Part shown: positions 1 through 64,000 of the stretch, piece after piece
How the letters are laid out: each line of letters opens with the position of its first letter
How positions within the stretch are numbered: position 1 is the first letter of the stretch
Source of the DNA: Tropicimonas marinistellae
GTDB lineage: Bacteria > Pseudomonadota > Alphaproteobacteria > Rhodobacterales > Rhodobacteraceae
Direction: 5' to 3'
Assembly: GCF_001509585.1 (NCBI RefSeq)
Contig: NZ_LNCI01000005.1
Span: 1 to 64,000, forward strand
DNA: 64,000 nucleotides
Program-made: the position numbers and the translations under genes
The notes under the pieces: model-generated
What the model was told of the DNA's origin: nothing
What the model saw: the letters and a program-made list of their open reading frames with translations, nothing else
Databases searched by the model: none

Positions 1-25
1 GTCCTAACCGATAGACGAACGGACC
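1..25 (-). tRNA. tRNA-Glu, 5' part only (cut by window edge)
   Basis: Read on the minus strand, bases 25 to 1 give a GGTCCGT acceptor strand, the TC spacer and a D-arm of the GTCTATCGGTTAGGAC type, which is the standard 5' end of bacterial tRNA-Glu. The anticodon and 3' half lie outside the window, so the isotype rests on the 5' sequence alone. A matching promoter lies just upstream. Confidence 0.75.
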
Positions 26-43
26 GTGTCGGCAGTGACGCGG

Positions 44-72
44 TATTTAGGAAACGTCGCCGAGGCGCGCAA
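44..72 (-). promoter_or_regulatory. Sigma-70-type promoter of the tRNA-Glu gene
   Basis: On the minus strand TTGCGC (67-72) and TAAATA (44-49) are separated by exactly 17 bases. Transcription would start about 10 bases before the mature tRNA 5' end at base 25. The tRNA therefore probably has its own promoter and does not depend on readthrough from recJ. Confidence 0.5.
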
Positions 73-129
73 GCGATTTCTCACACTGGTTCTCAGAAAG
101 TGCGTGGAGCGCGTCGCGCTGTTGACGGC

Positions 130-1872
130 TCACGCCTCTGCGGCATCCTCCAGCCGGAGTTGCGGGGCGCGGCGGCCGTTCCATTCGTTGATTTCCAGGC
201 GTCCGGCCAGGTGGAAACGTGCGCCGCCGTGTCCCTCCAACCGCGCGCCCAGCGGAGTATCGAAGGCGCCAAATGAAATGGCGTCCATCCGCGCGCCGAG
301 CCCGTCGCCGAAACTCACCTTGAGGTGGCTTTCACCAACCCGCCGGGCGTGGAGAATGGCCATGTCGGGCAGGGCGAAGCGTGGGGCAGGGGCCGCCGCG
401 CCGAAAGGACCCGCGGCCTCGATCCGTTCGATCAACTCGATGGTGACCGCTCCCGGCATCAGTAGCCCGTCGAGGTCGAGGTCCCTCGGGCCACCCGCGC
501 CTGCGCCTTGCCGTTCGAGGAGTTCCGCCAGCCGATCCATGGCCGGTTCCAAAAGGTCGGCCGCCACGGTCAGCCCGGCTGCCATCTTGTGTCCGCCGCC
601 CTTCAGAAGCAGCCCCTCCTGCGACACCCGGTGGATTGCGGCACCGAGATCCACACCGGTGACCGAGCGGCCCGAGCCCTTGCCTTCCTGATCCGCCAGG
701 CCAATGACAACCGAGGGGCGGTTGGTTGCCTCCTTCAATCTGGAGGCGACGATGCCGACGACGCCGGGGTGCCAGCCTTCGCCGGCGGCCCAGACCAGTG
801 GGCCGTCCAGCCCGCGCGCCTCGGCTTGTGCCATGGCCTCCTCGGTCACGCGCGCCTCGATATCGCGGCGCTCCCGGTTGAGCCCGTCAAGACGCTCGGC
901 CAGTGCTTGTGCCTCTGCCAGTTCGTCGGTTGCCAGCAGCCGAGCGCCGAGGTCGGCCTGACCGATGCGCCCGCCAGCGTTGATCCGTGGCCCCAGCAGG
1001 TAGCCCAGGTGATAGGCGCGCGGCGCTTCTTTCATGCCGGCGATATCGGCGAGTGCCCGGAGGCCCGGCCGCTCCCGCCGTGCCATCACCTTTAGCCCGC
1101 TGCGCACAAGCGCCCGGTTGACGCCGATCAGCGGAGCAACATCCGCGACGGTCGCCAATGCCACAAGGTCGAGCAGCGCCATCAGGTCCGGCCCCCGCAC
1201 GCCCGCCGCGCGCATGCGGCGGTTCACCTCAACCAGCAGCAGGAAGACGACACTGGCGGCACAGAGATGCGCCAGTGCACCGCTTTCGTCCTGGCGATTG
1301 GGATTTACCACGGCGAGCGCTGGCGGAAGAGTCTCGCCGCCTAGGTGGTGGTCGAGAACGACCACGTCGGCGCCGTCGGCGGCAGCCAGCGCGTCGTGAG
1401 AGAGCGTGCCGCAATCGACGCAGAGTATCAGGTCGTGATTGGCAGCAAGGTTCTTCATTGCCGCCGGGTTGGGGCCGTACCCCTCGTCAATCCGGTCCGG
1501 TACGTAGAGCGTCGCCGGCCGTCCAAGCTGGCGCAGCCACGTCAGCAGCAACGCGGCGGAACTGCCGCCGTCGACGTCGTAATCGGCGAATACGGCGATC
1601 CGTTCACGACGCTCCACGGCAGATTGCACGCGGGCAGCGGCCGGCTCCATGTCCTTCAAGCTGCGCGGGTCCGGCAGCATGTCACGCAGCTTGGGATCGA
1701 GGAAGGACTGCACATCCGCGTCGGCCACGCCTCTCCGGGCCAGCGTATGGCAAAGCGGCTCGGGCAGGCGGGTTGCCTGCGCGAGCGCCTCGGCGCGGCG
1801 TTCCTGTTCGAGGCTCGGTCCGACCCAGGTCCGGCCGGTGAGCGACTGCTCGACCCCGAGAAACGCCGCCAT
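130..1872 (-). CDS. recJ: Single-stranded-DNA-specific exonuclease RecJ
   Basis: 580 residues, the usual RecJ length. RecJ is a cytoplasmic 5'-3' exonuclease on single-stranded DNA that acts in recombinational repair and mismatch excision. The DHH-family motifs are visible: DYDVDG at about 97-102 and DHH at about 174-176, both metal-binding, with the DHHA1 motif GGGHKMAAG in the C-terminal half and an OB-like tail. It starts 8 bases after the stop of glpX on the same strand, so hom-glpX-recJ is probably one transcription unit, an order common in Rhodobacteraceae. The frame is intact. Confidence 0.96.
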   Translation of the reverse strand: MAAFLGVEQSLTGRTWVGPSLEQERRAEALAQATRLPEPLCHTLARRGVADADVQSFLDPKLRDMLPDPRSLKDMEPAAARVQSAVERRERIAVFADYDVDGGSSAALLLTWLRQLGRPATLYVPDRIDEGYGPNPAAMKNLAANHDLILCVDCGTLSHDALAAADGADVVVLDHHLGGETLPPALAVVNPNRQDESGALAHLCAASVVFLLLVEVNRRMRAAGVRGPDLMALLDLVALATVADVAPLIGVNRALVRSGLKVMARRERPGLRALADIAGMKEAPRAYHLGYLLGPRINAGGRIGQADLGARLLATDELAEAQALAERLDGLNRERRDIEARVTEEAMAQAEARGLDGPLVWAAGEGWHPGVVGIVASRLKEATNRPSVVIGLADQEGKGSGRSVTGVDLGAAIHRVSQEGLLLKGGGHKMAAGLTVAADLLEPAMDRLAELLERQGAGAGGPRDLDLDGLLMPGAVTIELIERIEAAGPFGAAAPAPRFALPDMAILHARRVGESHLKVSFGDGLGARMDAISFGAFDTPLGARLEGHGGARFHLAGRLEINEWNGRRAPQLRLEDAAEA

Positions 1873-1880
1873 GACCGGGA

Positions 1881-2843
1881 TTACACCGGGTTGGAATAGG
1901 TGATGTGGCGCACCGAACCGGTCTTCGAACGCATAAGCAGCGTTTCGGTCGTGAACCGGTGCGGCTCGCGCTTCACGCCTGGCAGCAGGTTGCCGTCGGT
2001 AACGCCCGTGGCGGCAAAGACTACATCGCGCGTGACCATCTCGTCGCGGCTGTAGATCTTGTCCAGGTCATCGATGCCGGCCTTGCGGGCGCGGGCGATT
2101 TCGTCCTCGTTGCGGAACAGCAGCTTGCCGTACATCTGGCCGCCCATGCACTTCAATGCGGAAGCCGCCAGAACACCCTCCGGCGCGCCGCCAGAGCCCA
2201 TATACATGTCGATGCCGGTTTTGTACGTGTCCGCGCAGTGCATGACACCGGCCACGTCGCCATCGGTAATCAGGCGGATCGCGGCACCGGTGGAGCGCAC
2301 CTCCCTGATCAGGTCATCGTGGCGGTCACGTTCCAGAATGCAGACGTTGATATCGTCGTTGTCGCATCCTTTCGCCTTGGCGAGGGCGCGAACGCGCTCC
2401 GCCGGTTCCATCTTGAGCGTGACCACATCCTGAGGGTAGCCGGGGCCGATCGCCAGCTTGTCCATGTAGACGTCGGGCGCGTGGAGCAACGAGCCGCGCG
2501 GCCCCATGGCAACCACTGTCAGGGCGTTGGGCATATCCTTGGCGGTGAGGGTCGTGCCTTCCAGGGGGTCAAGCGCAATGTCCACCTCCGGCCCTTGGCC
2601 TTCACCGACTTCCTCGCCGATATACAGCATCGGCGCCTCGTCCCGCTCTCCTTCGCCGATCACAACCACGCCCCGAATTTCCAGCTTGTTGAGCTGTTCG
2701 CGCATGGCGTTCACCGCGGCCTGGTCGGCGGCTTTCTCGTCGCCGTGGCCGATCAGGTGGGCCGAGGCCATCGCGGCGGCCTCGGAGACGCGGGCCAGTG
2801 CCAGCGAAAGCATGCGGTCATGGAACTCGGGCGGGTTATGCAT
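1881..2843 (-). CDS. glpX: Class II fructose-1,6-bisphosphatase
   Basis: 320 residues, typical of GlpX. It hydrolyses fructose-1,6-bisphosphate to fructose-6-phosphate in gluconeogenesis and, in autotrophs, the Calvin cycle. The metal-binding segments of the inositol-phosphatase-like fold are visible: VVIGEGERDEAPMLY near 60-74 and DIALDPLEGTT near 87-98. An AGGA sequence lies about 10 bases before the ATG. It sits between hom (123 bp upstream) and recJ (8 bp downstream) on the same strand. No sign of truncation. Confidence 0.96.
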   Translation of the reverse strand: MHNPPEFHDRMLSLALARVSEAAAMASAHLIGHGDEKAADQAAVNAMREQLNKLEIRGVVVIGEGERDEAPMLYIGEEVGEGQGPEVDIALDPLEGTTLTAKDMPNALTVVAMGPRGSLLHAPDVYMDKLAIGPGYPQDVVTLKMEPAERVRALAKAKGCDNDDINVCILERDRHDDLIREVRSTGAAIRLITDGDVAGVMHCADTYKTGIDMYMGSGGAPEGVLAASALKCMGGQMYGKLLFRNEDEIARARKAGIDDLDKIYSRDEMVTRDVVFAATGVTDGNLLPGVKREPHRFTTETLLMRSKTGSVRHITYSNPV

Positions 2844-2966
2844 ATTCAGCAGTCCTGTCTGGTAGAATGAGACGTGTTCGCACTCGGGGTAGCGGTGCAG
2901 GGAGGTGCCGCCAAGCGCCGTTAGCGCTATAGCGTCAAACGGCCTCGCTTTTGAGCTGCCACTGCA

Positions 2967-4253
2967 TCAAACGTCCTCGATACGTATCGCAACCGCCTCG
3001 CCTTGAACCACGCCGGTGCCGGGCAGGTACCGCAAAGCGCTGTCGAGCGCGTCGCGCGCGGTCTTGTGCGTGACGATGACGACCGGGGCGGTGGTGTCGT
3101 CGTGGCGGGTCTGGCGCATGCGGTCGATACTGATGCCCGCGTCGCCCAGCACGGTTGCCACCTTCGCCATTGCGCCGGGTTTGTCGATAAGCCGCATCCG
3201 GAGGTAATAAGGTGCCGGAGCGGATGCGCGGGCCGGGCGAGCGATTTCGAGCCCGTGCGCCGGTTGCCCAAATGTCGTGAGCCTTGTGCCGCGCGCGATC
3301 TCTATCACGTCGCTCATCACCGCGCTGGCGGTCGGACCTTCGCCGGCACCCGCGCCACGGAGCACGATCTGCCCGACCGCGTCGCCTTCCAGCACAACCA
3401 TGTTGGTGCCGCCTTGCAGTTGCCCAAGCGGGCTGTCGGCGGGCACCAGGCAAGGCGACATGCGTTGTTCCAGCCCGCGGCCGGTCATCTGCGCCACGCC
3501 GAGTAGCTTGATGCGGAACCCCATATTGGCGGCCGTACGGATGTCCTCAATGGAGATCTGCTGAATGCCTTCCAGTTCAACGGCGTCGAAATTCACCTGC
3601 GTGCCATAGGCAATCGCGGCCAGCAACGCGAGCTTGTGCCCCGCATCGATGCCGCCGACGTCGAGGTTCGGGTCGGCTTCCAGGTAACCCAGTTGTCGCG
3701 CCTCCTCGAAGACGTCCTCGTAGGGCAGGCCCGCTTCTTCCATCCGGGTCAGGATATAGTTGCAGGTGCCGTTCATGACCCCCATGACACGCGTCACCTC
3801 GTTGCCGGCGAGCCCTTCGGTCAGCGCCTTGACCACCGGAATGCCCCCAGCGACGGCCGCTTCGAAACGGATCACGTGACCGGCTGTCTCGGCGCGTTCG
3901 GCAAGGTCCTGTCCGTGGATCGCCAGCATCGCCTTGTTGGCTGTCACCACGTCCTTGCCCGCCGCAAGCGCGGCTTCCGTCGCCGCCTTGGCGGGACCGT
4001 CGGCACCGCCCATCAGTTCCACAAAGACATCGACGTCCTCGCGGGTCGCCAGCGCGACCGGATCATCCTCCCATCCATAGCCGCCGAGCGAAACGCCGCG
4101 ATCCTTGTTTCGCGAGCGTGCGGAAACGGCGACAATCTGGATTGGTCGGCCGGCACGGGCGGCAAGAAGGTTCGCCTTTTGCCGGACGATCTTCACCACG
4201 CCTGTGCCGACGGTGCCCAGCCCTGCAATGCCGATGCGAAGGGGTTGGGTCAT
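2967..4253 (-). CDS. hom: Homoserine dehydrogenase
   Basis: 428 residues. It reduces aspartate semialdehyde to homoserine in the threonine/methionine branch. The N-terminal Rossmann motif is GLGTVGTGV, the catalytic region follows (for example ANKAMLA and the GTCNYILTRM substrate loop), and a C-terminal ACT domain begins around YYLRMRLIDKPGAM, which suggests feedback control by threonine. The ATG at 4253 was chosen because GGAGA lies 8 bases upstream; a longer TTG-initiated form would lack a ribosome site. It heads the probable hom-glpX-recJ unit. Confidence 0.95.
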   Translation of the reverse strand: MTQPLRIGIAGLGTVGTGVVKIVRQKANLLAARAGRPIQIVAVSARSRNKDRGVSLGGYGWEDDPVALATREDVDVFVELMGGADGPAKAATEAALAAGKDVVTANKAMLAIHGQDLAERAETAGHVIRFEAAVAGGIPVVKALTEGLAGNEVTRVMGVMNGTCNYILTRMEEAGLPYEDVFEEARQLGYLEADPNLDVGGIDAGHKLALLAAIAYGTQVNFDAVELEGIQQISIEDIRTAANMGFRIKLLGVAQMTGRGLEQRMSPCLVPADSPLGQLQGGTNMVVLEGDAVGQIVLRGAGAGEGPTASAVMSDVIEIARGTRLTTFGQPAHGLEIARPARASAPAPYYLRMRLIDKPGAMAKVATVLGDAGISIDRMRQTRHDDTTAPVVIVTHKTARDALDSALRYLPGTGVVQGEAVAIRIEDV

Positions 4254-4327
4254 GTGCGCGTCTCCGGTTCTAGGGTTTGGCAACTACAGAGGCCGCTCCG
4301 CAGGCGGCCCGGCGTGACTTAGCGCGA

Positions 4328-4660
4328 TCAGGTGTCAGGCGCAACGATGGCCGCGGCCTGCCTCAGCCGGGCATGGGCAGCGTCGATATCGGCGCGATCT
4401 GCGTCCCCGATCACCGGTTCGGACAAGCCCGCCGTGCGGTCCTGCAAGGCTGCCGCGCGCGATTGAAGCGCCGCCTGATCCATCTCGTCCAACGATCCAT
4501 CGCCAGCGGCCGCCAGAAGCGGGCGGTTATCCGATAATTCCGGCTGCGGGGCTGACAGCGCTTCCTCCGACAACGCGGCGTCGAGTTCGGGAAATTGTGC
4601 GCAGCCGCCAAGCAGAACTACGGTCATCAGCGGTACGGCAGGGCGCAAGAACAGGAGCAT
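4328..4660 (-). CDS. Small predicted lipoprotein
   Basis: 110 residues, not recognised as a named family. The start at 4660 is set by a strong GGAGG just upstream. The N-terminus is a lipoprotein signal: a hydrophobic stretch ending in the lipobox LLGGC, so the mature protein would be lipidated at that cysteine. The remainder is rich in Ala, Asp, Glu and Gln and is probably helical, with no catalytic motif visible. It is transcribed away from the TetR gene and follows hom by about 75 bp. The function is unknown. Confidence 0.7.
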   Translation of the reverse strand: MLLFLRPAVPLMTVVLLGGCAQFPELDAALSEEALSAPQPELSDNRPLLAAAGDGSLDEMDQAALQSRAAALQDRTAGLSEPVIGDADRADIDAAHARLRQAAAIVAPDT

Positions 4661-4736
4661 CGGGCCTCCGGAGCAGGGTCGGCGCACCCTATCTGTCGCG
4701 GCGGCGCAAGGGCAAGCGGTGCGCATACCCTTGAAT

Positions 4737-4750
4737 TGAACACCCGTTCA
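4737..4750 (+). promoter_or_regulatory. Palindromic operator candidate for the adjacent TetR gene
   Basis: TGAAC (4737-4741) and GTTCA (4746-4750) form a perfect inverted repeat around ACCC, ending 4 bases before the first ATG of the TetR-type gene. Position and form fit an autoregulatory site. It also lies between that gene and the divergent lipoprotein gene. Confidence 0.45.
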
Positions 4751-4754
4751 GTAG

Positions 4755-5447
4755 ATGGTTGCCACAATGGCACGCAAGACAGGATCACACGCCGAAATAA
4801 CCGGGCCGCGCATTCGCGCAGCGGCCCTCCGGCTGTTCGCCCGCCACGGATATGCCGCCGTCTCCATGCGGCAGATCGCTGGCGAGGTTGGAGTGCAGGC
4901 TGGCGCGCTCTATACCTACACGCCCGACAAACAGGCGTTGCTCTTCGATCTCATGCGCGCGCACATGGAGCATCTTCTGGAGACCTGGGCTGCCGAACGG
5001 GTTAGCGACGGTGCGACCGATGCGACCGATCCGGTCGCGCGGCTTGAGCGGTTCACCCGATTCCACATCCGGTACCATCTCGATCGGCCGGACGAGGTGT
5101 TCGTTTCCTACATGGAACTGCGCAATCTGGAGCAAGACAATTTCCGTGCGATCGAAACCCTGAGGCGCCAATACGAGAACGAACTGGACGACATCCTTGC
5201 CGCCGGTCGGACCGAGGGGGTTTTCGAATTGCCCAACACCAAAGTCGCCACACGCGGGTTGATTGCCATGTTGACGGGTGTCAGCACGTGGTTCCGGGAT
5301 GGCGGGACCCTGAGCCGGGGCGACGTCGAAGATATATACTGGGACATGCTGCGCCGATCCGTCGGCGTCCAATGCGACGACGCGACCGCGCCCGGTTCGA
5401 CCGGACGCGGTGCCGTTTGTACGTCGCCTAGTGCTGCGCGCGGATAA
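4755..5447 (+). CDS. TetR/AcrR family transcriptional regulator
   Basis: 230 residues. The N-terminal TetR helix-turn-helix is clear at about 20-65 (AALRLFARHGYAAVSMRQIA, then GVQAGALYTYTPDKQALL). The C-terminal half is an all-helical ligand domain with no close match that I can name. There is no strong ribosome site before 4755; the ATG at 4767 (MARKTGS) is an equally plausible start. A TGAAC/GTTCA palindrome sits directly upstream and may be its own operator. Its 3' end overlaps the 3' end of the convergent pirin gene by 20 bp. The effector is unknown. Confidence 0.88.
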   Translation: MVATMARKTGSHAEITGPRIRAAALRLFARHGYAAVSMRQIAGEVGVQAGALYTYTPDKQALLFDLMRAHMEHLLETWAAERVSDGATDATDPVARLERFTRFHIRYHLDRPDEVFVSYMELRNLEQDNFRAIETLRRQYENELDDILAAGRTEGVFELPNTKVATRGLIAMLTGVSTWFRDGGTLSRGDVEDIYWDMLRRSVGVQCDDATAPGSTGRGAVCTSPSAARG

Positions 5448-6339
5448 AGGTACCGTTGCGGAGTTCGCGGAATGCCGTTTCAAGCTCGGCACGCGTGTTC
5501 ATCACGATCGGTCCGTGCCACGCGACTGGCTCCTGGATCGGCGCGCCGGAAATCAGCAGGAAGCGGACGCCCTCCGGGCCGGCTTGAACCGTGACTTCGT
5601 CGCCGTTGCCGAAACGCACAAGCGTGCGATTGCCGGACATGTCGCGGATGTTGACCTCCTGGCCGGCGACCTCTTTTTCAAGAAGCACGCCAGTGGGCTG
5701 CGAGGCATCGGCAAAAGCACCTGCGCCCTCGAAGATGTAGGCGAAGGCCCGGCGGTAGGTATCTACCGGGAAGGTCTTTTTCACACCTGCCGGTACGGAG
5801 ATGTCGAGGAATTGTGGGTCCGCGGCGATCCCGTCCACCGGTCCGGTTTTCCCCCAGAAGGAGCCCACGACGATCCGCACACGGGTGCCGTCGTCATCGA
5901 CGATTTCCGGGATTTCACCGCCCTGCACGTCCTGGTATCGCGGTGCCGTCATCTTCAGCGATGAGGGCAGATTGGCCCAGAGCTGGAAGCCATGCATCTG
6001 ACCAGATGCGTTTCCCTCGGGCATTTCCTGGTGCAGGATGCCGGAGCCGGCGGTCATCCACTGCACGTCGCCGGCGCCAAGTCGACCGGTGTTGCCGAGA
6101 CTGTCGGAATGCTCGACAGTGCCACTCAGCACGTAGGTGACGGTCTCGATGCCGCGGTGTGGGTGCCACGGGAATCCTGCCGAATAGTCTTCTGGTCGCT
6201 CGTTGCGGAAATCGTCGAGCAAAAGGAATGGGTCGGTCTCGTTGGCATCGCCGAAACCGAACACGCGGTTCAGGTGGACGCCGGCGCCCTCGATGGTGGG
6301 GACGGCCCGGCTCGTATGATCAACGGGTCTGATGGACAT
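5428..6339 (-). CDS. Pirin family protein
   Basis: 303 residues of the bicupin pirin family, some members of which are quercetinase-like dioxygenases or redox-linked regulators. The N-terminal cupin carries the metal-binding histidines in PWHPHRGIETVTYVLSG and in GSGILHQEMPEG. The start at 6339 (MSIRPVDHT) has AAGGA about 8 bases upstream; an upstream in-frame extension lacks a ribosome site. An inverted repeat in the 5' region (6388-6436) may be a regulatory site. The physiological substrate cannot be read from the sequence. Confidence 0.9.
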   Translation of the reverse strand: MSIRPVDHTSRAVPTIEGAGVHLNRVFGFGDANETDPFLLLDDFRNERPEDYSAGFPWHPHRGIETVTYVLSGTVEHSDSLGNTGRLGAGDVQWMTAGSGILHQEMPEGNASGQMHGFQLWANLPSSLKMTAPRYQDVQGGEIPEIVDDDGTRVRIVVGSFWGKTGPVDGIAADPQFLDISVPAGVKKTFPVDTYRRAFAYIFEGAGAFADASQPTGVLLEKEVAGQEVNIRDMSGNRTLVRFGNGDEVTVQAGPEGVRFLLISGAPIQEPVAWHGPIVMNTRAELETAFRELRNGTFIRAQH

Positions 6340-6387
6340 GAGTGCGGTTCCTTTCGCAATGAAAGGTAGGGCGCAGGCATGGCTTCG

Positions 6388-6436
6388 GCAATATGCACAT
6401 GTGAGCACCCATACAGCGCCCATTGTGCACTATTGC
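6388..6436 (-). promoter_or_regulatory. Interrupted inverted repeat upstream of the pirin gene
   Basis: GCAATATGCACA (6388-6399) and TGTGCACTATTGC (6424-6436) are inverted copies differing by one inserted base, separated by 24 bases. They lie about 50-100 bases before the pirin start, which would suit a dimeric regulator such as a LysR-type protein. No binding protein is identified. Confidence 0.35.
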
Positions 6437-6446
6437 AATCTAGGGA

Positions 6447-7052
6447 TTAGTTGTTGTTGTTGCAGTCCTGGAAGGTGTCGTCGCCGTTGTCCCACTTGAG
6501 CTGGCCCGGACGCGGCCGGGTAAAGACGACATTTTCGAGCTTTTGCGACCCAAGGCCCACATTGAAGGCCGGATTGTAGATCATGAAGGTCTCGGTCATG
6601 ATCAATTGGTCGGCGTTGTCGAAAATCGGCACGATGGAGTTCTTGCCCTGAACATCTGCATCGGTGAGTTCCACGCGACCGGTTGTGGCCTCCGACCAGC
6701 AAACCGCCAGTTGTCGGGAGTCGTCGGCGTTGCAGTTTGCCGTGCACTCAATCACCGACACGCGGAGTTGGGTCGGGTGGTTCCCCTTGGTCAGGTAGTC
6801 GTAGACCTCGTCCAGCCCATCGAAGTAATCCCGGTCGACCCCGTTGCTTTCGCGGCTGAGCATGTCGGAGATCGTGTAGGTGGCATTCAGGTTGAGGTTC
6901 TGCATCCGGAACGCGTCGAACCAGACGAACGAGCCCACGTATATGTAGCAAAGCGCCGGCAGAATGATCGCGGTTTCGACGGACATCGCGCCATCGTCAC
7001 GCACCAGGAAGCGGCGCAGGGTCTCGATTGGGCGGGGCAGGGTGGACAGCAT
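6447..7052 (-). CDS. TadE-like pseudopilin domain protein
   Basis: 201 residues. The N-terminus has the layout of TadE/TadG pseudopilins: a short basic leader, the charged segment RDDGAMSVETAIILPAL containing the conserved E-T/A processing region, and one transmembrane segment at about 24-45. The rest would be exposed outside the membrane and contains several cysteines. It ends in four consecutive asparagines. It lies 16 bp downstream of a second TadE-like gene on the same strand and probably shares its transcript. Proteins of this kind act in tight-adherence (Flp) pilus assembly, but no Flp, TadA or secretin gene is in the window. Confidence 0.8.
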   Translation of the reverse strand: MLSTLPRPIETLRRFLVRDDGAMSVETAIILPALCYIYVGSFVWFDAFRMQNLNLNATYTISDMLSRESNGVDRDYFDGLDEVYDYLTKGNHPTQLRVSVIECTANCNADDSRQLAVCWSEATTGRVELTDADVQGKNSIVPIFDNADQLIMTETFMIYNPAFNVGLGSQKLENVVFTRPRPGQLKWDNGDDTFQDCNNNN

Positions 7053-7068
7053 GGTTTCGTCTCCCTCC

Positions 7069-7653
7069 TCAACTCGGCTCGTTGACGAAAGCGGTCATGG
7101 AGACCAGCGCGTAGTACTCGTTGTCGACGTATTGCAGCTTGGCGCCCAGTCCGCTCAGGGGGAAGATCGGCTTCTGCTTCGAGCAGACCCGAACCATCAT
7201 GAGGTCGTTCTTGAGCCCCGAGTTAAAGCTCGCGGGGGGGCTGACCTCGGCATTCTTGTCCGCACAGGTCACCGCAGTCGACAGCGGCTCCCAGGTAACA
7301 GTCGAAACCTTGTTCAATTCGATGAACAGGTTGCTCTCGCAGTCGGGCAGAATACCGGCCGCGTCGCAGATCACGGTTTTCATTTGGTCATGAACTGCCA
7401 GCTGTGCCAGCTTCGCCTCGTCGGAATCTCCAGTGGGGATGTCCCATTGCCCGAGACGCAGGCTGCGCACGGTCAGGTCGACCGCACGGTCGAGCATCAC
7501 CTGCCGCACCATGAGTAGACCGACCTCGAAGGCCGACATGAACAGCACCATGAAGATCGGAAAGAGGATCACGAACTCAATCGTCACGTTTCCGTCTTCC
7601 CGCGCGAAGCGCGGGCGCAGGCTGGAAAACCAGGATGTGTCGGTCCGCTTCAT
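7069..7653 (-). CDS. TadE-like pseudopilin domain protein
   Basis: 194 residues. The segment REDGNVTIEFVILFPIFMVL at about 17-37 is the TadE-type junction of charged leader and transmembrane helix, followed by a helix reaching GLLMVRQVMLDRAVD, which is conserved in this family. The extracellular remainder has paired cysteines (VICDAAGILPDCES, VTCADK, VRVCSK). It is transcribed in the same direction as its neighbours: 267 bp separate it from the upstream VWA gene and 16 bp from the downstream TadE-like gene. A role in pilus or surface assembly is inferred from family membership only. Confidence 0.82.
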   Translation of the reverse strand: MKRTDTSWFSSLRPRFAREDGNVTIEFVILFPIFMVLFMSAFEVGLLMVRQVMLDRAVDLTVRSLRLGQWDIPTGDSDEAKLAQLAVHDQMKTVICDAAGILPDCESNLFIELNKVSTVTWEPLSTAVTCADKNAEVSPPASFNSGLKNDLMMVRVCSKQKPIFPLSGLGAKLQYVDNEYYALVSMTAFVNEPS

Positions 7654-7920
7654 ACTACCGGCCTAACAGGTCACTCGATCGGTGATGCCGGATGGCACCC
7701 CCGGAAGACCTGGCGGAATGGGTCCGGATCGCGGTCTGGACGGTGCAAAATGCACAAAAAATCTGTCCATGCGCCCAAATCCCGGGCCCGGATCCCGGTC
7801 TGTTCCGGGGGTCTTCAAATTAGAGGAAATATTACGGGTGTGGCGGAAATTGGGCGACAGCCGCGCGGAACTGCGAATTTTGCACAGTATCGCGACAAAT
7901 CCTGTCGCCCGTTTTCTCGC

Positions 7921-9591
7921 CTATTGGGTCAGCCGAAGCTGGTTGATCTGGCGCGCAATGGCGTTGAACGCGGTGGAGATGTCGAGGCTGCGCACGTCGT
8001 AGAAATAGCTCTCCGCAGTGGCGCAATCTGCCAGTGTCGCGTCGCCCTGACCACTCGTGTCCATACCGATGGTGAAGATCGTGACGCCGGCGTTCTTGGC
8101 GGCCGTGCAGATGTTCGAGGTCCGCGTGTTCTTGGTGCTGCTGTTGTAGCCTTTGACGATCTGGTTGAAGTAAGTGCTGCTGTTACCGCCGATCGCCGGT
8201 TCCTTGATGTAGTCGGTGAAATAGTCGACGCGCATCTCGTCCCAGAGTTCGGGCCACGTGAACCTTTCCGCGTCGTCGCCGGCTTCCGAGTACCAGCGAT
8301 CGTCGCACTGGCGCCAGTAGGGACGGCCGGAGGGACCGCTGCCGGGATCGTAGTAGGCGTAGGAATCCTCGGTGGTGGTCTTCGTGATCCACTTGTTCCT
8401 CTTCCTGCTCCAGTATGTCTCGGTTGTCGTGCAACTGATGCTGTAAACGGGGGAGTCACCGTTCCGGTAACCGTCCTTGATGTCGTATTGCTGTGTATTC
8501 GCACCGTCCGACATTACGACGAGCACCTTCATCGTGTTGTAGCGGCTGTACTCGAACGGCTGTCCGCGCAGCGCGTCGTCGGCAACGCCTTCGTCGGCGA
8601 GGTCGGTCAACACGTCACGCATGCTGGGGTCGAGCAGGGCGGCCCCCCATTTCGTCCCGATCTCGATGGAGGTCCAGCCGTTGGCGGTCATGTCGTCGAT
8701 CCGACCCTTCAGGTAGGTCGCGTCGGTGGACCAGGGCGTGATGTGCCGACTGTCATCCACCGGGCAGATCAGGTTGGAATTGCTTGGCTTGTAGCTGTTG
8801 CTACTCGCCGACTGTCGGTCGAAATGACCCGTTTGCCGGTAGGTCGTCGTGCTCGGCATGTCGACGGCGTAGAAATCGGCATCTTCGAATGTCACACAAT
8901 GGGAGTAGTTGTGATCCGCGGTCGTGGAAATTTGCCCCAAAAGGTCCGAGCCGGCGCTCACTTGGGTTGCAAATGGGACGATTGAGATCGCGGTGGTGCT
9001 GTCGGTTTCGGTATCGTCGCGCGCCACGGCGTCGATGAAGTCGCGCGCAGCGGGTTTCAGCAGGCTCAATCGGGTGCCCCTCATCGAGCCGGAATTGTCG
9101 AGAACAAGGGCGATTTCCAGGTCGCCGATGCTCTCCGTGGCGGTACCGGACGCAGGCGCGGTCAGTGTTTCGATACCCACCATGTCCATGAACATCGTGC
9201 CAATCTTCGCACTGGCGGTTGCGCTGACCGTACGCGCGTTGACGTTCGCGTCCACATCGACATCGTCAAGATAGTCTTCCAGACCGGCCTTCTTGAAGTA
9301 ATCCTCCACCACATCCTCGGCGTCGAGGCTCTGGTCGAGGCTCGCCGCAGCGAGAACCGCGCGATCCAGCGTGTTCTGCAACTTGGCGCGAGCATTCTCG
9401 AAACGCACCGTGTCGATGGCCATTCCCACGGCCATCAGCATGCAAAGCAGGATGTAGAGAGTGAAGACGACGAATGCACCGTCCTCGTCCTGGCGGAAAC
9501 GGCGGACGCGCTCGATCAGCGAACGTGTCTGGGCAGTGATTGCGTTGGGGGAGCGGCGGTGCGTCGGATTCAGGGACGGAGCGGGCAGCAT
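7921..9591 (-). CDS. TadG-like protein with von Willebrand factor A domain (copy 1)
   Basis: 556 residues. It has the TadG N-terminus: a basic cytoplasmic leader, DEDGAFVVFTLYILLCMLMA, then one transmembrane helix. A vWA domain follows, with the MIDAS motif DNSGS in LEIALVLDNSGSMRG at about 170, and it extends to the C-terminus. The last 40 residues closely match those of the next gene, as does the transmembrane segment, so the two are tandem paralogues. It is probably anchored in the inner membrane with the vWA domain outside. The identity of the partner is not visible. Confidence 0.85.
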   Translation of the reverse strand: MLPAPSLNPTHRRSPNAITAQTRSLIERVRRFRQDEDGAFVVFTLYILLCMLMAVGMAIDTVRFENARAKLQNTLDRAVLAAASLDQSLDAEDVVEDYFKKAGLEDYLDDVDVDANVNARTVSATASAKIGTMFMDMVGIETLTAPASGTATESIGDLEIALVLDNSGSMRGTRLSLLKPAARDFIDAVARDDTETDSTTAISIVPFATQVSAGSDLLGQISTTADHNYSHCVTFEDADFYAVDMPSTTTYRQTGHFDRQSASSNSYKPSNSNLICPVDDSRHITPWSTDATYLKGRIDDMTANGWTSIEIGTKWGAALLDPSMRDVLTDLADEGVADDALRGQPFEYSRYNTMKVLVVMSDGANTQQYDIKDGYRNGDSPVYSISCTTTETYWSRKRNKWITKTTTEDSYAYYDPGSGPSGRPYWRQCDDRWYSEAGDDAERFTWPELWDEMRVDYFTDYIKEPAIGGNSSTYFNQIVKGYNSSTKNTRTSNICTAAKNAGVTIFTIGMDTSGQGDATLADCATAESYFYDVRSLDISTAFNAIARQINQLRLTQ

Positions 9592-9605
9592 TGTAACACC
9601 TGACG

Positions 9606-9617
9606 TTAACTCGTTAA
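9606..9617 (-). promoter_or_regulatory. Short palindrome upstream of VWA copy 1
   Basis: TTAAC and GTTAA are arranged as an inverted repeat around TC, 15-26 bases before the start codon at 9591. It resembles two abutted TTAA half sites, but the spacing is 4 and not the 7 expected of a CtrA site, so the regulator is undetermined. Confidence 0.25.
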
Positions 9618-9818
9618 GAGGGGCTCCGGCTGGAACCTACGTGGTGAACAAAGCCCTACGGGCCCGGCAGAAATATGACCCTGCGTGGGCAGGGGCGGAC
9701 AGTTTCGTGAAATCCCTGTGACGACTTGCGCGTCCAGTGCGGGCTCCAGCCCGTCCCTAAGTGGCCGGAGCCGCGCCGGGTATTGCGCGCTCCGACCCTT
9801 CGGATTCTGGTCAACTGG

Positions 9819-11441
9819 TTAGTTGGTCAGGCGAAGTTGGGTGATTGTCCGGGCAACGGATTCGAAGGCATTCGCAATGTCCACCGATTGCACGTCGTAG
9901 AAATGCGCGGGGCTCGTGGCGCAATCCGAAAGTGTTGCGTCTCCCTGACCGTAGGTATCCATGCCGATCGTGTAGACGACCACACCCTTCGCCTTGGCAG
10001 CGGCACAGATTTTGGAGGTTCGCGTGTTCTTGGCCGACGAACTCACGCTCATCACGATCTGGTTGTAATATGTGCTCGCGTTTCCGCCGAGGGCGACCGA
10101 AGCGAGGTTCTCGGTGTACCATTTCACCGACGATTGCTTCCAGACCTCGGGCCAGGTCAGACGTTCCACGTCATCCGGGTCGTCCGCAGGGGTCGAGAAC
10201 CAGTATCCCTCCTTGAACCGGTAAAACTTTTCGGTTCCTGCCCGGTTTTCGTCGTAGAAGACATAGTTGTCGCGGTATGTCTTACTCGTCCCGACCTTGT
10301 GGTAGAGTGTGGAGTCACCTTTGCGGAAGGGCGATTTGACATCGTATTGGTTCGTATTCGCACCATCCGACATGATGACGAGGAATTTCTGCGTCGCCCT
10401 GCGCGTGTAGTCGAACGGCTGGCCGCTGAATTCAGACGTCACCGATCCGCTTTCGATCATACCGGACAACGCGGTGCGTGCAGAGGGGTCGAGCAATGCC
10501 GCCCCCCATTTCGCGCCGATTTCGATGGAGGTGTATGCGCCGCCCTGGCTTTGCGTATCCATCGCGTCGATCTTGGCCTTCAGTGAGGTGGAGTTGTTGG
10601 ACCAGGGGGTGATGTCGCGGCTGGCCAATGTCGAGCAAACCCTCTCTGACTCGCGTACGGTTGAACGCGTGGTTCGCGGGTCAAAATGGGCCGTGCGGTC
10701 CAGAGACGTCGTGGTCGGCATCGAGACGGTCTCGAAATCGGCGCTCTTGAAGGTCACGCAATGGGAATAGGAATGCTCGCCGGTGACGCCAGTATAGTAG
10801 GACAAAAGTTCAGATCCCACCGTGACCTGCGTGGAAAACGGGACAATCGAGATTGAGATTCTTTTTTCAGCAGTGTCCGCATCGAGAACTGTTTCGACGA
10901 ATTGCTTGGCCGCCGGTTTGAGCAGTTTCAGCCGGTAGTCGCTGTTTTGCCCCATGGAACCCGAATTATCGAGCACCAGGGCAATTTCCAGGTCTGTCAC
11001 CGATTCTTCCGCCGTTCCGCTGGCAGCAGCCGGCAGCGAGTCGATCCCGACCATGTCCATGAACATTGTCTTCACGCCGGTGCTGGTCCAGGAGGACACG
11101 ATCTTGTCGTTCACCGCCTGGTAGGTCGACACGTGAATGTCGTCGCGGCTCAGCCCGATGCGCCCGAGGTGGTCGTAGATGACCTCCTTCGGGTCCAGCA
11201 CCTGTTCGAGGTCGGCCGCGGCAAGCACGGCGCCGTCGATGGTATTCTGCACGCGAATGCGCTGGAACTCTGCCCGCACGGTATCGATCGCCATGCCGAC
11301 CGCCATGAGCATGCAGAGCAGGATGTAGAGCGTGAAGACGATAAGGGCCCCGTCCTCGCGACGCGAGAACTCCCCAAGGCGCTTGCGCGCGGCGCGAACC
11401 TTGCGCGCACGGCCTTCCGAAGCTGTGGACGTCAGCAGCAT
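9819..11441 (-). CDS. TadG-like protein with von Willebrand factor A domain (copy 2)
   Basis: 540 residues, with the same architecture as copy 1: a basic leader, RREDGALIVFTLYILLCM leading into a single transmembrane helix, and a vWA domain with LEIALVLDNSGSMG. The transmembrane segment is identical to copy 1 over about 20 residues, and the end (YDVQSVDIANAFE, then QLRLTN) mirrors it, while the middle has diverged. The start is placed at the ATG at 11441 because AAGGG lies about 8 bases upstream; a GTG at 11450 would fall next to that site. This points to a tandem duplication followed by divergence. Confidence 0.85.
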   Translation of the reverse strand: MLLTSTASEGRARKVRAARKRLGEFSRREDGALIVFTLYILLCMLMAVGMAIDTVRAEFQRIRVQNTIDGAVLAAADLEQVLDPKEVIYDHLGRIGLSRDDIHVSTYQAVNDKIVSSWTSTGVKTMFMDMVGIDSLPAAASGTAEESVTDLEIALVLDNSGSMGQNSDYRLKLLKPAAKQFVETVLDADTAEKRISISIVPFSTQVTVGSELLSYYTGVTGEHSYSHCVTFKSADFETVSMPTTTSLDRTAHFDPRTTRSTVRESERVCSTLASRDITPWSNNSTSLKAKIDAMDTQSQGGAYTSIEIGAKWGAALLDPSARTALSGMIESGSVTSEFSGQPFDYTRRATQKFLVIMSDGANTNQYDVKSPFRKGDSTLYHKVGTSKTYRDNYVFYDENRAGTEKFYRFKEGYWFSTPADDPDDVERLTWPEVWKQSSVKWYTENLASVALGGNASTYYNQIVMSVSSSAKNTRTSKICAAAKAKGVVVYTIGMDTYGQGDATLSDCATSPAHFYDVQSVDIANAFESVARTITQLRLTN

Positions 11442-11814
11442 TATTGGCACCCTTCTACCCCCGTCGGCATGGGCGCCCCCAACCCAGGTTTCCTTTTTGC
11501 CATGAACTGGCCGCGTTGGTCACGACTCTGGCGCTCAATTGTGTCGGATTTCCGGCATGTTGCGGCGTTTCTGTGGAAATCTTGCCGCATTGGGCTGCGC
11601 GACGGTTTCCGCGGTGAGGACGGTTTCTGCGCAAGCCCGGAATTGTTGCGCAGCGTCGTTGGCATTGAGCCCACGATCCGCCGGTTGATTCGTCGCGAGC
11701 AGGCGAAATTGACGTGTCTTGGCGGGCGTTCCGTCCTAGGGTCGGGGGAGCGGCGCCCACGTGTGGACGAACCGTTCGCGCTCAATGCCCGGCGCCGGAG
11801 GGAGGATGCCGACG
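11442..11814. other. Intergenic region between divergent VWA and dehydrogenase genes
   Basis: About 370 bp with no supportable gene on either strand. It should hold the leftward promoter of the VWA/TadE genes and the rightward promoter of the dehydrogenase. The only sigma-70-like element noted is TTGACG at 11709-11714 followed after 18 bases by GTCCTA, a weak match. The rest shows no repeat or RNA-like structure that I can defend. Confidence 0.5.
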
Positions 11815-13245
11815 ATGACAGAAAACCGGGAGCCGACGTTTCGCGAATCCGTCGACCTCATGTTCAACCGTGCGGTTTCGATCATGGATCTGCCACCCGG
11901 GCTCGAAGAAAAGATCCGGGTCTGCAATGCAACCTACACGGTGCGGTTCGGTGTGCGTCTGCGCGGTCGAATCCAGACGTTTACCGGCTATCGCTCGGTG
12001 CATTCCGAGCACATGGAGCCGGTGAAGGGCGGTATTCGTTATGCGCTGGCCGTGAACCAAGATGAGGTTGAAGCGCTGGCGGCTCTTATGACCTACAAAT
12101 GCGCGCTCGTGGAAGCGCCGTTCGGTGGCTCCAAGGGTGGTCTCTGCCTGGATCCGAGCCAGTACGAGGAACACGAACTGGAGCAGATCACCCGGCGGTT
12201 TGCATACGAACTGGCCAAGCGCGACCTGATCGACCCGTCGCAGAACGTTCCGGCGCCCGACATGGGCACAGGCGAGCGCGAGATGGCTTGGATCGCCGAT
12301 CAGTACCGGCGCATGAACACGTCCGATATCAATGCCAGCGGCTGTGTTACCGGCAAGCCGATCCACGCAGGAGGCATCCATGGGCGCGTGGAAGCCACCG
12401 GCCGTGGCGTGCAATACGCCTTGCAGGAGTTTTTCCGCCACCCGGAAGACATCGAAAAGGCTGGGCTTGAGGGAACGCTTGAGGGCAAGCGGGTGATCGT
12501 GCAGGGGCTGGGAAACGTCGGATACCACGCCGCGAAGTTCTTGAGCCAGGAGGACGGGGCCCGTATCGTTGCGGTTGTCGAGCGAGACGGCGCATTGATC
12601 GACGACATGGGGCTGGACGTTGAGGCGGTGCGCAACTGGATCAGCGCGCATCACGGCGTGTCGGGCTACGCGGATGCGAAATACGTGGCCGACGGCGCCA
12701 AGGTGCTGGAAATGGAATGCGACATCCTGATACCGGCGGCTCTGGAAGGCGTGATCAACGTCTCCAACGCGGATGCGGTGCAGGCGCGGCTTATCATCGA
12801 GGCCGCCAACGGGCCGATCACAGCCGGCGCCGACGAGATCCTGCGACGCAAGGGTGTGGTGATCATTCCCGATCTCTACGCGAATGCCGGTGGTGTGACG
12901 GTTTCCTATTTCGAGTGGGTCAAAAATCTCAGCCACATCCGCTTCGGGCGGATGCAGCGGCGGCAGGAAGAGGCGCGCCACCAGCTGCTGGTGAACGAGT
13001 TGGAACGGCTGGACCGGTATCTTGGCGACAGCTGGTCGATGACGCCGCATTTCAAGGAGAAGTACCTGCGCGGGGCCGGGGAACTGGAACTCGTGCGCTC
13101 CGGTCTCGACGATACGATGCGCATCGCCTACCAATCGATGCGCGAGGTCTGGCACGCGCGTGACGACGTTACGGACCTCCGCACGGCGGCCTATCTGGTG
13201 GCGATCGACCGGGTGGCGCTGAGCTACCGCGAGAAGGGGCTCTGA
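11815..13245 (+). CDS. Glu/Leu/Phe/Val (glutamate-type) dehydrogenase
   Basis: 476 residues. It oxidatively deaminates an amino acid, most likely glutamate to 2-oxoglutarate, linking nitrogen and carbon metabolism. Family motifs are present: HMEPVKGGIRYA and APFGGSKGG carry substrate-binding and catalytic lysines, APDMGTGEREMAWI follows, and the Rossmann motif VQGLGNVGYHAA lies in the second domain. Two ATGs compete. 11815 (MTENREPTF) sits 9 bases after GGAGG and is preferred over 11806, which abuts that site. The cofactor preference cannot be fixed by eye. Confidence 0.93.
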   Translation: MTENREPTFRESVDLMFNRAVSIMDLPPGLEEKIRVCNATYTVRFGVRLRGRIQTFTGYRSVHSEHMEPVKGGIRYALAVNQDEVEALAALMTYKCALVEAPFGGSKGGLCLDPSQYEEHELEQITRRFAYELAKRDLIDPSQNVPAPDMGTGEREMAWIADQYRRMNTSDINASGCVTGKPIHAGGIHGRVEATGRGVQYALQEFFRHPEDIEKAGLEGTLEGKRVIVQGLGNVGYHAAKFLSQEDGARIVAVVERDGALIDDMGLDVEAVRNWISAHHGVSGYADAKYVADGAKVLEMECDILIPAALEGVINVSNADAVQARLIIEAANGPITAGADEILRRKGVVIIPDLYANAGGVTVSYFEWVKNLSHIRFGRMQRRQEEARHQLLVNELERLDRYLGDSWSMTPHFKEKYLRGAGELELVRSGLDDTMRIAYQSMREVWHARDDVTDLRTAAYLVAIDRVALSYREKGL

Positions 13246-13256
13246 GACACCGGTAA

Positions 13257-13277
13257 GATGTCTCACCGTGGGACATC
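13257..13277 (+). terminator. Hairpin after the dehydrogenase gene
   Basis: GATGTCTCAC and GTGGGACATC form an inverted repeat with one T-G wobble, starting 11 bases after the dehydrogenase stop codon. There is no T-run after it, so intrinsic termination is uncertain; it may instead stabilise the 3' end. Confidence 0.35.
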
Positions 13278-13529
13278 AGCCGGGGTCAATGATTCCAGGG
13301 GCTTATGGGCGTGAATTAACGCTTTGTTCAGATGTTGGCTTCGCATGGGGCGTGTTTCGGCCGCGCGGAGTCCGGAGCCCGGAGCGCGAAACAGGAGGGC
13401 CGTCAGGTCGCCGCGCATCGCCAGCCCGCCCGCATGGCGGCGATAGAGGGACGTGGCGGGACGTTCGGAGGGTCTCCGGCAAAGGGGCGGGACAAGGCGC
13501 TGCCACCCCAACCGACCATCGCCGCCGCG

Positions 13530-13826
13530 CTACCTGTCTTTCAGGTAGTGCCCGGAGACATAGCCCGTGAGGCCGCGCGCCTCTTTCAAGGTCACTTTGC
13601 ACCACGGCGTGCCGCCGATCCGGTCGCAGCCGTGGTTGCGCAGTGCCGTTCCGTCGGGCAGGCCGACAATGACCCTGTAGCCGGTGCCGGGGCCGCTGCG
13701 CAGCTTGAGCATTTCCCCCTCTTCGAGGCCTGTCACAAGGACGGTTTCCGCCGTGGCCGTTTGCGGGGCCAGTAAGATTGACCAACTTGCCAGGGCCAGA
13801 GCCCCAAGACTTTGTGCCCGTTTCAT
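13530..13826 (-). CDS. Secreted bacterial SH3-domain protein
   Basis: 98 residues. It starts with a Sec signal peptide ending at ATAETV around residue 27. The rest is one SH3b domain: a TGLEEGEMLKLRSGPG segment, a conserved tryptophan in GTPWCKVTL, and a final GYVSGHYLKDR. Small periplasmic SH3b proteins are thought to bind peptidoglycan or envelope components, but the ligand here is unknown. AGGAG lies ahead of the ATG. It is divergent from dnaG, with about 200 bp between them, and convergent with the dehydrogenase gene. Confidence 0.82.
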   Translation of the reverse strand: MKRAQSLGALALASWSILLAPQTATAETVLVTGLEEGEMLKLRSGPGTGYRVIVGLPDGTALRNHGCDRIGGTPWCKVTLKEARGLTGYVSGHYLKDR

Positions 13827-14024
13827 CGGCGTTTCTCCTGCTCGGATGTGTTTTGACCTCTTCTAGCATGGCGCGTTCGCGAAGGGCAGGGTTGCGGTCG
13901 ACGGACGCGGCGGAAATCCACCCGTAAAGCGGTCGCATCGGGAGAGGAAAAAACCTGCCGGTGAGGGCGCACGGATCGCGGAACGCCACTGGACTCGCCC
14001 CGCGCCGGGACCGATATTGAGACG

Positions 14025-16013
14025 ATGTCCCTGCCACCCGGATTCCTCGACGAGCTTCGCGCCCGCACCTCGCTTGCACAGGTGGTCGGACGCAAGGTGA
14101 TGTGGGACGCACGCAAGTCGAATCAGGGCAAGGGCGACATGTGGGCGCCGTGCCCGTTCCATCAGGAGAAGACAGCCTCCTTCCACGTCGATGACCGCAA
14201 GGGGTACTATTACTGCTTCGGCTGCCATGAGAAGGGAGATGCGATTTCGTTCGTGCAGGAGACCGAAAACGTAGGCTTCATGGAGGCCATCGAAATCCTC
14301 GCGCAGGAAGCGGGGATGCAAATGCCCGCCCGGGACCCGAAGGCGCAGGAAAAGGCCGACCGGCGCACGGAACTATCGCGGGTCATGGAGGAGGCGGTGA
14401 AGTTTTACCGCCTGCAACTCCAGACGGGCGCCGGTGCGGCAGCACGGGCGTATTTGCTGGAGCGGCGCGGCCTGTCACCGGACGCCATTGCCCGTTGGGA
14501 AATCGGATTCGCGCCGGAGGGCTGGCAGAACCTCTGGGATCACCTGGCCGCCAAGGGGATCGCCCCGGACCTGATCCTCGGTTGTGGACTGGCCAAACCG
14601 TCCGACAAGGGGCGGCAACCCTATGACACGTTCCGCAACCGGATCATCTTCCCGATCCGCGACGGGCGCGGCCGGGCCACGGGCTTCGGCGGACGGGCAA
14701 TGGACCCGAACGACAACGCCAAGTACCTCAATTCGCCGGAGACCGAGCTCTTCGACAAGGGGCGCAGCCTGTTCAACCAGGGTCCCGCTCGGGAGGCGGC
14801 CGGGAAGGGCCAGCCGCTCGTGGTCGCCGAGGGTTACATGGATGTCATCGCGCTCTCCGAGGCAGGGTTCGGTGCCACCGTCGCGCCGCTTGGCACCGCG
14901 ATTACCGAGGACCAGCTGCGCCTGCTGTGGCGCATCCATGACGAGCCCATCGTCGCGCTCGACGGAGACACCGCCGGCCTGCGTGCCGCAATGCGCCTGA
15001 TCGACGTGGCACTGCCGTTGCTGGAGGCGGGGAAATCCCTGCGCTTCTGCCTGCTGCCGGAGGGGCAGGACCCCGACGAGCTGTTGAAGGCCAAGGGGCC
15101 GGAGGCGATGCAGGCGCTGCTCGACGCGGCGCAGCCGATGGTGGCGCTGCTCTGGCAACGGGAGACCGAGGGAAAGGTGCTCGATAGCCCGGAACGGCGG
15201 GCAGCGCTGGACAAGGCGCTGCGCGCCGTCATCCGGCGAATCGCCGATCCTGCGATTCGCGCCCATTACGCCGAGGAGATCCGGCATCGGCGCGGCGAGT
15301 TGTTCGGCTTCGGAGCGCAGCGGCGCAGTGGCGGGTCGGCATGGACGCCGCGACGCGCCGCGCGCGGCCGGGCGCCGGACGCCGTGCCGGTCGCCGGCAC
15401 GCGCGCCTCGCTTCTTGCCGGAGCGGACGAGGCGCAGACGCTGCTTCTGCGAGAGGCGGTGATCCTCGCCACGCTGATCCGGGCGCCCTGCCTGCTGGAA
15501 GAATTCGGTCACGCGTTGGAGGAGATGGACTTTGCCGGTCCCGGCCATGCCGCGGTCGCGGCACTTCTGCTTTCATGTGACCCGCAGGACACCCAGGCGG
15601 GGATCGAGGAGAAGATCCTTGCAGGTCTTGGCCCCGAAGCCCTTGAAACACTGCACGCGCCACGCCATGTGTCGCTGGCCCCGTCGGTGCGAAAGCCCGG
15701 TGACACGGAGCTGGCCCGCCTGTGCCTGACAGAGGAATTCGCCAAACTTGCCGCCCTGCGCGGCGCCGTGCGCGAGATTGAAGAGGCGGTGGCCGGTTTT
15801 GCCGAGGCGCCGGAAGCCTGGATAGACCATCGCCTGAGCCTGTCGGCGCGGGCACGTGAAATGGCCGGCCGGAATCAGGACAACGACAGGGCCGACTTTG
15901 ATATTGCCGAGAACGGTGCCCGCATTGACCGGGACGAACGCTCGGATCTGGACGCGCTGCTCAACGCCATCGGGCTGGACGGGCCCGGCGGCGGCACCGG
16001 GCGGCAGGAGTGA
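14025..16013 (+). CDS. dnaG: DNA primase
   Basis: 662 residues. It makes RNA primers for replication and works with the DnaB helicase. The N-terminal zinc-binding CHC2 domain is visible (CPFHQEKTASFHVD, then YYYCFGCHEKGD, about 39-71). The Toprim catalytic core has VVAEGYMDVIAL and the acidic DGDTAG motif. The C-terminal region is the weakly conserved helicase-interaction part. The gene is followed after 127 bp by rpoD on the same strand, recalling the macromolecular-synthesis operon, although rpsU is not adjacent here. Confidence 0.97.
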   Translation: MSLPPGFLDELRARTSLAQVVGRKVMWDARKSNQGKGDMWAPCPFHQEKTASFHVDDRKGYYYCFGCHEKGDAISFVQETENVGFMEAIEILAQEAGMQMPARDPKAQEKADRRTELSRVMEEAVKFYRLQLQTGAGAAARAYLLERRGLSPDAIARWEIGFAPEGWQNLWDHLAAKGIAPDLILGCGLAKPSDKGRQPYDTFRNRIIFPIRDGRGRATGFGGRAMDPNDNAKYLNSPETELFDKGRSLFNQGPAREAAGKGQPLVVAEGYMDVIALSEAGFGATVAPLGTAITEDQLRLLWRIHDEPIVALDGDTAGLRAAMRLIDVALPLLEAGKSLRFCLLPEGQDPDELLKAKGPEAMQALLDAAQPMVALLWQRETEGKVLDSPERRAALDKALRAVIRRIADPAIRAHYAEEIRHRRGELFGFGAQRRSGGSAWTPRRAARGRAPDAVPVAGTRASLLAGADEAQTLLLREAVILATLIRAPCLLEEFGHALEEMDFAGPGHAAVAALLLSCDPQDTQAGIEEKILAGLGPEALETLHAPRHVSLAPSVRKPGDTELARLCLTEEFAKLAALRGAVREIEEAVAGFAEAPEAWIDHRLSLSARAREMAGRNQDNDRADFDIAENGARIDRDERSDLDALLNAIGLDGPGGGTGRQE

Positions 16014-16020
16014 CAACAAT

Positions 16021-16045
16021 GGCCCGGTACTTGGAATTCCGGGCC
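16021..16045 (+). terminator. GC hairpin between dnaG and rpoD
   Basis: GGCCCGG (16021-16027) and CCGGGCC (16039-16045) form a perfect 7-bp stem with an 11-base loop, starting 8 bases after the dnaG stop. No T-run follows, so it may act as a processing or attenuation element and not as a full terminator. Confidence 0.4.
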
Positions 16046-16073
16046 AGCACAGATATGGCGGGTGGCGCTCAGC

Positions 16074-16115
16074 GATTCGTGCGCTATTGATTCGTTTCAA
16101 TCGCGAAAACGAATC
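16074..16115 (+). promoter_or_regulatory. rpoD leader: 9-bp perfect inverted repeat and three GANTC sites
   Basis: GATTCGTTT (16089-16097) and AAACGAATC (16107-16115) are exact inverted copies with a 9-base loop, ending 25 bases before the rpoD start. GATTC at 16074 and 16089 and GAATC at 16111 are three GANTC sequences, the target of the alphaproteobacterial cell-cycle methylase CcrM. A regulatory role is inferred. Confidence 0.4.
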
Positions 16116-16140
16116 AGCCTCCCGCGAACAGGAGATCTGA

Positions 16141-18141
<2,001 letters not shown>

Positions 18142-18410
18142 TGTGGCCGACGTACCTGGGCGACGAACAAACGGTCAGCCATCTGGACAAGCCGGCGGAG
18201 CGTTGGTGCGGTGGGAGTCGCCCGGCGCGGCTACGCAGTAGGCTTCGTGACCGGCAACGTCATGGATATCGACCTCCCAGTCCCCCGAGATTTTCGGAAC
18301 GGGGGTATTCGACGCCTACCTGCACCGGCACTATGGAACGCGGATGCCCAATGGGTGGCGGTGCGCCATCCCGGACGGAGGGTCCTGCAACAAACCGGGA
18401 AAGGTAGATC

Positions 18411-18698
18411 ATGTCGCTATTGTCGAGACTCTTTGGTGGTGGTTCGGGAGCGAGCGGTGGTTCGGGCGCGAAGGCCGATCCGGAGACCTACAAGGATTTC
18501 AATATCTTCGTCGAGCCGATCAAGGACACGGGTGGCTACAGGGTTTGCGCCCGGATCGAGAAGGATTCGGAGGGCGAGGCGCGGAGCCACATGATGATTC
18601 GCGCGGACGTGTGCAACTCGGAAGATCAGGCGCGCGAGATTTCGAGCGCCAAGGCGAAGACCTTGATCGACGAGATGGGCGAGGCGATTTTCGACTAG
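18411..18698 (+). CDS. HlyU family protein
   Basis: 95 residues, matching the small HlyU family named after the Vibrio haemolysin activator, although most alphaproteobacterial members are uncharacterised. The N-terminus is MSLLSRLFGGG with a Gly/Ser linker, followed by the conserved core (YKDFNIFVEPIKDTGGYRVC, then ARIEKDSEGEARSHMMIRAD) and a C-terminal helix ending in EMGEAIFD. A GGGAAAGG sequence lies upstream. It follows rpoD after 269 bp, so it probably has its own promoter. Whether it binds DNA cannot be judged here. Confidence 0.85.
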   Translation: MSLLSRLFGGGSGASGGSGAKADPETYKDFNIFVEPIKDTGGYRVCARIEKDSEGEARSHMMIRADVCNSEDQAREISSAKAKTLIDEMGEAIFD

Positions 18699-18793
18699 GC
18701 GCGGCAGCCTCACCGGCCATTGTCGCGCAATGCGTGGCTGTCCGCATCCTTCTGGCCAGACGGGGTGACGCCGGCCAATACCACGCCTCGTGG

Positions 18794-19789
18794 TCAGAAG
18801 CCGCGCGCGATTCCCGCGTGCTGAAACGCGTCAAAGCCAGTGTAGCGGTGCGATGAATTGCAGAGGAACGAGCCATTGCCTGCGGCCATGGTGGCGAGCA
18901 GGCGGTCGAGCAGGCGGTACTGGCCGGAATTCTTCGTGTAGGCGCCAGTGGCCAGCGCAAACTCGACCTTGGCAACCAGTGCAGGCGTGAATTTGTAGTG
19001 TCTGATCGGCAGGACGATCCGCGCGCTGCGCGCCTTCGCGATACTGTGTTCGTTTCGCAATTTGCGCCCCGCGTTCCACTTGACGAATGCGGCCTTTCTC
19101 AACCGATGCAGGAACGGGGCAGTTTGGCCGTAGAACAGGTTCGTCAACCGCCGGGCGGGCGGTATTGGCTTCGTCCGAATCCCGTATTTTCGACAGAGGC
19201 GCTCACGCGCGCCGCCGTAGATCTCAAGCGGAGGCCCGAATGGATGGGGGAGCAGATGCGGAACGGCATCGAAGTACCAATCCTGTTGGGGTGAAAACTC
19301 AACATCACTACGCAACTCACTGATAACATGTACGTTGATTGGATACATGTCGACCATCGCGCCGTAGGCTAGATCGTGGCCCTCGCGTTCCAGGCGGGCC
19401 GCCAGCGCAGGAAAACTCATGCCGTCCGGAAGGTCGATGAACTCGTCAATGTCCACGTGGAGCGTCCAGCAGTCATCGCTCCAGCGGGACAGGAGTTCGC
19501 GCCGCCAGAGCATCTTTGCCTTGGTCCTTCGCCCGTCCGGACCTGTCAGTTCGTCGCCGTAGCGATAGGGGCTGCGCAACAGGGTCACGTCGGGTTGGGC
19601 CAGAGCATATTCACGTGCTCCGTCGTCCGAAGCGTCGTCCAACAGCACAAAGTGGTCCACGCCAAGCCGACGGTAGTGGTCCAGAAATGCCGGCAGGAAA
19701 TAGATCTCGTTGCGCATGAGCGCCGACAACGTGAATCCGGATGCGCCGGATTTCGCATGCTGCACAATCTGAAGGAGTTCCGAATTCAT
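18794..19789 (-). CDS. Glycosyltransferase family 2-like protein
   Basis: 331 residues. It matches the group of glycosyltransferases with a FTLSALMRNEIYFLPAFLDHY start (about 19-39), the nucleotide-binding VLLDDASDDGAREYA segment, and an acidic DXD-like motif in WTLHVDIDEFIDL at about 107-119. Such proteins transfer a sugar from a nucleotide donor to polysaccharide or surface acceptors; donor and acceptor are unknown. There is no signal peptide or clear membrane segment, so it is probably cytoplasmic. It follows the small monooxygenase-like gene by 33 bp in a possible guaA-led transcript. Confidence 0.85.
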   Translation of the reverse strand: MNSELLQIVQHAKSGASGFTLSALMRNEIYFLPAFLDHYRRLGVDHFVLLDDASDDGAREYALAQPDVTLLRSPYRYGDELTGPDGRRTKAKMLWRRELLSRWSDDCWTLHVDIDEFIDLPDGMSFPALAARLEREGHDLAYGAMVDMYPINVHVISELRSDVEFSPQQDWYFDAVPHLLPHPFGPPLEIYGGARERLCRKYGIRTKPIPPARRLTNLFYGQTAPFLHRLRKAAFVKWNAGRKLRNEHSIAKARSARIVLPIRHYKFTPALVAKVEFALATGAYTKNSGQYRLLDRLLATMAAGNGSFLCNSSHRYTGFDAFQHAGIARGF

Positions 19790-19822
19790 CAGGTATGTGT
19801 CTTCGATCTTGTGGCTGTACCG

Positions 19823-20058
19823 CTAACCAGCGGCACCGCGCGACATGTCCGGGGCTGCGCCGTGGAAGACATGATTATCGAATGTGGGTCTGTCGTGAAA
19901 CCGCTCTGAAACGCGATAACGCGCCGGGATACGCGGAGTTTGCGTCAGGTCGATGCCGAAACAGTCGACCGCCTCCTGCGTTGGGCGGACGTGGTCGGGC
20001 AGAGCGCCCAACATCTCCTCCCGTCGGTCACGCGGTACCTCAAAGTGCCGGTGGAGTC

Positions 20059-20068
<10 letters not shown>
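19823..20068 (-). CDS. Putative antibiotic-biosynthesis-monooxygenase-like small protein
   Basis: 81 residues from a GTG at 20068, overlapping the end of guaA by 10 bases in another frame. The pattern [22 protein letters not shown], then [17 protein letters not shown], matches the dimeric alpha-beta ABM/quinol-monooxygenase domain, where the ERF-D-F-H block is typical. The protein is slightly short and its end departs from the usual pattern, so the last strand may be lost or altered. Whether it is catalytically active is unclear. The call depends on pattern recognition of a short protein. Confidence 0.55.
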
Positions 20069-21624
<1,556 letters not shown>

Positions 21625-21630
21625 GGCGCC

Positions 21631-21659
21631 TGACTATGGGGCCGCGCCTCCACGTGCAA
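21631..21659 (-). promoter_or_regulatory. Possible guaA promoter very close to the start codon
   Basis: On the minus strand TTGCAC (21654-21659) and TAGTCA (21631-21636) are 17 bases apart. Transcription would start at or within a base or two of the guaA ATG, giving a nearly leaderless mRNA. The -10 match is weak. Confidence 0.25.
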
Positions 21660-21804
21660 GGGGCCAGACGGAGCGCCCCATCGAAAGAACAAGAGCGCGC
21701 TGCGTGGGCGACGGTTTTCTACCCGCGCGGCCCCGGATTGCGGCGGGGTGCCGATCTGCCGCGCTTGGGGCGCGACGCTGGTACGGGGGACAGGGCGCGG
21801 TTCC

Positions 21805-22719
21805 TCACGCGGGAGCGTGCGGCGCTTCCAAGTATGCGGCGAGCAGGTCGAAAACGGTCCGGATGCGGCGACTGCGTGCGAGGTCGCGGTGGGCCACGAG
21901 CCAGATCGGAAAGGTGATCGGGGCCATGTCGGGCAGAACGCGCGACACCCCCGGTTCCGCGTCGCCGAGGCCGGTCGGTACCGCGCCGATCCCCGCGCCG
22001 GCCCGGATCAAGGCCCAGTGTACCAGGTGGTTGGCGGCGATCATCGGGAAATTCGACGCCGACAGCGAAAGGCCCAGTGAATTGAGCTGCTCGATGTACC
22101 GTGTGTCCCGGTCGAAACCGATGAAATCGGCCGTAGAGAGCGCTTCCGCGGTGATCGGCTGCGGGAGGCGCGCGATATACGCGTCGCTGGCGAACAGATG
22201 GGCGGTGTCGTCGCGAAGCCTGCGGGCGATCAGGTCCGGATCGGTCGGCCGCGTGTTGCGAATTGCGATGTCGGCCTCGCGCCGGCGGAGGTTTTGCACC
22301 GTGTTCGTGGCGACGATCTCCACCTCGATGCCCGGATGCTGCTGGCGCAGGCGGGTCACAAACGGGGGCAAGAGCCAGGCGGAATAGGTATCGCTCGCCG
22401 TCAGGCAGACGTGCCCCTCGATCTGTTGCGATTGTCCGGCCGCGCCACGGGAGAAATTGGCGGCCGCCTCGCCCATGCCGCGCACGTGATCGAGCAGATC
22501 GAGCCCGGCCGGGGTCAGTTCGAGACCGCGGCCGGAGCGTTCGAAGAGCGCAACGGACAATTCCTCTTCCAACGCGGCAACCTGCCGGCCGAGCGTTGGC
22601 TGCGCCATTCCGAGGGCGCGCGCAGCCGCCGACAACGAGCCTTCCTCCGCGGTGACGAGGAAGGCCCGCGCCCGGTTCCAGTCGAATCTCACAGAGCGCC
22701 AATCCATGCCTTTTTGCAT
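21805..22719 (-). CDS. LysR family transcriptional regulator
   Basis: 304 residues from the ATG at 22719; an ATG at 22707 (MDWRSVRFDW) is also possible. The N-terminal winged helix-turn-helix is clear (FLVTAEEGSLSAAARALGMA, then QPTLGRQVAALEEELSVALFER). The C-terminal part is the periplasmic-binding-like effector domain. It is transcribed divergently from the alcohol-dehydrogenase-like gene with about 104 bp between the starts, the usual layout for a LysR regulator that controls its neighbour. The inducer is unknown. Confidence 0.92.
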   Translation of the reverse strand: MQKGMDWRSVRFDWNRARAFLVTAEEGSLSAAARALGMAQPTLGRQVAALEEELSVALFERSGRGLELTPAGLDLLDHVRGMGEAAANFSRGAAGQSQQIEGHVCLTASDTYSAWLLPPFVTRLRQQHPGIEVEIVATNTVQNLRRREADIAIRNTRPTDPDLIARRLRDDTAHLFASDAYIARLPQPITAEALSTADFIGFDRDTRYIEQLNSLGLSLSASNFPMIAANHLVHWALIRAGAGIGAVPTGLGDAEPGVSRVLPDMAPITFPIWLVAHRDLARSRRIRTVFDLLAAYLEAPHAPA

Positions 22720-22823
22720 AGCAGATCGCCGAAACTCGTCAATTTCATCTGCGCTTCGGCATGGGTAAATCGACCGTAAGAGAGAAACGGAACGAGACAC
22801 AGAGACGCGAAAGGAACCGGACC

Positions 22824-23801
22824 ATGAAAGCGATCAAGTACGACCAATACGGACCGGCAAGCGTGCTGGACCTTCGCGAGGTTCCGCGACCCGAACCGGG
22901 ACGCGGCGAATTGCTGGTTCGGGTGGCGGCAAGTGCGGTCACCACTGCCGACTGGCGGTTGCGGGCATCGGCCTTTCCCGGCGGGCTCTGGCTGCCCGGG
23001 CGTCTGATGACCGGCCTGCGGCGACCGCGCAAGAATATCCTCGGCGGCGCCTTCGCTGGCGAAGTGGTGGCGCTCGGCGAGGGCGCGGAGACCGAGGGCT
23101 TTTCCGTCGGTGATCCCGTCTTCGGGTTTTCCGGGTTCGGGGCCCATGCCGAATACCTCGCGATGCCGGCAAGCGGCGCGGTGGTGAAAAGGCCCGAGGC
23201 GCTTTCCCCAGCGGAGGCGGCGTCACTGCCGTTCGGTGGATTGTCGGCATTGGTGTTTCTTCGCGATGTCGCCAAGGTGCAGCCGGGGCACCGGGTGCTG
23301 ATCGTTGGCGCCACCGGTGCAGTGGGCGCCCTTGCCGTTCAGATCGCCCGGGCCCTGGGCGCGGAGGTGACCGGGGTGAGCAGTACACCGAACCTGGGAC
23401 TGGCGCGCGAACTCGGGGCGCAGCACGTGATCGACTACCGCACCGAGTCCATCGCGGAGACGGGGCGCCGTTTCGATGTGGTGTTCGACACGGTCGGAGC
23501 GTTGGATTTCGCCGCGGCGCGCGGCGTGTTGGCTGCTGGCGGAGTTTTCGCGCCACTCAATTTCGGGCTGAGGGAAATGGCGCAAGCGCTCTTCAATCCG
23601 CTGCGGCGCGATGCGCGTCTGGCGTTGGCCGTGAGCGGTGATCGGAAGGCGGACCTTGAAGAACTTGCCGGTCTTGTTGCCAGCGGCAATCTGCGGCCCG
23701 TGGTCGATCAGGTCTATCCACTGGCCGAGGCCCGCGCTGCGCATTTGGCCGTGGAGAGCCGCCACAGACGCGGAACGGTGCTCCTTGCCATGCCGGATTA
23801 A
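22824..23801 (+). CDS. MDR-superfamily NAD(P)-dependent oxidoreductase
   Basis: 325 residues. It belongs to the medium-chain dehydrogenase/reductase superfamily and is close to quinone oxidoreductase and zinc-free alcohol dehydrogenases. The N-terminal GroES-like domain starts MKAIKYDQYGPASVLDL. The nucleotide-binding fold has VGATGAVGALAVQIARALGA at about 172-191. The catalytic-zinc ligands of classical alcohol dehydrogenases are not apparent, which favours an enone or quinone reductase role. AAAGGA precedes the ATG. It is divergent from a LysR gene that probably regulates it. Confidence 0.88.
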   Translation: MKAIKYDQYGPASVLDLREVPRPEPGRGELLVRVAASAVTTADWRLRASAFPGGLWLPGRLMTGLRRPRKNILGGAFAGEVVALGEGAETEGFSVGDPVFGFSGFGAHAEYLAMPASGAVVKRPEALSPAEAASLPFGGLSALVFLRDVAKVQPGHRVLIVGATGAVGALAVQIARALGAEVTGVSSTPNLGLARELGAQHVIDYRTESIAETGRRFDVVFDTVGALDFAAARGVLAAGGVFAPLNFGLREMAQALFNPLRRDARLALAVSGDRKADLEELAGLVASGNLRPVVDQVYPLAEARAAHLAVESRHRRGTVLLAMPD

Positions 23802-23942
23802 GGGCAGGCGGCGCATCTGGCATACGCCACCAAGCTGCCGCGGGATGTCGCTTTTCTCCCTTTCAGGCCGCAATTTCGCGCCGGAATGGGTGCTGGTGCG
23901 GGTAGATTTGTCCGCAACAACGAGCGTTGATGAGGAATGACC

Positions 23943-25481
23943 ATGGCGGAAGAGAAGGCGCGGCGGCGCGGGCGCGGCGGCGGCGGGGCGGCCCGGCGGG
24001 CGGAGCGTACGGCCACGAAGATCGACTGCGCCAAGGTCATCTCCCGCGCGATTCCCAACATGGAAATGCTCTCCGAGGACGCGCTGGCAATCATCGAACA
24101 CAACGCGGAAACCGTGCTGGAGGAAATCGGCGTTGCATTCGTCGAGAACCCGGCGGCGCTCGAACGCTGGAAAGCGGCGGGGGCAGATGTGCAGGGGGAA
24201 CGGGTTCATATCCCAAGGGGTCTCGCGCGGAAGCTCTGTGCGACGGCGCCCGAACGCTTCGTCCAGCACGCCCGCAATCCGGAGCGCTCGGTGGAAATCG
24301 GCGGTCGAAACCTTGTGCTTGCGCCGGTCTATGGCCCGCCCTTCGTGCGCGACCGCGATGGCGGGCGCCGCTATGCCACGATGGAGGATTTTCGCAACTT
24401 CGTGAAACTCGGCTACATGTCGAGATGGCTGCATCATTCCGGCGGCACGGTTTGCGAACCCACCGACGTTGCGGTGAACAAGCGTCACCTCGATATGTTG
24501 CTCGCCCACATGACGCTCAGCGACAAGCCCTTCATGGGCTCCGTCACGGAGCCGTCGCGGGCGCGGGATTCGGTCGCGATGTGCGAGATCCTCTTTGGCG
24601 GGCTCGACGGGCGCACGGTGATGACCTCGTTGATCAACATCAACTCGCCGCTGACCTTCGACGCCACGATGATGGGGGCGCTGGAGGTCTATGCCGAGGC
24701 CAACCAGGCCTGCATCATCTCGCCCTTCATCGTCGGCGGGGCGATGGCACCGGTCTCGGTCATGGGCACGCTGACGCAGGTGCTGGCCGAGGTGTTGGCA
24801 GGCGTTGCCTATTCCCAGCTTCTCCGGCCCGGCGCGCCGGTGATCTTCGGCGCCTTCGTGACGTCCATCGACATGAATTCCGGTGCGCCCACGTTCGGCA
24901 CGCCGGAGGCGGCGCAGATCACCTACGGTGCGGGGCAACTCGCCCGGCGGCTCGGGTTGCCCTACCGGTCGGCGGGCGCCTTCAACGGCTCCAAGTTGCC
25001 GGATGCGCAAGCCGCCTATGAATCCGCCAATTCGCTGAATGCCGGTCTGTTGTCCGGGGTCAATTTCATGCTCCATGCCTGCGGCTGGCTGGAGGGCGGG
25101 CTGGTCGCCTCCTTCGAGAAATTCGTGATGGATGCCGACCAGCTTGGCGTGCTGCACCGCCTGGCCGCCGGCGTCCCTGAGGACGAGGAGGCGCAGGCGA
25201 TGGACGCGATCCGCGAAGTGGGGCCGGGGGGGCACTACCTCGGCTGCGCCCATACCCAGCGGCACTTCAAGGACGCGTTCTGGCGGAGCGACCTGCTGGA
25301 TTACAAGCCCTTCGAGACATGGGAGGAGGAAGGCGCACGCGATACCTTCGCGCTGGCCTCTGAGCGTGTGGAGAAGCTGCTGGCGCAGTATCAGGCGCCG
25401 GCGATGGACGACGCCACGAGGCAAGCGCTGGAAGACTTCGTCGAGAAACGCAAGGCCGAAGAGCCCGACGCCTTCGTCTGA
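23943..25481 (+). CDS. MttB family (trimethylamine methyltransferase-like) protein, non-pyrrolysine
   Basis: 512 residues. It resembles the MttB superfamily of corrinoid-dependent methyltransferases. There is no in-frame amber codon, so it belongs to the non-pyrrolysine group, whose studied members demethylate quaternary amines such as glycine betaine, proline betaine or carnitine. It has a basic, low-complexity N-terminus (RRRGRGGGGAARR) and the conserved core with SLININSPLTFD and SPFIVGGAMAPVS. The ATG at 23943 has GAGGA 6 bases upstream. No corrinoid protein or MtbA-type partner gene is adjacent. The substrate is unknown. Confidence 0.9.
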   Translation: MAEEKARRRGRGGGGAARRAERTATKIDCAKVISRAIPNMEMLSEDALAIIEHNAETVLEEIGVAFVENPAALERWKAAGADVQGERVHIPRGLARKLCATAPERFVQHARNPERSVEIGGRNLVLAPVYGPPFVRDRDGGRRYATMEDFRNFVKLGYMSRWLHHSGGTVCEPTDVAVNKRHLDMLLAHMTLSDKPFMGSVTEPSRARDSVAMCEILFGGLDGRTVMTSLININSPLTFDATMMGALEVYAEANQACIISPFIVGGAMAPVSVMGTLTQVLAEVLAGVAYSQLLRPGAPVIFGAFVTSIDMNSGAPTFGTPEAAQITYGAGQLARRLGLPYRSAGAFNGSKLPDAQAAYESANSLNAGLLSGVNFMLHACGWLEGGLVASFEKFVMDADQLGVLHRLAAGVPEDEEAQAMDAIREVGPGGHYLGCAHTQRHFKDAFWRSDLLDYKPFETWEEEGARDTFALASERVEKLLAQYQAPAMDDATRQALEDFVEKRKAEEPDAFV

Positions 25482-25502
25482 GCGCGCCGGAGGGGGCAGG
25501 GA

Positions 25503-25532
25503 CCCGGTGCGCAGCGCATCCGGGGCTTTGTT
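25503..25532 (+). terminator. Probable terminator after the mttB-like gene
   Basis: CCCGGTGCG and CGCATCCGGG pair with one bulged T around a CAG loop (25503-25524), followed by GCTTTGTT. It starts 21 bases after the stop codon. The T-tract is imperfect and reaches the 3' end of the convergent acylase gene. Confidence 0.5.
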
Positions 25533-27994
25533 CAGCGCGGAAAGAGCCGCGTGATCCCCACCGCCCCGGCGCGTGCGAGTTCCGGGTTCAGCGACATGGG
25601 GATGTATTCTCCCTGCCGCCACAGTTCGCCCAGATCGTCGTAGTGCCGGCTGAGCGGGTGGCCAGACTGGCCGGTGGCCGTCACGAAGACCGACGAATCC
25701 GGGTCCGCGAAATCGTAGACGCCCCGGAACCCCGCGGCATGGACATTTGCGAAGGGGGTTGGACCCTGACCGCTGGTTTTTGCCCGTTGCAGCGTGTTGT
25801 CGCCGCCCGATGTGGATTGCCGGATATTGACGAACCAGCGGAGCACCGGGATGTCTCCCAGCACCTGATGATTGTGCTGGGCTTCGTGGGCGTCGCCCCA
25901 ACGCAGGCTTTCGAGCGCCGATCCGTAGGTTTCCCCGATCCACAACAGGGCCTCGTCCAGGGCGATCCGAGCGGTATCGGTACAGGTCTCGATCATTGTC
26001 GATTGCTTGATGTCGCACCAGGCCGCCGCCCCGTCGATATCCCGGAAGACCCGTTCGATGAAGATCGGATCGGGGTGGACGAAGGCGTCGGAAAGCGGGC
26101 CGATCTCGTCAACGATCAGCTTGTGCTGCAGGCGTTTGAGCCAGGCGGCGTAGATCAGCGGCTCCGGAAGGTGCTCGTTCATCTCGCCGTTCCAGTTGGC
26201 GAGCAGTTCAAGCGCCAGTTGGCGCTGGCGTTCCGGCGTGCCGTCTTCGGCCGCTTCGCCGGTGTACCACAGGTCGCGCGCGATCAGCGGCAGCAGAGAC
26301 CGGGCGGTGACCGACACCGTGTCGAGCTGTGCCGCGATGAAACTCTCCCGCGTATGTACGTCGCGCTCGGCCATCAGCTTGCGCCAGCGCTGGATGCGCT
26401 GCGTGTCGCCCCAGGTGAAACTCACGTGGTCGGGAAAGGGGGCGTCGGTGATGCGGTTGTTGGTCGTGCCAACGACGCCGGTTGCCGGGTCGATACTGTG
26501 CGGGTTGGTTTCGAAGGCCTTCGTGCCGCGCCAGCGGTTCGCCTGCTCCCAGCCCAGGGAGGGCAGGCGGCCGCGGCTGAAATGCGCCGCGTCGCGGTTC
26601 GGGATCCTGCCAAAGAGCTGCATCGCGATCGCCGTGCCATCGGCGAGCGCCATGTTGAGGGCCGGCGCGACGTAATCGTGCCCGGCCGCGCGTCCCTCCT
26701 CGACCGAGCCCGCGCGCATCAGTTTCATCCCGGCGCTCACAGAGCGGTCGGCGGCGTCGAGCCCGGTCCAGGCGAGCGCGGCCACGTGACCGGCCGGCGT
26801 GATCTGTGCCAGATCGAAGTGGTTTCCGGGCAGCACCGGCCCGTTCTCGGTCCAGCGCAGCGTGATGGTGACCGGGTCGGCCTCCTTCACGCGGATGATC
26901 GAGCGTTCGGTGCGGAAGGGCCGCCATCCGTCGGGGGTGCGATACTCCTGGCGGTTGGCGGGGTTCAGTTCTTCCATGTAGAGATCCTGGTCATCCGCAT
27001 GGGCGACGGTGATTCCCCAGCCCAGATTCTCCGAGCGCCCGCTCAGCACCACGGGCATGCCCGGGATCGTGCCGCCGATCACCCCGCCGGACGAGAGCTC
27101 CAGCCGGGCCAGATACCAGATCGTCGGTGCGCTCAACCTCAGGTGCGGGTCGTTCGCGAGAAGCGTGGCGCCCGCAGCCGAGCGTTCCGGCGCCGCGGCC
27201 CAGGCGTTCGACGCGCCGGCCATGCCGGGCGCATGGAACGGCGCGAGCGGTGGTGGCGCCCAGGTGGCAGCCTGCGGGTGGCGGGGAAGGTCGGGGAAAA
27301 GCGCGCCATAATCTGCCGACAGCGACCCTTCGAGCCCGTCGGGAACATCGGGCATCAGGTCGGCAAGGCGGGCATCCGACAACACCAGCGCCGCCCGTGC
27401 GCGCAACACCTCGTTCTGCATGTGCCCGGTCATGTCCAGCGCCATCAGCTTTTCGATCGCCAGCGTGTCTGCGGGCTGCCACGGCGCGATTTCCGGCGTG
27501 AACAGGAAGAACTCCGGGGCGCCGCGTCCAAGGGCCTGTGCGTTCACCGTGTCGATCCAGGCATTCACCCCGGCGGCGTATGCTCTGAGCGCGGTGAGGG
27601 TTTCGCCGTCCTGCGCCGCCACGGAGCTGCTGGCGAGGCGGTAGATATCGAGCCGCCGCATCAATTCGTCGGTCTGGACGGTGCGGGCTCCGAACAGTTC
27701 CGAGAGCCGCCCCTGCGCGGTCCGCCGCATCAGCGTCATCTGCCAGAGCCGGTCCTGGGCATGGGCGAAGCCGAGGCCAAAGAACACGTCGGCGTCCGTC
27801 TCGCCGAAGATATGCGGCACGTTCGCGTTATCGCGCACGATCTCCACCGGCGCATCCAGCCCGGCCAGCCTGTACTCGGCGTCATAGTCGGGCAGGGAGC
27901 TCGCGGCGAAGTAATAGACGAGCACCGCCGCCCCCGCAGCCAGTAGCGCGACGACGGTGAAGAGCCGCAAAGTCCAGCGGAAAACCCGATCCAT
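25532..27994 (-). CDS. Penicillin acylase family (Ntn-hydrolase) protein
   Basis: 820 residues. The N-terminus is a membrane anchor or uncleaved signal at about 7-30. The alpha-chain region has NVPHIFGETDADVFFGLGFA and HAQDRLWQM. The beta chain would begin at Ser262 in GASNAWA, the N-terminal nucleophile exposed by autocatalytic cleavage. A conserved HADDQD block follows. Family members hydrolyse beta-lactam side chains or acyl-homoserine lactones; the true substrate here is unknown. The ATG at 27994 has a GAGAGGGG site ahead of it; an upstream in-frame extension is not supported. Confidence 0.93.
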   Translation of the reverse strand: MDRVFRWTLRLFTVVALLAAGAAVLVYYFAASSLPDYDAEYRLAGLDAPVEIVRDNANVPHIFGETDADVFFGLGFAHAQDRLWQMTLMRRTAQGRLSELFGARTVQTDELMRRLDIYRLASSSVAAQDGETLTALRAYAAGVNAWIDTVNAQALGRGAPEFFLFTPEIAPWQPADTLAIEKLMALDMTGHMQNEVLRARAALVLSDARLADLMPDVPDGLEGSLSADYGALFPDLPRHPQAATWAPPPLAPFHAPGMAGASNAWAAAPERSAAGATLLANDPHLRLSAPTIWYLARLELSSGGVIGGTIPGMPVVLSGRSENLGWGITVAHADDQDLYMEELNPANRQEYRTPDGWRPFRTERSIIRVKEADPVTITLRWTENGPVLPGNHFDLAQITPAGHVAALAWTGLDAADRSVSAGMKLMRAGSVEEGRAAGHDYVAPALNMALADGTAIAMQLFGRIPNRDAAHFSRGRLPSLGWEQANRWRGTKAFETNPHSIDPATGVVGTTNNRITDAPFPDHVSFTWGDTQRIQRWRKLMAERDVHTRESFIAAQLDTVSVTARSLLPLIARDLWYTGEAAEDGTPERQRQLALELLANWNGEMNEHLPEPLIYAAWLKRLQHKLIVDEIGPLSDAFVHPDPIFIERVFRDIDGAAAWCDIKQSTMIETCTDTARIALDEALLWIGETYGSALESLRWGDAHEAQHNHQVLGDIPVLRWFVNIRQSTSGGDNTLQRAKTSGQGPTPFANVHAAGFRGVYDFADPDSSVFVTATGQSGHPLSRHYDDLGELWRQGEYIPMSLNPELARAGAVGITRLFPR

Positions 27995-28134
27995 TCTGCC
28001 CCTCTCTATTGACCGGCGGTCCCAGCCGGGTAGGTCTGGGAGAAACCTAATGCGCCCGGACGATGGGGGAAACCGCCAAGCGGTCCCTTTGCCGGGGCGC
28101 GGCAGGCGAAACAAGGCTGACGAAAGGGAAGAGC

Positions 28135-29007
28135 ATGGCAAAGGTCGCGTTTCTGGGCTTGGGGGTAATGGGCTATCCGATGGCGGGGCACCTGGCGGCG
28201 GCCGGGCACGAGGTGACGGTCTACAACCGCACCGCCGCCAAGGCGGACGCATGGGTCGCCCAGCACGGCGGCGCGGCGGCGCCGACACCGGCCGAGGCAG
28301 CGAAGGGGGCGGAGTTCGTCCTATCCTGCGTGGGCAACGACGACGATCTGCGACAGGTCTGCACCGGCGCTGACGGTGCCTTCGCCGGCATGGCCGCAGG
28401 CAGTGTCTTCGTGGATCACACGACCGTTTCCGCTGCCGTGACGCGGGAGCTCCATGCCGCTGGCAACGAGATGGGGATATCCCTCGTCGATGCGCCGGTT
28501 TCCGGCGGGCAGGCGGGGGCGGAGAACGGCCAGCTCGTCGTGATGTGCGGCGGCGATGAGGATGCCTACAAGCGGGCCGAACCCATTATCGATTCCTTCG
28601 CCAAGGCCTGCCGCCGGATGGGAGAGAGCGGCGCCGGCCAGCTGACCAAGATGGTCAACCAGATCTGTATCGCCGGGCTGGTGCAGGGGCTGTCCGAAGG
28701 GTTGCACTTCGCCGAGAAGGCGGGGCTCGACGGGCGCGCTGTGATCGACGTGATCGGCGGCGGCGCGGCCGGTTCGTGGCAGATGCTGAACCGCTACGAA
28801 ACCATGCTGGACGACCATTTCGAGCACGGGTTCGCGGTGGACTGGATGCGCAAGGACCTCAACATCTGCCTGTCCACCGCCGACGAGACCGGCGCCAGCC
28901 TGCCGGTCACGGCACTGGTGGACCAGTTCTACAAGGACGTGCAGAAGATGGGCGGCGGCCGCTGGGATACGTCGTCGCTGTTCAAGCGGCTACGCGCCAT
29001 GGGGTGA
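28135..29007 (+). CDS. 3-hydroxyisobutyrate dehydrogenase-like NAD(P) oxidoreductase
   Basis: 290 residues of the beta-hydroxyacid dehydrogenase family, which includes 3-hydroxyisobutyrate dehydrogenase, tartronate semialdehyde reductase and GLYR1-type enzymes. The Rossmann motif is GLGVMGYPMAGHL at the N-terminus. The substrate-binding DAPVSGGQAGAENG segment and the catalytic lysine in GQLTKMVNQ follow. The ATG at 28135 comes after GGGAAGAGC. It is divergent from the acylase gene. The family signature is clear, but the exact hydroxyacid is not. Confidence 0.9.
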   Translation: MAKVAFLGLGVMGYPMAGHLAAAGHEVTVYNRTAAKADAWVAQHGGAAAPTPAEAAKGAEFVLSCVGNDDDLRQVCTGADGAFAGMAAGSVFVDHTTVSAAVTRELHAAGNEMGISLVDAPVSGGQAGAENGQLVVMCGGDEDAYKRAEPIIDSFAKACRRMGESGAGQLTKMVNQICIAGLVQGLSEGLHFAEKAGLDGRAVIDVIGGGAAGSWQMLNRYETMLDDHFEHGFAVDWMRKDLNICLSTADETGASLPVTALVDQFYKDVQKMGGGRWDTSSLFKRLRAMG

Positions 29008-29134
29008 CCTTGAGGCCTCGGTCGGCCGGGGCAACCGGCGCGGCCGAGAGCACGGCGGTTTCGACTTGATTGTGTGCCCGTTCGCGCCCCGTTCCGATGT
29101 CTGCCTCCGGACGGGCGTTGTCGTCTCCTCGCAA

Positions 29135-29163
29135 GAACGCCCCGCCGAATCGACGGGGCGTTC
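29135..29163. terminator. Bidirectional terminator hairpin
   Basis: GAACGCCCCG (29135-29144) and CGGGGCGTTC (29154-29163) form a perfect 10-bp stem with a 9-base loop between two convergent genes. A short T-containing tail follows on each side, but no long T-run. The symmetry suits termination in both directions. Confidence 0.6.
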
Positions 29164-29190
29164 GATGCTTGATCTTTCAGGTCAGTGCCG

Positions 29191-30906
29191 TCAGGAGGCG
29201 GCGCCGATCAGGCCCATGCTCTCCAGTTTCAGCAGGACCTGCTGGGCGCAGTAATCCACGTCGACCGTTTCGGTATCCAGACGCAGTTCGGGGGTCTCCG
29301 GCACGTCGTAGGGATCGGAGATCCCGGTGAACTCCTTGATCTTGCCCTCGCGGGCCAGCTTGTAGAGCCCCTTGCGGTCCCGGCGCTCGCATTCCTCGAT
29401 GGAGGTGGCGACATGCACTTCCACGAAGGCGCCGTATTGCTCGATCTCCTCGCGCACGGCGCGGCGGGTCGTTGCATAGGGCGCGATCGGCGCGCAGATG
29501 GCGATACCGCCGTTCTTGGTGATCTCCGAGGCGACGTAGCCGATACGGCGGATGTTCAGGTCGCGGTGCTCCTTGGAGAAGCCCAGCTCGCTGGACAGGT
29601 TCTTCCGCACGATATCGCCGTCGAGCAGCGTCGTCGGGCGGCCACCCATTTCCATCAGCTTGATCATCAGCGCGTTGGCGATGGTCGACTTGCCGGAACC
29701 GGAGAAGCCGGTGAAGAACACGGTGAAGCCCTGCTTGGCCCGCGGCGGACGGGTGCGGCGCAGCTCCTTGACCACGTCGGGGAAGGAGAACCACTCGGGG
29801 ATTTCCAGCCCCTCGGACAGGCGGCGGCGCAGCTCGGTGCCGGAGATGTTGAGGATGGTCACGTCATCCTTGTCCGCGATCTCGTCCATCGGTTCGTATT
29901 GGGCGCGGTCCTGCACGTAGACCATGTGTTTGAAGGGCAGCATCTCGATGCCCATTTCCTCTTCGTATTTCTTGAAGAGGTCCTGTGCGTCGTAGGGGCC
30001 GTAGAAATCCTCGCCGGCGGAGTTCGAGCCCGGGCCGGCATGGTCGCGGCCGACGATGAAGTGGGTCACGCCGTGGTTCTTGCGGATCAGCCCGTGCCAG
30101 ACCGCCTCGCGCGGGCCGGCCATGCGCATGGCCAGCGGCAGGAGCGACATGGTGGTGGTGGCGGCCGGGTATTGGTCCAGCACCGCCTCGTAGCAGCGCA
30201 CGCGGGTGAAGTGGTCGATATCGCCCGGCTTGGTCATGCCGACGATCGGGTGAATCAGCAGGTTGGCCTGCGCTTCCTTGGCGGCCCGGAAGGTCAGTTC
30301 CTGGTGGGCGCGGTGCAGCGGGTTGCGGGTCTGGAAGGCGACGACCTTGCGCCAGCCGAGCTTGCGGAAGTAGGCGCGCAACTCGTTCGGCGTGTCGCGG
30401 CGGGCGCGGAAGTCGTAATGCATCGGCGCCTGGATGCCGGTGATCGGGCCGCCGAGATAGACGGGGCCGGCATGGTTGTGCAGGTAGTTGACGGCCGGGT
30501 GGGCATCGTCGTCGGCGCCGAAGACCTTCTCGGCCTCCTTGGACTTGTTCGGGGTCCAGTTGTCCGTGACCGACATGATCGCCAGGATCACGCCTTCGGG
30601 GTCACGCAGGGCGATGTCCTGACCCGCTTCGATGCTGCCGGCGAATTCCTCGCTCACGTCCAGCGTGATCGGCATCGGCCAGAGCGACCCGTCGGCGAGA
30701 CGCATGTTTTCTACGACACCGTCGTAGTCTTCCTCCGACAGGAAACCCTTCAGCGGGTTGAAGGCGCCGTTCATCAGCAGTTCGAGGTCGCAGATCTGGC
30801 GCGGAGACAGATCCCAGCTTGGCAGCTCGGCCGCTTCCACCTTCAGTTTCTGAGCGCTCTCGTAGCTCACGTAGAGCTCGGGGATGGGCGCATGTTGGTT
30901 CTGCAT
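29191..30906 (-). CDS. Bifunctional sulfate adenylyltransferase / adenylylsulfate kinase
   Basis: 571 residues from the ATG at 30906, which has AGGA 8 bases upstream. It makes APS and then PAPS for sulfate assimilation or sulfonation. The N-terminal PUA-like and ATP-sulfurylase domains carry QTRNPLHRAHQEL and the IVGRDHAGPG motif. The C-terminal APS-kinase domain has the P-loop TGFSGSGKST. The frame stays open a further 123 codons upstream into a MarR-type helix-turn-helix, so the product could be larger (see separate entry). Confidence 0.95.
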   Translation of the reverse strand: MQNQHAPIPELYVSYESAQKLKVEAAELPSWDLSPRQICDLELLMNGAFNPLKGFLSEEDYDGVVENMRLADGSLWPMPITLDVSEEFAGSIEAGQDIALRDPEGVILAIMSVTDNWTPNKSKEAEKVFGADDDAHPAVNYLHNHAGPVYLGGPITGIQAPMHYDFRARRDTPNELRAYFRKLGWRKVVAFQTRNPLHRAHQELTFRAAKEAQANLLIHPIVGMTKPGDIDHFTRVRCYEAVLDQYPAATTTMSLLPLAMRMAGPREAVWHGLIRKNHGVTHFIVGRDHAGPGSNSAGEDFYGPYDAQDLFKKYEEEMGIEMLPFKHMVYVQDRAQYEPMDEIADKDDVTILNISGTELRRRLSEGLEIPEWFSFPDVVKELRRTRPPRAKQGFTVFFTGFSGSGKSTIANALMIKLMEMGGRPTTLLDGDIVRKNLSSELGFSKEHRDLNIRRIGYVASEITKNGGIAICAPIAPYATTRRAVREEIEQYGAFVEVHVATSIEECERRDRKGLYKLAREGKIKEFTGISDPYDVPETPELRLDTETVDVDYCAQQVLLKLESMGLIGAAS

Positions 30907-31275
30907 CGTTGTGGTCCTGTGTTGAAAAGGGTTGAGACCGCTCGTTGTGCCGGTCAGTTCTGCATGAAGGGCGTCGTATTCCGCGAATTTGCGCGCAAGA
31001 AATTTGTCGCGCAGGCGGGCTTGCTGGACGGCGCCGCGGTTGGTGATGGAATAGGCGAAGCGCTGGCGCTTGTCGGGGCCGTCGCGCTCGGTGACATTTA
31101 CAAGGCCGGCATCCGTTGCCGCACGAAGCTGTGCGTTCAGCCGCCCCAGCGACACGCCAAGCGCCGTCGCCGTGGCCCGTTGCGATGCTTCCGGCGCAAG
31201 GTCGAGCTGGCGCAGCAGTCGGAAGAGGAGGTCCTCATCCTCTGGTGTCGTGGCTTTTTCGCGGAGGGGCGGCAT
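30907..31275 (-). CDS. EPS-associated MarR-type HTH domain, in frame with the downstream sulfurylase
   Basis: 123 codons from the ATG at 31275 lead without a stop into the sulfate adenylyltransferase. Residues 11-106 match the EPS-associated MarR regulators: LLRQLDLAPEASQRATATAL, then GVSLGRLNAQLRAATDAGL, a wing, and a helix with KFLARKFAEYDALHAEL. In related bacteria such a regulator is typically a separate gene. Here either the stop codon was lost, creating a DNA-binding/enzyme fusion, or the sulfurylase still starts internally at 30906 and this frame makes both. A palindrome upstream could be its operator. Confidence 0.6.
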
Positions 31276-31732
31276 CGGCGACTCATGATGTGTTCACGGG
31301 TGAACGCATGTCATGAAACCGACCGGACGCAAAGGGGGGGGGACCCCGGCAATTGGGCGATTTGGCGGACTGCTGCCGGCACGCAACACATGCGCGTCTG
31401 GCTGTAAGGCGGGCGGGCACGGTCCGTGGGGAATGGGAATGATTGCGCGCGGGGCCGAAACGATGGGTCCGGCGGCGCGGGCCGGTCGTGGCCAGTGCGG
31501 GGCGGGTTCAGGCCGGGATTCGATCCGGTATCCTCCGCGCAGGCCGCGCATCGCCGGTCCGTGGGGCGGCGATGGACGGTTGGGCGGCAGCGTTTTATCT
31601 CCGAGATCCCGAACGACCTCGGAGCGTGTCGCTTGCGGTGACGGATCGCCGGCCTGACGGCCTCGGTTCCGTGCCGGAGGGGCGGTGTGCCGGACGCGTC
31701 TTTCTGGCCGAAGGGTACGGGGTCAGATCACT
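31276..31732. other. Intergenic region between sulfurylase and CodA-like genes
   Basis: 457 bp with no supportable gene. It holds the nested palindrome near 31283-31316, a run of nine G at 31334-31342, and otherwise GC-rich sequence. Reading frames here resemble no family that I know and have no ribosome site. The promoter of the HTH-sulfurylase transcript must lie within it. Confidence 0.5.
31283..31316 (-). promoter_or_regulatory. Nested palindrome upstream of the MarR-type gene
   Basis: GTTCAC (31292-31297) and GTGAAC (31300-31305) are perfect inverted copies two bases apart. They are flanked by TCATGA (31283-31288) and TCATGA (31311-31316), itself self-complementary. The whole lies directly before the start at 31275 and fits an operator for a dimeric winged-helix protein. 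Confidence 0.45.
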
Positions 31733-33013
31733 CTAGGCGCTGTGGCGGCGACGGACGCTGGGCGGGCGACCCTCCAGAGTGAGCTGGCTGTCGTTGCGGG
31801 CCTTGGTGGAGACGACGCGGCCCTTGGAGATCACGGCGAGCCGGTCGGGGCGGAGGCGAACCGCCTCGATGGGGTCGCCCGCATCCAGAACAACGAGCGA
31901 AGCGGTGTTGCCCTCGGCGAGACCGTAGCCGTCCAGATGGAGGATTGCGGCATTCTCCGTTGTCACCATGTCGAAGCAACGACGCATCTCTTCGGGTGCG
32001 GTCATCTGGGCAACGTGAAGGCCCATGAAGGCGACATCCAGCATGTCCCCGGTGCCGAGGCTGTACCACGGGTCGCGCACGCAATCCTGGCCCCATCCAA
32101 CAGTGATGCCCTGTGCGTGCATTTCCTTCACCCGGGTCAGCCCCCGCCGCTTGGGGAAGGTGTCGTGGCGCCCCTGCAGGACGATATTGATCAGCGGGTT
32201 GGGAATGGCAGTGATCTCGGCCTCTGCGATGAGGGGCAGCAGCTTGGAGACATAGTAATTGTCCATCGAATGCATCGAGGTCAGGTGCGAGCCGGCGACG
32301 CGCCCGTTGAGGCCCAGGCGCTGTGTCTCGTAGGCGAGCGTTTCGATGTGACGGCTCATGGGATCGTCGGTCTCGTCGCAATGCATGTCGACGAGAAGGC
32401 CGCGTTCGGCGGCGATTTCGCACAGCGCGCGGACCGAGGCGCGGCCCTCGTCCATCGTGCGCTCGAAATGCGGGATGCCGCCGACCACGTCCACGCCCAT
32501 GTCGAGCGCCCGGAGCGTATTGGCGCGAGCGGTCGGATCGCGGAAGAACCCGTCCTGCGGGAAGGCAACGAGTTGCAGATCGAGATACGGTTTCACGCGC
32601 TCGCGGACCTCAAGCATCGCGGTGACGCCCTTCAGTTCATCGTCGCAGGTATCCACGTGGCTGCGGATGGCCAGAAGTCCGAGGCTCACAGCCCAGTCGC
32701 AATAGGCCAGCGCGCGGTCGACCATGGCGTCCACGGTCGTACTGGACTTCAGTTCCCCCCAGAGCGCGATTCCTTCGAGCAGCGTGCCGGAGGCGTTTAT
32801 CCGGGGTGTGCCGTAGCTGAGCGTCGCATCCATATGAAAATGCGGATCGACGAAGGGTGGGGAGACGAGGTCTCCGGTGGCGTCGATCTCCGTGCCGGCG
32901 GTCGATCCGGAAAGATCCCCGACGGCGGCGATGGTGGCGCCGGTGATGCCGATATCCGCGCGTGTACCATCCGGGAGCGTTCCGCCCGTCACGAGGATGT
33001 CGAATTCGGCCAT
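31733..33013 (-). CDS. Cytosine deaminase-like amidohydrolase (CodA family)
   Basis: 426 residues of the amidohydrolase superfamily, clearly like Escherichia coli CodA across its length. The metal site FVDPHFHMDATLS, VDMHCDETDD, GSHLTSMHSMDNYY, PNPLINIVLQGRHDT and PKRRGLTRVKEM are all present. The block that reads GHDDV in CodA is GQDCV here, so the second Asp, which contacts the pyrimidine in CodA, is Cys. The substrate may therefore not be cytosine. Its ATG shares one base with the upstream permease stop (TAATG), placing it last in the BMP-type importer operon. Confidence 0.9.
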   Translation of the reverse strand: MAEFDILVTGGTLPDGTRADIGITGATIAAVGDLSGSTAGTEIDATGDLVSPPFVDPHFHMDATLSYGTPRINASGTLLEGIALWGELKSSTTVDAMVDRALAYCDWAVSLGLLAIRSHVDTCDDELKGVTAMLEVRERVKPYLDLQLVAFPQDGFFRDPTARANTLRALDMGVDVVGGIPHFERTMDEGRASVRALCEIAAERGLLVDMHCDETDDPMSRHIETLAYETQRLGLNGRVAGSHLTSMHSMDNYYVSKLLPLIAEAEITAIPNPLINIVLQGRHDTFPKRRGLTRVKEMHAQGITVGWGQDCVRDPWYSLGTGDMLDVAFMGLHVAQMTAPEEMRRCFDMVTTENAAILHLDGYGLAEGNTASLVVLDAGDPIEAVRLRPDRLAVISKGRVVSTKARNDSQLTLEGRPPSVRRRHSA

Positions 33014-33957
33014 TAGCGTTCTCCGCGGTTGTAAGGTACCATCAGCGCCTCCGGCACTTCGGCGCGCCGCGACATGAGCACGAGCGCGAGGATCGAGAGC
33101 ACATAGGGCACCATGAGGAAGATCTGGTAAGGCACCACGGCGCCCAGCGGCGTCTGCTGCATCCGGATCTGGAGCGCATCGAAGGCCGCGAAAAGGATCG
33201 CGCCGAGCAATGCCTTGCCCGGTCGCCAGGCGCCGAAGACGACCAGCGCGATGCAGATCCAGCCGCGCCCGTTCACCATCTCGAAGAAGAAGGAGGAGAA
33301 GGCGGACATGGTCAGGAAGGCGCCGCCCACGGCCATCAGCCCGGAGCCAGCCACCACCGCGCCCATGCGGATCGCGGTTACCGACAAGCCCTGCGCCTCG
33401 ACGGCCGACGGGTTCTCGCCGGCGGCGCGCAGTGCGAGGCCGAGCGGGGTGCGGTACAGGACGAAGCCCACGACCGCCACGGTGGCGAGCGCCAGGTAGG
33501 TGAGCGGGGTTTGCGAGAAGAGGGATTCGCCCAGCAGCGGCAGATCCGAGAGCACCGGTATATCGACAGGCTGGAACGGCTCGATACGCGGCGGGCTCGT
33601 GACCTCGGGCAGCGCAAGGCGATAGGCGTAGTAGGCCGAGGAGGTCGCCAGCAGCGTCACCCCGAGGCCGACCACATGCTGTGACAGCCCCAGCGGGACA
33701 GTGAGCGTCGCGTGGAGCAGGCCGAAGAGCATGCCGGTCGCCATGGCCACCATCACGCCCGGCCACAGGCCGAGCCCGGCATAGACGGCCATCCAACCGG
33801 CGAAGGCGCCGATAACCATGATGCCCTCGATACCGAGGTTCAGCACGCCCGCGCGCTCGCAGATCAATTCCCCCATGGTTGCGAAGATCAGCGGCGAGGC
33901 GATCCGCAGGACGGCGCCCCAGAAGCTTGCGGTCATCAGGATGTCGAGGATCTCCAT
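33013..33957 (-). CDS. ABC transporter permease, BMP/nucleoside type
   Basis: 314 residues with about eight to ten hydrophobic segments. The motif GELICERAGVLNLGIEGIMV near the N-terminus is typical of the BPD_transp_2 permeases paired with BMP binding proteins that import nucleosides or nucleobases. It lies 4 bp after the first permease and overlaps the deaminase gene by one base, so coupled translation is likely. It forms the membrane channel with its partner permease. Confidence 0.92.
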   Translation of the reverse strand: MEILDILMTASFWGAVLRIASPLIFATMGELICERAGVLNLGIEGIMVIGAFAGWMAVYAGLGLWPGVMVAMATGMLFGLLHATLTVPLGLSQHVVGLGVTLLATSSAYYAYRLALPEVTSPPRIEPFQPVDIPVLSDLPLLGESLFSQTPLTYLALATVAVVGFVLYRTPLGLALRAAGENPSAVEAQGLSVTAIRMGAVVAGSGLMAVGGAFLTMSAFSSFFFEMVNGRGWICIALVVFGAWRPGKALLGAILFAAFDALQIRMQQTPLGAVVPYQIFLMVPYVLSILALVLMSRRAEVPEALMVPYNRGER

Positions 33958-33961
33958 TGGG

Positions 33962-35008
33962 CTATCCCCTCACCAGGTTGAATCGCGTCATCAGGATCGC
34001 GACGACCATGAACAGGAGCGCCGTTGCGAGAGAGATATCCGCAATATACGTAGGGACTTCCGCGGCGCGGCTCATGCTATCGGCGCCGACGAAAATGCCC
34101 GCCACGAAGAGCGCGGAGACGACGACGCCGAGGGGATGCAACAGGGCCAGCATGGCAACGATGATCCCGGTGTAGCCAAAGCCGGGCGACAGATCGAGCG
34201 TCAGGTTGCCCTTGAGGCCTGCCACCTCCGAGTAGCCCGCGAGCGCCGCGAGGCCGCCCGACAGGAGCGCTGTCTTCAGCAGCACGCTCCGCACCGGAAT
34301 GCCGGCAAACCTGGCCGCTTCGGGGTTCAAGCCCACGGCGCGGATCTCGTAGCCGAGTGTCGTCCTGACCTGGATGAACCAGACGACAACAGCGGAAATG
34401 AGGCCGAGCGCAAACCCCCAGTGCAGCCGGAGCCCGTCGACGATCCGCGGCAGGCGCGCATCGCGCGGGAGCGCCTCGGATTTCGGCCAGCCCATGCCCA
34501 TCGGGTCCTTCAACGGGCCTTCGAGCAGCATCGAGATAAACAGCAGCATGATGAAATTCAGCAGCAGCGTCGTGACCACCTCGTCGACCCCGAGCCGGAC
34601 CTTGAGCATCACCGGGAGCAGCAGCATCAGCGCACCGGCCGCCACCGCCGCCATCGCCATCACCGGAATGGCAACGGGGCCGGGCAGGCCGAGGCGGGTG
34701 CCGACCAGAACTGTCACGAGGGCGCCCGCGTAGAGCTGCGCTTCGGCGCCGATGTTCCACAGGCGCGCGCGGAAGGCGACCGCGACCGCAAGCCCGGTGA
34801 AGATCAACGGCGTCGCGCGGTTCAGCGTCTCCAGCACCGCGAACTTCGATCCCAGGGCGCCATTGACGATCAGGCCGAGGGTGGCCAGCGGGTTGGCCCC
34901 TGCCAGCATGGCGAGCAGCGAGGCGACGAGAACCGTCAGCGCCAGCGCGATGGCAGGGAAGCCGAGGGTGCGTCCGAGTGTTTGAGAGGCAACGGGTTCA
35001 AGCCGCAT
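33962..35008 (-). CDS. ABC transporter permease, BMP/nucleoside type
   Basis: 348 residues from the ATG at 35008 (MRLEPVASQT), which overlaps the ATPase gene by 11 bases. Multiple transmembrane segments are visible, and the family signature FRARLWNIGAEAQLYAGAL occurs at about 80-98. It is longer at the N-terminus than its partner permease, as usual for this pair. It forms the inner-membrane channel of the importer together with the 33013-33957 product. Confidence 0.92.
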   Translation of the reverse strand: MRLEPVASQTLGRTLGFPAIALALTVLVASLLAMLAGANPLATLGLIVNGALGSKFAVLETLNRATPLIFTGLAVAVAFRARLWNIGAEAQLYAGALVTVLVGTRLGLPGPVAIPVMAMAAVAAGALMLLLPVMLKVRLGVDEVVTTLLLNFIMLLFISMLLEGPLKDPMGMGWPKSEALPRDARLPRIVDGLRLHWGFALGLISAVVVWFIQVRTTLGYEIRAVGLNPEAARFAGIPVRSVLLKTALLSGGLAALAGYSEVAGLKGNLTLDLSPGFGYTGIIVAMLALLHPLGVVVSALFVAGIFVGADSMSRAAEVPTYIADISLATALLFMVVAILMTRFNLVRG

Positions 35009-36533
35009 GGTCGAATCCTTGTCCGGCCATCCACACGCCGAGTTCTGCCGGGGTTTTGGAGCCGCGTGGAAACTCCGGCGATACGCGGCCCTCGGAGATG
35101 ACGTGAATGACATCCGAAAGCGCCAGGATCTCGTCGAGGTCTTCGGAAATGAGCAATACCGCCGCGCCCGCGTCGCGCGCGGCGATCAGCCGTTCCTGCA
35201 CGTAGGTCAATGCGCCGATGTCGAGCCCCCGGACCGGCTGATTGGCGAGAATGATCCGAGGCCCGGCCTCCAGAACACGGCCCAAAATGAGCTTCTGCAT
35301 GTTGCCGCCCGAAAGCAGACGGATCCGCGCGTCGGGACCGGGGCAGCGGACATCGTAGCGGGAAATGATCTCCTCGGCGTGATGGCGCGCCTTTCCCCAG
35401 TTCATGATACCGCTGCTGCTGAACGGCGGGGCAGGGTACCCCTCCAAGACGGTATTCTCCGTCAGGGAGAAATCCGCGATCGACCCCTGTTTGTGGCGAT
35501 CCTCCGGAATTCTCCCGAGCCCGGCATTGAGCGCGGCCCGGGGCGACCATGTCTGCACAGGTTGACCGAACAGGCGCATCTCGCCGCGCTCCGGCGTGGC
35601 AAGGCCGCCGACCAGATCGGCCAGCGCGGCCTGTCCGTTCCCGGACACGCCCGCGATCCCGGTGATCTGCCCGGCCCGCAGCGACAGGTTTGCGCCGTCC
35701 AGTCCTACGCGACGCCCCTCGGCGGACAGGGATACATCCGCGAGTTGCAGCAATGTCTCGCCGGGAGTGCGGGCTTCGGCGCGCGGCAGCGTCACTTCGG
35801 CGCCGACCATCATCTCTGCGAGCTTGTGGCGATCGGTGTCCCGGGTCGCAACCTCGCCTGCCAGGCGGCCGTGCCGCAGCACGATCACGCGTTCGGAAAT
35901 CGCCATGACCTCGTGCAGCTTGTGGGAAATGAAGATGACCGACAAGCCGCGCGCGACCGCCTTGCGCAGGGTGTCGAAGAGCGCGTCGCTTTCCTGTGGG
36001 GTCAGAACGGCGGTCGGCTCATCGAGAATCAGGATGCGCGCATCGCGATAGAGTGCCTTCAGGATCTCGACCCGTTGCTTCTCGCCCACCGAGAGCGATT
36101 TTATCTGCGCGTCCAGATGCACTTTGAGCCCAAAATCCCGTGACAACACTTGCAGCCGTGTCCGGCCCCTGGATTTCGCGAGCCCCATGCGCCAGAGCGG
36201 TACCGTGCCAAGGAGCACGTTCTCCAGAACGGTCATGTTCTCCGCCAAAGTGAAATGCTGATGCACCATGCCCACGCCGGCGGCCAGCGCGGCACCGGGT
36301 GCGCCCGGCGGCATGACCTCTCCGAACACCTCGACGGTGCCTGCATCGGCCGTGTAGTGGCCGAACAGGATGTTCATCAGGGTCGTCTTGCCCGCGCCAT
36401 TCTCGCCCAGCAGTGCGAGGACTTCGCCCTCGTGGAGGGCGAAGCCGACATTGTCGTTGGCGGTGAGTTGGCCGAACCGCTTGGTGATGCCGTTCAGCCG
36501 TAGCACGACGCCCCGGGAAGGGGGGACGGTCAT
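34998..36533 (-). CDS. ABC transporter ATP-binding protein with two nucleotide-binding domains
   Basis: 511 residues. It has two fused ATPase domains as in sugar and nucleoside importers. Domain 1 has Walker A GENGAGKTT near 45, the signature LSVGEKQRVEI and Walker B ILILDEPTAVL. Domain 2 has the degenerate P-loop GVSGNGQAA, signature LLSGGNMQKL and IILANQPVRGLD. The ATG at 36533 shares one base with the stop of the binding-protein gene (TGATG). It energises uptake by the two permeases. Confidence 0.94.
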   Translation of the reverse strand: MTVPPSRGVVLRLNGITKRFGQLTANDNVGFALHEGEVLALLGENGAGKTTLMNILFGHYTADAGTVEVFGEVMPPGAPGAALAAGVGMVHQHFTLAENMTVLENVLLGTVPLWRMGLAKSRGRTRLQVLSRDFGLKVHLDAQIKSLSVGEKQRVEILKALYRDARILILDEPTAVLTPQESDALFDTLRKAVARGLSVIFISHKLHEVMAISERVIVLRHGRLAGEVATRDTDRHKLAEMMVGAEVTLPRAEARTPGETLLQLADVSLSAEGRRVGLDGANLSLRAGQITGIAGVSGNGQAALADLVGGLATPERGEMRLFGQPVQTWSPRAALNAGLGRIPEDRHKQGSIADFSLTENTVLEGYPAPPFSSSGIMNWGKARHHAEEIISRYDVRCPGPDARIRLLSGGNMQKLILGRVLEAGPRIILANQPVRGLDIGALTYVQERLIAARDAGAAVLLISEDLDEILALSDVIHVISEGRVSPEFPRGSKTPAELGVWMAGQGFDHAA

Positions 36534-37564
36534 CAGGCGGACGTCGGCTCTTCGTCGTTGATCTCGACTTCGAAATCGCCGGAACGAATGGCCGCTTCGC
36601 GCTCCGCCACGAGGTCCAGCGCCTGCTGCGGCACCTTGCCCTCGAAGGTTCCGAGCGGCGCCAGCGAGCATCCGCCCTCCTTCATGAAGCTGTAGAGGCC
36701 GTAATTCGCGGCTTCGAACGTGCCGTCGGCAACCTTTGCCAGCGCCGCCTGGAGCGTGGGTTCGAAATGCCACAACGCCGATGCGACGACGGTCTCCGGA
36801 TAATCCGCCTGCGTGTCGATGACGTTGCCGATGGCGAGAATTCCGCGCTCCTGCGCCGCGTCCGAAACACCGAAGCGTTCGGCATAGAGAAGGTCGGCGC
36901 CGTTCTCGATCATCGCGAAGGCGGTTTCCTTCGCCTTGGGCGGGTCGAACCATGACCCGATGAAGCTGACCTGGAAGGTGGCGTCGGGTTTGACCTCGCG
37001 AACGCCGGCCATGAAGGCGTGCATCAGACGGTTGACTTCGGGGATCGGGAACCCCCCGACCATACCAATATTGCCCGTTTCTGTCATCGCCCCGGCAATG
37101 ATTCCAGAGAGATAGGAGGCGTCCTGAATGTAATTGTCGAACACCGAGAGGTTCGGATAGGCGGGATCGTCGAGGAAGGAAGACCCCAGCAGGAACGCCG
37201 TCTCCGGGTAATCCAGCACGACCTCGCGCGCCTCCTGCTCGACACCGAAAATCTCGCCGACGATCAGCTTCACGCCTTGCTCGGCGTATTCACGCATCAC
37301 GCGCGGATAGTCCGTGTTCGCCGTATTCTCGCTGAACGTGTAGGTGATCTGACCGGCCGCCTTCGCGGCTTCTGCGGCGATATGGATGCGGCTGACCCAT
37401 TGCTGTTCAACCGGTACGGTGTAAATGCCGGCAACGCTGATGGGTTCTTGCGCCCAAAGACGCTTCGGCAAAAGCCCAAGCCCTGCCGCCGTTGCTGCCC
37501 CGCCAGCTCCAAGCAATAGCTGCCGGCGATGCAAACCTGCGGCATCGAAGGTTTTTCTTGTCAT
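36533..37564 (-). CDS. BMP family ABC transporter substrate-binding protein
   Basis: 343 residues. The N-terminus has a twin-arginine-type signal (HRRQLLLGAGGAATAAGLGLL), then EPISVAGIYTVPVEQQWVSRI. The BMP/PnrA-like fold shows as NIGMVGGFPIPEVNRLMHAF. Such periplasmic receptors bind nucleosides or nucleobases. AGGGGG lies 5 bases before the ATG. It heads the operon BMP-ATPase-permease-permease-deaminase, so the captured compound is probably the deaminase substrate or its precursor. Confidence 0.92.
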   Translation of the reverse strand: MTRKTFDAAGLHRRQLLLGAGGAATAAGLGLLPKRLWAQEPISVAGIYTVPVEQQWVSRIHIAAEAAKAAGQITYTFSENTANTDYPRVMREYAEQGVKLIVGEIFGVEQEAREVVLDYPETAFLLGSSFLDDPAYPNLSVFDNYIQDASYLSGIIAGAMTETGNIGMVGGFPIPEVNRLMHAFMAGVREVKPDATFQVSFIGSWFDPPKAKETAFAMIENGADLLYAERFGVSDAAQERGILAIGNVIDTQADYPETVVASALWHFEPTLQAALAKVADGTFEAANYGLYSFMKEGGCSLAPLGTFEGKVPQQALDLVAEREAAIRSGDFEVEINDEEPTSA

Positions 37565-37747
37565 GGTAGCCCCCTGTTCCGAGTCGTCTTGATGTGCGCC
37601 AATCTCGACTGTCGTTTGCCGGATGGAACAGTCTGAAACTGGCACGAAGGACGGGCTGTGGGAAGATGCGATGAAAATGTGCAGAACTTTTCCCGGACAT
37701 CATTTTTTGAGCACCCGTGATACCAGTCAGGGTTGCGTGGCGCGTGG

Positions 37748-38608
37748 TTATTCCAATTCGTCCAACTGCTCTCGGAGCTCCTCGACGCGTTCGAGGTGTT
37801 TTTGCCCCCGCTCGCTCAGCGCCCGGTTGGCTTCCACGATCAGCAATCTGAGAACCGACATCGCGCCGGCGTAGCTGTCGGCGAATTGCGGCGTGTCCAC
37901 GACGCAGTCCAGCGTCCACGTTGCGAATGCGGGCGCTTCTCGAATGGTCTGGTCGGCAATCAGAACGATGCGGGCGCCGCGCGCAGAGATGGCCTCGATT
38001 GTCTTCATGAAGCCACTCGGACGCCGCCTCAACCCTATGACAATCGCGAGATTTCCCTCTTCCAGCGCGGCGATGCCTTCCGACCGCGTCTGGCCCGGCA
38101 ACAGAAGCGGCGCCACGCCGGGCCGCATCTGTGCCAGTTGGGCGGTGATGTACTGGGCAAGGAAGTGGCTGTTGCGGTAGCCCAATGTGCGGATGCGTGG
38201 GGCCTCTGCGATCGCGGCACCGATTTCCTTGACCGCAATCGGGTTCAGTCGTGAGAGTGTCGCGTCGATCAGGGCGATTTCCTGCGCGGCGACGACCGAC
38301 AGGGGGTCGGCTCCCTGTTTCTGCGATGCGCCGGTGTAGAGCGGTGATCCGGTTGCGCGCATCCGGCGTGCGTCCTGCCGCGCCGCGTCAAAGCTGGCGT
38401 AGCCGAGACGACGGAAAAAGCGGCTGACGGTTGCGTTCGAAACCTGCGCCAGTCCGGCGAGCTCGGATCCGGACAGCACGGCGAGTTCTGCGGGACTGTC
38501 GAGGATTGCGTCTGCGATCAGTCGTTCGCCGTCTGACAAGCCCGCGTATGCTTCGTGAATGCGCCGAACCATGCTATGATCCCCTGAATTTGCCTGAGTT
38601 TTGGGCAT
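37748..38608 (-). CDS. MurR/RpiR family transcriptional regulator
   Basis: 286 residues from 38608; an in-frame ATG at 38572 is also well placed after AGGGG. The N-terminal RpiR helix-turn-helix reads SGSELAGLAQVSNATVSRFF at about 46-65. The C-terminal SIS domain, usually a phosphosugar or small-molecule sensor, includes RTLGYRNSHFLAQY. It is divergent from the TRAP transporter and upstream of the BMP importer on the same strand. It is thus well placed to control both uptake systems. The ligand is unknown. Confidence 0.9.
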   Translation of the reverse strand: MPKTQANSGDHSMVRRIHEAYAGLSDGERLIADAILDSPAELAVLSGSELAGLAQVSNATVSRFFRRLGYASFDAARQDARRMRATGSPLYTGASQKQGADPLSVVAAQEIALIDATLSRLNPIAVKEIGAAIAEAPRIRTLGYRNSHFLAQYITAQLAQMRPGVAPLLLPGQTRSEGIAALEEGNLAIVIGLRRRPSGFMKTIEAISARGARIVLIADQTIREAPAFATWTLDCVVDTPQFADSYAGAMSVLRLLIVEANRALSERGQKHLERVEELREQLDELE

Positions 38609-38625
38609 TCTCGGTTTCCTCGCGG

Positions 38626-38671
38626 TGAAAATTGAATTTCATCTTTTCATTTCGAGAGAAAAACAATTTTC
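38626..38671. promoter_or_regulatory. AT-rich palindromes in the RpiR/TRAP intergenic region
   Basis: TGAAA (38626-38630) and TTTCA (38637-38641) form one inverted repeat; GAAAA (38658-38662) and TTTTC (38667-38671) form a second. Both lie in an unusually AT-rich patch between the divergent RpiR and TRAP genes and are plausible binding sites for the RpiR protein. Confidence 0.4.
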
Positions 38672-38710
38672 ATTGGTGCGTCAAGTTCCGCAATCTGGGG
38701 GATTCGCGCG

Positions 38711-39244
38711 GTGTCGAAGATTGCCAGCAGAGCGAAAAGCTGGAGCCTTCGGGTCAACTGGCTCGTCGAACGGGTCTGTGTCGCGCTGCTGGTTGTTCTG
38801 GTGCTCGACGTCTGGCTCGGGGTGCTGGTGCGGTACGTCATTCCCCTGCCACTGACCTTTACCGAGGAACTTGCCCGCTACCTGATGATCTGGATGGCCT
38901 TGCTGGCGGTGTCTTCGGGTATCGCGCATCGCGAGCACATCGGCGTCGAATTCCTGTTCGGTCGCTTGCCCGCGCGGGTCCGGCGCTGGCTGGCCGTCAC
39001 CTTCGACGTGATCGCGTTCGCCTTCTTCTTCGCGCTGTTCTTCTACGGGATCGGCTTCGCGGTGAAGGGCTTCTCGCGGATCACGATGATTTACGCAATT
39101 CCAAAGGGTTACCCGTTCATGGGCGTGCCGCTCGCGGCCGCAATGGCCTGTGTCCAGCTCGCCCTCATCGGTATTCACGATTTCTTCGCGGAGAAGGCAC
39201 CGGAAGCGACGGGCGCGACGCTCGCAATGCAGGGAGACGAGTGA
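38711..39244 (+). CDS. TRAP transporter small permease (DctQ-like)
   Basis: 177 residues from a GTG start preceded by GGGGG. Four transmembrane segments are expected, with the DctQ-family features RYVIPLPLTFTEELARYLMIWMAL compressed into helices 1 and 2, and SSGIAHREHIGVEF. It is the small membrane subunit of a sodium-driven tripartite importer. Its stop overlaps the start of the large permease by one base (TGATG). It is the first gene of the plus-strand catabolic unit. Confidence 0.9.
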   Translation: MSKIASRAKSWSLRVNWLVERVCVALLVVLVLDVWLGVLVRYVIPLPLTFTEELARYLMIWMALLAVSSGIAHREHIGVEFLFGRLPARVRRWLAVTFDVIAFAFFFALFFYGIGFAVKGFSRITMIYAIPKGYPFMGVPLAAAMACVQLALIGIHDFFAEKAPEATGATLAMQGDE

Positions 39245-40527
39245 TGGGGACGGTGCTTGTCGCGGTCGCGTTCTTCGGTCTGATGGCGCTCGGGATGCCG
39301 GTCGGGTTTTCGATCGGGGTGGCCGGGATGATTGGCATCCTCGACATGGGGCCGCGCTTCATGCAGATGGCGCCGGACCGTGTGTTCGCGGGGCTGGACC
39401 TCTTTCCGTTCCTCGCGATGCCGTTCTTCATCCTTGCAGGCGAGATCATGAACCGCTCGGGCATCACCCAGGGTCTCGTGAAACTGGCCGATGCGCTGGT
39501 GGGTTGGATGCGGGGCGGCATGGCCCATTCGAACATGGTGGCCTCGGTGATGTTCGCTGGCATCACCGGCTCGGCCACGGCGGATGCGGCGGCCTTCGGC
39601 AACACGCTGGTGCCTGCGATGCAGCGCGCGGGCTACTCGCGTCCCTATGCGGCGGCGGTGACCGCGGCGGGTTCGATCATCGGGCCGACGATTCCGCCCT
39701 CGACGCTTGCGATTATCTACGGCTCGATCATGGGGGTCTCGATTGCCGGGCTCTTCGCGGCTGGCATCCTGCCCGGCCTGTTGATCTGCGGTATCTGCAT
39801 GGGGGTCATCGCCTTGACCGCCCGGCGGAAGAACCTGCCCAAGGGCGAGGGGCGGCCGAGCCTCTGCGCCGTCTGGGCGGCGTTGAAAGAGGGGATACTA
39901 GCCGCCTTGCTGCCGATCTTCATTCTCGGCTCGATCCTTGGCGGTTTCGCCACGCCGACGGAGGCCGCCGCGATTGCCGTGGCCTATGCGCTGTTCGTCG
40001 GCGGGGTGATCTATCGCGCGCTGTCCTGGCAGGACCTGTACGAGATCGGGGTTCGCACGACGCGGATCACCGGGGTGATCTTTCTCATCATTGCCTCGGC
40101 CTCCATTCTCGGCTGGTGGATGACCTTCAACCGTATCCCCCAGGCGATTGCCTCTGGCATGCTCGCGATTTCAGACAATCCCCAGGTGATCATCGGCCTG
40201 ATCCTCATCCTGTTGCTGGTGATTGGACTGGTGATGGATATCAACGCGACATTGATCATCCTCGCCCCGGTGCTCGCGCCGCTCACGCTGCAGATCGGCA
40301 TGGAGCCGGTCCACGCGGGGATCATGATCATCCTCGCCCTGAACATCTCGCTCATGACGCCACCTGTCGGGGCCTGCCTCTTCGTGCTCGCGTCCGTCAC
40401 GGGTGAAAAAGTCGAGAGCATCACGCGCGAGCTGTGGCCGTTCATCCTCGCCGAGGTCGGGATCCTGCTGCTTATCGCCTACTGGTCGAACCTGACGCTT
40501 TTCATACCAAGAATGCTGGGACTTTGA
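39244..40527 (+). CDS. TRAP transporter large permease (DctM-like)
   Basis: 427 residues with about twelve transmembrane segments. Typical DctM motifs are present: GMPVGFSIGVAGMIG at the start, the FAGITGSATADAAAFG loop, AAGSIIGPTIPPS and a final SLMTPPVGACLFV. It forms the transport channel with DctQ and receives substrate from the periplasmic DctP-type protein encoded 38 bp downstream. The substrate is inferred from neighbours to be an amino acid or ureido acid. Confidence 0.93.
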   Translation: MGTVLVAVAFFGLMALGMPVGFSIGVAGMIGILDMGPRFMQMAPDRVFAGLDLFPFLAMPFFILAGEIMNRSGITQGLVKLADALVGWMRGGMAHSNMVASVMFAGITGSATADAAAFGNTLVPAMQRAGYSRPYAAAVTAAGSIIGPTIPPSTLAIIYGSIMGVSIAGLFAAGILPGLLICGICMGVIALTARRKNLPKGEGRPSLCAVWAALKEGILAALLPIFILGSILGGFATPTEAAAIAVAYALFVGGVIYRALSWQDLYEIGVRTTRITGVIFLIIASASILGWWMTFNRIPQAIASGMLAISDNPQVIIGLILILLLVIGLVMDINATLIILAPVLAPLTLQIGMEPVHAGIMIILALNISLMTPPVGACLFVLASVTGEKVESITRELWPFILAEVGILLLIAYWSNLTLFIPRMLGL

Positions 40528-40565
40528 GTTCCGGCGCCACCTCCCAACAGGAAAGGACACTCTCA

Positions 40566-41603
40566 ATGACACTTCTCAGGACGGCGTCCGCCGCACTCGT
40601 CGGTATTTGCATGGCGGTCGGCGCGCAAGCGGCCGACATCACCATTCGCCTGGCGCATCTCAACCCGGAAGATCCGTTCGAATCCCATTCCGGCGCCATG
40701 GCGTCAGTGTTCAAATCCCTCGTGGAATCCAACTCCAATGGCCGTATCGAGGTGCAGCTGTTCCCGAACGGTCAGCTTGGCAAGGATAACGAGGTGATCG
40801 ATCAGGTCCGCTCCGGACTGGTCGAATCCACTATCTCGTCCTCGGGCGGCATGGCGCAGCACTACCCGCTGGTCGGCGTCTTCGACATTCCCTTCGCCTT
40901 CCCGAATATCGGCGTCGCCTCGAAGGTGATCGACACCGACAGTTCTTTCGGCATGAAATTCGTCGAGGATCTGGAGGCCAAGACCGGCCTTGAGGTGCTG
41001 GGGCTGATCGATTCCGGCGGGTTCTTCGCCTTTACGTCGAGCAAGGGGCCGATCGCGTCGGTGGCCGACATGGAAGGCCAGCGGATTCGCACCATGACCC
41101 TGCCGACGCATGAGGCGATCATTGCGTCGCTCGGCGGCCAGCCCACCGCACTGCCCTGGGCCGAGGTGTACACCGCGCTCCAGACCGGCGTCGCGGATGG
41201 CCAGATGAACCCGGTGCCGATCATCGCCTTTGCCAAGTTCGACGAGGTACAGAAGTACCTTTCCGTCACCAATCACCTCATCACGCCCTATATCTGGACG
41301 ATGAATCCTGACTTCTTCAACGGTCTCAGCGAAGAGGACCAGTATCTCGTCAAGTGGGCCGCCGACGTCGCAACCGACGCCGGACGCTCCATGAGCCGGG
41401 TAATCGAAGCCTCCGAGAAAGGGTTGCCGGCGCTGTCGGCCAAGATGGACGTGAATGTCGTCACGCCGGAAGAGCAGGCGAAATTCGCCGAGGCGGCCCA
41501 ACCGGCGGTTCGCGCCCTGATCGAAGAGAGCTACGGCGAAGAGGGCACCGCGATGCTCGATGCGATGCTCGCTTCCATCGACGAGGAAAAGACGGACTTC
41601 TGA
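40566..41603 (+). CDS. TRAP transporter substrate-binding protein (DctP-like)
   Basis: 345 residues. The N-terminal Sec signal peptide ends near GAQAADITIRL (about residue 22). The mature protein has the DctP fold, including LGGQPTALPWAEVYTALQTG, the conserved segment with the carboxylate-binding arginine just before it in GQRIRTMTLP. AAAGGA lies 8 bases before the ATG. Its ligand should be a carboxylate-bearing compound. It is followed after 67 bp by the diaminopropionate ammonia-lyase gene. Confidence 0.93.
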   Translation: MTLLRTASAALVGICMAVGAQAADITIRLAHLNPEDPFESHSGAMASVFKSLVESNSNGRIEVQLFPNGQLGKDNEVIDQVRSGLVESTISSSGGMAQHYPLVGVFDIPFAFPNIGVASKVIDTDSSFGMKFVEDLEAKTGLEVLGLIDSGGFFAFTSSKGPIASVADMEGQRIRTMTLPTHEAIIASLGGQPTALPWAEVYTALQTGVADGQMNPVPIIAFAKFDEVQKYLSVTNHLITPYIWTMNPDFFNGLSEEDQYLVKWAADVATDAGRSMSRVIEASEKGLPALSAKMDVNVVTPEEQAKFAEAAQPAVRALIEESYGEEGTAMLDAMLASIDEEKTDF

Positions 41604-41670
41604 TCCCAACACACCGGCCCGGGCGGTGCGCCCGGGCCACTGCCGGAACGGCACGATTTTCGAGGAAAGA

Positions 41671-42912
41671 ATGAGCACCGAGATCCAACGCGCTCCGGGC
41701 CAACCGGAGGCTTTTACATTGCATCTGAACAAGGCCGCGCAACGCGCGCTCCCGTGGACAGGCGCGCAGGACGCGATACTCAGCGACGCGGGCTACGCGG
41801 TTGCGAAGCAAACGATCTCCGGCTGGCCGGGATATGCGCGCAGCCCCCTAGAAGAATTGCCCGGGCTTGCGGCCGATCTCGGCGTGTCCAGCATTCACTT
41901 CAAGGACGAAGGCGGGCGCTTCGGCCTGGGCAGTTTCAAGGCGCTCGGCGGCGCCTATGCGGTTGCCCGGCTCCTGCAGTCGGAAATGGGCAAGTCGCTT
42001 GGACGCGCGGTGGGGATGGAGGAAGTCACGGGAATCGCCCACCCCGATCTTGCCGGTAAGATAACCGTCTGTTGCGCCACCGATGGCAATCACGGTCGGT
42101 CGGTTGCCTGGGGTGCACGCACATTTGGCTGCGCCTGTGTGATCTTCATCCATGCCACGGTTTCCGAGGCCCGCAAGACGGCGATCGAAGCCTATGGCGC
42201 GGAGGTCCGGCGCTGCGACGGAAACTACGACGACAGCGTCCGCGAAGCGCAGGAAACCGCGACCGCCGAAGGCTGGTTCGTGGTCTCCGATACGTCCTAC
42301 GAAGGGTATATGGACGTGCCCAAGGACGTGATGCAGGGCTATGAGATCATGGCCGGCGAGGCGTTCGATGAGCTTGAAACGCCGCCGACGCATATCTTTC
42401 TGCAAACCGGCGTGGGGGGGATGGCCGCCGCGGTGACAGCGCAGGCGAAACGCCGGTGGGGTGCGAAACGGCCTGCGATCATCCTCTGCGATCCAGACCA
42501 GTCGGCGTGCTATCTCGAGTCGTTCCGGGCGGGAGCGCCCGCGGCGGTCCATGGCGATCTGGACACGCTCATGGCGGGTCTGGCCTGTGGAGAGGTCTCC
42601 GCGCTCGCGTGGGAGATCCTGCGCGACCACGCCGACGCCGTCGTCGCGCTCACGGATGATGCGGCCGTTGGCGCCATGCGCAGGCTGGCGCGGCCGAGCG
42701 CCGGTGACACGCCGATTGTGGCCGGCGAATCCGCGGTTGCGGGTGTCGCCGTGCTGACGCTGCTCATGGCGGATGCCGAGGCACGGGACATGCTGCAGCT
42801 CGACAATCATGCGCGCGTTCTTTTCTTCGGAACGGAGAGTGACACGGACGCTGAACTCTATGAGCGGTTGGTCGGCATGAGCGCCGCAGAAGTCCGGGGG
42901 AGCACTGGATGA
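41671..42912 (+). CDS. dpaL: Diaminopropionate ammonia-lyase
   Basis: 413 residues, a PLP enzyme of fold type II. It converts 2,3-diaminopropionate to pyruvate and two ammonia; characterised homologues accept both D and L forms. The PLP lysine lies in FGLGSFKALGGAYA at about residue 90. TDGNHGRSVAWGARTFG and the phosphate-binding QTGVGGMAAAV are typical. GAGGAAAG precedes the ATG. The stop overlaps the next start (ATGA). The E. coli homologue YgeX likewise sits beside an M20 peptidase, which supports a linked pathway. Confidence 0.92.
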   Translation: MSTEIQRAPGQPEAFTLHLNKAAQRALPWTGAQDAILSDAGYAVAKQTISGWPGYARSPLEELPGLAADLGVSSIHFKDEGGRFGLGSFKALGGAYAVARLLQSEMGKSLGRAVGMEEVTGIAHPDLAGKITVCCATDGNHGRSVAWGARTFGCACVIFIHATVSEARKTAIEAYGAEVRRCDGNYDDSVREAQETATAEGWFVVSDTSYEGYMDVPKDVMQGYEIMAGEAFDELETPPTHIFLQTGVGGMAAAVTAQAKRRWGAKRPAIILCDPDQSACYLESFRAGAPAAVHGDLDTLMAGLACGEVSALAWEILRDHADAVVALTDDAAVGAMRRLARPSAGDTPIVAGESAVAGVAVLTLLMADAEARDMLQLDNHARVLFFGTESDTDAELYERLVGMSAAEVRGSTG

Positions 42913-44138
42913 CGCCGGAGGTTTCTCCTGCACGCTTGATGGGACGTGTCGAGGCCCTTGGCCGGATCGGGGCGCTCGATGGCGGCGGGGTTTGCCGCCT
43001 TGCGCTCACCGATGCGGACAAGGCCGGGCGCGACTGGCTTGTGAGCGAGATGCGCGACCTGGGCATGTCCGTCTTCGTCGACGCGATCGGCAATATCTGG
43101 GGTATTCGCCCCGGCCAGCGGGCCGGAGCGCCAGTCATGGTCGGCTCCCATATCGACTCGGTTGCCACCGGTGGCATCTACGACGGCGCGCTCGGCGTGC
43201 TGGGTGGATTGGAGGTTGTGACCGCGCTGAACGTGGCGGGGATCGAGACAGAGACACCGGTCGCGGTTGCCGCCTTCACCAACGAGGAAGGGGCGCGGTT
43301 TGCGCCGGACATGATGGGGTCGGGCGTCCATCAGGGCGCGCTTGTGCTCGAGGAAATGCTGACCGTGCAGGCGACCGATGGTTCTGGCGTCGTGGGCGAG
43401 GAGTTGGACCGGATCGGCTACCGGGGCAACGACGCCCCCATCACGCCGGCGGCCTATCTGGAACTGCATATCGAACAGGGCCCGGTGCTGGAGGCCGAGG
43501 GTGTGCGCATCGGTGCCGTGACCGGCGTCCAGGGGATCCACTGGACCGAGTTCGTGGTCGAGGGGCAGACCAATCATGCGGGCACAACGCCGATGGCACT
43601 GCGCCGGGACGCGGGGCAGGTGGCGATGCGGATTGGGCTGGAGGCGGACCAGATCGCCGCGGATGCCGGGCCGCCGCAGGTTGCCACCGTCGGCGTGTTT
43701 GAAATATCGCCGGGGCTGGTCAACGTGGTGCCGGAGCGCGCCCGGCTCACGGTCGACCTTCGCAACACCGACGGCGCGGCGCTGGTGGCCGCGACCGAGC
43801 GGTTGATCGGCCGGGCGGAGGCGTTCGCGGCGGAGGCCGGCTGTGTCCTGACGCACCGGCCGCTCGCCCGCTTCGCGCCGGTGGAGTTCGACGCACGGCT
43901 GGTGGACAGGGTCGAGGCTGCGGCCCGGACCCGGCAGTTGAGCGTCAAGCGGATGCCGTCCGGCGCCGGGCACGATGCGCAGATGTTTGCGCCGAATTGC
44001 CCGACGGCCATGATCTTCGTCCCGTCGCAAAACGGGCTCAGCCACAATATCAAGGAACATAGCGAAGAGGCGGATATCGTGGCGGGCACTCAGGTTTTGC
44101 TCGATCTCGTGTGCGACCTCGCGGGAGCGTCCTCATGA
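42909..44138 (+). CDS. M20-family N-carbamoyl/ureido hydrolase
   Basis: 409 residues. It belongs to the M20 subfamily of N-carbamoyl-L-amino-acid hydrolases, beta-ureidopropionases and allantoate amidohydrolases. Metal ligands are visible in VMVGSHIDSVATGGIYDGAL and FTNEEGARFAPDM, with the later HIEQGPVLEAEG and a C-terminal SGAGHDAQMFA. ATGA overlap on both sides (42909-42912 and 44135-44138) shows tight translational coupling with the lyase and the next amidase. It probably releases a carbamoyl group from the imported ureido compound. Confidence 0.92.
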   Translation: MTPEVSPARLMGRVEALGRIGALDGGGVCRLALTDADKAGRDWLVSEMRDLGMSVFVDAIGNIWGIRPGQRAGAPVMVGSHIDSVATGGIYDGALGVLGGLEVVTALNVAGIETETPVAVAAFTNEEGARFAPDMMGSGVHQGALVLEEMLTVQATDGSGVVGEELDRIGYRGNDAPITPAAYLELHIEQGPVLEAEGVRIGAVTGVQGIHWTEFVVEGQTNHAGTTPMALRRDAGQVAMRIGLEADQIAADAGPPQVATVGVFEISPGLVNVVPERARLTVDLRNTDGAALVAATERLIGRAEAFAAEAGCVLTHRPLARFAPVEFDARLVDRVEAAARTRQLSVKRMPSGAGHDAQMFAPNCPTAMIFVPSQNGLSHNIKEHSEEADIVAGTQVLLDLVCDLAGASS

Positions 44139-45052
44139 CCCGGAAATTCGTCGTTGCCGGTGCGCAACTCGGACCCATTGCCAAGAATGAACCGCGTAGC
44201 GAGGCCGTGGCCCGCATGTGCGCACTCATGCGTGTCGCCCATGCCCGCGGTGCCGCGCTGGTTGTGTTCCCAGAACTGGCGCTCACCACTTTCTTCCCGC
44301 GCTGGTTCATGGAAGATGCCGCGGAGATCGACCGGTGGTTCGAAACCGAGATGCCGAATGGAGATGTTGCGCCGCTCTTCGACCTGGCGCGGGAACTGGG
44401 CATCGGTTTTCATCTTGGCTACGCCGAGCGCACCCCCGAGGGGCGGCATTTCAACACCGCCATCCTGGTGTCGGAGCGTGGTGAAATCGTCGGAAAGTAC
44501 CGGAAGATCCATTTGCCCGGACACCGCGAAAACGAACCCTGGCGCCCGTTTCAACATCTCGAAAAGCGCTACTTCGAGAAAGGCGACCTGGGATTTCCCG
44601 TCTTCGAGGCCTTCGGCGGCAAGGTCGGCATGTGCATCTGCAACGACCGCCGCTGGCCCGAGACGTGGCGCGTGCTGGGTCTTGGCGGGGCGGAACTCGT
44701 GGCGCTCGGCTACAATACACCGCTGCATTACCCTCCGGCGCCGGAACACGATCACCTTCAGTACTTCCACAACGAGCTTTCGATCCAGGCCGGGTGCTAC
44801 CAGAACGGACTTTGGGCGGTTGCCGTGGCCAAGGCAGGCTTGGAAGAGGGCAGCGAATTGATCGGCGGGAGCATCATTGTCGCGCCAACCGGCGAGATCC
44901 TCGCGAGGGCCGCCACGCAGCGCGACGAGGTGATTTGCGCCGAGGTCGACCTGGACCGCTGCGCCGAGATCCGGGCGAATGTCTTCGATTTTGCGCAGCA
45001 TCGGGAACCGGAGGATTACGCAGCGATTACGCGCCCGAAATCCGGGGCGTGA
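44135..45052 (+). CDS. N-carbamoyl-D-amino-acid hydrolase (nitrilase superfamily)
   Basis: 305 residues, closely resembling the Agrobacterium D-carbamoylase. The triad is present: Glu47 in VVFPELALTT, Lys124 in GKYRKIHLPG and Cys169 in MCICNDRRWPE. The segments PFQHLEKRYFEKGDLGFPV and NTPLHYPPAPEHDHLQYFHN match the substrate pocket of that enzyme. It removes carbamoyl as CO2 and ammonia from D-amino acids. The ATG at 44135 overlaps the preceding stop. Confidence 0.93.
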   Translation: MTRKFVVAGAQLGPIAKNEPRSEAVARMCALMRVAHARGAALVVFPELALTTFFPRWFMEDAAEIDRWFETEMPNGDVAPLFDLARELGIGFHLGYAERTPEGRHFNTAILVSERGEIVGKYRKIHLPGHRENEPWRPFQHLEKRYFEKGDLGFPVFEAFGGKVGMCICNDRRWPETWRVLGLGGAELVALGYNTPLHYPPAPEHDHLQYFHNELSIQAGCYQNGLWAVAVAKAGLEEGSELIGGSIIVAPTGEILARAATQRDEVICAEVDLDRCAEIRANVFDFAQHREPEDYAAITRPKSGA

Positions 45053-45188
45053 CCGGAGACGGAACGGCGTCGGCTTCCGTCACTTCGAAAACCTCTCCCG
45101 GTCCGAAACCGTTGCGGAAAACACTGGTCGCGCGGGCTGGGAAACGTCAGTCTGGCACGACGAACGCATCGGCGGAGCGGAGGCGCAT

Positions 45189-46361
45189 ATGCAGGACTTC
45201 ACCTTCAACACCACGCCGTCTGTGCGTCAGATCGCGGGCGGTTCGGCGCGGTTGGGCGAGATCCTGGCGGACATGGTGTCCGTGCCGAAGGGAGCGGCCG
45301 TTTTGTTCGTCACCGATCCCGGACTCATGGCACTTGGACTGGCTGACGCGGCATTGGCGGATCTTGAGTCCAATGGCTTTGCGGTGACGCTTTTCGACCG
45401 GGTCGAGCCTGACCCCAAGGCGAGCACGGTTCAGGACGCGACGGCGATTGCGAACGATGCCGGGGCCGCCTGCGTGGTGGGCTTCGGCGGCGGCTCCTCG
45501 ATGGATGTCGCGAAGGTCGTGGCGCTTTGTCTGGGAACGGACCAGCCGCTCGATGAGATGTACGGTGTGGGCATGGCGCGGGGCAGGCGTGCGCCCCTCG
45601 TATTGGTTCCGACAACGGCGGGGACGGGCTCGGAGGTCACGCCCATCTCCATCCTGACCACCGGCACAGCGGAGAAAAAGGGGATCAGCTCTCCGCTCAT
45701 CCTGCCGGATATCGCGCTGCTCGATTGCGATCTGACATTGGGCCTCCCGCCGAGCGTGACAGCGGCAACGGGCGTGGATGCGATGGTGCACGCCATCGAG
45801 GCCTACACGTCGAAATCCGCCAACAACAACGTCCTCAGTCAAACCCTTGCGACGAAAGCGCTGGATCTTCTTTCGGCGAATATTCGCGAGGCGGTTTTCA
45901 ACGGCGGAAACCGGGAAGCGCGGGCTGCGATGTTGCTGGGCTCGCTTCTGGCCGGACAGGCCTTCGCGAACTCCCCGGTCGCGGCTGTTCATGCGCTGGC
46001 CTACCCGGTGGGGGCCTTGTTCAAGGTCCCGCATGGGCTCTCCAATGCCTTGGTGCTGGCCGAGGTCATGCGCTTCAATCTGCCGGTCGCTGGCCGGCAA
46101 TACGCCGAGCTGGCACCGCACATCTTCCCGGATATTGACACAGCACGCGATAGCCAGGCCATCGCAGCCGAATTGATTGAGCGACTGGCAAGGCTCAACG
46201 GGGAACTCGGGCTGGAGCCGGGATTGCGGAGCGTCGGCATTGGTGCGGGCGATATCGACAGGCTTGCCGCCGACGCGATGAAGCAGACGCGCCTTCTGGT
46301 GAACAATCCGTGCGAGCTGACGGAGGCAGACATTCGCGGCATCTACCAGGCATCGCTCTGA
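45189..46361 (+). CDS. Iron-containing alcohol dehydrogenase
   Basis: 390 residues of the group III Fe-dependent dehydrogenases. The NAD-binding motif GFGGGSSMDVAKVVAL is at about 95-110, followed by PTTAGTGSEVT and the metal site DAMVHAIEAYTS with HALAYPVGALFKVPHG. GGAGG lies 6 bases before the ATG, 136 bp after the amidase gene. It is the last gene before a strong terminator. Its substrate in this pathway is unknown; it may reduce or oxidise an aldehyde or hydroxyacid derived from the imported compound. Confidence 0.93.
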   Translation: MQDFTFNTTPSVRQIAGGSARLGEILADMVSVPKGAAVLFVTDPGLMALGLADAALADLESNGFAVTLFDRVEPDPKASTVQDATAIANDAGAACVVGFGGGSSMDVAKVVALCLGTDQPLDEMYGVGMARGRRAPLVLVPTTAGTGSEVTPISILTTGTAEKKGISSPLILPDIALLDCDLTLGLPPSVTAATGVDAMVHAIEAYTSKSANNNVLSQTLATKALDLLSANIREAVFNGGNREARAAMLLGSLLAGQAFANSPVAAVHALAYPVGALFKVPHGLSNALVLAEVMRFNLPVAGRQYAELAPHIFPDIDTARDSQAIAAELIERLARLNGELGLEPGLRSVGIGAGDIDRLAADAMKQTRLLVNNPCELTEADIRGIYQASL

Positions 46362-46371
46362 TTCCGCCATT

Positions 46372-46406
46372 CGGGCGGTGTCGCAAACCGCCCGCATGAG
46401 TTTTTT
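46372..46406 (+). terminator. Intrinsic terminator of the TRAP/ammonia-lyase unit
   Basis: CGGGCGGT (46372-46379) and ACCGCCCG (46387-46394) form a perfect 8-bp stem with a 7-base loop, followed after six bases by six T (46401-46406). It lies 10 bases after the Fe-alcohol dehydrogenase stop, a textbook rho-independent terminator. Confidence 0.82.
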
Positions 46407-46410
46407 ACGG

Positions 46411-47259
46411 TCAGAAGAGCTGTGGCACGACGTTCCTCGCCGGCAGTTCGGCCTGCACATCCTTGGGCTTCTTCTGGCGCTCTCCCAGATCCGGTGCGTT
46501 GAACGGTACCGCCTCGTAGGGAATCGAGGACAGGATGTGTGAAATGCAGTTGATCCGCGCGCTCTTCTTGTCGTCGGACGGCACGATCCACCAGGGAGCG
46601 TGGGAGGAATCCGTCCGGTTGAGCATCTCGACATAGGCGCGGGTATAGTCCCACCACTTCCGATAGGATTCGACGTCCATTGGGCTCAGTTTCCACTGTC
46701 GCACCGGGTCGTCGATGCGTTTGCGGAAGCGCTTCTCCTGTTCCTCTTCGCTCACGTCGAGGAAGTACTTGAGGAGGAGTATTCCGTTCTCGACAATGAA
46801 GGACTCGATTCGCGGGGCAACCTCGAGGAACCGCTCGACCGTTTCCGGCGGCGTGAACCCCATGACCCGCTCGACGCCGGCGCGGTTGTACCAGGAGCGG
46901 TCGAAAATGACGACTTCACCCGCTGCCGGCATATGCGCCATGTAGCGCTGGAAGAACATCTGCGTCTTCTCCCTGTCGCTCGGGGCGGGGAGCGCGACAA
47001 CGCGGAATACCCGCGGGCTGACCCGTTCGGTTATGCGCTTGATCACCCCGCCCTTGCCGGCGGCATCCCTGCCTTCGAATACGATCACGATCCGGGCGCC
47101 TGTCTCCTTTACCCAGGATTGCAGGTGTGACAGCTCTTCCTGTAGCGCTTCGAGGCGGTCTTCGTAGGCGCGGTTACGCTCCGTCTTCGACATCTTCTCC
47201 GGTCTCTTTGCTGACGCTTTCCGGTCGACCTTGCCCTCCTTCTTGTGCTTCTTTCCCAT
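46411..47259 (-). CDS. Polyphosphate kinase 2 family protein
   Basis: 282 residues. PPK2 enzymes transfer phosphate between polyphosphate and nucleotides, usually making GTP or ATP from the diphosphate. Walker A is GRDAAGKGGVIK at about 63-74, Walker B is VVIFDRSWYNRAGVERVMGF, and a lid segment contains arginines (KRFRKRIDDPVRQWKLS). The Lys-rich N-terminus (MGKKHKKEGKVDRK) is normal for the family. The ATG at 47259 has GGAGG 6 bases upstream; a longer upstream reading is not supported. It is single-domain. Confidence 0.93.
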   Translation of the reverse strand: MGKKHKKEGKVDRKASAKRPEKMSKTERNRAYEDRLEALQEELSHLQSWVKETGARIVIVFEGRDAAGKGGVIKRITERVSPRVFRVVALPAPSDREKTQMFFQRYMAHMPAAGEVVIFDRSWYNRAGVERVMGFTPPETVERFLEVAPRIESFIVENGILLLKYFLDVSEEEQEKRFRKRIDDPVRQWKLSPMDVESYRKWWDYTRAYVEMLNRTDSSHAPWWIVPSDDKKSARINCISHILSSIPYEAVPFNAPDLGERQKKPKDVQAELPARNVVPQLF

Positions 47260-47564
47260 CTTGAACCTCCATCGATGGTACGGTGTGGCAGCCGCCACCG
47301 GTCGGCCGGTGCGGCAGGCCTCACCTCGGTGATCCACTGTAGCGGGTTCGATTGGTTTTGATAGTGCAAGGCAAGTGAGCGCGCCGGTCGCGGGGCGGGT
47401 TTGGAAGGTGCCCGCAAAGCTCGCGCGCGCGTGCCCGCCCGAAGGCCCAAATCCGGGATCAAGACGATCGCTTGTATCGACGCTCGTATGGAATCCCGCA
47501 TCGCTGTTCGCGTTGAGGGTCGCAATCGCTATTGTGCCCAAGCACGTATCATCAGAGTTGCCCC
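47260..47564. other. Intergenic region between divergent PPK2 and sensor-kinase genes
   Basis: 305 bp with no supportable gene. A strong imperfect hairpin at 47291-47315 (GCCGCCACCGG against CCGGTGCGGC) lies in the PPK2 leader on the minus strand. The remainder must carry two divergent promoters, which I could not locate with confidence. Confidence 0.45.
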
Positions 47565-49538
47565 ATGACTTCCGTTCGCCTGCGTCTGCTCGTCCTTGCC
47601 CTTGCGCCCCTCGTCGTACTGATGCCGGCGCTCCTCCTGATCGGCATGACACGCTGGACCGCTGACTATGATCGCGTGCTGATTGCCAATGTCGAAAGCG
47701 ATCTGCGGATTGCGGAGCAATATCTGTCGCGGATCATGGCCGGGACCGGCGACGACCTGAGAGGCGTTGCCGAGTCGGCGGACTTTGCCGAAGTCCTGAA
47801 TGCCGGAGATGCCGCGGTCGACGCATTCTTCACCCAGCGGCGCGAAATTCTGGGGCTCGACTTTCTGTATTACCTGCCGGCAGGGCGCGCCGCGGATGCC
47901 GCGGCGGAGTGGCCTGTCATCGCATCGGGGTTGGCTGGGCAGGCGGACACGCAGATCGACATATTCGGCACGGCGGATCTGTCGGCACTTTCCGAGGATC
48001 TTGCGGCGCGCGCCCGGATACCCCTGATCGAAACCGAAGCGGCCGTTCCGACGACCCGGACCGAAGAAGACCGGGGCATGGTCGTCCATTCCGCGAGCCC
48101 GGTTGTTCTGGCGGGGCAGGAGGGCGTGTTGGTGGGTGGCATATTGCTCAATCGAAACCTAGATTTCATCGATACGATCAACGCTCTGGTCTACCTCAAT
48201 GCCGTCACGGGCGGAGAGCGGCAGGGCACGGCCACGCTGTTTCTCGACGATGTCCGGGTGTCGACCAACGTGCGCCTTTTCGAGGATGTTCGAGCCCTGG
48301 GGACAAGGGTATCGGCGGCGGTCCGCGGCGGCGTTCTGGACGGCGGGCGGACATGGCTCGACCGCGCCTTCGTGGTGAACGACTGGTATATCTCCGGATA
48401 CCTGCCGCTGACCGACAGTTTCGGCGAGCGTGTGGGCATGTTGTATGTGGGCTTCCTGGAGGCGCCGTTCGATGCGGCAAAGCGCGAAGCCTATGTCTGG
48501 ATGATGCTCGCGTTCGCCGGCGTCCTTGCCCTGTCGGTTCCGGTATTTCTGTGGCTTGCCAAGGGGATTTTCGCGCCGCTGGAGCAGATGACCGAGACGA
48601 TGCGCCGGGTGGGGCAGGGCGACCTTTCGGCCCGGAACAATCACAGAGGGGCGAAGGACGAGATCAGCCTCGTGGCGGCCCACCTCGACGACCTTCTGGA
48701 TCAGGTGCAGGATCGCGACCGCAAGCTGCGTGCCTGGGCCGATGAGTTGAATGACCGGGTGGACCAGCGAACCTCCGAGTTGCGGGAAGCCAACGAGAAG
48801 CTGGAGGAGACGTTTCAGCAACTGGTGATGAGCGAGAAACTCGCATCCATTGGCGAGATCACCGCGGGCGTTGCGCACGAAATCAACAACCCGGTCGCGG
48901 TGATCCAGGGAAACGTGGATGTCATCTATGAAACGCTCGGGTCGCAGGTCGAGCGGGTATCGACGGAACTGGGCCTGATCGACCGCCAGGTCGCGCGGAT
49001 TCAGGCGATCGTTGGCAAGCTGTTGAAGTTTGCCCGGCCCAGCGATTTCTCCGACAACAATGAAACCGTTGAGTTGGCCGAGGTCGTTGAGGAGTGCCTG
49101 ATCCTCGTCGGGAACGTGGTCATCGATGGTGGTATCGACGTCCGAAAGAGCTTTTGCGACGTCCCGGAAGTGCGGATAGATCCGGGCGAGATGCAACAGG
49201 TTGTGGTCAATCTCATCGTAAATGCGACCCAGGCCATGGGGTCGGAGGGGGTTCTTGATCTGACACTCCGGCGTGAAACCCGGGACGGATGCCCCGGGGC
49301 CTGCCTGATCGTCGGCGATAGCGGTCAGGGCATCCCGGAAGAGAAGCTGACCGCCGTTTTCGATCCGTTCTTCTCGACCAAACAGGCCGAGGGAACAGGG
49401 TTGGGGCTCTCCATTTCGCAAACTCTGATCCAGCGCGCCGGCGGTCTCATTTCGGCGCGCAACAAGGCGGACGGCGGCGCGGAATTCCGCGTCTGGCTGC
49501 CTGCCGCGGATGCGGACGATTTTCCGGGCATTGTATGA
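47565..49538 (+). CDS. Membrane sensor histidine kinase (orphan)
   Basis: 657 residues. An N-terminal transmembrane helix (about 7-28) is followed by a long periplasmic sensor of Cache type to about 305, a second helix (about 310-332), and a HAMP segment with FAPLEQMTETMRRVGQGDLS. A coiled coil then leads into a HisKA domain with phospho-acceptor His438 in GVAHEINNPVAVIQGN. The catalytic domain has the N box VVNLIVNATQAMG, then GDSGQGIPEE and GTGLGLSI. No response regulator gene adjoins it. The signal is unknown. Confidence 0.9.
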   Translation: MTSVRLRLLVLALAPLVVLMPALLLIGMTRWTADYDRVLIANVESDLRIAEQYLSRIMAGTGDDLRGVAESADFAEVLNAGDAAVDAFFTQRREILGLDFLYYLPAGRAADAAAEWPVIASGLAGQADTQIDIFGTADLSALSEDLAARARIPLIETEAAVPTTRTEEDRGMVVHSASPVVLAGQEGVLVGGILLNRNLDFIDTINALVYLNAVTGGERQGTATLFLDDVRVSTNVRLFEDVRALGTRVSAAVRGGVLDGGRTWLDRAFVVNDWYISGYLPLTDSFGERVGMLYVGFLEAPFDAAKREAYVWMMLAFAGVLALSVPVFLWLAKGIFAPLEQMTETMRRVGQGDLSARNNHRGAKDEISLVAAHLDDLLDQVQDRDRKLRAWADELNDRVDQRTSELREANEKLEETFQQLVMSEKLASIGEITAGVAHEINNPVAVIQGNVDVIYETLGSQVERVSTELGLIDRQVARIQAIVGKLLKFARPSDFSDNNETVELAEVVEECLILVGNVVIDGGIDVRKSFCDVPEVRIDPGEMQQVVVNLIVNATQAMGSEGVLDLTLRRETRDGCPGACLIVGDSGQGIPEEKLTAVFDPFFSTKQAEGTGLGLSISQTLIQRAGGLISARNKADGGAEFRVWLPAADADDFPGIV

Positions 49539-49634
49539 GCGCGCGCGCATCGCAGCCGATGTCGGGTGCCGCACATTCAGCTCTATCAGCGCATTCGCAT
49601 CGACAGGCGAGCGGCGCTGGCCTATGTCTTGCTC

Positions 49635-49862
49635 ATGACGTGGGATCAGGAACTCGACGCCAGCGGTCTGCTGTGCCCGTTGCCGGTGCTCAAGGCACGA
49701 AAGCGCCTCTCGGAGATGGCACCTGGGAAAGTGCTGCGATTGCTTGCCACAGATCCCGCTGCCGTTGTGGATGTTCCGCATTTTTGCAATGAATCCGGGC
49801 ATCAATTGGTCGAGGCTAAAGAAGAAGATGAGGTTCAGGTTTACCTGATCCGACGCACCTGA
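49635..49862 (+). CDS. TusA-like sulfurtransferase
   Basis: 75 residues from the ATG at 49635. The motif LDASGLLCPLPVLKARKRL at about 6-24 contains the CPxP signature with the active cysteine that carries persulfide sulfur in tRNA thiolation and molybdenum-cofactor maturation. The rest forms the small two-layer fold. It lies 96 bp after the sensor kinase and next to the molybdenum-cofactor genes on the opposite strand. This makes a role in sulfur delivery to those enzymes conceivable but unproven. Confidence 0.9.
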   Translation: MTWDQELDASGLLCPLPVLKARKRLSEMAPGKVLRLLATDPAAVVDVPHFCNESGHQLVEAKEEDEVQVYLIRRT

Positions 49863-49928
49863 CCCACGGTTCTGACGCGGGGCATCTGGCTTCCTCGCGA
49901 TGCCGGGATCGTTGCGCAGGAGGCTGTC

Positions 49929-51659
49929 TCAGATCCCGAAACTGGCGTAAGGCAGGTACCGGACGGGCGTTCCCGGCCGGACGTCTACGGCACCGTCGGG
50001 AAGTTCGACCAGCCCGGTCGCCCAACTCAGCCCGCTTATCCGCCCGGAGCCTTCGGAACGGAATACCTCGGCGGATCCGTCCGGGGTCAAACGTGCTCTG
50101 AGGTATTCCCGTCGGCCGGGCTTCTTGCTCTTGGAAAACGCGGCGGGCACACGGAAGCCCGTTGGTTTTGTCCATCCGGCGCCAGACATCAGCGACAACG
50201 CGGGCGCCGCGAAGATCAGGGAGCAAACGAGCGCGGCGACGGGGTTGCCCGGCAGGCCGAACACCGGGGTTCCCTGCCACATGGCGAGTGCAAGTGGCCG
50301 GCCGGGTTTCAGGGCGATGCGCCAGGACGACAGAACGCCTTGCGATGCGAGAAGTGCAGAGACGTGATCCTCGTCGCCCGCCGAGGCGCCACCGGATGTG
50401 AGGATGACATCGGCCCCCGCGGCGCCCTCGTTCAGCCGGGCCTCGATTGCCTGCGCGTCGTCCCGGACGTGGCCGAGGTCCACCGGCACGTATCCCCACG
50501 CTTTCGCGAGGTTCAGGAGCATCGGGCGGTTTGCGTCCCAGATTTGATGCGGAAGAGCTTTCAGGCCGGGGTCTGGAACGATCTCGTCACCCGTGGACAG
50601 CACGCCGACGCGGAGGCGCCGGTGCACAGCGACCTCGGCGATGCCAAGCGCCGAGAGCAATGCGAGGTCGGGCGCGCGCAGCCGGTGGCCTTCGGTTAGC
50701 GGGGGGGTGCCTTGTGCGACGTCCTCGCCAGCGGCGCGGGTGTTGGCGCCCGGCTTGACCGGGCCGTCGAAGACGACAGCGGCACCGTCTGTCGCCGTGT
50801 CCTCCTCCAGCACCACCGTATCGACGCCCTTGGGCAGGATCGCGCCCGTCAGAATGCGGATCGCCGCACCTTCCGGCACCTGTCCGTCGTAGGGTTGCCC
50901 GGCCGCCGCCCGTCCGGCGAGAAGCGGCAAGCGTTGCGGGCCATCGCCGGTGGCGGCATGGGCAAAGCCGTAACCGTCGACGGCCGAATTGGGCATCGGC
51001 GGGTTCGAACGGCGCGCGATCGGGGCGCTTGCCAGGACACGCCCGCCTGCCTCGGCGGTCCGGCAGGTCACCGTTTCCGTGACCGGAGACAACGCGCCGC
51101 GCAGGCGGTCGAGCGCCTCGTCCACCGGCACCCAGGCGACGCCCTGGGGCATGGCGAAACAATCGTCGCGCAGGTGGGGCGGGGCTTGCGTGGCCGGCAA
51201 CGCAGACCGGATGGCGATCTCGTGGCCAGCGCCCAGCACCTGCGAGGTTGCTCCCGCAACTGGTGTCATAAGGTCGACAAGTTCCCCCCGCTCCTGAAGT
51301 GAATACAGCGCCTGCGCCATGAGGCGAGCAAGAGCCGCGGCCGGAGCCGTGCCGGGGTGGCTTGCACAATAGGCGTCGGTCTCGGCGGCGAGCGTATCCG
51401 GGTCGATCCGAGCGAGCAGTACCGATGCCGGTTCGGTTTCCTCGGGCCAGATGGCCGTGTCCGGGCCGAGTTGCGCGTGTAGTGTCGCCGGGTCCGTGGC
51501 CACTCCCAGCAAAATCGCGCCCTCGGAGACCCCCCCGAGCAGATCGGCAATCCGGTCGGCGGATGCGCAGGCGACAGCCGTGACGCTTTCAGCCGTGGCG
51601 ATGCCCAGCCAGCCTGTTTCCTCGTCGTCGATCAGAACTGCCACACGTTCGAAAGTCAA
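49929..51659 (-). CDS. moeA: MoeA-like molybdopterin molybdotransferase with N-terminal extension
   Basis: 576 residues; ordinary MoeA is about 400. Residues from about 180 onward are MoeA, which inserts molybdate into adenylated molybdopterin: WVPVDEALDRLRGALSP, NSAVDGYGFAH, ILTGAILPKGVDTVVLEED, GVLSTGDEI, LTSGGASAGDED and VFGLPGNPVA. Residues 1-180 are a conserved-looking domain that I do not recognise (TFERVAVLIDDEETGWLGIA at the start). The TTG at 51659 is chosen because TTGA overlaps the MobB stop, as in the other overlaps here. It is the last gene of fdhD-mobA-mobB-moeA. Confidence 0.88.
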   Translation of the reverse strand: MTFERVAVLIDDEETGWLGIATAESVTAVACASADRIADLLGGVSEGAILLGVATDPATLHAQLGPDTAIWPEETEPASVLLARIDPDTLAAETDAYCASHPGTAPAAALARLMAQALYSLQERGELVDLMTPVAGATSQVLGAGHEIAIRSALPATQAPPHLRDDCFAMPQGVAWVPVDEALDRLRGALSPVTETVTCRTAEAGGRVLASAPIARRSNPPMPNSAVDGYGFAHAATGDGPQRLPLLAGRAAAGQPYDGQVPEGAAIRILTGAILPKGVDTVVLEEDTATDGAAVVFDGPVKPGANTRAAGEDVAQGTPPLTEGHRLRAPDLALLSALGIAEVAVHRRLRVGVLSTGDEIVPDPGLKALPHQIWDANRPMLLNLAKAWGYVPVDLGHVRDDAQAIEARLNEGAAGADVILTSGGASAGDEDHVSALLASQGVLSSWRIALKPGRPLALAMWQGTPVFGLPGNPVAALVCSLIFAAPALSLMSGAGWTKPTGFRVPAAFSKSKKPGRREYLRARLTPDGSAEVFRSEGSGRISGLSWATGLVELPDGAVDVRPGTPVRYLPYASFGI

Positions 51660-52150
51660 AGCCCGACCTCTCGCAGAATGAAACCGGCGATACCGGCCGT
51701 GTCGTCCAGATCGAACACGGGGCGGCCACCACTCTGCACGGCGCAATCCGCCGCAATGGCACGGATCGTGTCGTCACGTTCCGCCAGCAGCGATTTCGCC
51801 ACCGTCGAGCGGTAGGTTTCGATCTTTGGGTGCGGTTCGCGCTTGAACCCTTCGATCAGGACAAGATCGACCGGCGACAGCTTTTCCAGGAGGGCATCGA
51901 GCGGCGGCTCGGGCGCCCCCCGCAGCTCGTGCATCAGCGCCCAGCGGTTTGGCGAGGCGAGCATGACCTCCGTCGCGCCCGCCTCTCTGTGCCGATAGCT
52001 ATCCCGCCCGGGCTGGTCGACATCTGTGCTGTGGTGGGCGTGCTTGATCGTCGATACCCGGTGTCCGCGTGCGGTGATCTCCGTGACCAGCCGTTCCATG
52101 AGCCCGGTCTTGCCGGTGTTCTTCCAGCCCGTCACCCCGAAGACCTTCAT
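51656..52150 (-). CDS. mobB: Molybdopterin-guanine dinucleotide biosynthesis protein MobB
   Basis: 164 residues. It is a P-loop GTPase-like protein assisting MobA in making the bis-MGD form of molybdenum cofactor. Walker A is GVTGWKNTGKTGLMERL at about 5-21. The conserved VSTIKHAHH and a VLIEGFKREPHPKIE segment follow. The stop overlaps the moeA start (TTGA) and its start overlaps the mobA stop (ATGA), indicating a tightly packed operon. Confidence 0.94.
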   Translation of the reverse strand: MKVFGVTGWKNTGKTGLMERLVTEITARGHRVSTIKHAHHSTDVDQPGRDSYRHREAGATEVMLASPNRWALMHELRGAPEPPLDALLEKLSPVDLVLIEGFKREPHPKIETYRSTVAKSLLAERDDTIRAIAADCAVQSGGRPVFDLDDTAGIAGFILREVGL

Positions 52151-52758
52151 GAGGTCTCCAACAGGCGCTCGGCCTCCAGGATGTCCTGGGGCGTGTTGAC
52201 GTTGAAGAACGGGTCATGGGGCGCCGTTTCGAATTCCGCCAGGCCGGCGTCGTGTCGGTCCGTCCAGATGACGATCTTGCGCAATCCCTGCTGCAGGGCG
52301 TCCCGAAGATCGTCGCGCAGGGCGACCGGCCAGAGGCCGAACGTCGGATGCCGCCAGAGCTTGCCGCTGTCGTCTCTCGATCCGGCCAATGCCAGCCCTT
52401 GCGGACCCGCCGCGGCGCGCAGCCGGTCCACGAGATCTTCGGGAAAGAAAGGCGTGTCGGCGGCAGCCGTGACGATGGCCGGGAGACCGGCACCGGCGGC
52501 CCAGTCCAGACCGGCCAACACGCCAGCGAGCGGTCCGGGAAAATCTGGCAGCGGGTCCGGCAGAACGGGCAGACCGAAAGCGTCGAACCGTGACGGGTCG
52601 CCATTGGCGTTGAGCGCCAGCGGGCCGACCTGCGGTGCCAGACGGTCAATCACATGGTCCAGCAGGCGCCGGTCGCCGATGCGGCGCAAGCCCTTGTCGC
52701 CGCCCCCCATGCGCGTGGCGCGGCCGCCGGCCAGAATGACACCGGCGATCTCAACCAT
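52147..52758 (-). CDS. mobA: Molybdenum cofactor guanylyltransferase MobA
   Basis: 203 residues. It transfers GMP from GTP to molybdopterin to give MGD, the cofactor form needed by formate dehydrogenase and DMSO-reductase family enzymes. The N-terminal nucleotide-binding motif is LAGGRATRMGGGDKGL. TAAADTPFFPEDLVDRL and a final FNVNTPQDILEAE are characteristic. It overlaps fdhD by 8 bases upstream and mobB by 4 bases downstream. Confidence 0.94.
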   Translation of the reverse strand: MVEIAGVILAGGRATRMGGGDKGLRRIGDRRLLDHVIDRLAPQVGPLALNANGDPSRFDAFGLPVLPDPLPDFPGPLAGVLAGLDWAAGAGLPAIVTAAADTPFFPEDLVDRLRAAAGPQGLALAGSRDDSGKLWRHPTFGLWPVALRDDLRDALQQGLRKIVIWTDRHDAGLAEFETAPHDPFFNVNTPQDILEAERLLETS

Positions 52759-53626
52759 CCTGCGCCGCTTTCCGTCGGTGTTTTGCGGCCTCGTCCGGCA
52801 CGCCGGAAGGATCGGCGTCGCGGACCAGCCGGTCTTCGCCCGACAGGCACACGAAGCGCTGGCCGCGCATCCGGCCGATCAGTGTCAGCCCGACCTGTCG
52901 GGCGATTTCCACCCCCCAGGCGGTGAAGCCCGAGCGGGAGACCAGCGCCGGAATGCCCATCTGCGCCGTCTTTATCACCATCTCGGAGGTCAGCCGGCCG
53001 GTGGTGTAGAGGATCTTGTCACCCGGCGTTTCGCCGTGGCGGAACATGAAGCCGGCGATCTTGTCGACGGCATTGTGGCGCCCGACATCCTCCATGTAGA
53101 CGAGCGGGCGGTCTTCGCGGCACAGAACGGTGCCGTGAATCGCCCCGGCTTCGAGGTAGAGCGAAGGCGTCGTGTTGATGGTCTTGGCCAGGGCGTAGAG
53201 CCAACTCGTCCGGATCTCCGCCGGCGGCAACCGGACGCCCTCCAGACCTTCCATCATGTCGCCAAAGACCGTCCCGACGGCGCAACCGCTGGTGCGGGTC
53301 TTTTTCTGCACCTTTTCCTCGTATGACGTCTCCCGCGCCGTGCGCACGACGACGGTTTCGATTTCCTCGTCGTAGTCGACCCCCGTTACCTCGTCGTCGT
53401 CCAGCAACATGCCCTGATTGCGCAGGAATCCCAGAGCGAGATAATCCGGATAGTCGCCGATCGTCATCGCGGTGACGATCTCCTGCCGGTTCAGGTAGAT
53501 GGTCAGCGGGCGTTCCTCGACAACCGATATCTCCGTCGCGGCGCCGGTCTGGTCGGTGCCGGAGATCTTTCGCGTCAAACGGGAGTCCGAAGGGTTTGGA
53601 AGGATTGGGTAGTCCGGCGCTGTCAC
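52751..53626 (-). CDS. fdhD: FdhD, sulfurtransferase for formate dehydrogenase
   Basis: 291 residues. FdhD passes sulfur to the Mo-bisMGD of formate dehydrogenase and is needed for its activity. Recognisable parts are EERPLTIYLNRQEIVTAMTI, ALGFLRNQGML, VYMEDVGRHNAVDKI and VSRSGFTAWGVEIARQVG. The active loop is SGCAVG with a single cysteine, Cys115; the second Cys of the CxxC found in E. coli is Gly. The GTG at 53626 is preceded by AGGA at suitable spacing. It opens the fdhD-mobA-mobB-moeA operon. Confidence 0.94.
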   Translation of the reverse strand: MTAPDYPILPNPSDSRLTRKISGTDQTGAATEISVVEERPLTIYLNRQEIVTAMTIGDYPDYLALGFLRNQGMLLDDDEVTGVDYDEEIETVVVRTARETSYEEKVQKKTRTSGCAVGTVFGDMMEGLEGVRLPPAEIRTSWLYALAKTINTTPSLYLEAGAIHGTVLCREDRPLVYMEDVGRHNAVDKIAGFMFRHGETPGDKILYTTGRLTSEMVIKTAQMGIPALVSRSGFTAWGVEIARQVGLTLIGRMRGQRFVCLSGEDRLVRDADPSGVPDEAAKHRRKAAQDG

Positions 53627-53706
53627 ACTTCGGATCCTATGTGGGGTGTCTTTCCAGCTCGCGGCGCATCTTGTAGCCTGTGTCGGCGACATGCAAGGGA
53701 AGAGCC

Positions 53707-54243
53707 ATGCTGGGGTATCTGGTGACGGATGGGCGCGGGGCAGCCGACGCCCTGATGCGGGAGGTTGCGAAGCGGCTTCAGTCGCGGGGGCTGAGCGTTG
53801 CGGGCGCCGTGCAGGTCAATCACGAGACCGATCCGGAAAAGAAATGCCACATGGATCTCCACGTGCTGACCGGCCGAACTGTGATCCGTATCAGCCAGGA
53901 CCTTGGAGCGCTGTCAAAGGGGTGTCGGCTGGACCCGGATGGGCTGGAACGCGCTGTCGGGTTGGTTGCGGCGGCCCTTGAGACCGACCCGGACCTATTG
54001 ATCGTGAACAAGTTCGGAAAGCAGGAGATCGACGGGCGTGGATTCCGCCCGGTCGTGGGTGAAGCACTGACGCGCGGTATTCCGGTCCTGCTGGCCGTGA
54101 ACCCGGGAAGCCTCGATGCCTTTGAAGGGTTCGCTGCCGGCCTTGCGCATCGGTTGCCGGACAATGTCGAGCAGGTGGTTTCCTGGTGTCTTTCCCAGTC
54201 AATGCCGGATGACGACGGCGAATCTGTGTCGGGCATTGCGTAA
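53707..54243 (+). CDS. DUF2478 domain protein
   Basis: 178 residues of a family usually found near molybdenum or tungsten genes; its function is not established. It starts MLGYLVTDGRGAADALMREV, contains CHMDLHVLTGRTVIRISQDL and a LLIVNKFGKQEIDGRGFRPV segment at about 99-118, a layout reminiscent of P-loop-type NTPase folds but without a canonical Walker A. AAGGGAAG precedes the ATG. It is divergent from fdhD and stands 192 bp before the tungstate importer. An accessory or regulatory role in Mo/W handling is inferred from context. Confidence 0.75.
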   Translation: MLGYLVTDGRGAADALMREVAKRLQSRGLSVAGAVQVNHETDPEKKCHMDLHVLTGRTVIRISQDLGALSKGCRLDPDGLERAVGLVAAALETDPDLLIVNKFGKQEIDGRGFRPVVGEALTRGIPVLLAVNPGSLDAFEGFAAGLAHRLPDNVEQVVSWCLSQSMPDDDGESVSGIA

Positions 54244-54375
54244 TGCGCGCCTGCTCCTGAGCCGCAAACACGCCAATTCGATCCAAAATATCCACGGACA
54301 AACTGTCCATTTCAGGTATTTGGTGTACCAGATCGCGAGACGATTTGTCGTTTGCGTCGCGTCAACAGAGAATGT

Positions 54376-54420
54376 GCTGGCATTGCCGGAAGCTGAGTGC
54401 CAGCCTCTGCACGGAAGAGG
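54376..54420 (+). promoter_or_regulatory. Two adjacent hairpins in the tup leader
   Basis: GCTGGCA (54376-54382) and TGCCAGC (54398-54404) form a perfect 7-bp stem; CCTCT (54404-54408) and AGAGG (54416-54420) form a second, 5-bp stem. Both end right at the GAGGAGGA ribosome site of tupB. They could modulate translation. I do not recognise the known Mo-cofactor riboswitch consensus. Confidence 0.4.
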
Positions 54421-54435
54421 GAGGAGGATCGACAT

Positions 54436-55140
54436 ATGGTCGATCTTTGGAGCGGTCTGGTCCAGGCATTCTGGCTGGTCGCAACATTGGATTCGGAGTT
54501 GGTCGAGATCGCCATGCGGTCCTTGCGGGTGTCGCTCTCGGCGCTCGGTATCGCCAGCATAATCGCGATGCCGCTGGCCGCATTGCTGGCGGTCAAGCGA
54601 TTTCGCTGGCGCCGGTTTGTCATAGCCGTTTTGAACGCACTCATGGGCCTGCCACCTGTGGTGGTGGGGCTCGTCGTCTACGTATTTCTCTCCCGCTCAG
54701 GGCCACTGGGCGTATTCGGTCTGCTCTTTACGCCGACCGCGATGGTGATCGCACAGGTCATCATTGTCGTTCCGCTGATCGCCAGCATATCGCACCAGGC
54801 CTTGCGTGATCTCTGGGAAGAATACCACGACCTGCTGATTTCTCTGAACGTCACCCAATGGCAGAAAATTCACACGCTGCTGTGGGACGCGCGCCGGGCA
54901 TTGCTGACCGCGGCGCTTGCCGGTTTCGGGCGGGCAATCGGCGAGGTCGGGGCGATTATGGTGGTCGGCGGCAATATCGACCACGCGACCCGCGTGTTGA
55001 CAACCGCCATCGCGCTGGAGACCGGAAAGGGTGATTTCGCGTTGGCACTGGCGCTTGGCTTCGTGCTGATCGCCCTGGCGATTTCCGTCAGCCTGACGAT
55101 CCACTGGCTGAGCCGGACCGAACGGGAGGCCAAGTGGTGA
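54436..55140 (+). CDS. tupB: Tungstate ABC transporter permease TupB
   Basis: 234 residues with about five transmembrane segments and the binding-protein-dependent permease loop GRAIGEVGAIMVVGGNIDHATRVL that docks the ATPase. The RSLRVSLSALGIASIIAMPLA start matches TupB-like permeases. GAGGAGGA precedes the ATG at 54436. It overlaps tupC. With tupC and tupA it forms a high-affinity tungstate (possibly also molybdate) importer that would supply the adjacent formate-dehydrogenase system. Confidence 0.9.
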   Translation: MVDLWSGLVQAFWLVATLDSELVEIAMRSLRVSLSALGIASIIAMPLAALLAVKRFRWRRFVIAVLNALMGLPPVVVGLVVYVFLSRSGPLGVFGLLFTPTAMVIAQVIIVVPLIASISHQALRDLWEEYHDLLISLNVTQWQKIHTLLWDARRALLTAALAGFGRAIGEVGAIMVVGGNIDHATRVLTTAIALETGKGDFALALALGFVLIALAISVSLTIHWLSRTEREAKW

Positions 55141-55850
55141 GTGGGCTTTTTCCCGTTGTTCTGAATGGCGCGGCAACGGCCCGGCGGGGGCAGATTCTGG
55201 TCGGACCCGTGGATCTGACACTGAATGGCGGCGGTGTCTGCGTCGTCATCGGGCCCAATGGGTCGGGCAAGACATCGCTGCTGAGGATGATGCATGGCGC
55301 CGCGCGCCTGACGCACGGCAGCATCGACTGGGCCTGCCCGACGCCACAGGCGAGGCGGGCGCAGGCCTTCGTGTTCCAGCGCCCGGTCATGCTCCGGCGC
55401 ACGGTGCGCGAAAACCTCGCCTATCCGCTTCGAATCCGGGGTGCCCGGCGGCGCGAGGCGCTGAAGACGGCCGGGGACTGGGCCGAAAGGGTCGGCCTGG
55501 GTGGCATGCTGGACCGGCAGGCGCCCGTCCTGTCCGGGGGCGAGCAGCAGAAACTCGCGTTGGCGCGAGCGCTCATTATCGAGCCGGAACTGCTGTTTCT
55601 GGATGAACCGTGCGCGTCGCTCGATGGTCGGGCGATGCGGGAGATCGAGGAGATACTCGTCACGGCCAGGGAGCATGGCACACGCCTGATCCTTTCGACG
55701 CACGACATGGGACAAGCGCGCCGGATGGCCGACGAGGTTGCCTTTCTGCTTCATGGAAAGGTTCACGAATTCGGCCCGGCGGCCGAGTTCTTCACACGGC
55801 CCGGAACGCCGCAGGCACGGGCATTTATCAACGGGGAAATCGTAGAATGA
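55137..55850 (+). CDS. tupC: Tungstate ABC transporter ATP-binding protein TupC
   Basis: 237 residues. Walker A is GPNGSGKTSLL near residue 40, the Q-loop is VFQRPVMLRRTV, the signature is LSGGEQQKLALARAL, and Walker B is LLFLDEPCASLD. The GTG at 55137 overlaps the tupB stop (GTGA) with GGGAGG 7 bases upstream; a GTG one codon earlier is also possible. It powers the importer. The stop overlaps the tupA start (ATGA). Confidence 0.92.
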   Translation: MSGLFPVVLNGAATARRGQILVGPVDLTLNGGGVCVVIGPNGSGKTSLLRMMHGAARLTHGSIDWACPTPQARRAQAFVFQRPVMLRRTVRENLAYPLRIRGARRREALKTAGDWAERVGLGGMLDRQAPVLSGGEQQKLALARALIIEPELLFLDEPCASLDGRAMREIEEILVTAREHGTRLILSTHDMGQARRMADEVAFLLHGKVHEFGPAAEFFTRPGTPQARAFINGEIVE

Positions 55851-56674
55851 TTAGGAATTTGATGGGCGTCGTCCTGGCGCTTGCGCTCGGCAGCGCCGCA
55901 CAAGCGGCGGATGTCATGAAGATGGCCGTGACCACGTCGTTTCACAACTCGGGTCTTGCGGATGTCCTTCTGCCGGAGATCCAGACCGACCTCGACCTGG
56001 AGGTTCAATTGCTGGTTGTCGGCACCGGTCAGGCGCTGAAACTGGGGCGCGCGGGGGACGTGGACGCCATACTTGTGCATTCCCGCGCCGCCGAGGAGGC
56101 TTTCGTCGAAGAGGGGTTCGGAACCCATCGTCGCGAGATCATGTACAACGACTTCGTCGTCATCGGCCCGGCCTCCGATCCGGCGCAGATCGGCACCGCC
56201 GAGAGCGCGGTCGACAGCCTGCAAAAGATCGCCGCCGTCGAAGCCACGTTCGTGAGCCGGGGCGACGATAGCGGGACCCACAAGAAGGAACTCAACCTCT
56301 GGGGCAATGCCGGACTGGACGCCGAAGGTTTCGGCAAGTGGTACAATGCCGTGGGCGCCGGGATGGGAGCTGCCCTCAACACCGCTGCGGGGATGGACGC
56401 CTACATCCTGTCGGATCGGGCCAGCTGGCTGAATTTCGGCAACAAGGGCGACCTGGCGCTGCTCTATTCGGGCGACCCGGTGCTCTTCAATCAATACGCC
56501 TTTCTTCCGGTCAATCCGGAGCGGCATGGCCATGTCAAGAATGACCTGGCGATGAAACTGGAGGGCTGGCTGACCTCGGACAAGGCCAAGGGCCTGATCG
56601 ACACCTACAAGATCGGTGGCGAAACGCTGTTTGTCTTCAACGCGGCGCAGGTGCAGGCTGTCGCGGCCCAATAG
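55847..56674 (+). CDS. tupA: Tungstate-binding periplasmic protein TupA
   Basis: 275 residues. It has a Sec signal peptide ending at AAQAADVM. The mature N-terminus MAVTTSFHNSGLADVLLPEI carries the threonine/serine-rich oxyanion site typical of TupA. DDSGTHKKELNLW follows, another conserved ligand-side loop. The order permease-ATPase-binding protein is unusual compared with the common tupABC order. It delivers oxyanion to TupB. Selectivity for tungstate over molybdate is assumed from family resemblance. Confidence 0.92.
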   Translation: MIRNLMGVVLALALGSAAQAADVMKMAVTTSFHNSGLADVLLPEIQTDLDLEVQLLVVGTGQALKLGRAGDVDAILVHSRAAEEAFVEEGFGTHRREIMYNDFVVIGPASDPAQIGTAESAVDSLQKIAAVEATFVSRGDDSGTHKKELNLWGNAGLDAEGFGKWYNAVGAGMGAALNTAAGMDAYILSDRASWLNFGNKGDLALLYSGDPVLFNQYAFLPVNPERHGHVKNDLAMKLEGWLTSDKAKGLIDTYKIGGETLFVFNAAQVQAVAAQ

Positions 56675-56889
56675 CCGCTTTCCCGCGCGGCACAATGCCG
56701 TCTGGCCACCGCGCATCGCCGGTCCGCTCCGTCGGGCCGGCGGTTAGGTGCCGTCGGCGCAATGCTACCAGGATTTTCGGGGTGGAGGGATAAAGCTCTG
56801 CCGTCCGGAAGGCCTGCCGCCGCCCCGCGGACCGACCATGCGCCGCGCGCAGCCACGGCTTCACGCCATGGGCCGGACCTGCTTCTTCT

Positions 56890-57366
56890 CTATTCCAGCG
56901 AGCCGTGAATGGCGAATTGATCGAGCCCTGCGTCATCGGGTTTGATCACGCGATAGGCCTCCCGTACCCCTGCCGGCGTCAGTTCGCGCGCCACGGTCAG
57001 CAGCGTATTGGGGTCATGGTCTTCGCAGAGGTCGGCCATATGGGTGATCTCCTCTGCCGCCACCGGATGCGCGGCCTCCGCCGATGGCGCTCCGTAGAAG
57101 GTCACGAAATGCGCGGCCAGCAGATCGGTCAGCGTTTCCAACTCGGCCGGTTCGAGTGTCGTGACCGCGACAAAGGTCGCGCGGCCGCCGGTTTCAAGGC
57201 CGAACCAGCCGTTCGCGAAGGCCTGGCGTGCCTTTCCGGTCAGGTCGCCTTCGGTCCAGTTGGAAAACTCGAACCCGCCGGAGATGCACCACTCGCCAGT
57301 GCGGGCAGGGACGGCATAGACACGCTGGTCGCTCTCGTCGAAGTGGATCGCCCGGGCGAGTTTCAT
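56890..57366 (-). CDS. DUF6505-type protein of unknown function
   Basis: 158 residues. I associate it with the DUF6505 family from its layout and its place beside a biotin/lipoate-ligase-like gene, but no function is established. The visible sequence starts KLARAIHFDESDQRVYAVPA and includes GEWCISGGFEFSNW. It has a mixed alpha-beta look and no signal peptide. It overlaps the upstream ligase-like gene by 4 bases and is the last gene of a four-gene set with Mrp and the 63-residue protein. Confidence 0.72.
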   Translation of the reverse strand: MKLARAIHFDESDQRVYAVPARTGEWCISGGFEFSNWTEGDLTGKARQAFANGWFGLETGGRATFVAVTTLEPAELETLTDLLAAHFVTFYGAPSAEAAHPVAAEEITHMADLCEDHDPNTLLTVARELTPAGVREAYRVIKPDDAGLDQFAIHGSLE

Positions 57367-58079
57367 TGGCTCGTCTCCAACAGATAGGTGAGGGGTATGA
57401 CTTGGGTCGTTTCGGTATCGCGCAGCAACATGCCGAAGTCTTCGTCCACGCCGAGAAACGTGCCGGACCGCCCTTCAAAGGTGACATCCTCACCAATTCC
57501 GTGTGCCAGCCCTCGCCATTCGGAATGAAGCGCCCGCGGCCCCTCGGATTCCCAGCGGGCGATCCAGTTCAGCGTGTGGCGTGCCCAGGCTTCCAGAAGA
57601 TGGGGGGCGGATACATCGGCGCAGCCCTCGGCATAGAGTGCTGTTTGATCCGGGGTTTCCCCGGGATCGTCGCTGCCGGGTAACAGCGGCAGGGTGAATC
57701 CGACCACCATCCAGTCCGGTACGACTTCGGGATCATCGGTGGCCGCGCGGACATCGAAACCGCCACAACGCGCGCCGTTTATCCGGATGCCGCCGTGCCA
57801 ATCCAGATGCACCGCGACCTCGGGCGGGGCGAGCGCCCCCAGGGCATTCTGGAGACTTACACCGCAGAGCGGCAACATCGCCATTGCACGCGCCAGCGGC
57901 ACGTCTGGGGTCAGAACCAACGCCGCCTGCATGATTGACGCTTGAACGTTGTGGGCGATCAGCCCCGCCTCACAACCCAGCGTGGCCCGCATAACGGCGT
58001 GGTCCATCACGTCGTCGCGGGTGGCCTCGCCCCACAGCAGCGGCGGAAATGTCAGCTCCGCGGTCTCGGTCGATGTCAT
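57363..58079 (-). CDS. Biotin/lipoate-protein-ligase-like protein
   Basis: 238 residues. It resembles the small biotin/lipoate A/B ligase-type family found in Rhodobacteraceae: LTFPPLLWGEATRDDVMDHAV at the start, LVLTPDVPLARAMAMLPLCGVS, VAVHLDWHGGIRINGARCGGFDV, where INGAKxGG-like residues bind the ligand, and a C-terminal domain with GEDVTFEGRSGTFLGVDEDFGM. The ATG overlaps the Mrp stop (ATGA). The target carrier protein is unknown, and the linkage to an iron-sulfur carrier suggests a cofactor-attachment task. Confidence 0.78.
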   Translation of the reverse strand: MTSTETAELTFPPLLWGEATRDDVMDHAVMRATLGCEAGLIAHNVQASIMQAALVLTPDVPLARAMAMLPLCGVSLQNALGALAPPEVAVHLDWHGGIRINGARCGGFDVRAATDDPEVVPDWMVVGFTLPLLPGSDDPGETPDQTALYAEGCADVSAPHLLEAWARHTLNWIARWESEGPRALHSEWRGLAHGIGEDVTFEGRSGTFLGVDEDFGMLLRDTETTQVIPLTYLLETSQ

Positions 58080-59143
58080 GCAACCTCCGCGTCGATCATC
58101 TGCCGGGCGATATCCGAAAACGCGCGCGCCTGGGCGCTGTCGGGCTGGCTCACGACAATCGGTGCGCCGCCGTCCCCCGCCAACCGGATCTGAAGGTCCA
58201 GCGGGATTTCGGACAGCAGCGGAACGCCAAGCTTCTCGGCCTCCGCAGCGACGCCACCATGGCCGAACACATGCTCCTCGTGCCCGCATTGGGAACAGAT
58301 GTGGGTGCTCATGTTCTCGATCATCCCCAGGATGGGCACGTTCAGTTGCCGGAACATGTCGATTCCCTTGCGCGCGTCCAGTAGCGCCACGTCCTGCGGG
58401 GTGGAGACGATGATCGCCCCGTCCACCTGCGCTTTCTGGCTCAGGGTCATCTGCACGTCGCCGGTGCCCGGGGGCAGGTCGACGAGCAACACGTCCAGCG
58501 CGCCCCATTGCACCTGCATCATCATCTGCTGCAAGGCGCCCATCAGCATCGGCCCGCGCCAGACCACCGCCTGGTCCTCGTTGGTCATGAGCCCGATGGA
58601 CATCATGGTGACGCCGTGGTTGCGCAGTGGCAGGATCGTCTTGCCATCCGGGCTGGCCGGGCGGCCCGAAACGCCCAGCATACGGGGCTGCGATGGCCCG
58701 TAGACATCGGCATCCAGCAGCCCCACACGCCGCCCCATCTGCGCGAGGGTGCAGGCGAGGTTGGCGGCGACGGTGGATTTCCCGACACCGCCCTTGCCGC
58801 TGGCAATGGCCACGATGTGGGCGACACCCGGGATCTTCTCGGGCCCCTTCGCTTCGGCTGGCCGCTGCGGGCGCAGATCCGGCGGCGCCTTCTCCGTATG
58901 GCCGGTCATGACGATCGACACCGCCGAGACCCCATCCAACGCGCCAAGCGCCGCCTCGGCCTCCGCCTTGGTACCGGCGTAGGCCTCCGCATTCTTCGGC
59001 GCGACCTCGAGCACGAACCGAACCGCTCCGTCCGGGGCCACGTTCAACGCCCGCACGATTCCGCTGGCGACGATGTCGGTACCGGCAACCGGATCGGCGA
59101 TACGCTTGAGTGCTGCAAGCACCGTCTCTCTATCGGCTGTCAC
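58076..59143 (-). CDS. mrp: Mrp/NBP35-type iron-sulfur cluster carrier ATPase
   Basis: 355 residues. It binds and delivers [4Fe-4S] clusters. An N-terminal MIP18-like (DUF59) domain occupies about 1-80. The deviant Walker A IASGKGGVGKSTVAANLA is at about 112-129. The cluster-binding CSQCGH motif lies in the C-terminal half, after VDLPPGTGDVQMTLSQ. It lies 3 bp after the DUF6494-type gene and overlaps the ligase-like gene. In this setting it may feed clusters to formate dehydrogenase or the polyferredoxin. Confidence 0.93.
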   Translation of the reverse strand: MTADRETVLAALKRIADPVAGTDIVASGIVRALNVAPDGAVRFVLEVAPKNAEAYAGTKAEAEAALGALDGVSAVSIVMTGHTEKAPPDLRPQRPAEAKGPEKIPGVAHIVAIASGKGGVGKSTVAANLACTLAQMGRRVGLLDADVYGPSQPRMLGVSGRPASPDGKTILPLRNHGVTMMSIGLMTNEDQAVVWRGPMLMGALQQMMMQVQWGALDVLLVDLPPGTGDVQMTLSQKAQVDGAIIVSTPQDVALLDARKGIDMFRQLNVPILGMIENMSTHICSQCGHEEHVFGHGGVAAEAEKLGVPLLSEIPLDLQIRLAGDGGAPIVVSQPDSAQARAFSDIARQMIDAEVA

Positions 59144-59146
59144 CGA

Positions 59147-59338
59147 CTACCCCCGACCCGAGATTTCGCCGGACACCTCGTGAACCATTCCCAACTCCTC
59201 GATGGTCACAACAGCCTTTACCTTGAAACTCTTTCCGTCCGAGTCCGTGCCGCGCAGTGCGTCTTCTATGGCCTGCTGGGATGTGACACCGACCTGTTTC
59301 AGGAACTTTCTCATCGACATGTTGAAGTCGTCGCTCAT
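59147..59338 (-). CDS. Small DUF6494-type protein
   Basis: 63 residues, recognised as the short DUF6494 family from the start NMSMRKFLKQVGVTSQQAIE. It continues with VKAVVTIEELGMVHEVSGEI, which would form a beta strand pair. There are no cysteines. The function is unknown. It lies 3 bp upstream of mrp and is therefore almost certainly co-transcribed and possibly a partner of Mrp or of the molybdoenzyme. It is divergent from the cytochrome c gene. Confidence 0.75.
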   Translation of the reverse strand: MSDDFNMSMRKFLKQVGVTSQQAIEDALRGTDSDGKSFKVKAVVTIEELGMVHEVSGEISGRG

Positions 59339-59394
59339 GACCTTCTTCCTCTCACTAGATTGACGTGCAGAACCGCGGGGACCTAAGCTGACCC

Positions 59395-60141
59395 ATGGGA
59401 ATGCGTGTTCTGATCTTGATCATTCTGCTTTTCCTGCCGCCAGTCAAAGCGATGGCGCAGGAACGTAAGGTGCGCCTTCACGCACCGGAAACGCTCGTTG
59501 ATACGGGGCTGATGCGGCATATCCTTCCGAGATTCTCGCTCAAGACACAGATCCGGGTCGAACTCGTCGACACGCCGGACCAAGCGGACATCGTGCTGGG
59601 CTCCACCGGAATACCGCTCTTCGAAGGGGCGGGGCAGGTGTGGCACCTGGAAATGCGCGCTTCGGACGACGGCCCGCCCACGCGGTTCTCCGACTGGCTG
59701 CAATCCGACGTCGGACAGCGAACGGTCATCGGCTTCGCGCCTGAGGGCGAGGCGCTTTTTGCCCCGCCAACGGCACAGGAGGCCGAGGCGGTGGTCGTTA
59801 CACTTGACGGGGATGCCGCGCTCGGCCAGCGCGTATCGCGGCAGAAGTGCATCCGGTGCCACAGCGTCGACGACGAGACGCGGATGGCGGGCATCGGGTC
59901 GACGCCGAGCTTCTCGGTGCTTCGCAGCCTGTCTGACTGGCAGGACCGCTTCGCGGCCTTCTTCGCGCTCAATCCGCACCCGGCTTTTACAATTGTCGAG
60001 AACGTCACGCCGCCCTTCCCGGACAATCGCCCGCCGCCCATTGCCCCCATACGCCTCTCTCTCGAAGAGGTTGAAGCCGTCGTGGCGTATGTCGCGGCGA
60101 TGGAGGCCGCGGATCTTGGGGCACCCTTGCAGCATCAGTGA
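59395..60141 (+). CDS. Periplasmic cytochrome c with binding-protein-like N-terminal part
   Basis: 248 residues. A signal peptide ends at KAMAQE (about 21). Residues 24-125 look like one lobe of a periplasmic solute-binding protein: VRLHAPETLVDTGLMRHILP, ADIVLGSTGIP, FSDWLQSDVGQRTV. Residues 135-245 are a c-type cytochrome with a single heme site KCIRCHS and TPSFSVLR before a likely distal ligand. It would pass electrons in the periplasm. Its end overlaps the convergent polyferredoxin gene by 7 bases. The combination of domains is unusual. Confidence 0.78.
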   Translation: MGMRVLILIILLFLPPVKAMAQERKVRLHAPETLVDTGLMRHILPRFSLKTQIRVELVDTPDQADIVLGSTGIPLFEGAGQVWHLEMRASDDGPPTRFSDWLQSDVGQRTVIGFAPEGEALFAPPTAQEAEAVVVTLDGDAALGQRVSRQKCIRCHSVDDETRMAGIGSTPSFSVLRSLSDWQDRFAAFFALNPHPAFTIVENVTPPFPDNRPPPIAPIRLSLEEVEAVVAYVAAMEAADLGAPLQHQ

Positions 60142-62084
60142 TCGCGGCGTTTCTTGATGTAGTCCGCAGTCGTTCTCGGGCGGGGCCGGGAGCCGAGGGT
60201 GAACGGGTTGTCGTCCGAATGGAACTGGGCATTCACCCGGCAATTGTCGCACATCTGGATCATGCGCAACTTGTCGCCGCCTGCGAACATCGAATGGCTC
60301 TCAAGCTGGGCGGTGATCCGGTCGATCGTGGATTTCACGCCAAACGGGGCGCCGCATTCGATACAGTTGAACGGCTCTTCCTCGTTGAGGATCTCCTGCC
60401 GCAAAGCACTGTCCGACAGGTTCATTTGCGGTGCGTAGGCGATGGCATCCTCCGGGCAGACCCTCGCGCAGAGACCGCATTGCAGGCAGGCATCCTCCTG
60501 GAAACGAAGCTGCGGCAGGTCCGGATTGTCGCCAAGCGCACCAGATGGGCAGAGCGAGACGCAGGAAAGGCAGAGAGTGCAGGCATCCGTATCCACGAGC
60601 ACCGCGCCATAGGGTGCGCCCTCGGGCAGTGGGATCGTCTCCTTGCCGGGATGGAGTGCCTTCGCGGCCTGCCGTGCAATCTGCCGCCGCGTGCCCATGG
60701 GGCGAACGGGGGTTTCAAGCGGTGCCGGGGCCACCTCGGCATAGAGCGCATCGGACATCGCCTCGGGGTCGGAGGTGTCAAACAGTCTGACCTTCTCCTC
60801 TCCGGCAATCGCGCGCGCCAGCGCGAGTTGCGCTTCCATCGCGTCCCGGTCCGCGCCCGGCCCGGGCATGAGCGTCACGGAGGCGAAACCGGCGGCAAGC
60901 GCGGCAACGGCCTCCGCATGGCCGAAAGTGCCAATCGACGGGACGTTCAGCGGGATGACATCGGCGGGCAAACCGCGGCCGTAGCGGGCGGCAAGCTGGA
61001 CCATCTCCTGCCCGTGGCCGTCATGCACCAGCAGGCGTGGCGCGGTGCCGCCGGCGTCCAGAAAGGCCTTGGCGAGCGTCTGGATCCGGCGGAACGTCAG
61101 GTCGACCGCCGGGGCGTCGTAAGAGATCGCGCCGGACGGGCAGGCAGCCGAACAGGCGCCGCATCCGGCGCAAACCATGGGATCGACCGTGACGTAATCT
61201 CCGTTGGGCGTGATTGCACCCGTGGGACAGAGGTCGAGACACCGCGTGCAACCCGTCTGTTCGGCGCGGGAATGTGCACAAAGGAGCGGCTCGGTGCGCA
61301 CGTAGAGCGGTTTCTCGAACGTTCCGGTAAGATGCGAGGCGGCCAGCACAGCCGCCGCCACCGCAGCCGGATGTCCCGGATCCGCGCGCAGGTAGCCTTC
61401 GCGTTTCTCCGGCGCCGGGAAGAGCGCCGGTCCGCCGCGCAGATCTAGGATAATGTCGCATTCCGATTGCCCACCGTCGCGCGGCGCAGAGAGCGAATGC
61501 ACACCGCGCCCGCCCGGTTCAATTTGCTGTAGGGCATCGATCACGACGTGAAACTGCCCCAACGCCCCGCTTGCGCGCCGCAGACGACCGACGATGACGT
61601 CGAAGTCGCGCGTGGTCGGAAGGTCGAAAGCGGTCTCCAGAAGGACTGTAACGCCAAGATGATCCTTCAACTGGTCTGCGGCCGACAGCGCGACATCCGG
61701 CGCGCCGATGATGAGACAAAGCCCTTCGGAAACGATGTCGATGGTCTTGTCCGGTGCAGCAGGAAGCAGCGACTCGGCGACGAGCGCGGACATTTTGGGC
61801 AACGCAGAGGCGGTGTCGGCGCTCCAACCCGCCCGGTCGCGCAGGTCCAGCTTCGGCGCCGGATCAACGTTCAATTCCAATGCCAACTCGTCGAAAACCC
61901 GGGCCTCCTGCTCGCAACAAAAAATTGCATCGCCGTTTGTCAATGCTGTAGCAGCGCGGTCGATCTGCGTGGTGCAAAGCGCCGTGCAGGGCCGTTTGAC
62001 TTCCAGTCCGGTGGCCTCGGAAAGGCTGTCTGCATCGATTGGTGAAGAGCCCAGGCAATCGCATGTTATCAACGTCTTGGGCAT
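60135..62084 (-). CDS. Polyferredoxin (4 x [4Fe-4S]) of the formate-dehydrogenase region
   Basis: 649 residues from an ATG with GGAGG 5 bases upstream. Two ferredoxin-like pairs are visible: CTRCLDLCP and CAGCGACSAACP at about 279-315, and CTLCLSCVSLCP with CLQCGLCARVCP at about 502-543. Further cysteine pairs (CDC near the start, CIECG and MCDNC near the end) could hold more clusters or zinc. Members of this family accompany DUF3305/DUF3306 genes at molybdenum formate dehydrogenase loci. There is no signal peptide, so it is cytoplasmic. The electron partner is unknown. Confidence 0.85.
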   Translation of the reverse strand: MPKTLITCDCLGSSPIDADSLSEATGLEVKRPCTALCTTQIDRAATALTNGDAIFCCEQEARVFDELALELNVDPAPKLDLRDRAGWSADTASALPKMSALVAESLLPAAPDKTIDIVSEGLCLIIGAPDVALSAADQLKDHLGVTVLLETAFDLPTTRDFDVIVGRLRRASGALGQFHVVIDALQQIEPGGRGVHSLSAPRDGGQSECDIILDLRGGPALFPAPEKREGYLRADPGHPAAVAAAVLAASHLTGTFEKPLYVRTEPLLCAHSRAEQTGCTRCLDLCPTGAITPNGDYVTVDPMVCAGCGACSAACPSGAISYDAPAVDLTFRRIQTLAKAFLDAGGTAPRLLVHDGHGQEMVQLAARYGRGLPADVIPLNVPSIGTFGHAEAVAALAAGFASVTLMPGPGADRDAMEAQLALARAIAGEEKVRLFDTSDPEAMSDALYAEVAPAPLETPVRPMGTRRQIARQAAKALHPGKETIPLPEGAPYGAVLVDTDACTLCLSCVSLCPSGALGDNPDLPQLRFQEDACLQCGLCARVCPEDAIAYAPQMNLSDSALRQEILNEEEPFNCIECGAPFGVKSTIDRITAQLESHSMFAGGDKLRMIQMCDNCRVNAQFHSDDNPFTLGSRPRPRTTADYIKKRRDH

Positions 62085-62426
62085 CGTTCCTCCAGTGGCG
62101 CGGCAGGGTATTTGACCCCAAGCCTGGCTGCATTGCGCAGCTAGCCTAGCCGTGATTCGCGACGGACGACAACCGGTTTTGCGTCGACGGAGTCCCACAA
62201 TGGGAAGGCCACGTTGTGGCCGCAGGGGCCGAATTGATTCGCGTTCACTGAGTGAGGAAAATCCGCACAAAAACACTCGGATTGGACATTTCGTCCCTGT
62301 GGGGCATTTGGTGCCATTCGTTGCGGGCAAAATGTCCTCTTCGCCCGAAAGTCGTGCGTTTCGTTGAGAAAAGTCTTTCCGCGGCGGCGGTTGCTGTCCC
62401 ACTCTGAGGTGGGAGGACGAAGCCGC
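62085..62426. other. Intergenic region between polyferredoxin and DUF3305 genes
   Basis: About 340 bp with no supportable gene. It contains the perfect repeat GGCCAC-GTT-GTGGCC (62207-62221) and, next to the DUF3305 ribosome site, the hairpin 62397-62414. Two divergent promoters must lie here, and the 62207 palindrome would suit a shared operator. Confidence 0.5.
62397..62414 (+). promoter_or_regulatory. Hairpin overlapping the DUF3305 ribosome-binding site
   Basis: TCCCAC (62397-62402) and GTGGGA (62409-62414) pair perfectly around TCTGAG. The 3' arm overlaps the GGGAGG (62411-62416) that would serve the GTG start at 62427, so folding could hide the ribosome site. Confidence 0.4.
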
Positions 62427-62990
62427 GTGTACAACAATCCGAGTCAGTATCGGACCATGCCACTTGGCGTGGTTGTTCGACGCTCACCCGGCGTCACGCG
62501 ATGGGCGTCGTGGAACTGGACCGCGACATCCGTGCTGCCCGGTGCCGCTTCTGCATCGTGGCGCGAACTCCGCCGAGACGGCGATACCGTAGAATTCCAC
62601 GCCGCAACCGTGCCGCTCGAACTCCACGGCGCGGAAACCGAGGCATACCTCCACGGGCTGACCGCCGCGGTGCCGAGCATCTACGTCGTTCTGCGCGAGA
62701 CGTCCGGAGAATGGCCGATCGAAGTGCTTCTGGCGACGGCATCGCCCTACGAAGCCCAGGATTACACCGACAGTGGCGAAGAGATCGTCGAGAAAGTGCC
62801 CATGACCCGGGGTCTGACTGCCTGGGTTCGGGAGTTCGTGGACATGTTCCACGAGGACGAGGTCTTCGTGAAGCGGAAGCGCGACAAGGCTCGGATCGAC
62901 CTGAAGGACGATGGCATCGGCGATCCGCGCATCGGCAAGCCAGCCGATGTCTACGCTTCGCCGGCGCTCAAGCGGAGGCGTCTGCAATGA
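62427..62990 (+). CDS. DUF3305 domain protein
   Basis: 187 residues from a GTG at 62427 that follows GGGAGG by 10 bases; the ATG at 62457 (MPLGVVVRR) is an alternative start. The body matches DUF3305: PLGVVVRRSPGVTRWASWNW, VEFHAATVPLELHGAETEAY and a final region with AWVREFVDMFHEDEVFVKRKRD. The function is unknown, but the family is a constant neighbour of DUF3306 and formate dehydrogenase genes. It overlaps the DUF3306 gene by 4 bases (ATGA). Confidence 0.85.
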   Translation: MYNNPSQYRTMPLGVVVRRSPGVTRWASWNWTATSVLPGAASASWRELRRDGDTVEFHAATVPLELHGAETEAYLHGLTAAVPSIYVVLRETSGEWPIEVLLATASPYEAQDYTDSGEEIVEKVPMTRGLTAWVREFVDMFHEDEVFVKRKRDKARIDLKDDGIGDPRIGKPADVYASPALKRRRLQ

Positions 62991-63634
62991 GCGCTCGGGA
63001 TTTCTGGAGCCGACGCAAGGCCGCTGTGGAGGCCGAGGGCCGCGCCGACGAAATCGCGGCTGACGCTGCGCGTGCCGACGCGTTGGAATCGGAATTCGCG
63101 GATCGGGACGACGACGAGATCCTTGCTGAGCTTGGGCTCGCGGAACCCGAAATGCTTGAGAGCGCGCAAGAGGTCCGGGCATTCATCGCCGAGGCCGTGC
63201 CGCAGCGGTTGCGGGCGAGGGCGTTGCGTCGGCTGTGGACGTTGAACCCGACGCTTGCCAACCTGGATGGTCTTGTCGATTACGGCGAAGATTTCACCGA
63301 TGCGGCCACCGTCGTGGAAAACCTTCAGACGGTTTACCAGGTCGGGAAAGGGATGTTCGACCGCGTGGTGAATGAGACCGAGCCCGAGGCCGCGGAAGAC
63401 GTGCCACCCGCCGCGACCGGCGGGCAGGCGTTGGCGCTGGAGGAAGATGCGCCGGAGGATGCCGGCGGAGACGAGAGCGGCACGGAGACATCCGTGCCTG
63501 ATTTTCGCCCAGGGGAAGCGCCCCAAGAGCGGCAGGCGCAAGACGCCTTCGTGAACGAGATGACAGATGACGATGCCGGATTACTGCCGCCCGCGTCCCG
63601 ACGGATGCGCTTTCGCTTCGAGGCCGCAGGATGA
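62987..63634 (+). CDS. DUF3306 domain protein
   Basis: 215 residues. It starts SARDFWSRRKAAVEAEGRAD, typical of DUF3306, and keeps the core with LRARALRRLWTLNPTLANLD and DGLVDYGEDFTDAATVVENL. The C-terminal third is acidic and probably disordered. The function is unknown. It overlaps DUF3305 upstream (ATGA) and the TorD gene downstream (ATGA), so the three are translated together. It probably assists maturation of the nearby formate dehydrogenase. Confidence 0.86.
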   Translation: MSARDFWSRRKAAVEAEGRADEIAADAARADALESEFADRDDDEILAELGLAEPEMLESAQEVRAFIAEAVPQRLRARALRRLWTLNPTLANLDGLVDYGEDFTDAATVVENLQTVYQVGKGMFDRVVNETEPEAAEDVPPAATGGQALALEEDAPEDAGGDESGTETSVPDFRPGEAPQERQAQDAFVNEMTDDDAGLLPPASRRMRFRFEAAG

Positions 63635-64000
63635 TGGACAATAAGGGGATGGACGCAGTCTTGGAGCAGAACATTGCGGCGGAGGACCGGCTGCGGGCGG
63701 ATCTCTACAATTTCCTCGGCGCGATTCTGTCTGCGCCCCCCGATGAGACGTTGTTGCAGCAAACCGCCGGGTTGACCGGTGAAAGCAGCGAGCTGGGGCA
63801 GGCGATCGACGCGCTGGCGCGGATTGCGAAGGTGACGAAACCCAAGAAAGCCGAGAGCGAATTCGGGCGCCTTTTCATTGGGCTGGGCCGCGGCGAGTTG
63901 CTGCCCTACGCGAGTTACTACCTCACCGGCTTTCTCAACGAAAAGCCGCTGGCGGCGTTGCGCCGGGACATGGTGGCGCGCGGCATGGCACGTTCGGAGA
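63631..64000 (+). CDS. TorD-family molybdoenzyme chaperone (cut by window edge)
   Basis: The frame opens at ATG 63631, overlapping the DUF3306 stop, and is still open at base 64000 (123 codons). The visible part has the TorD/DmsD layout: LRADLYNFLGAILSAPPDE, EFGRLFIGLGRGELLPYASY and LTGFLNEKPLAALRRDM. Such proteins bind twin-arginine signals and keep molybdoenzymes ready for cofactor insertion. Here the client would be a formate dehydrogenase encoded beyond the window. Confidence 0.85.
   Translation, partial: MMDNKGMDAVLEQNIAAEDRLRADLYNFLGAILSAPPDETLLQQTAGLTGESSELGQAIDALARIAKVTKPKKAESEFGRLFIGLGRGELLPYASYYLTGFLNEKPLAALRRDMVARGMARSE

What the first reader, a model, noticed from the sequence alone, without database searches (positions are those of the whole stretch)
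38711..46361. Catabolic unit for an imported ureido or carbamoyl-diamino acid
A TRAP importer is followed by diaminopropionate ammonia-lyase, an M20 ureidohydrolase, an N-carbamoyl-D-amino-acid hydrolase and an iron alcohol dehydrogenase, with start/stop overlaps between the lyase and both hydrolases and one terminator at the end. The two hydrolases act on carbamoylated amino acids, and the lyase converts diaminopropionate to pyruvate and two ammonia. I infer a pathway in which a ureido derivative of 2,3-diaminopropionate (for example an albizziine-like compound) is imported, decarbamoylated and degraded. E. coli ygeX-ygeY is a partial parallel but lacks the D-carbamoylase and TRAP parts. I know of no published pathway of this composition.
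Basis: partly seen in the sequence, partly recalled or inferred. Interest (0 to 1): 0.7.

Follow-up and report, generated by a model that had tools for sequence, protein, structure and literature searches.

The report
Ureido-diaminopropionate breakdown gene cluster
Several bacteria carry a conserved gene cluster that probably imports a urea-tagged form of the unusual amino acid 2,3-diaminopropionate, clips off the urea groups and turns it into pyruvate and ammonia, resembling the last steps of a recently described uric acid pathway but with different enzymes.

Summary
Genes: TRAP importer (dctQMP), diaminopropionate ammonia-lyase (DAL), M20 carbamoylase, D-carbamoylase (DCase), Fe-alcohol dehydrogenase; DAL/M20 and M20/DCase overlap by 4 bp. 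DAL-M20-DCase stand together in 30 of 102 DAL rows examined, window included (28 distinct loci), in alpha- and betaproteobacteria, with correlated divergence (Mantel r 0.74-0.79, 25 loci), while the transporter changes. A RpiR regulator lies near in 25 of 30 rows; the Fe-ADH in 1 of 30, so it is not part of the unit.

Best reading: import of a ureido derivative of 2,3-diaminopropionate, perhaps (R)-2,3-diureidopropionate; DCase removes the 2-ureido group, M20 the 3-ureido group, DAL yields pyruvate and ammonia. Four of 30 trio rows add a hydantoinase; a Cupriavidus locus adds a YgeY-family hydrolase. This resembles the end of the reductive uric acid pathway (PMC12507026), but SsnA and YgfK reach cut-off in 0 of 16 genomes with DAL and DCase. 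Every reaction is inferred; the substrate is unproven. New variant of a known kind.

The parts
37748..38608 (-). RpiR/MurR-family regulator (HTH_6 + SIS), divergent from dctQ
   Evidence: Pfam HTH_6 and SIS over cut-off; a relative within 7 kb of DAL in 25 of 30 trio rows, two of the five misses on contigs cut 3 kb upstream
38711..39244 (+). dctQ, TRAP small permease
   Evidence: PF04290 91.6 bits, cut-off 28.3
39244..40527 (+). dctM, TRAP large permease
   Evidence: TIGR00786 396.9 bits, cut-off 268.45; start chosen
40566..41603 (+). dctP, TRAP solute-binding protein; the Arg that binds ligand carboxylates in this family (role recalled) is aligned in GQRIRT
   Evidence: TIGR00787 196.6 bits, cut-off 175.05; best solved chains 4n8g and 4ngu
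41604..41670 (+). dctP-DAL gap with a GC-rich hairpin, perhaps intercistronic
   Evidence: a stem-loop is predicted in 15 of 15 gaps folded, a 16th (L122) skipped as too long; some gap stretches ran on into DAL; no shuffle control was made
41671..42912 (+). diaminopropionate ammonia-lyase (DAL), PLP enzyme
   Evidence: NF006058 491.9 bits, cut-off 276; closest solved 5ygr and 4d9g; Lys77, Asp120, His123, Tyr168, Asp189 (E. coli numbering, roles recalled) in 91 of 91 aligned DALs
42909..44138 (+). M20 hydantoinase/carbamoylase-family hydrolase; inferred 3-ureido hydrolase
   Evidence: TIGR01879 390.1 bits, cut-off 204; best solved relative 5thw; family motifs present and conserved among 12 aligned
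44135..45052 (+). N-carbamoyl-D-amino-acid hydrolase (nitrilase fold); inferred 2-ureido hydrolase
   Evidence: 1fo6 E 1.3e-124 over residues 1-298; Glu, Lys, His, Cys, Asn and two Arg of the active site (roles recalled) in 50 of 50 aligned, 7 of them from loci without DAL
45189..46361 (+). Fe-dependent alcohol dehydrogenase; neighbour, probably not part of the unit
   Evidence: PF25137 163.8 and PF00465 143.9 bits over cut-off; the 17 NCBIfam models listed are below their cut-offs; near DAL in 1 of 30 trio rows, the window itself

Best explanation
A catabolic operon for ureido derivatives of 2,3-diaminopropionate. The TRAP system imports a carboxylate carrying one or two ureido groups, perhaps (R)-2,3-diureidopropionate. 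The D-carbamoylase hydrolyses the alpha (2-)ureido group to give albizziin (2-amino-3-ureidopropionate). The M20 enzyme hydrolyses the 3-ureido group, whose skeleton is that of N-carbamoyl-beta-alanine, to give 2,3-diaminopropionate. DAL converts this to pyruvate and two ammonia. The RpiR protein probably regulates the unit. Shown: gene identities, conserved active-site residues, conserved order, correlated divergence, change of transporter. Inferred: every reaction, the order of the two ureido cuts, the substrate, its stereochemistry, the regulation.
For: Trio in 30 of 102 DAL rows, window included (28 distinct loci). Pairwise divergences of the three proteins correlate (r 0.739, 0.791, 0.778; 0 of 2000 permutations as high; 25 of the 30 rows used). 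In the 28 distinct loci the transporter nearby is TRAP in 15, Pot-type ABC in 7, only a PotC-like piece in 1 (L078), Dpp-type ABC in 2, MFS in 2, another ABC in 1 (Dpp, the second MFS and the last ABC named by eye). Hydantoinase in 4 of 30 trio rows, always with Pot-ABC; TIGR02033 over cut-off in the two tested, interrupted in L054 (by eye). YgeY-family hydrolase in Cupriavidus L063 (NF009555 392.9, cut-off 321), a near copy by eye in L148. Published chemistry: HyuA, UacY or YgeW, YgeY and YgeX turn ureidomethyl-hydantoin into pyruvate by way of albizziin; UacY is a D-aminoacylase homologue and YgeX acts on both isomers (PMC12507026); R configuration proposed (PMC12990295). The best solved M20 relative, 5THW, is cited with N-carbamoyl-beta-alanine bound (PMC10952681 passage). 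Next-best DAL and DCase matches in the own genome are distant (28% and less; 27% and 34%).
Against: No substrate is shown for any protein. 17 rows have DAL and DCase without M20 at the site and 9 have M20 without DCase, so two ureido cuts may not always be needed. 46 of 102 rows have neither (one, L138, is a cut piece of L124; some contigs are short). The correlation would also follow from shared species history. DAL is below the YgeX equivalog cut-off (344.8 against 532.25). SsnA and YgfK reach cut-off in 0 of 16 genomes, so the substrate would have to come from outside, and I found no environmental source of diureidopropionate. Four Pot-type or Pot-like loci show no hydantoinase nearby. Related D-carbamoylases also sit in loci without DAL. 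Three other M20 relatives exist in the genome (35-40% identical).
Confidence: 0.55

Rival explanations
1. Division by enantiomer: the substrate has a single alpha-ureido group (N2-carbamoyl-diaminopropionate or its hydantoin) and occurs as both isomers; DCase takes the D form, M20 the L form, and DAL both.
For: The M20 family includes L-carbamoylases (3n5f, 8apz among the hits). E. coli YgeX is equally active on both isomers (PMC12507026). Loci with only one of the hydrolases exist (17 DCase only, 9 M20 only). Asp/Glu/hydantoin racemases stand in loci L058, L061 and L105.
Against: The 5THW relative is cited with a beta-ureido acid bound. Cupriavidus L063 has a YgeY-family hydrolase besides M20 and DCase. 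I know of no natural source of a racemic mono-ureido compound.
Confidence: 0.2
2. General salvage of hydantoin-derived or N-carbamoyl amino acids, with a DAL-family enzyme acting on another 3-substituted alanine.
For: D-carbamoylase and hydantoinase stand together without DAL in L142, L144 and L153. The DAL here is below the YgeX equivalog cut-off.
Against: DAL active-site residues identical in 91 of 91; three genes with 4-bp overlaps in the window; correlated divergence.
Confidence: 0.15
3. The source is a plant or antibiotic ureido amino acid (L-albizziine, or ureido-alanine residues of peptide antibiotics, the latter recalled) rather than a uric-acid intermediate; M20 would do most of the work and DCase handle a D isomer.
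For: Albizziin has been isolated from seeds (PMC12990295). Rhizobium carriers exist. Nine rows have M20 without DCase.
Against: DCase stands with DAL in 47 of 102 rows, 17 of them without M20, which a purely L-configured substrate would not need.
Confidence: 0.1

Closest known systems
Reductive uric acid pathway of E. coli and C. difficile (ygeW/uacY, ygeY, ygeX, hyuA, ssnA, ygfK/uacX, xdhD)
   Same: [quoted passage not shown] DAL homologous to YgeX (37%); the hydantoinase of some relatives is a HyuA homologue (37%)
   Different: SsnA and YgfK reach cut-off in 0 of 16 genomes (XdhD and UacX not searched genome-wide); 2-ureido step inferred for a nitrilase-fold D-carbamoylase instead of the carbamoyltransferase YgeW or the D-aminoacylase UacY; 3-ureido step inferred for an M20 protein that gives no BLAST match with YgeY at E 1e-3; dedicated importer
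D-hydantoinase / D-carbamoylase hydantoin utilisation
   Same: D-carbamoylase closely related (1fo6); hydantoinase in 4 of 30 trio rows
   Different: M20 and DAL added; no hydantoinase beside the window cluster
Reductive pyrimidine degradation (dihydropyrimidinase, beta-ureidopropionase)
   Same: M20 family shared; a pyrimidine-type locus of the own genome (L134, judged by eye except for its M20) has an M20 40% identical
   Different: The window M20 is a separate paralogue and lies with DAL and DCase

Membership tests
Diaminopropionate ammonia-lyase family | family model over curated cut-off | tested here: met
   NF006058 491.9 against 276; TIGR01747 306.4 against 274
Diaminopropionate ammonia-lyase family | PLP lysine and catalytic aspartates (roles recalled) | tested here: met
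   K77, D120, D189 in 91 of 91 aligned
YgeX equivalog (TIGR03528) | score over equivalog cut-off | tested here: not met
   344.8 against 532.25
N-carbamoyl-D-amino-acid hydrolase | Glu-Lys-Cys centre and the two Arg after Cys (roles recalled) | tested here: met
   50 of 50 aligned proteins; alignment with 1fo6
N-carbamoyl-D-amino-acid hydrolase | activity and D specificity | not testable with these tools
   needs an assay
Hydantoinase/carbamoylase M20 family (TIGR01879) | family model over cut-off and metal-site motifs (roles recalled) | tested here: met
   390.1 against 204; motifs
Allantoate deiminase AllC | equivalog cut-off | tested here: not met
   TIGR03176 256.8 against 597.75; the subfamily model NF006771, also named allantoate amidohydrolase, is just passed (404.2 against 399)
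Reductive uric acid pathway | SsnA in the genome | tested here: not met
   0 of 16 over cut-off, weaker matches in 12; 1 of 14 control genomes over cut-off
Reductive uric acid pathway | YgfK in the genome | tested here: not met
   0 of 16 over cut-off, weaker matches in 16; 1 of 14 control genomes over cut-off
Reductive uric acid pathway | UacX and XdhD in the genome | not tested
   no genome-wide search made
Reductive uric acid pathway | YgeW, YgeY, HyuA, XdhD homologues in the window | tested here: not met
   of 11 E. coli proteins only YgeX matched the window at E 1e-5
TRAP transporter | three subunits together | tested here: met
   DctP, DctQ, DctM over Pfam cut-offs

The most novel reading that the evidence does not exclude
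An unrecognised environmental pool of reductive uric-acid intermediates (ureidomethyl-hydantoin, diureidopropionate, albizziin), released by anaerobic urate reducers, is scavenged by bacteria that carry a self-contained hydrolytic half-pathway: cross-feeding between anaerobic urate reduction and bacteria that lack its upstream enzymes.
Probability: 0.25. Interest if true: 0.75.

Novelty: new variant of a known kind. Interest (0 to 1): 0.55.

Why it matters
It would show that the chemistry at the end of the newly described urate pathway also exists as a separate, importer-coupled unit with a different 2-ureido enzyme, in bacteria without SsnA and YgfK. It gives candidate functions to a TRAP binding protein, an M20 lineage and a D-carbamoylase lineage named only by similarity, and bears on the open question (PMC12990295) of which ureido group is cut first and in which stereoisomer.

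Tried and rejected
Fe-ADH as a pathway member: rejected, near DAL in 1 of 30 trio rows. Allantoate amidohydrolase as the M20 function: rejected at the AllC cut-off; two subfamily models carry that name, of which NF006771 is just passed (404.2 against 399) and NF006769 is not (423.2 against 452), and the best solved relatives are others. N-carbamoylputrescine amidase for DCase: 121.9 against 410.25. Divergent BMP-type ABC plus PRK07572 deaminase as part of the pathway: five similar genes stand 9-14 kb from DAL in a Thioclava-like genome, G254, downstream instead of upstream, but the deaminase was found within the held DNA of only 4 of 30 trio rows (window and three Thioclava or identical rows) and the binding protein in 1, so it is left as a neighbour. 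Reductive urate route in the own genome: no SsnA or YgfK at cut-off. Hydantoinase elsewhere in the own genome: a 41% copy lies in a pyrimidine-type locus (L134, largely by eye) and a 29% copy (L135) is closest to the ErtD family, under its cut-off. Ureidoglycolate-lyase-like gene upstream of the trio in L105 (all models below cut-off): not followed. Literature on DAL structure and TRAP ligands gave nothing usable. Passages of three further papers that mention DAL describe no such cluster. Structure prediction was not run.
Full report
OBSERVATION. DAL and M20, and M20 and DCase, overlap by four bases. DctP, DctQ and DctM form a complete TRAP set. DAL passes the family model NF006058 (491.9 bits, cut-off 276) but not the YgeX equivalog TIGR03528 (344.8, cut-off 532.25). 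The M20 protein is in the hydantoinase/carbamoylase family TIGR01879 (390.1, cut-off 204) and below the AllC equivalog, though it just passes a subfamily model named allantoate amidohydrolase (NF006771, 404.2, cut-off 399). The third enzyme aligns over 298 residues with the D-carbamoylase 1fo6. The terminator-like hairpin at the end is not more than shuffles give for the region.

CONSERVATION. In its genome DAL has only distant further matches (28% identity or less). DAL homologues came from searches of the family (45 of 295 genomes at E 1e-60), class (50 of 385 at E 1e-90) and phylum (26 of 398), of which 60 of 124 listed places were fetched; from 29 named loci; and from 11 of 153 plasmid records. 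Of 102 DAL-bearing rows with flanks, window included, DCase and M20 both follow in 30, DCase alone in 17, M20 alone in 9, neither in 46. The rows include duplicates, contig ends and one cut piece (L138); the 30 are 28 distinct loci. The rows were chosen by DAL similarity, so these are not frequencies in nature. The trio is found in three Cupriavidus plasmids (Betaproteobacteria; L063, L148, L149) and in a genome of the same phylum but another class (G746). Divergences of the three proteins correlate across 25 loci (r 0.739, 0.791, 0.778, none of 2000 permutations as high). Shared species history would also give such a correlation, so this shows co-inheritance, not function by itself. In trees of DAL (92 rows) and DCase (50 rows) the window stands among rows from like clusters; several deep forks are open, and D-carbamoylases from loci without DAL are mixed into the DCase tree, so the cluster type is not one clean clade there.

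WHAT TRAVELS WITH THE TRIO. Among the 30 rows: an RpiR relative in 25, DctM (60% or more) in 17, PotD in 7, hydantoinase in 4, Fe-ADH within 6 kb in 1, the window itself. In the 28 distinct loci the transporter is TRAP in 15, Pot-type ABC in 7, a PotC-like piece only in L078, Dpp-type ABC in L094 and L105, MFS in L063 and L148, another ABC in L149 (the last three groups partly by eye). Two Rhizobium plasmids annotated by others show dihydropyrimidinase, ABC transporter, regulator (called hypothetical in one), DAL, Zn-dependent hydrolase, N-carbamoyl-D-amino-acid hydrolase. In L054 the hydantoinase match ends at a transposase-like frame (by eye). In Cupriavidus L063 an MFS transporter and a YgeY-family hydrolase (NF009555 392.9, cut-off 321; TIGR03526 218.8, below 321.5) follow the trio. 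L058, L061 and L105, all with DAL and DCase, carry an Asp/Glu/hydantoin racemase and an amidase within the held DNA.

MECHANISM. Li et al. (PMC12507026; abstract, part 1 of 3 of Results, and Discussion read) showed in vitro that ureidomethyl-hydantoin is opened by HyuA to 2,3-diureidopropionate, that YgeW or the D-aminoacylase homologue UacY gives albizziin, and that YgeY with YgeX turns albizziin into pyruvate. Percudani (PMC12990295, first of two parts read) notes that the order of cuts is disputed and that an R configuration was proposed. In the window, DCase would be the counterpart of UacY, M20 of YgeY, DAL of YgeX, and the hydantoinase of relatives that of HyuA. The best solved M20 relative, 5THW, is cited with N-carbamoyl-beta-alanine bound (PMC10952681, passages), which is albizziin without its amino group. 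All this is inference from homology and context.

WHAT IS MISSING. In 16 genomes with DAL and DCase together (12 of them with M20 too) no SsnA and no YgfK reached the family cut-off, while 1 of 14 control genomes did in each search. Matches below cut-off were found in 12 and 16 genomes and are read as other amidohydrolases and as a domain shared with glutamate-synthase-like proteins (my reading, not tested). XdhD and UacX were not searched genome-wide. With the Rhizobium hydantoinase as query, 15 of 16 genomes had a match at E 1e-60; among ten TRAP-type genomes one (G153) had copies over 50% identical, eight only copies of 41-43%, and G746 none. The own copy lies in a pyrimidine-type locus (largely by eye). 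This fits a TRAP variant importing an already opened acid and a Pot-ABC variant importing a hydantoin, but L055, L057, L062 and the Pot-like L078 show no hydantoinase nearby, which is against a strict rule.

PRIOR ART. Seven searches of open-access full text listed no paper whose title or abstract start concerns this gene composition; one search listed 15 of its 16 papers. Besides the two urate papers and two enzyme papers (PMC11503299 and PMC10952681, passages) I looked at passages of three papers that mention DAL (PMC4809877, PMC4417242, PMC6754898); they describe no such cluster. Other listed papers were not opened; subscription papers and preprints are not covered.

VERDICT. A real, conserved catabolic unit, function inferred with moderate confidence, read as a new variant of the diaminopropionate end of reductive urate breakdown, without the Fe-ADH and with the RpiR regulator.

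Noticed in passing
31733-37645 (- strand): BMP-type ABC transporter (binding protein, ATPase, two permeases) with a PRK07572 cytosine-deaminase-like amidohydrolase; five similar genes (67-78% identical) stand 9-14 kb from DAL in G254 (L146).
   Followed up: partly
41604-41670: GC-rich hairpin between dctP and DAL, predicted in 15 of 15 TRAP-type gaps folded although the stem sequence varies; no shuffle control. Perhaps mRNA processing or stabilisation after the binding-protein gene.
   Followed up: partly
L063 12893-14053: YgeY-family hydrolase next to the trio on a Cupriavidus plasmid, with an MFS transporter.
   Followed up: partly
L105 8790-9266: Ureidoglycolate-lyase-like gene just upstream of DAL-M20-DCase, all models below cut-off.
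   Followed up: no
L066, L068, L070, L127, L128: More distant DALs (47-50% identical) stand with an Lrp regulator and an M20 aminoacylase instead of DCase, which may point to acyl rather than carbamoyl diaminopropionates.
   Followed up: no
23937-25481 (+): Open frame that looks like a trimethylamine methyltransferase (MttB-like), by eye only.
   Followed up: no
L135 (own genome C39:145500-165400): Locus with a hydantoin-propionate amidohydrolase-like gene (ErtD model 464.7, cut-off 600) and, by eye, a TRAP system.
   Followed up: no
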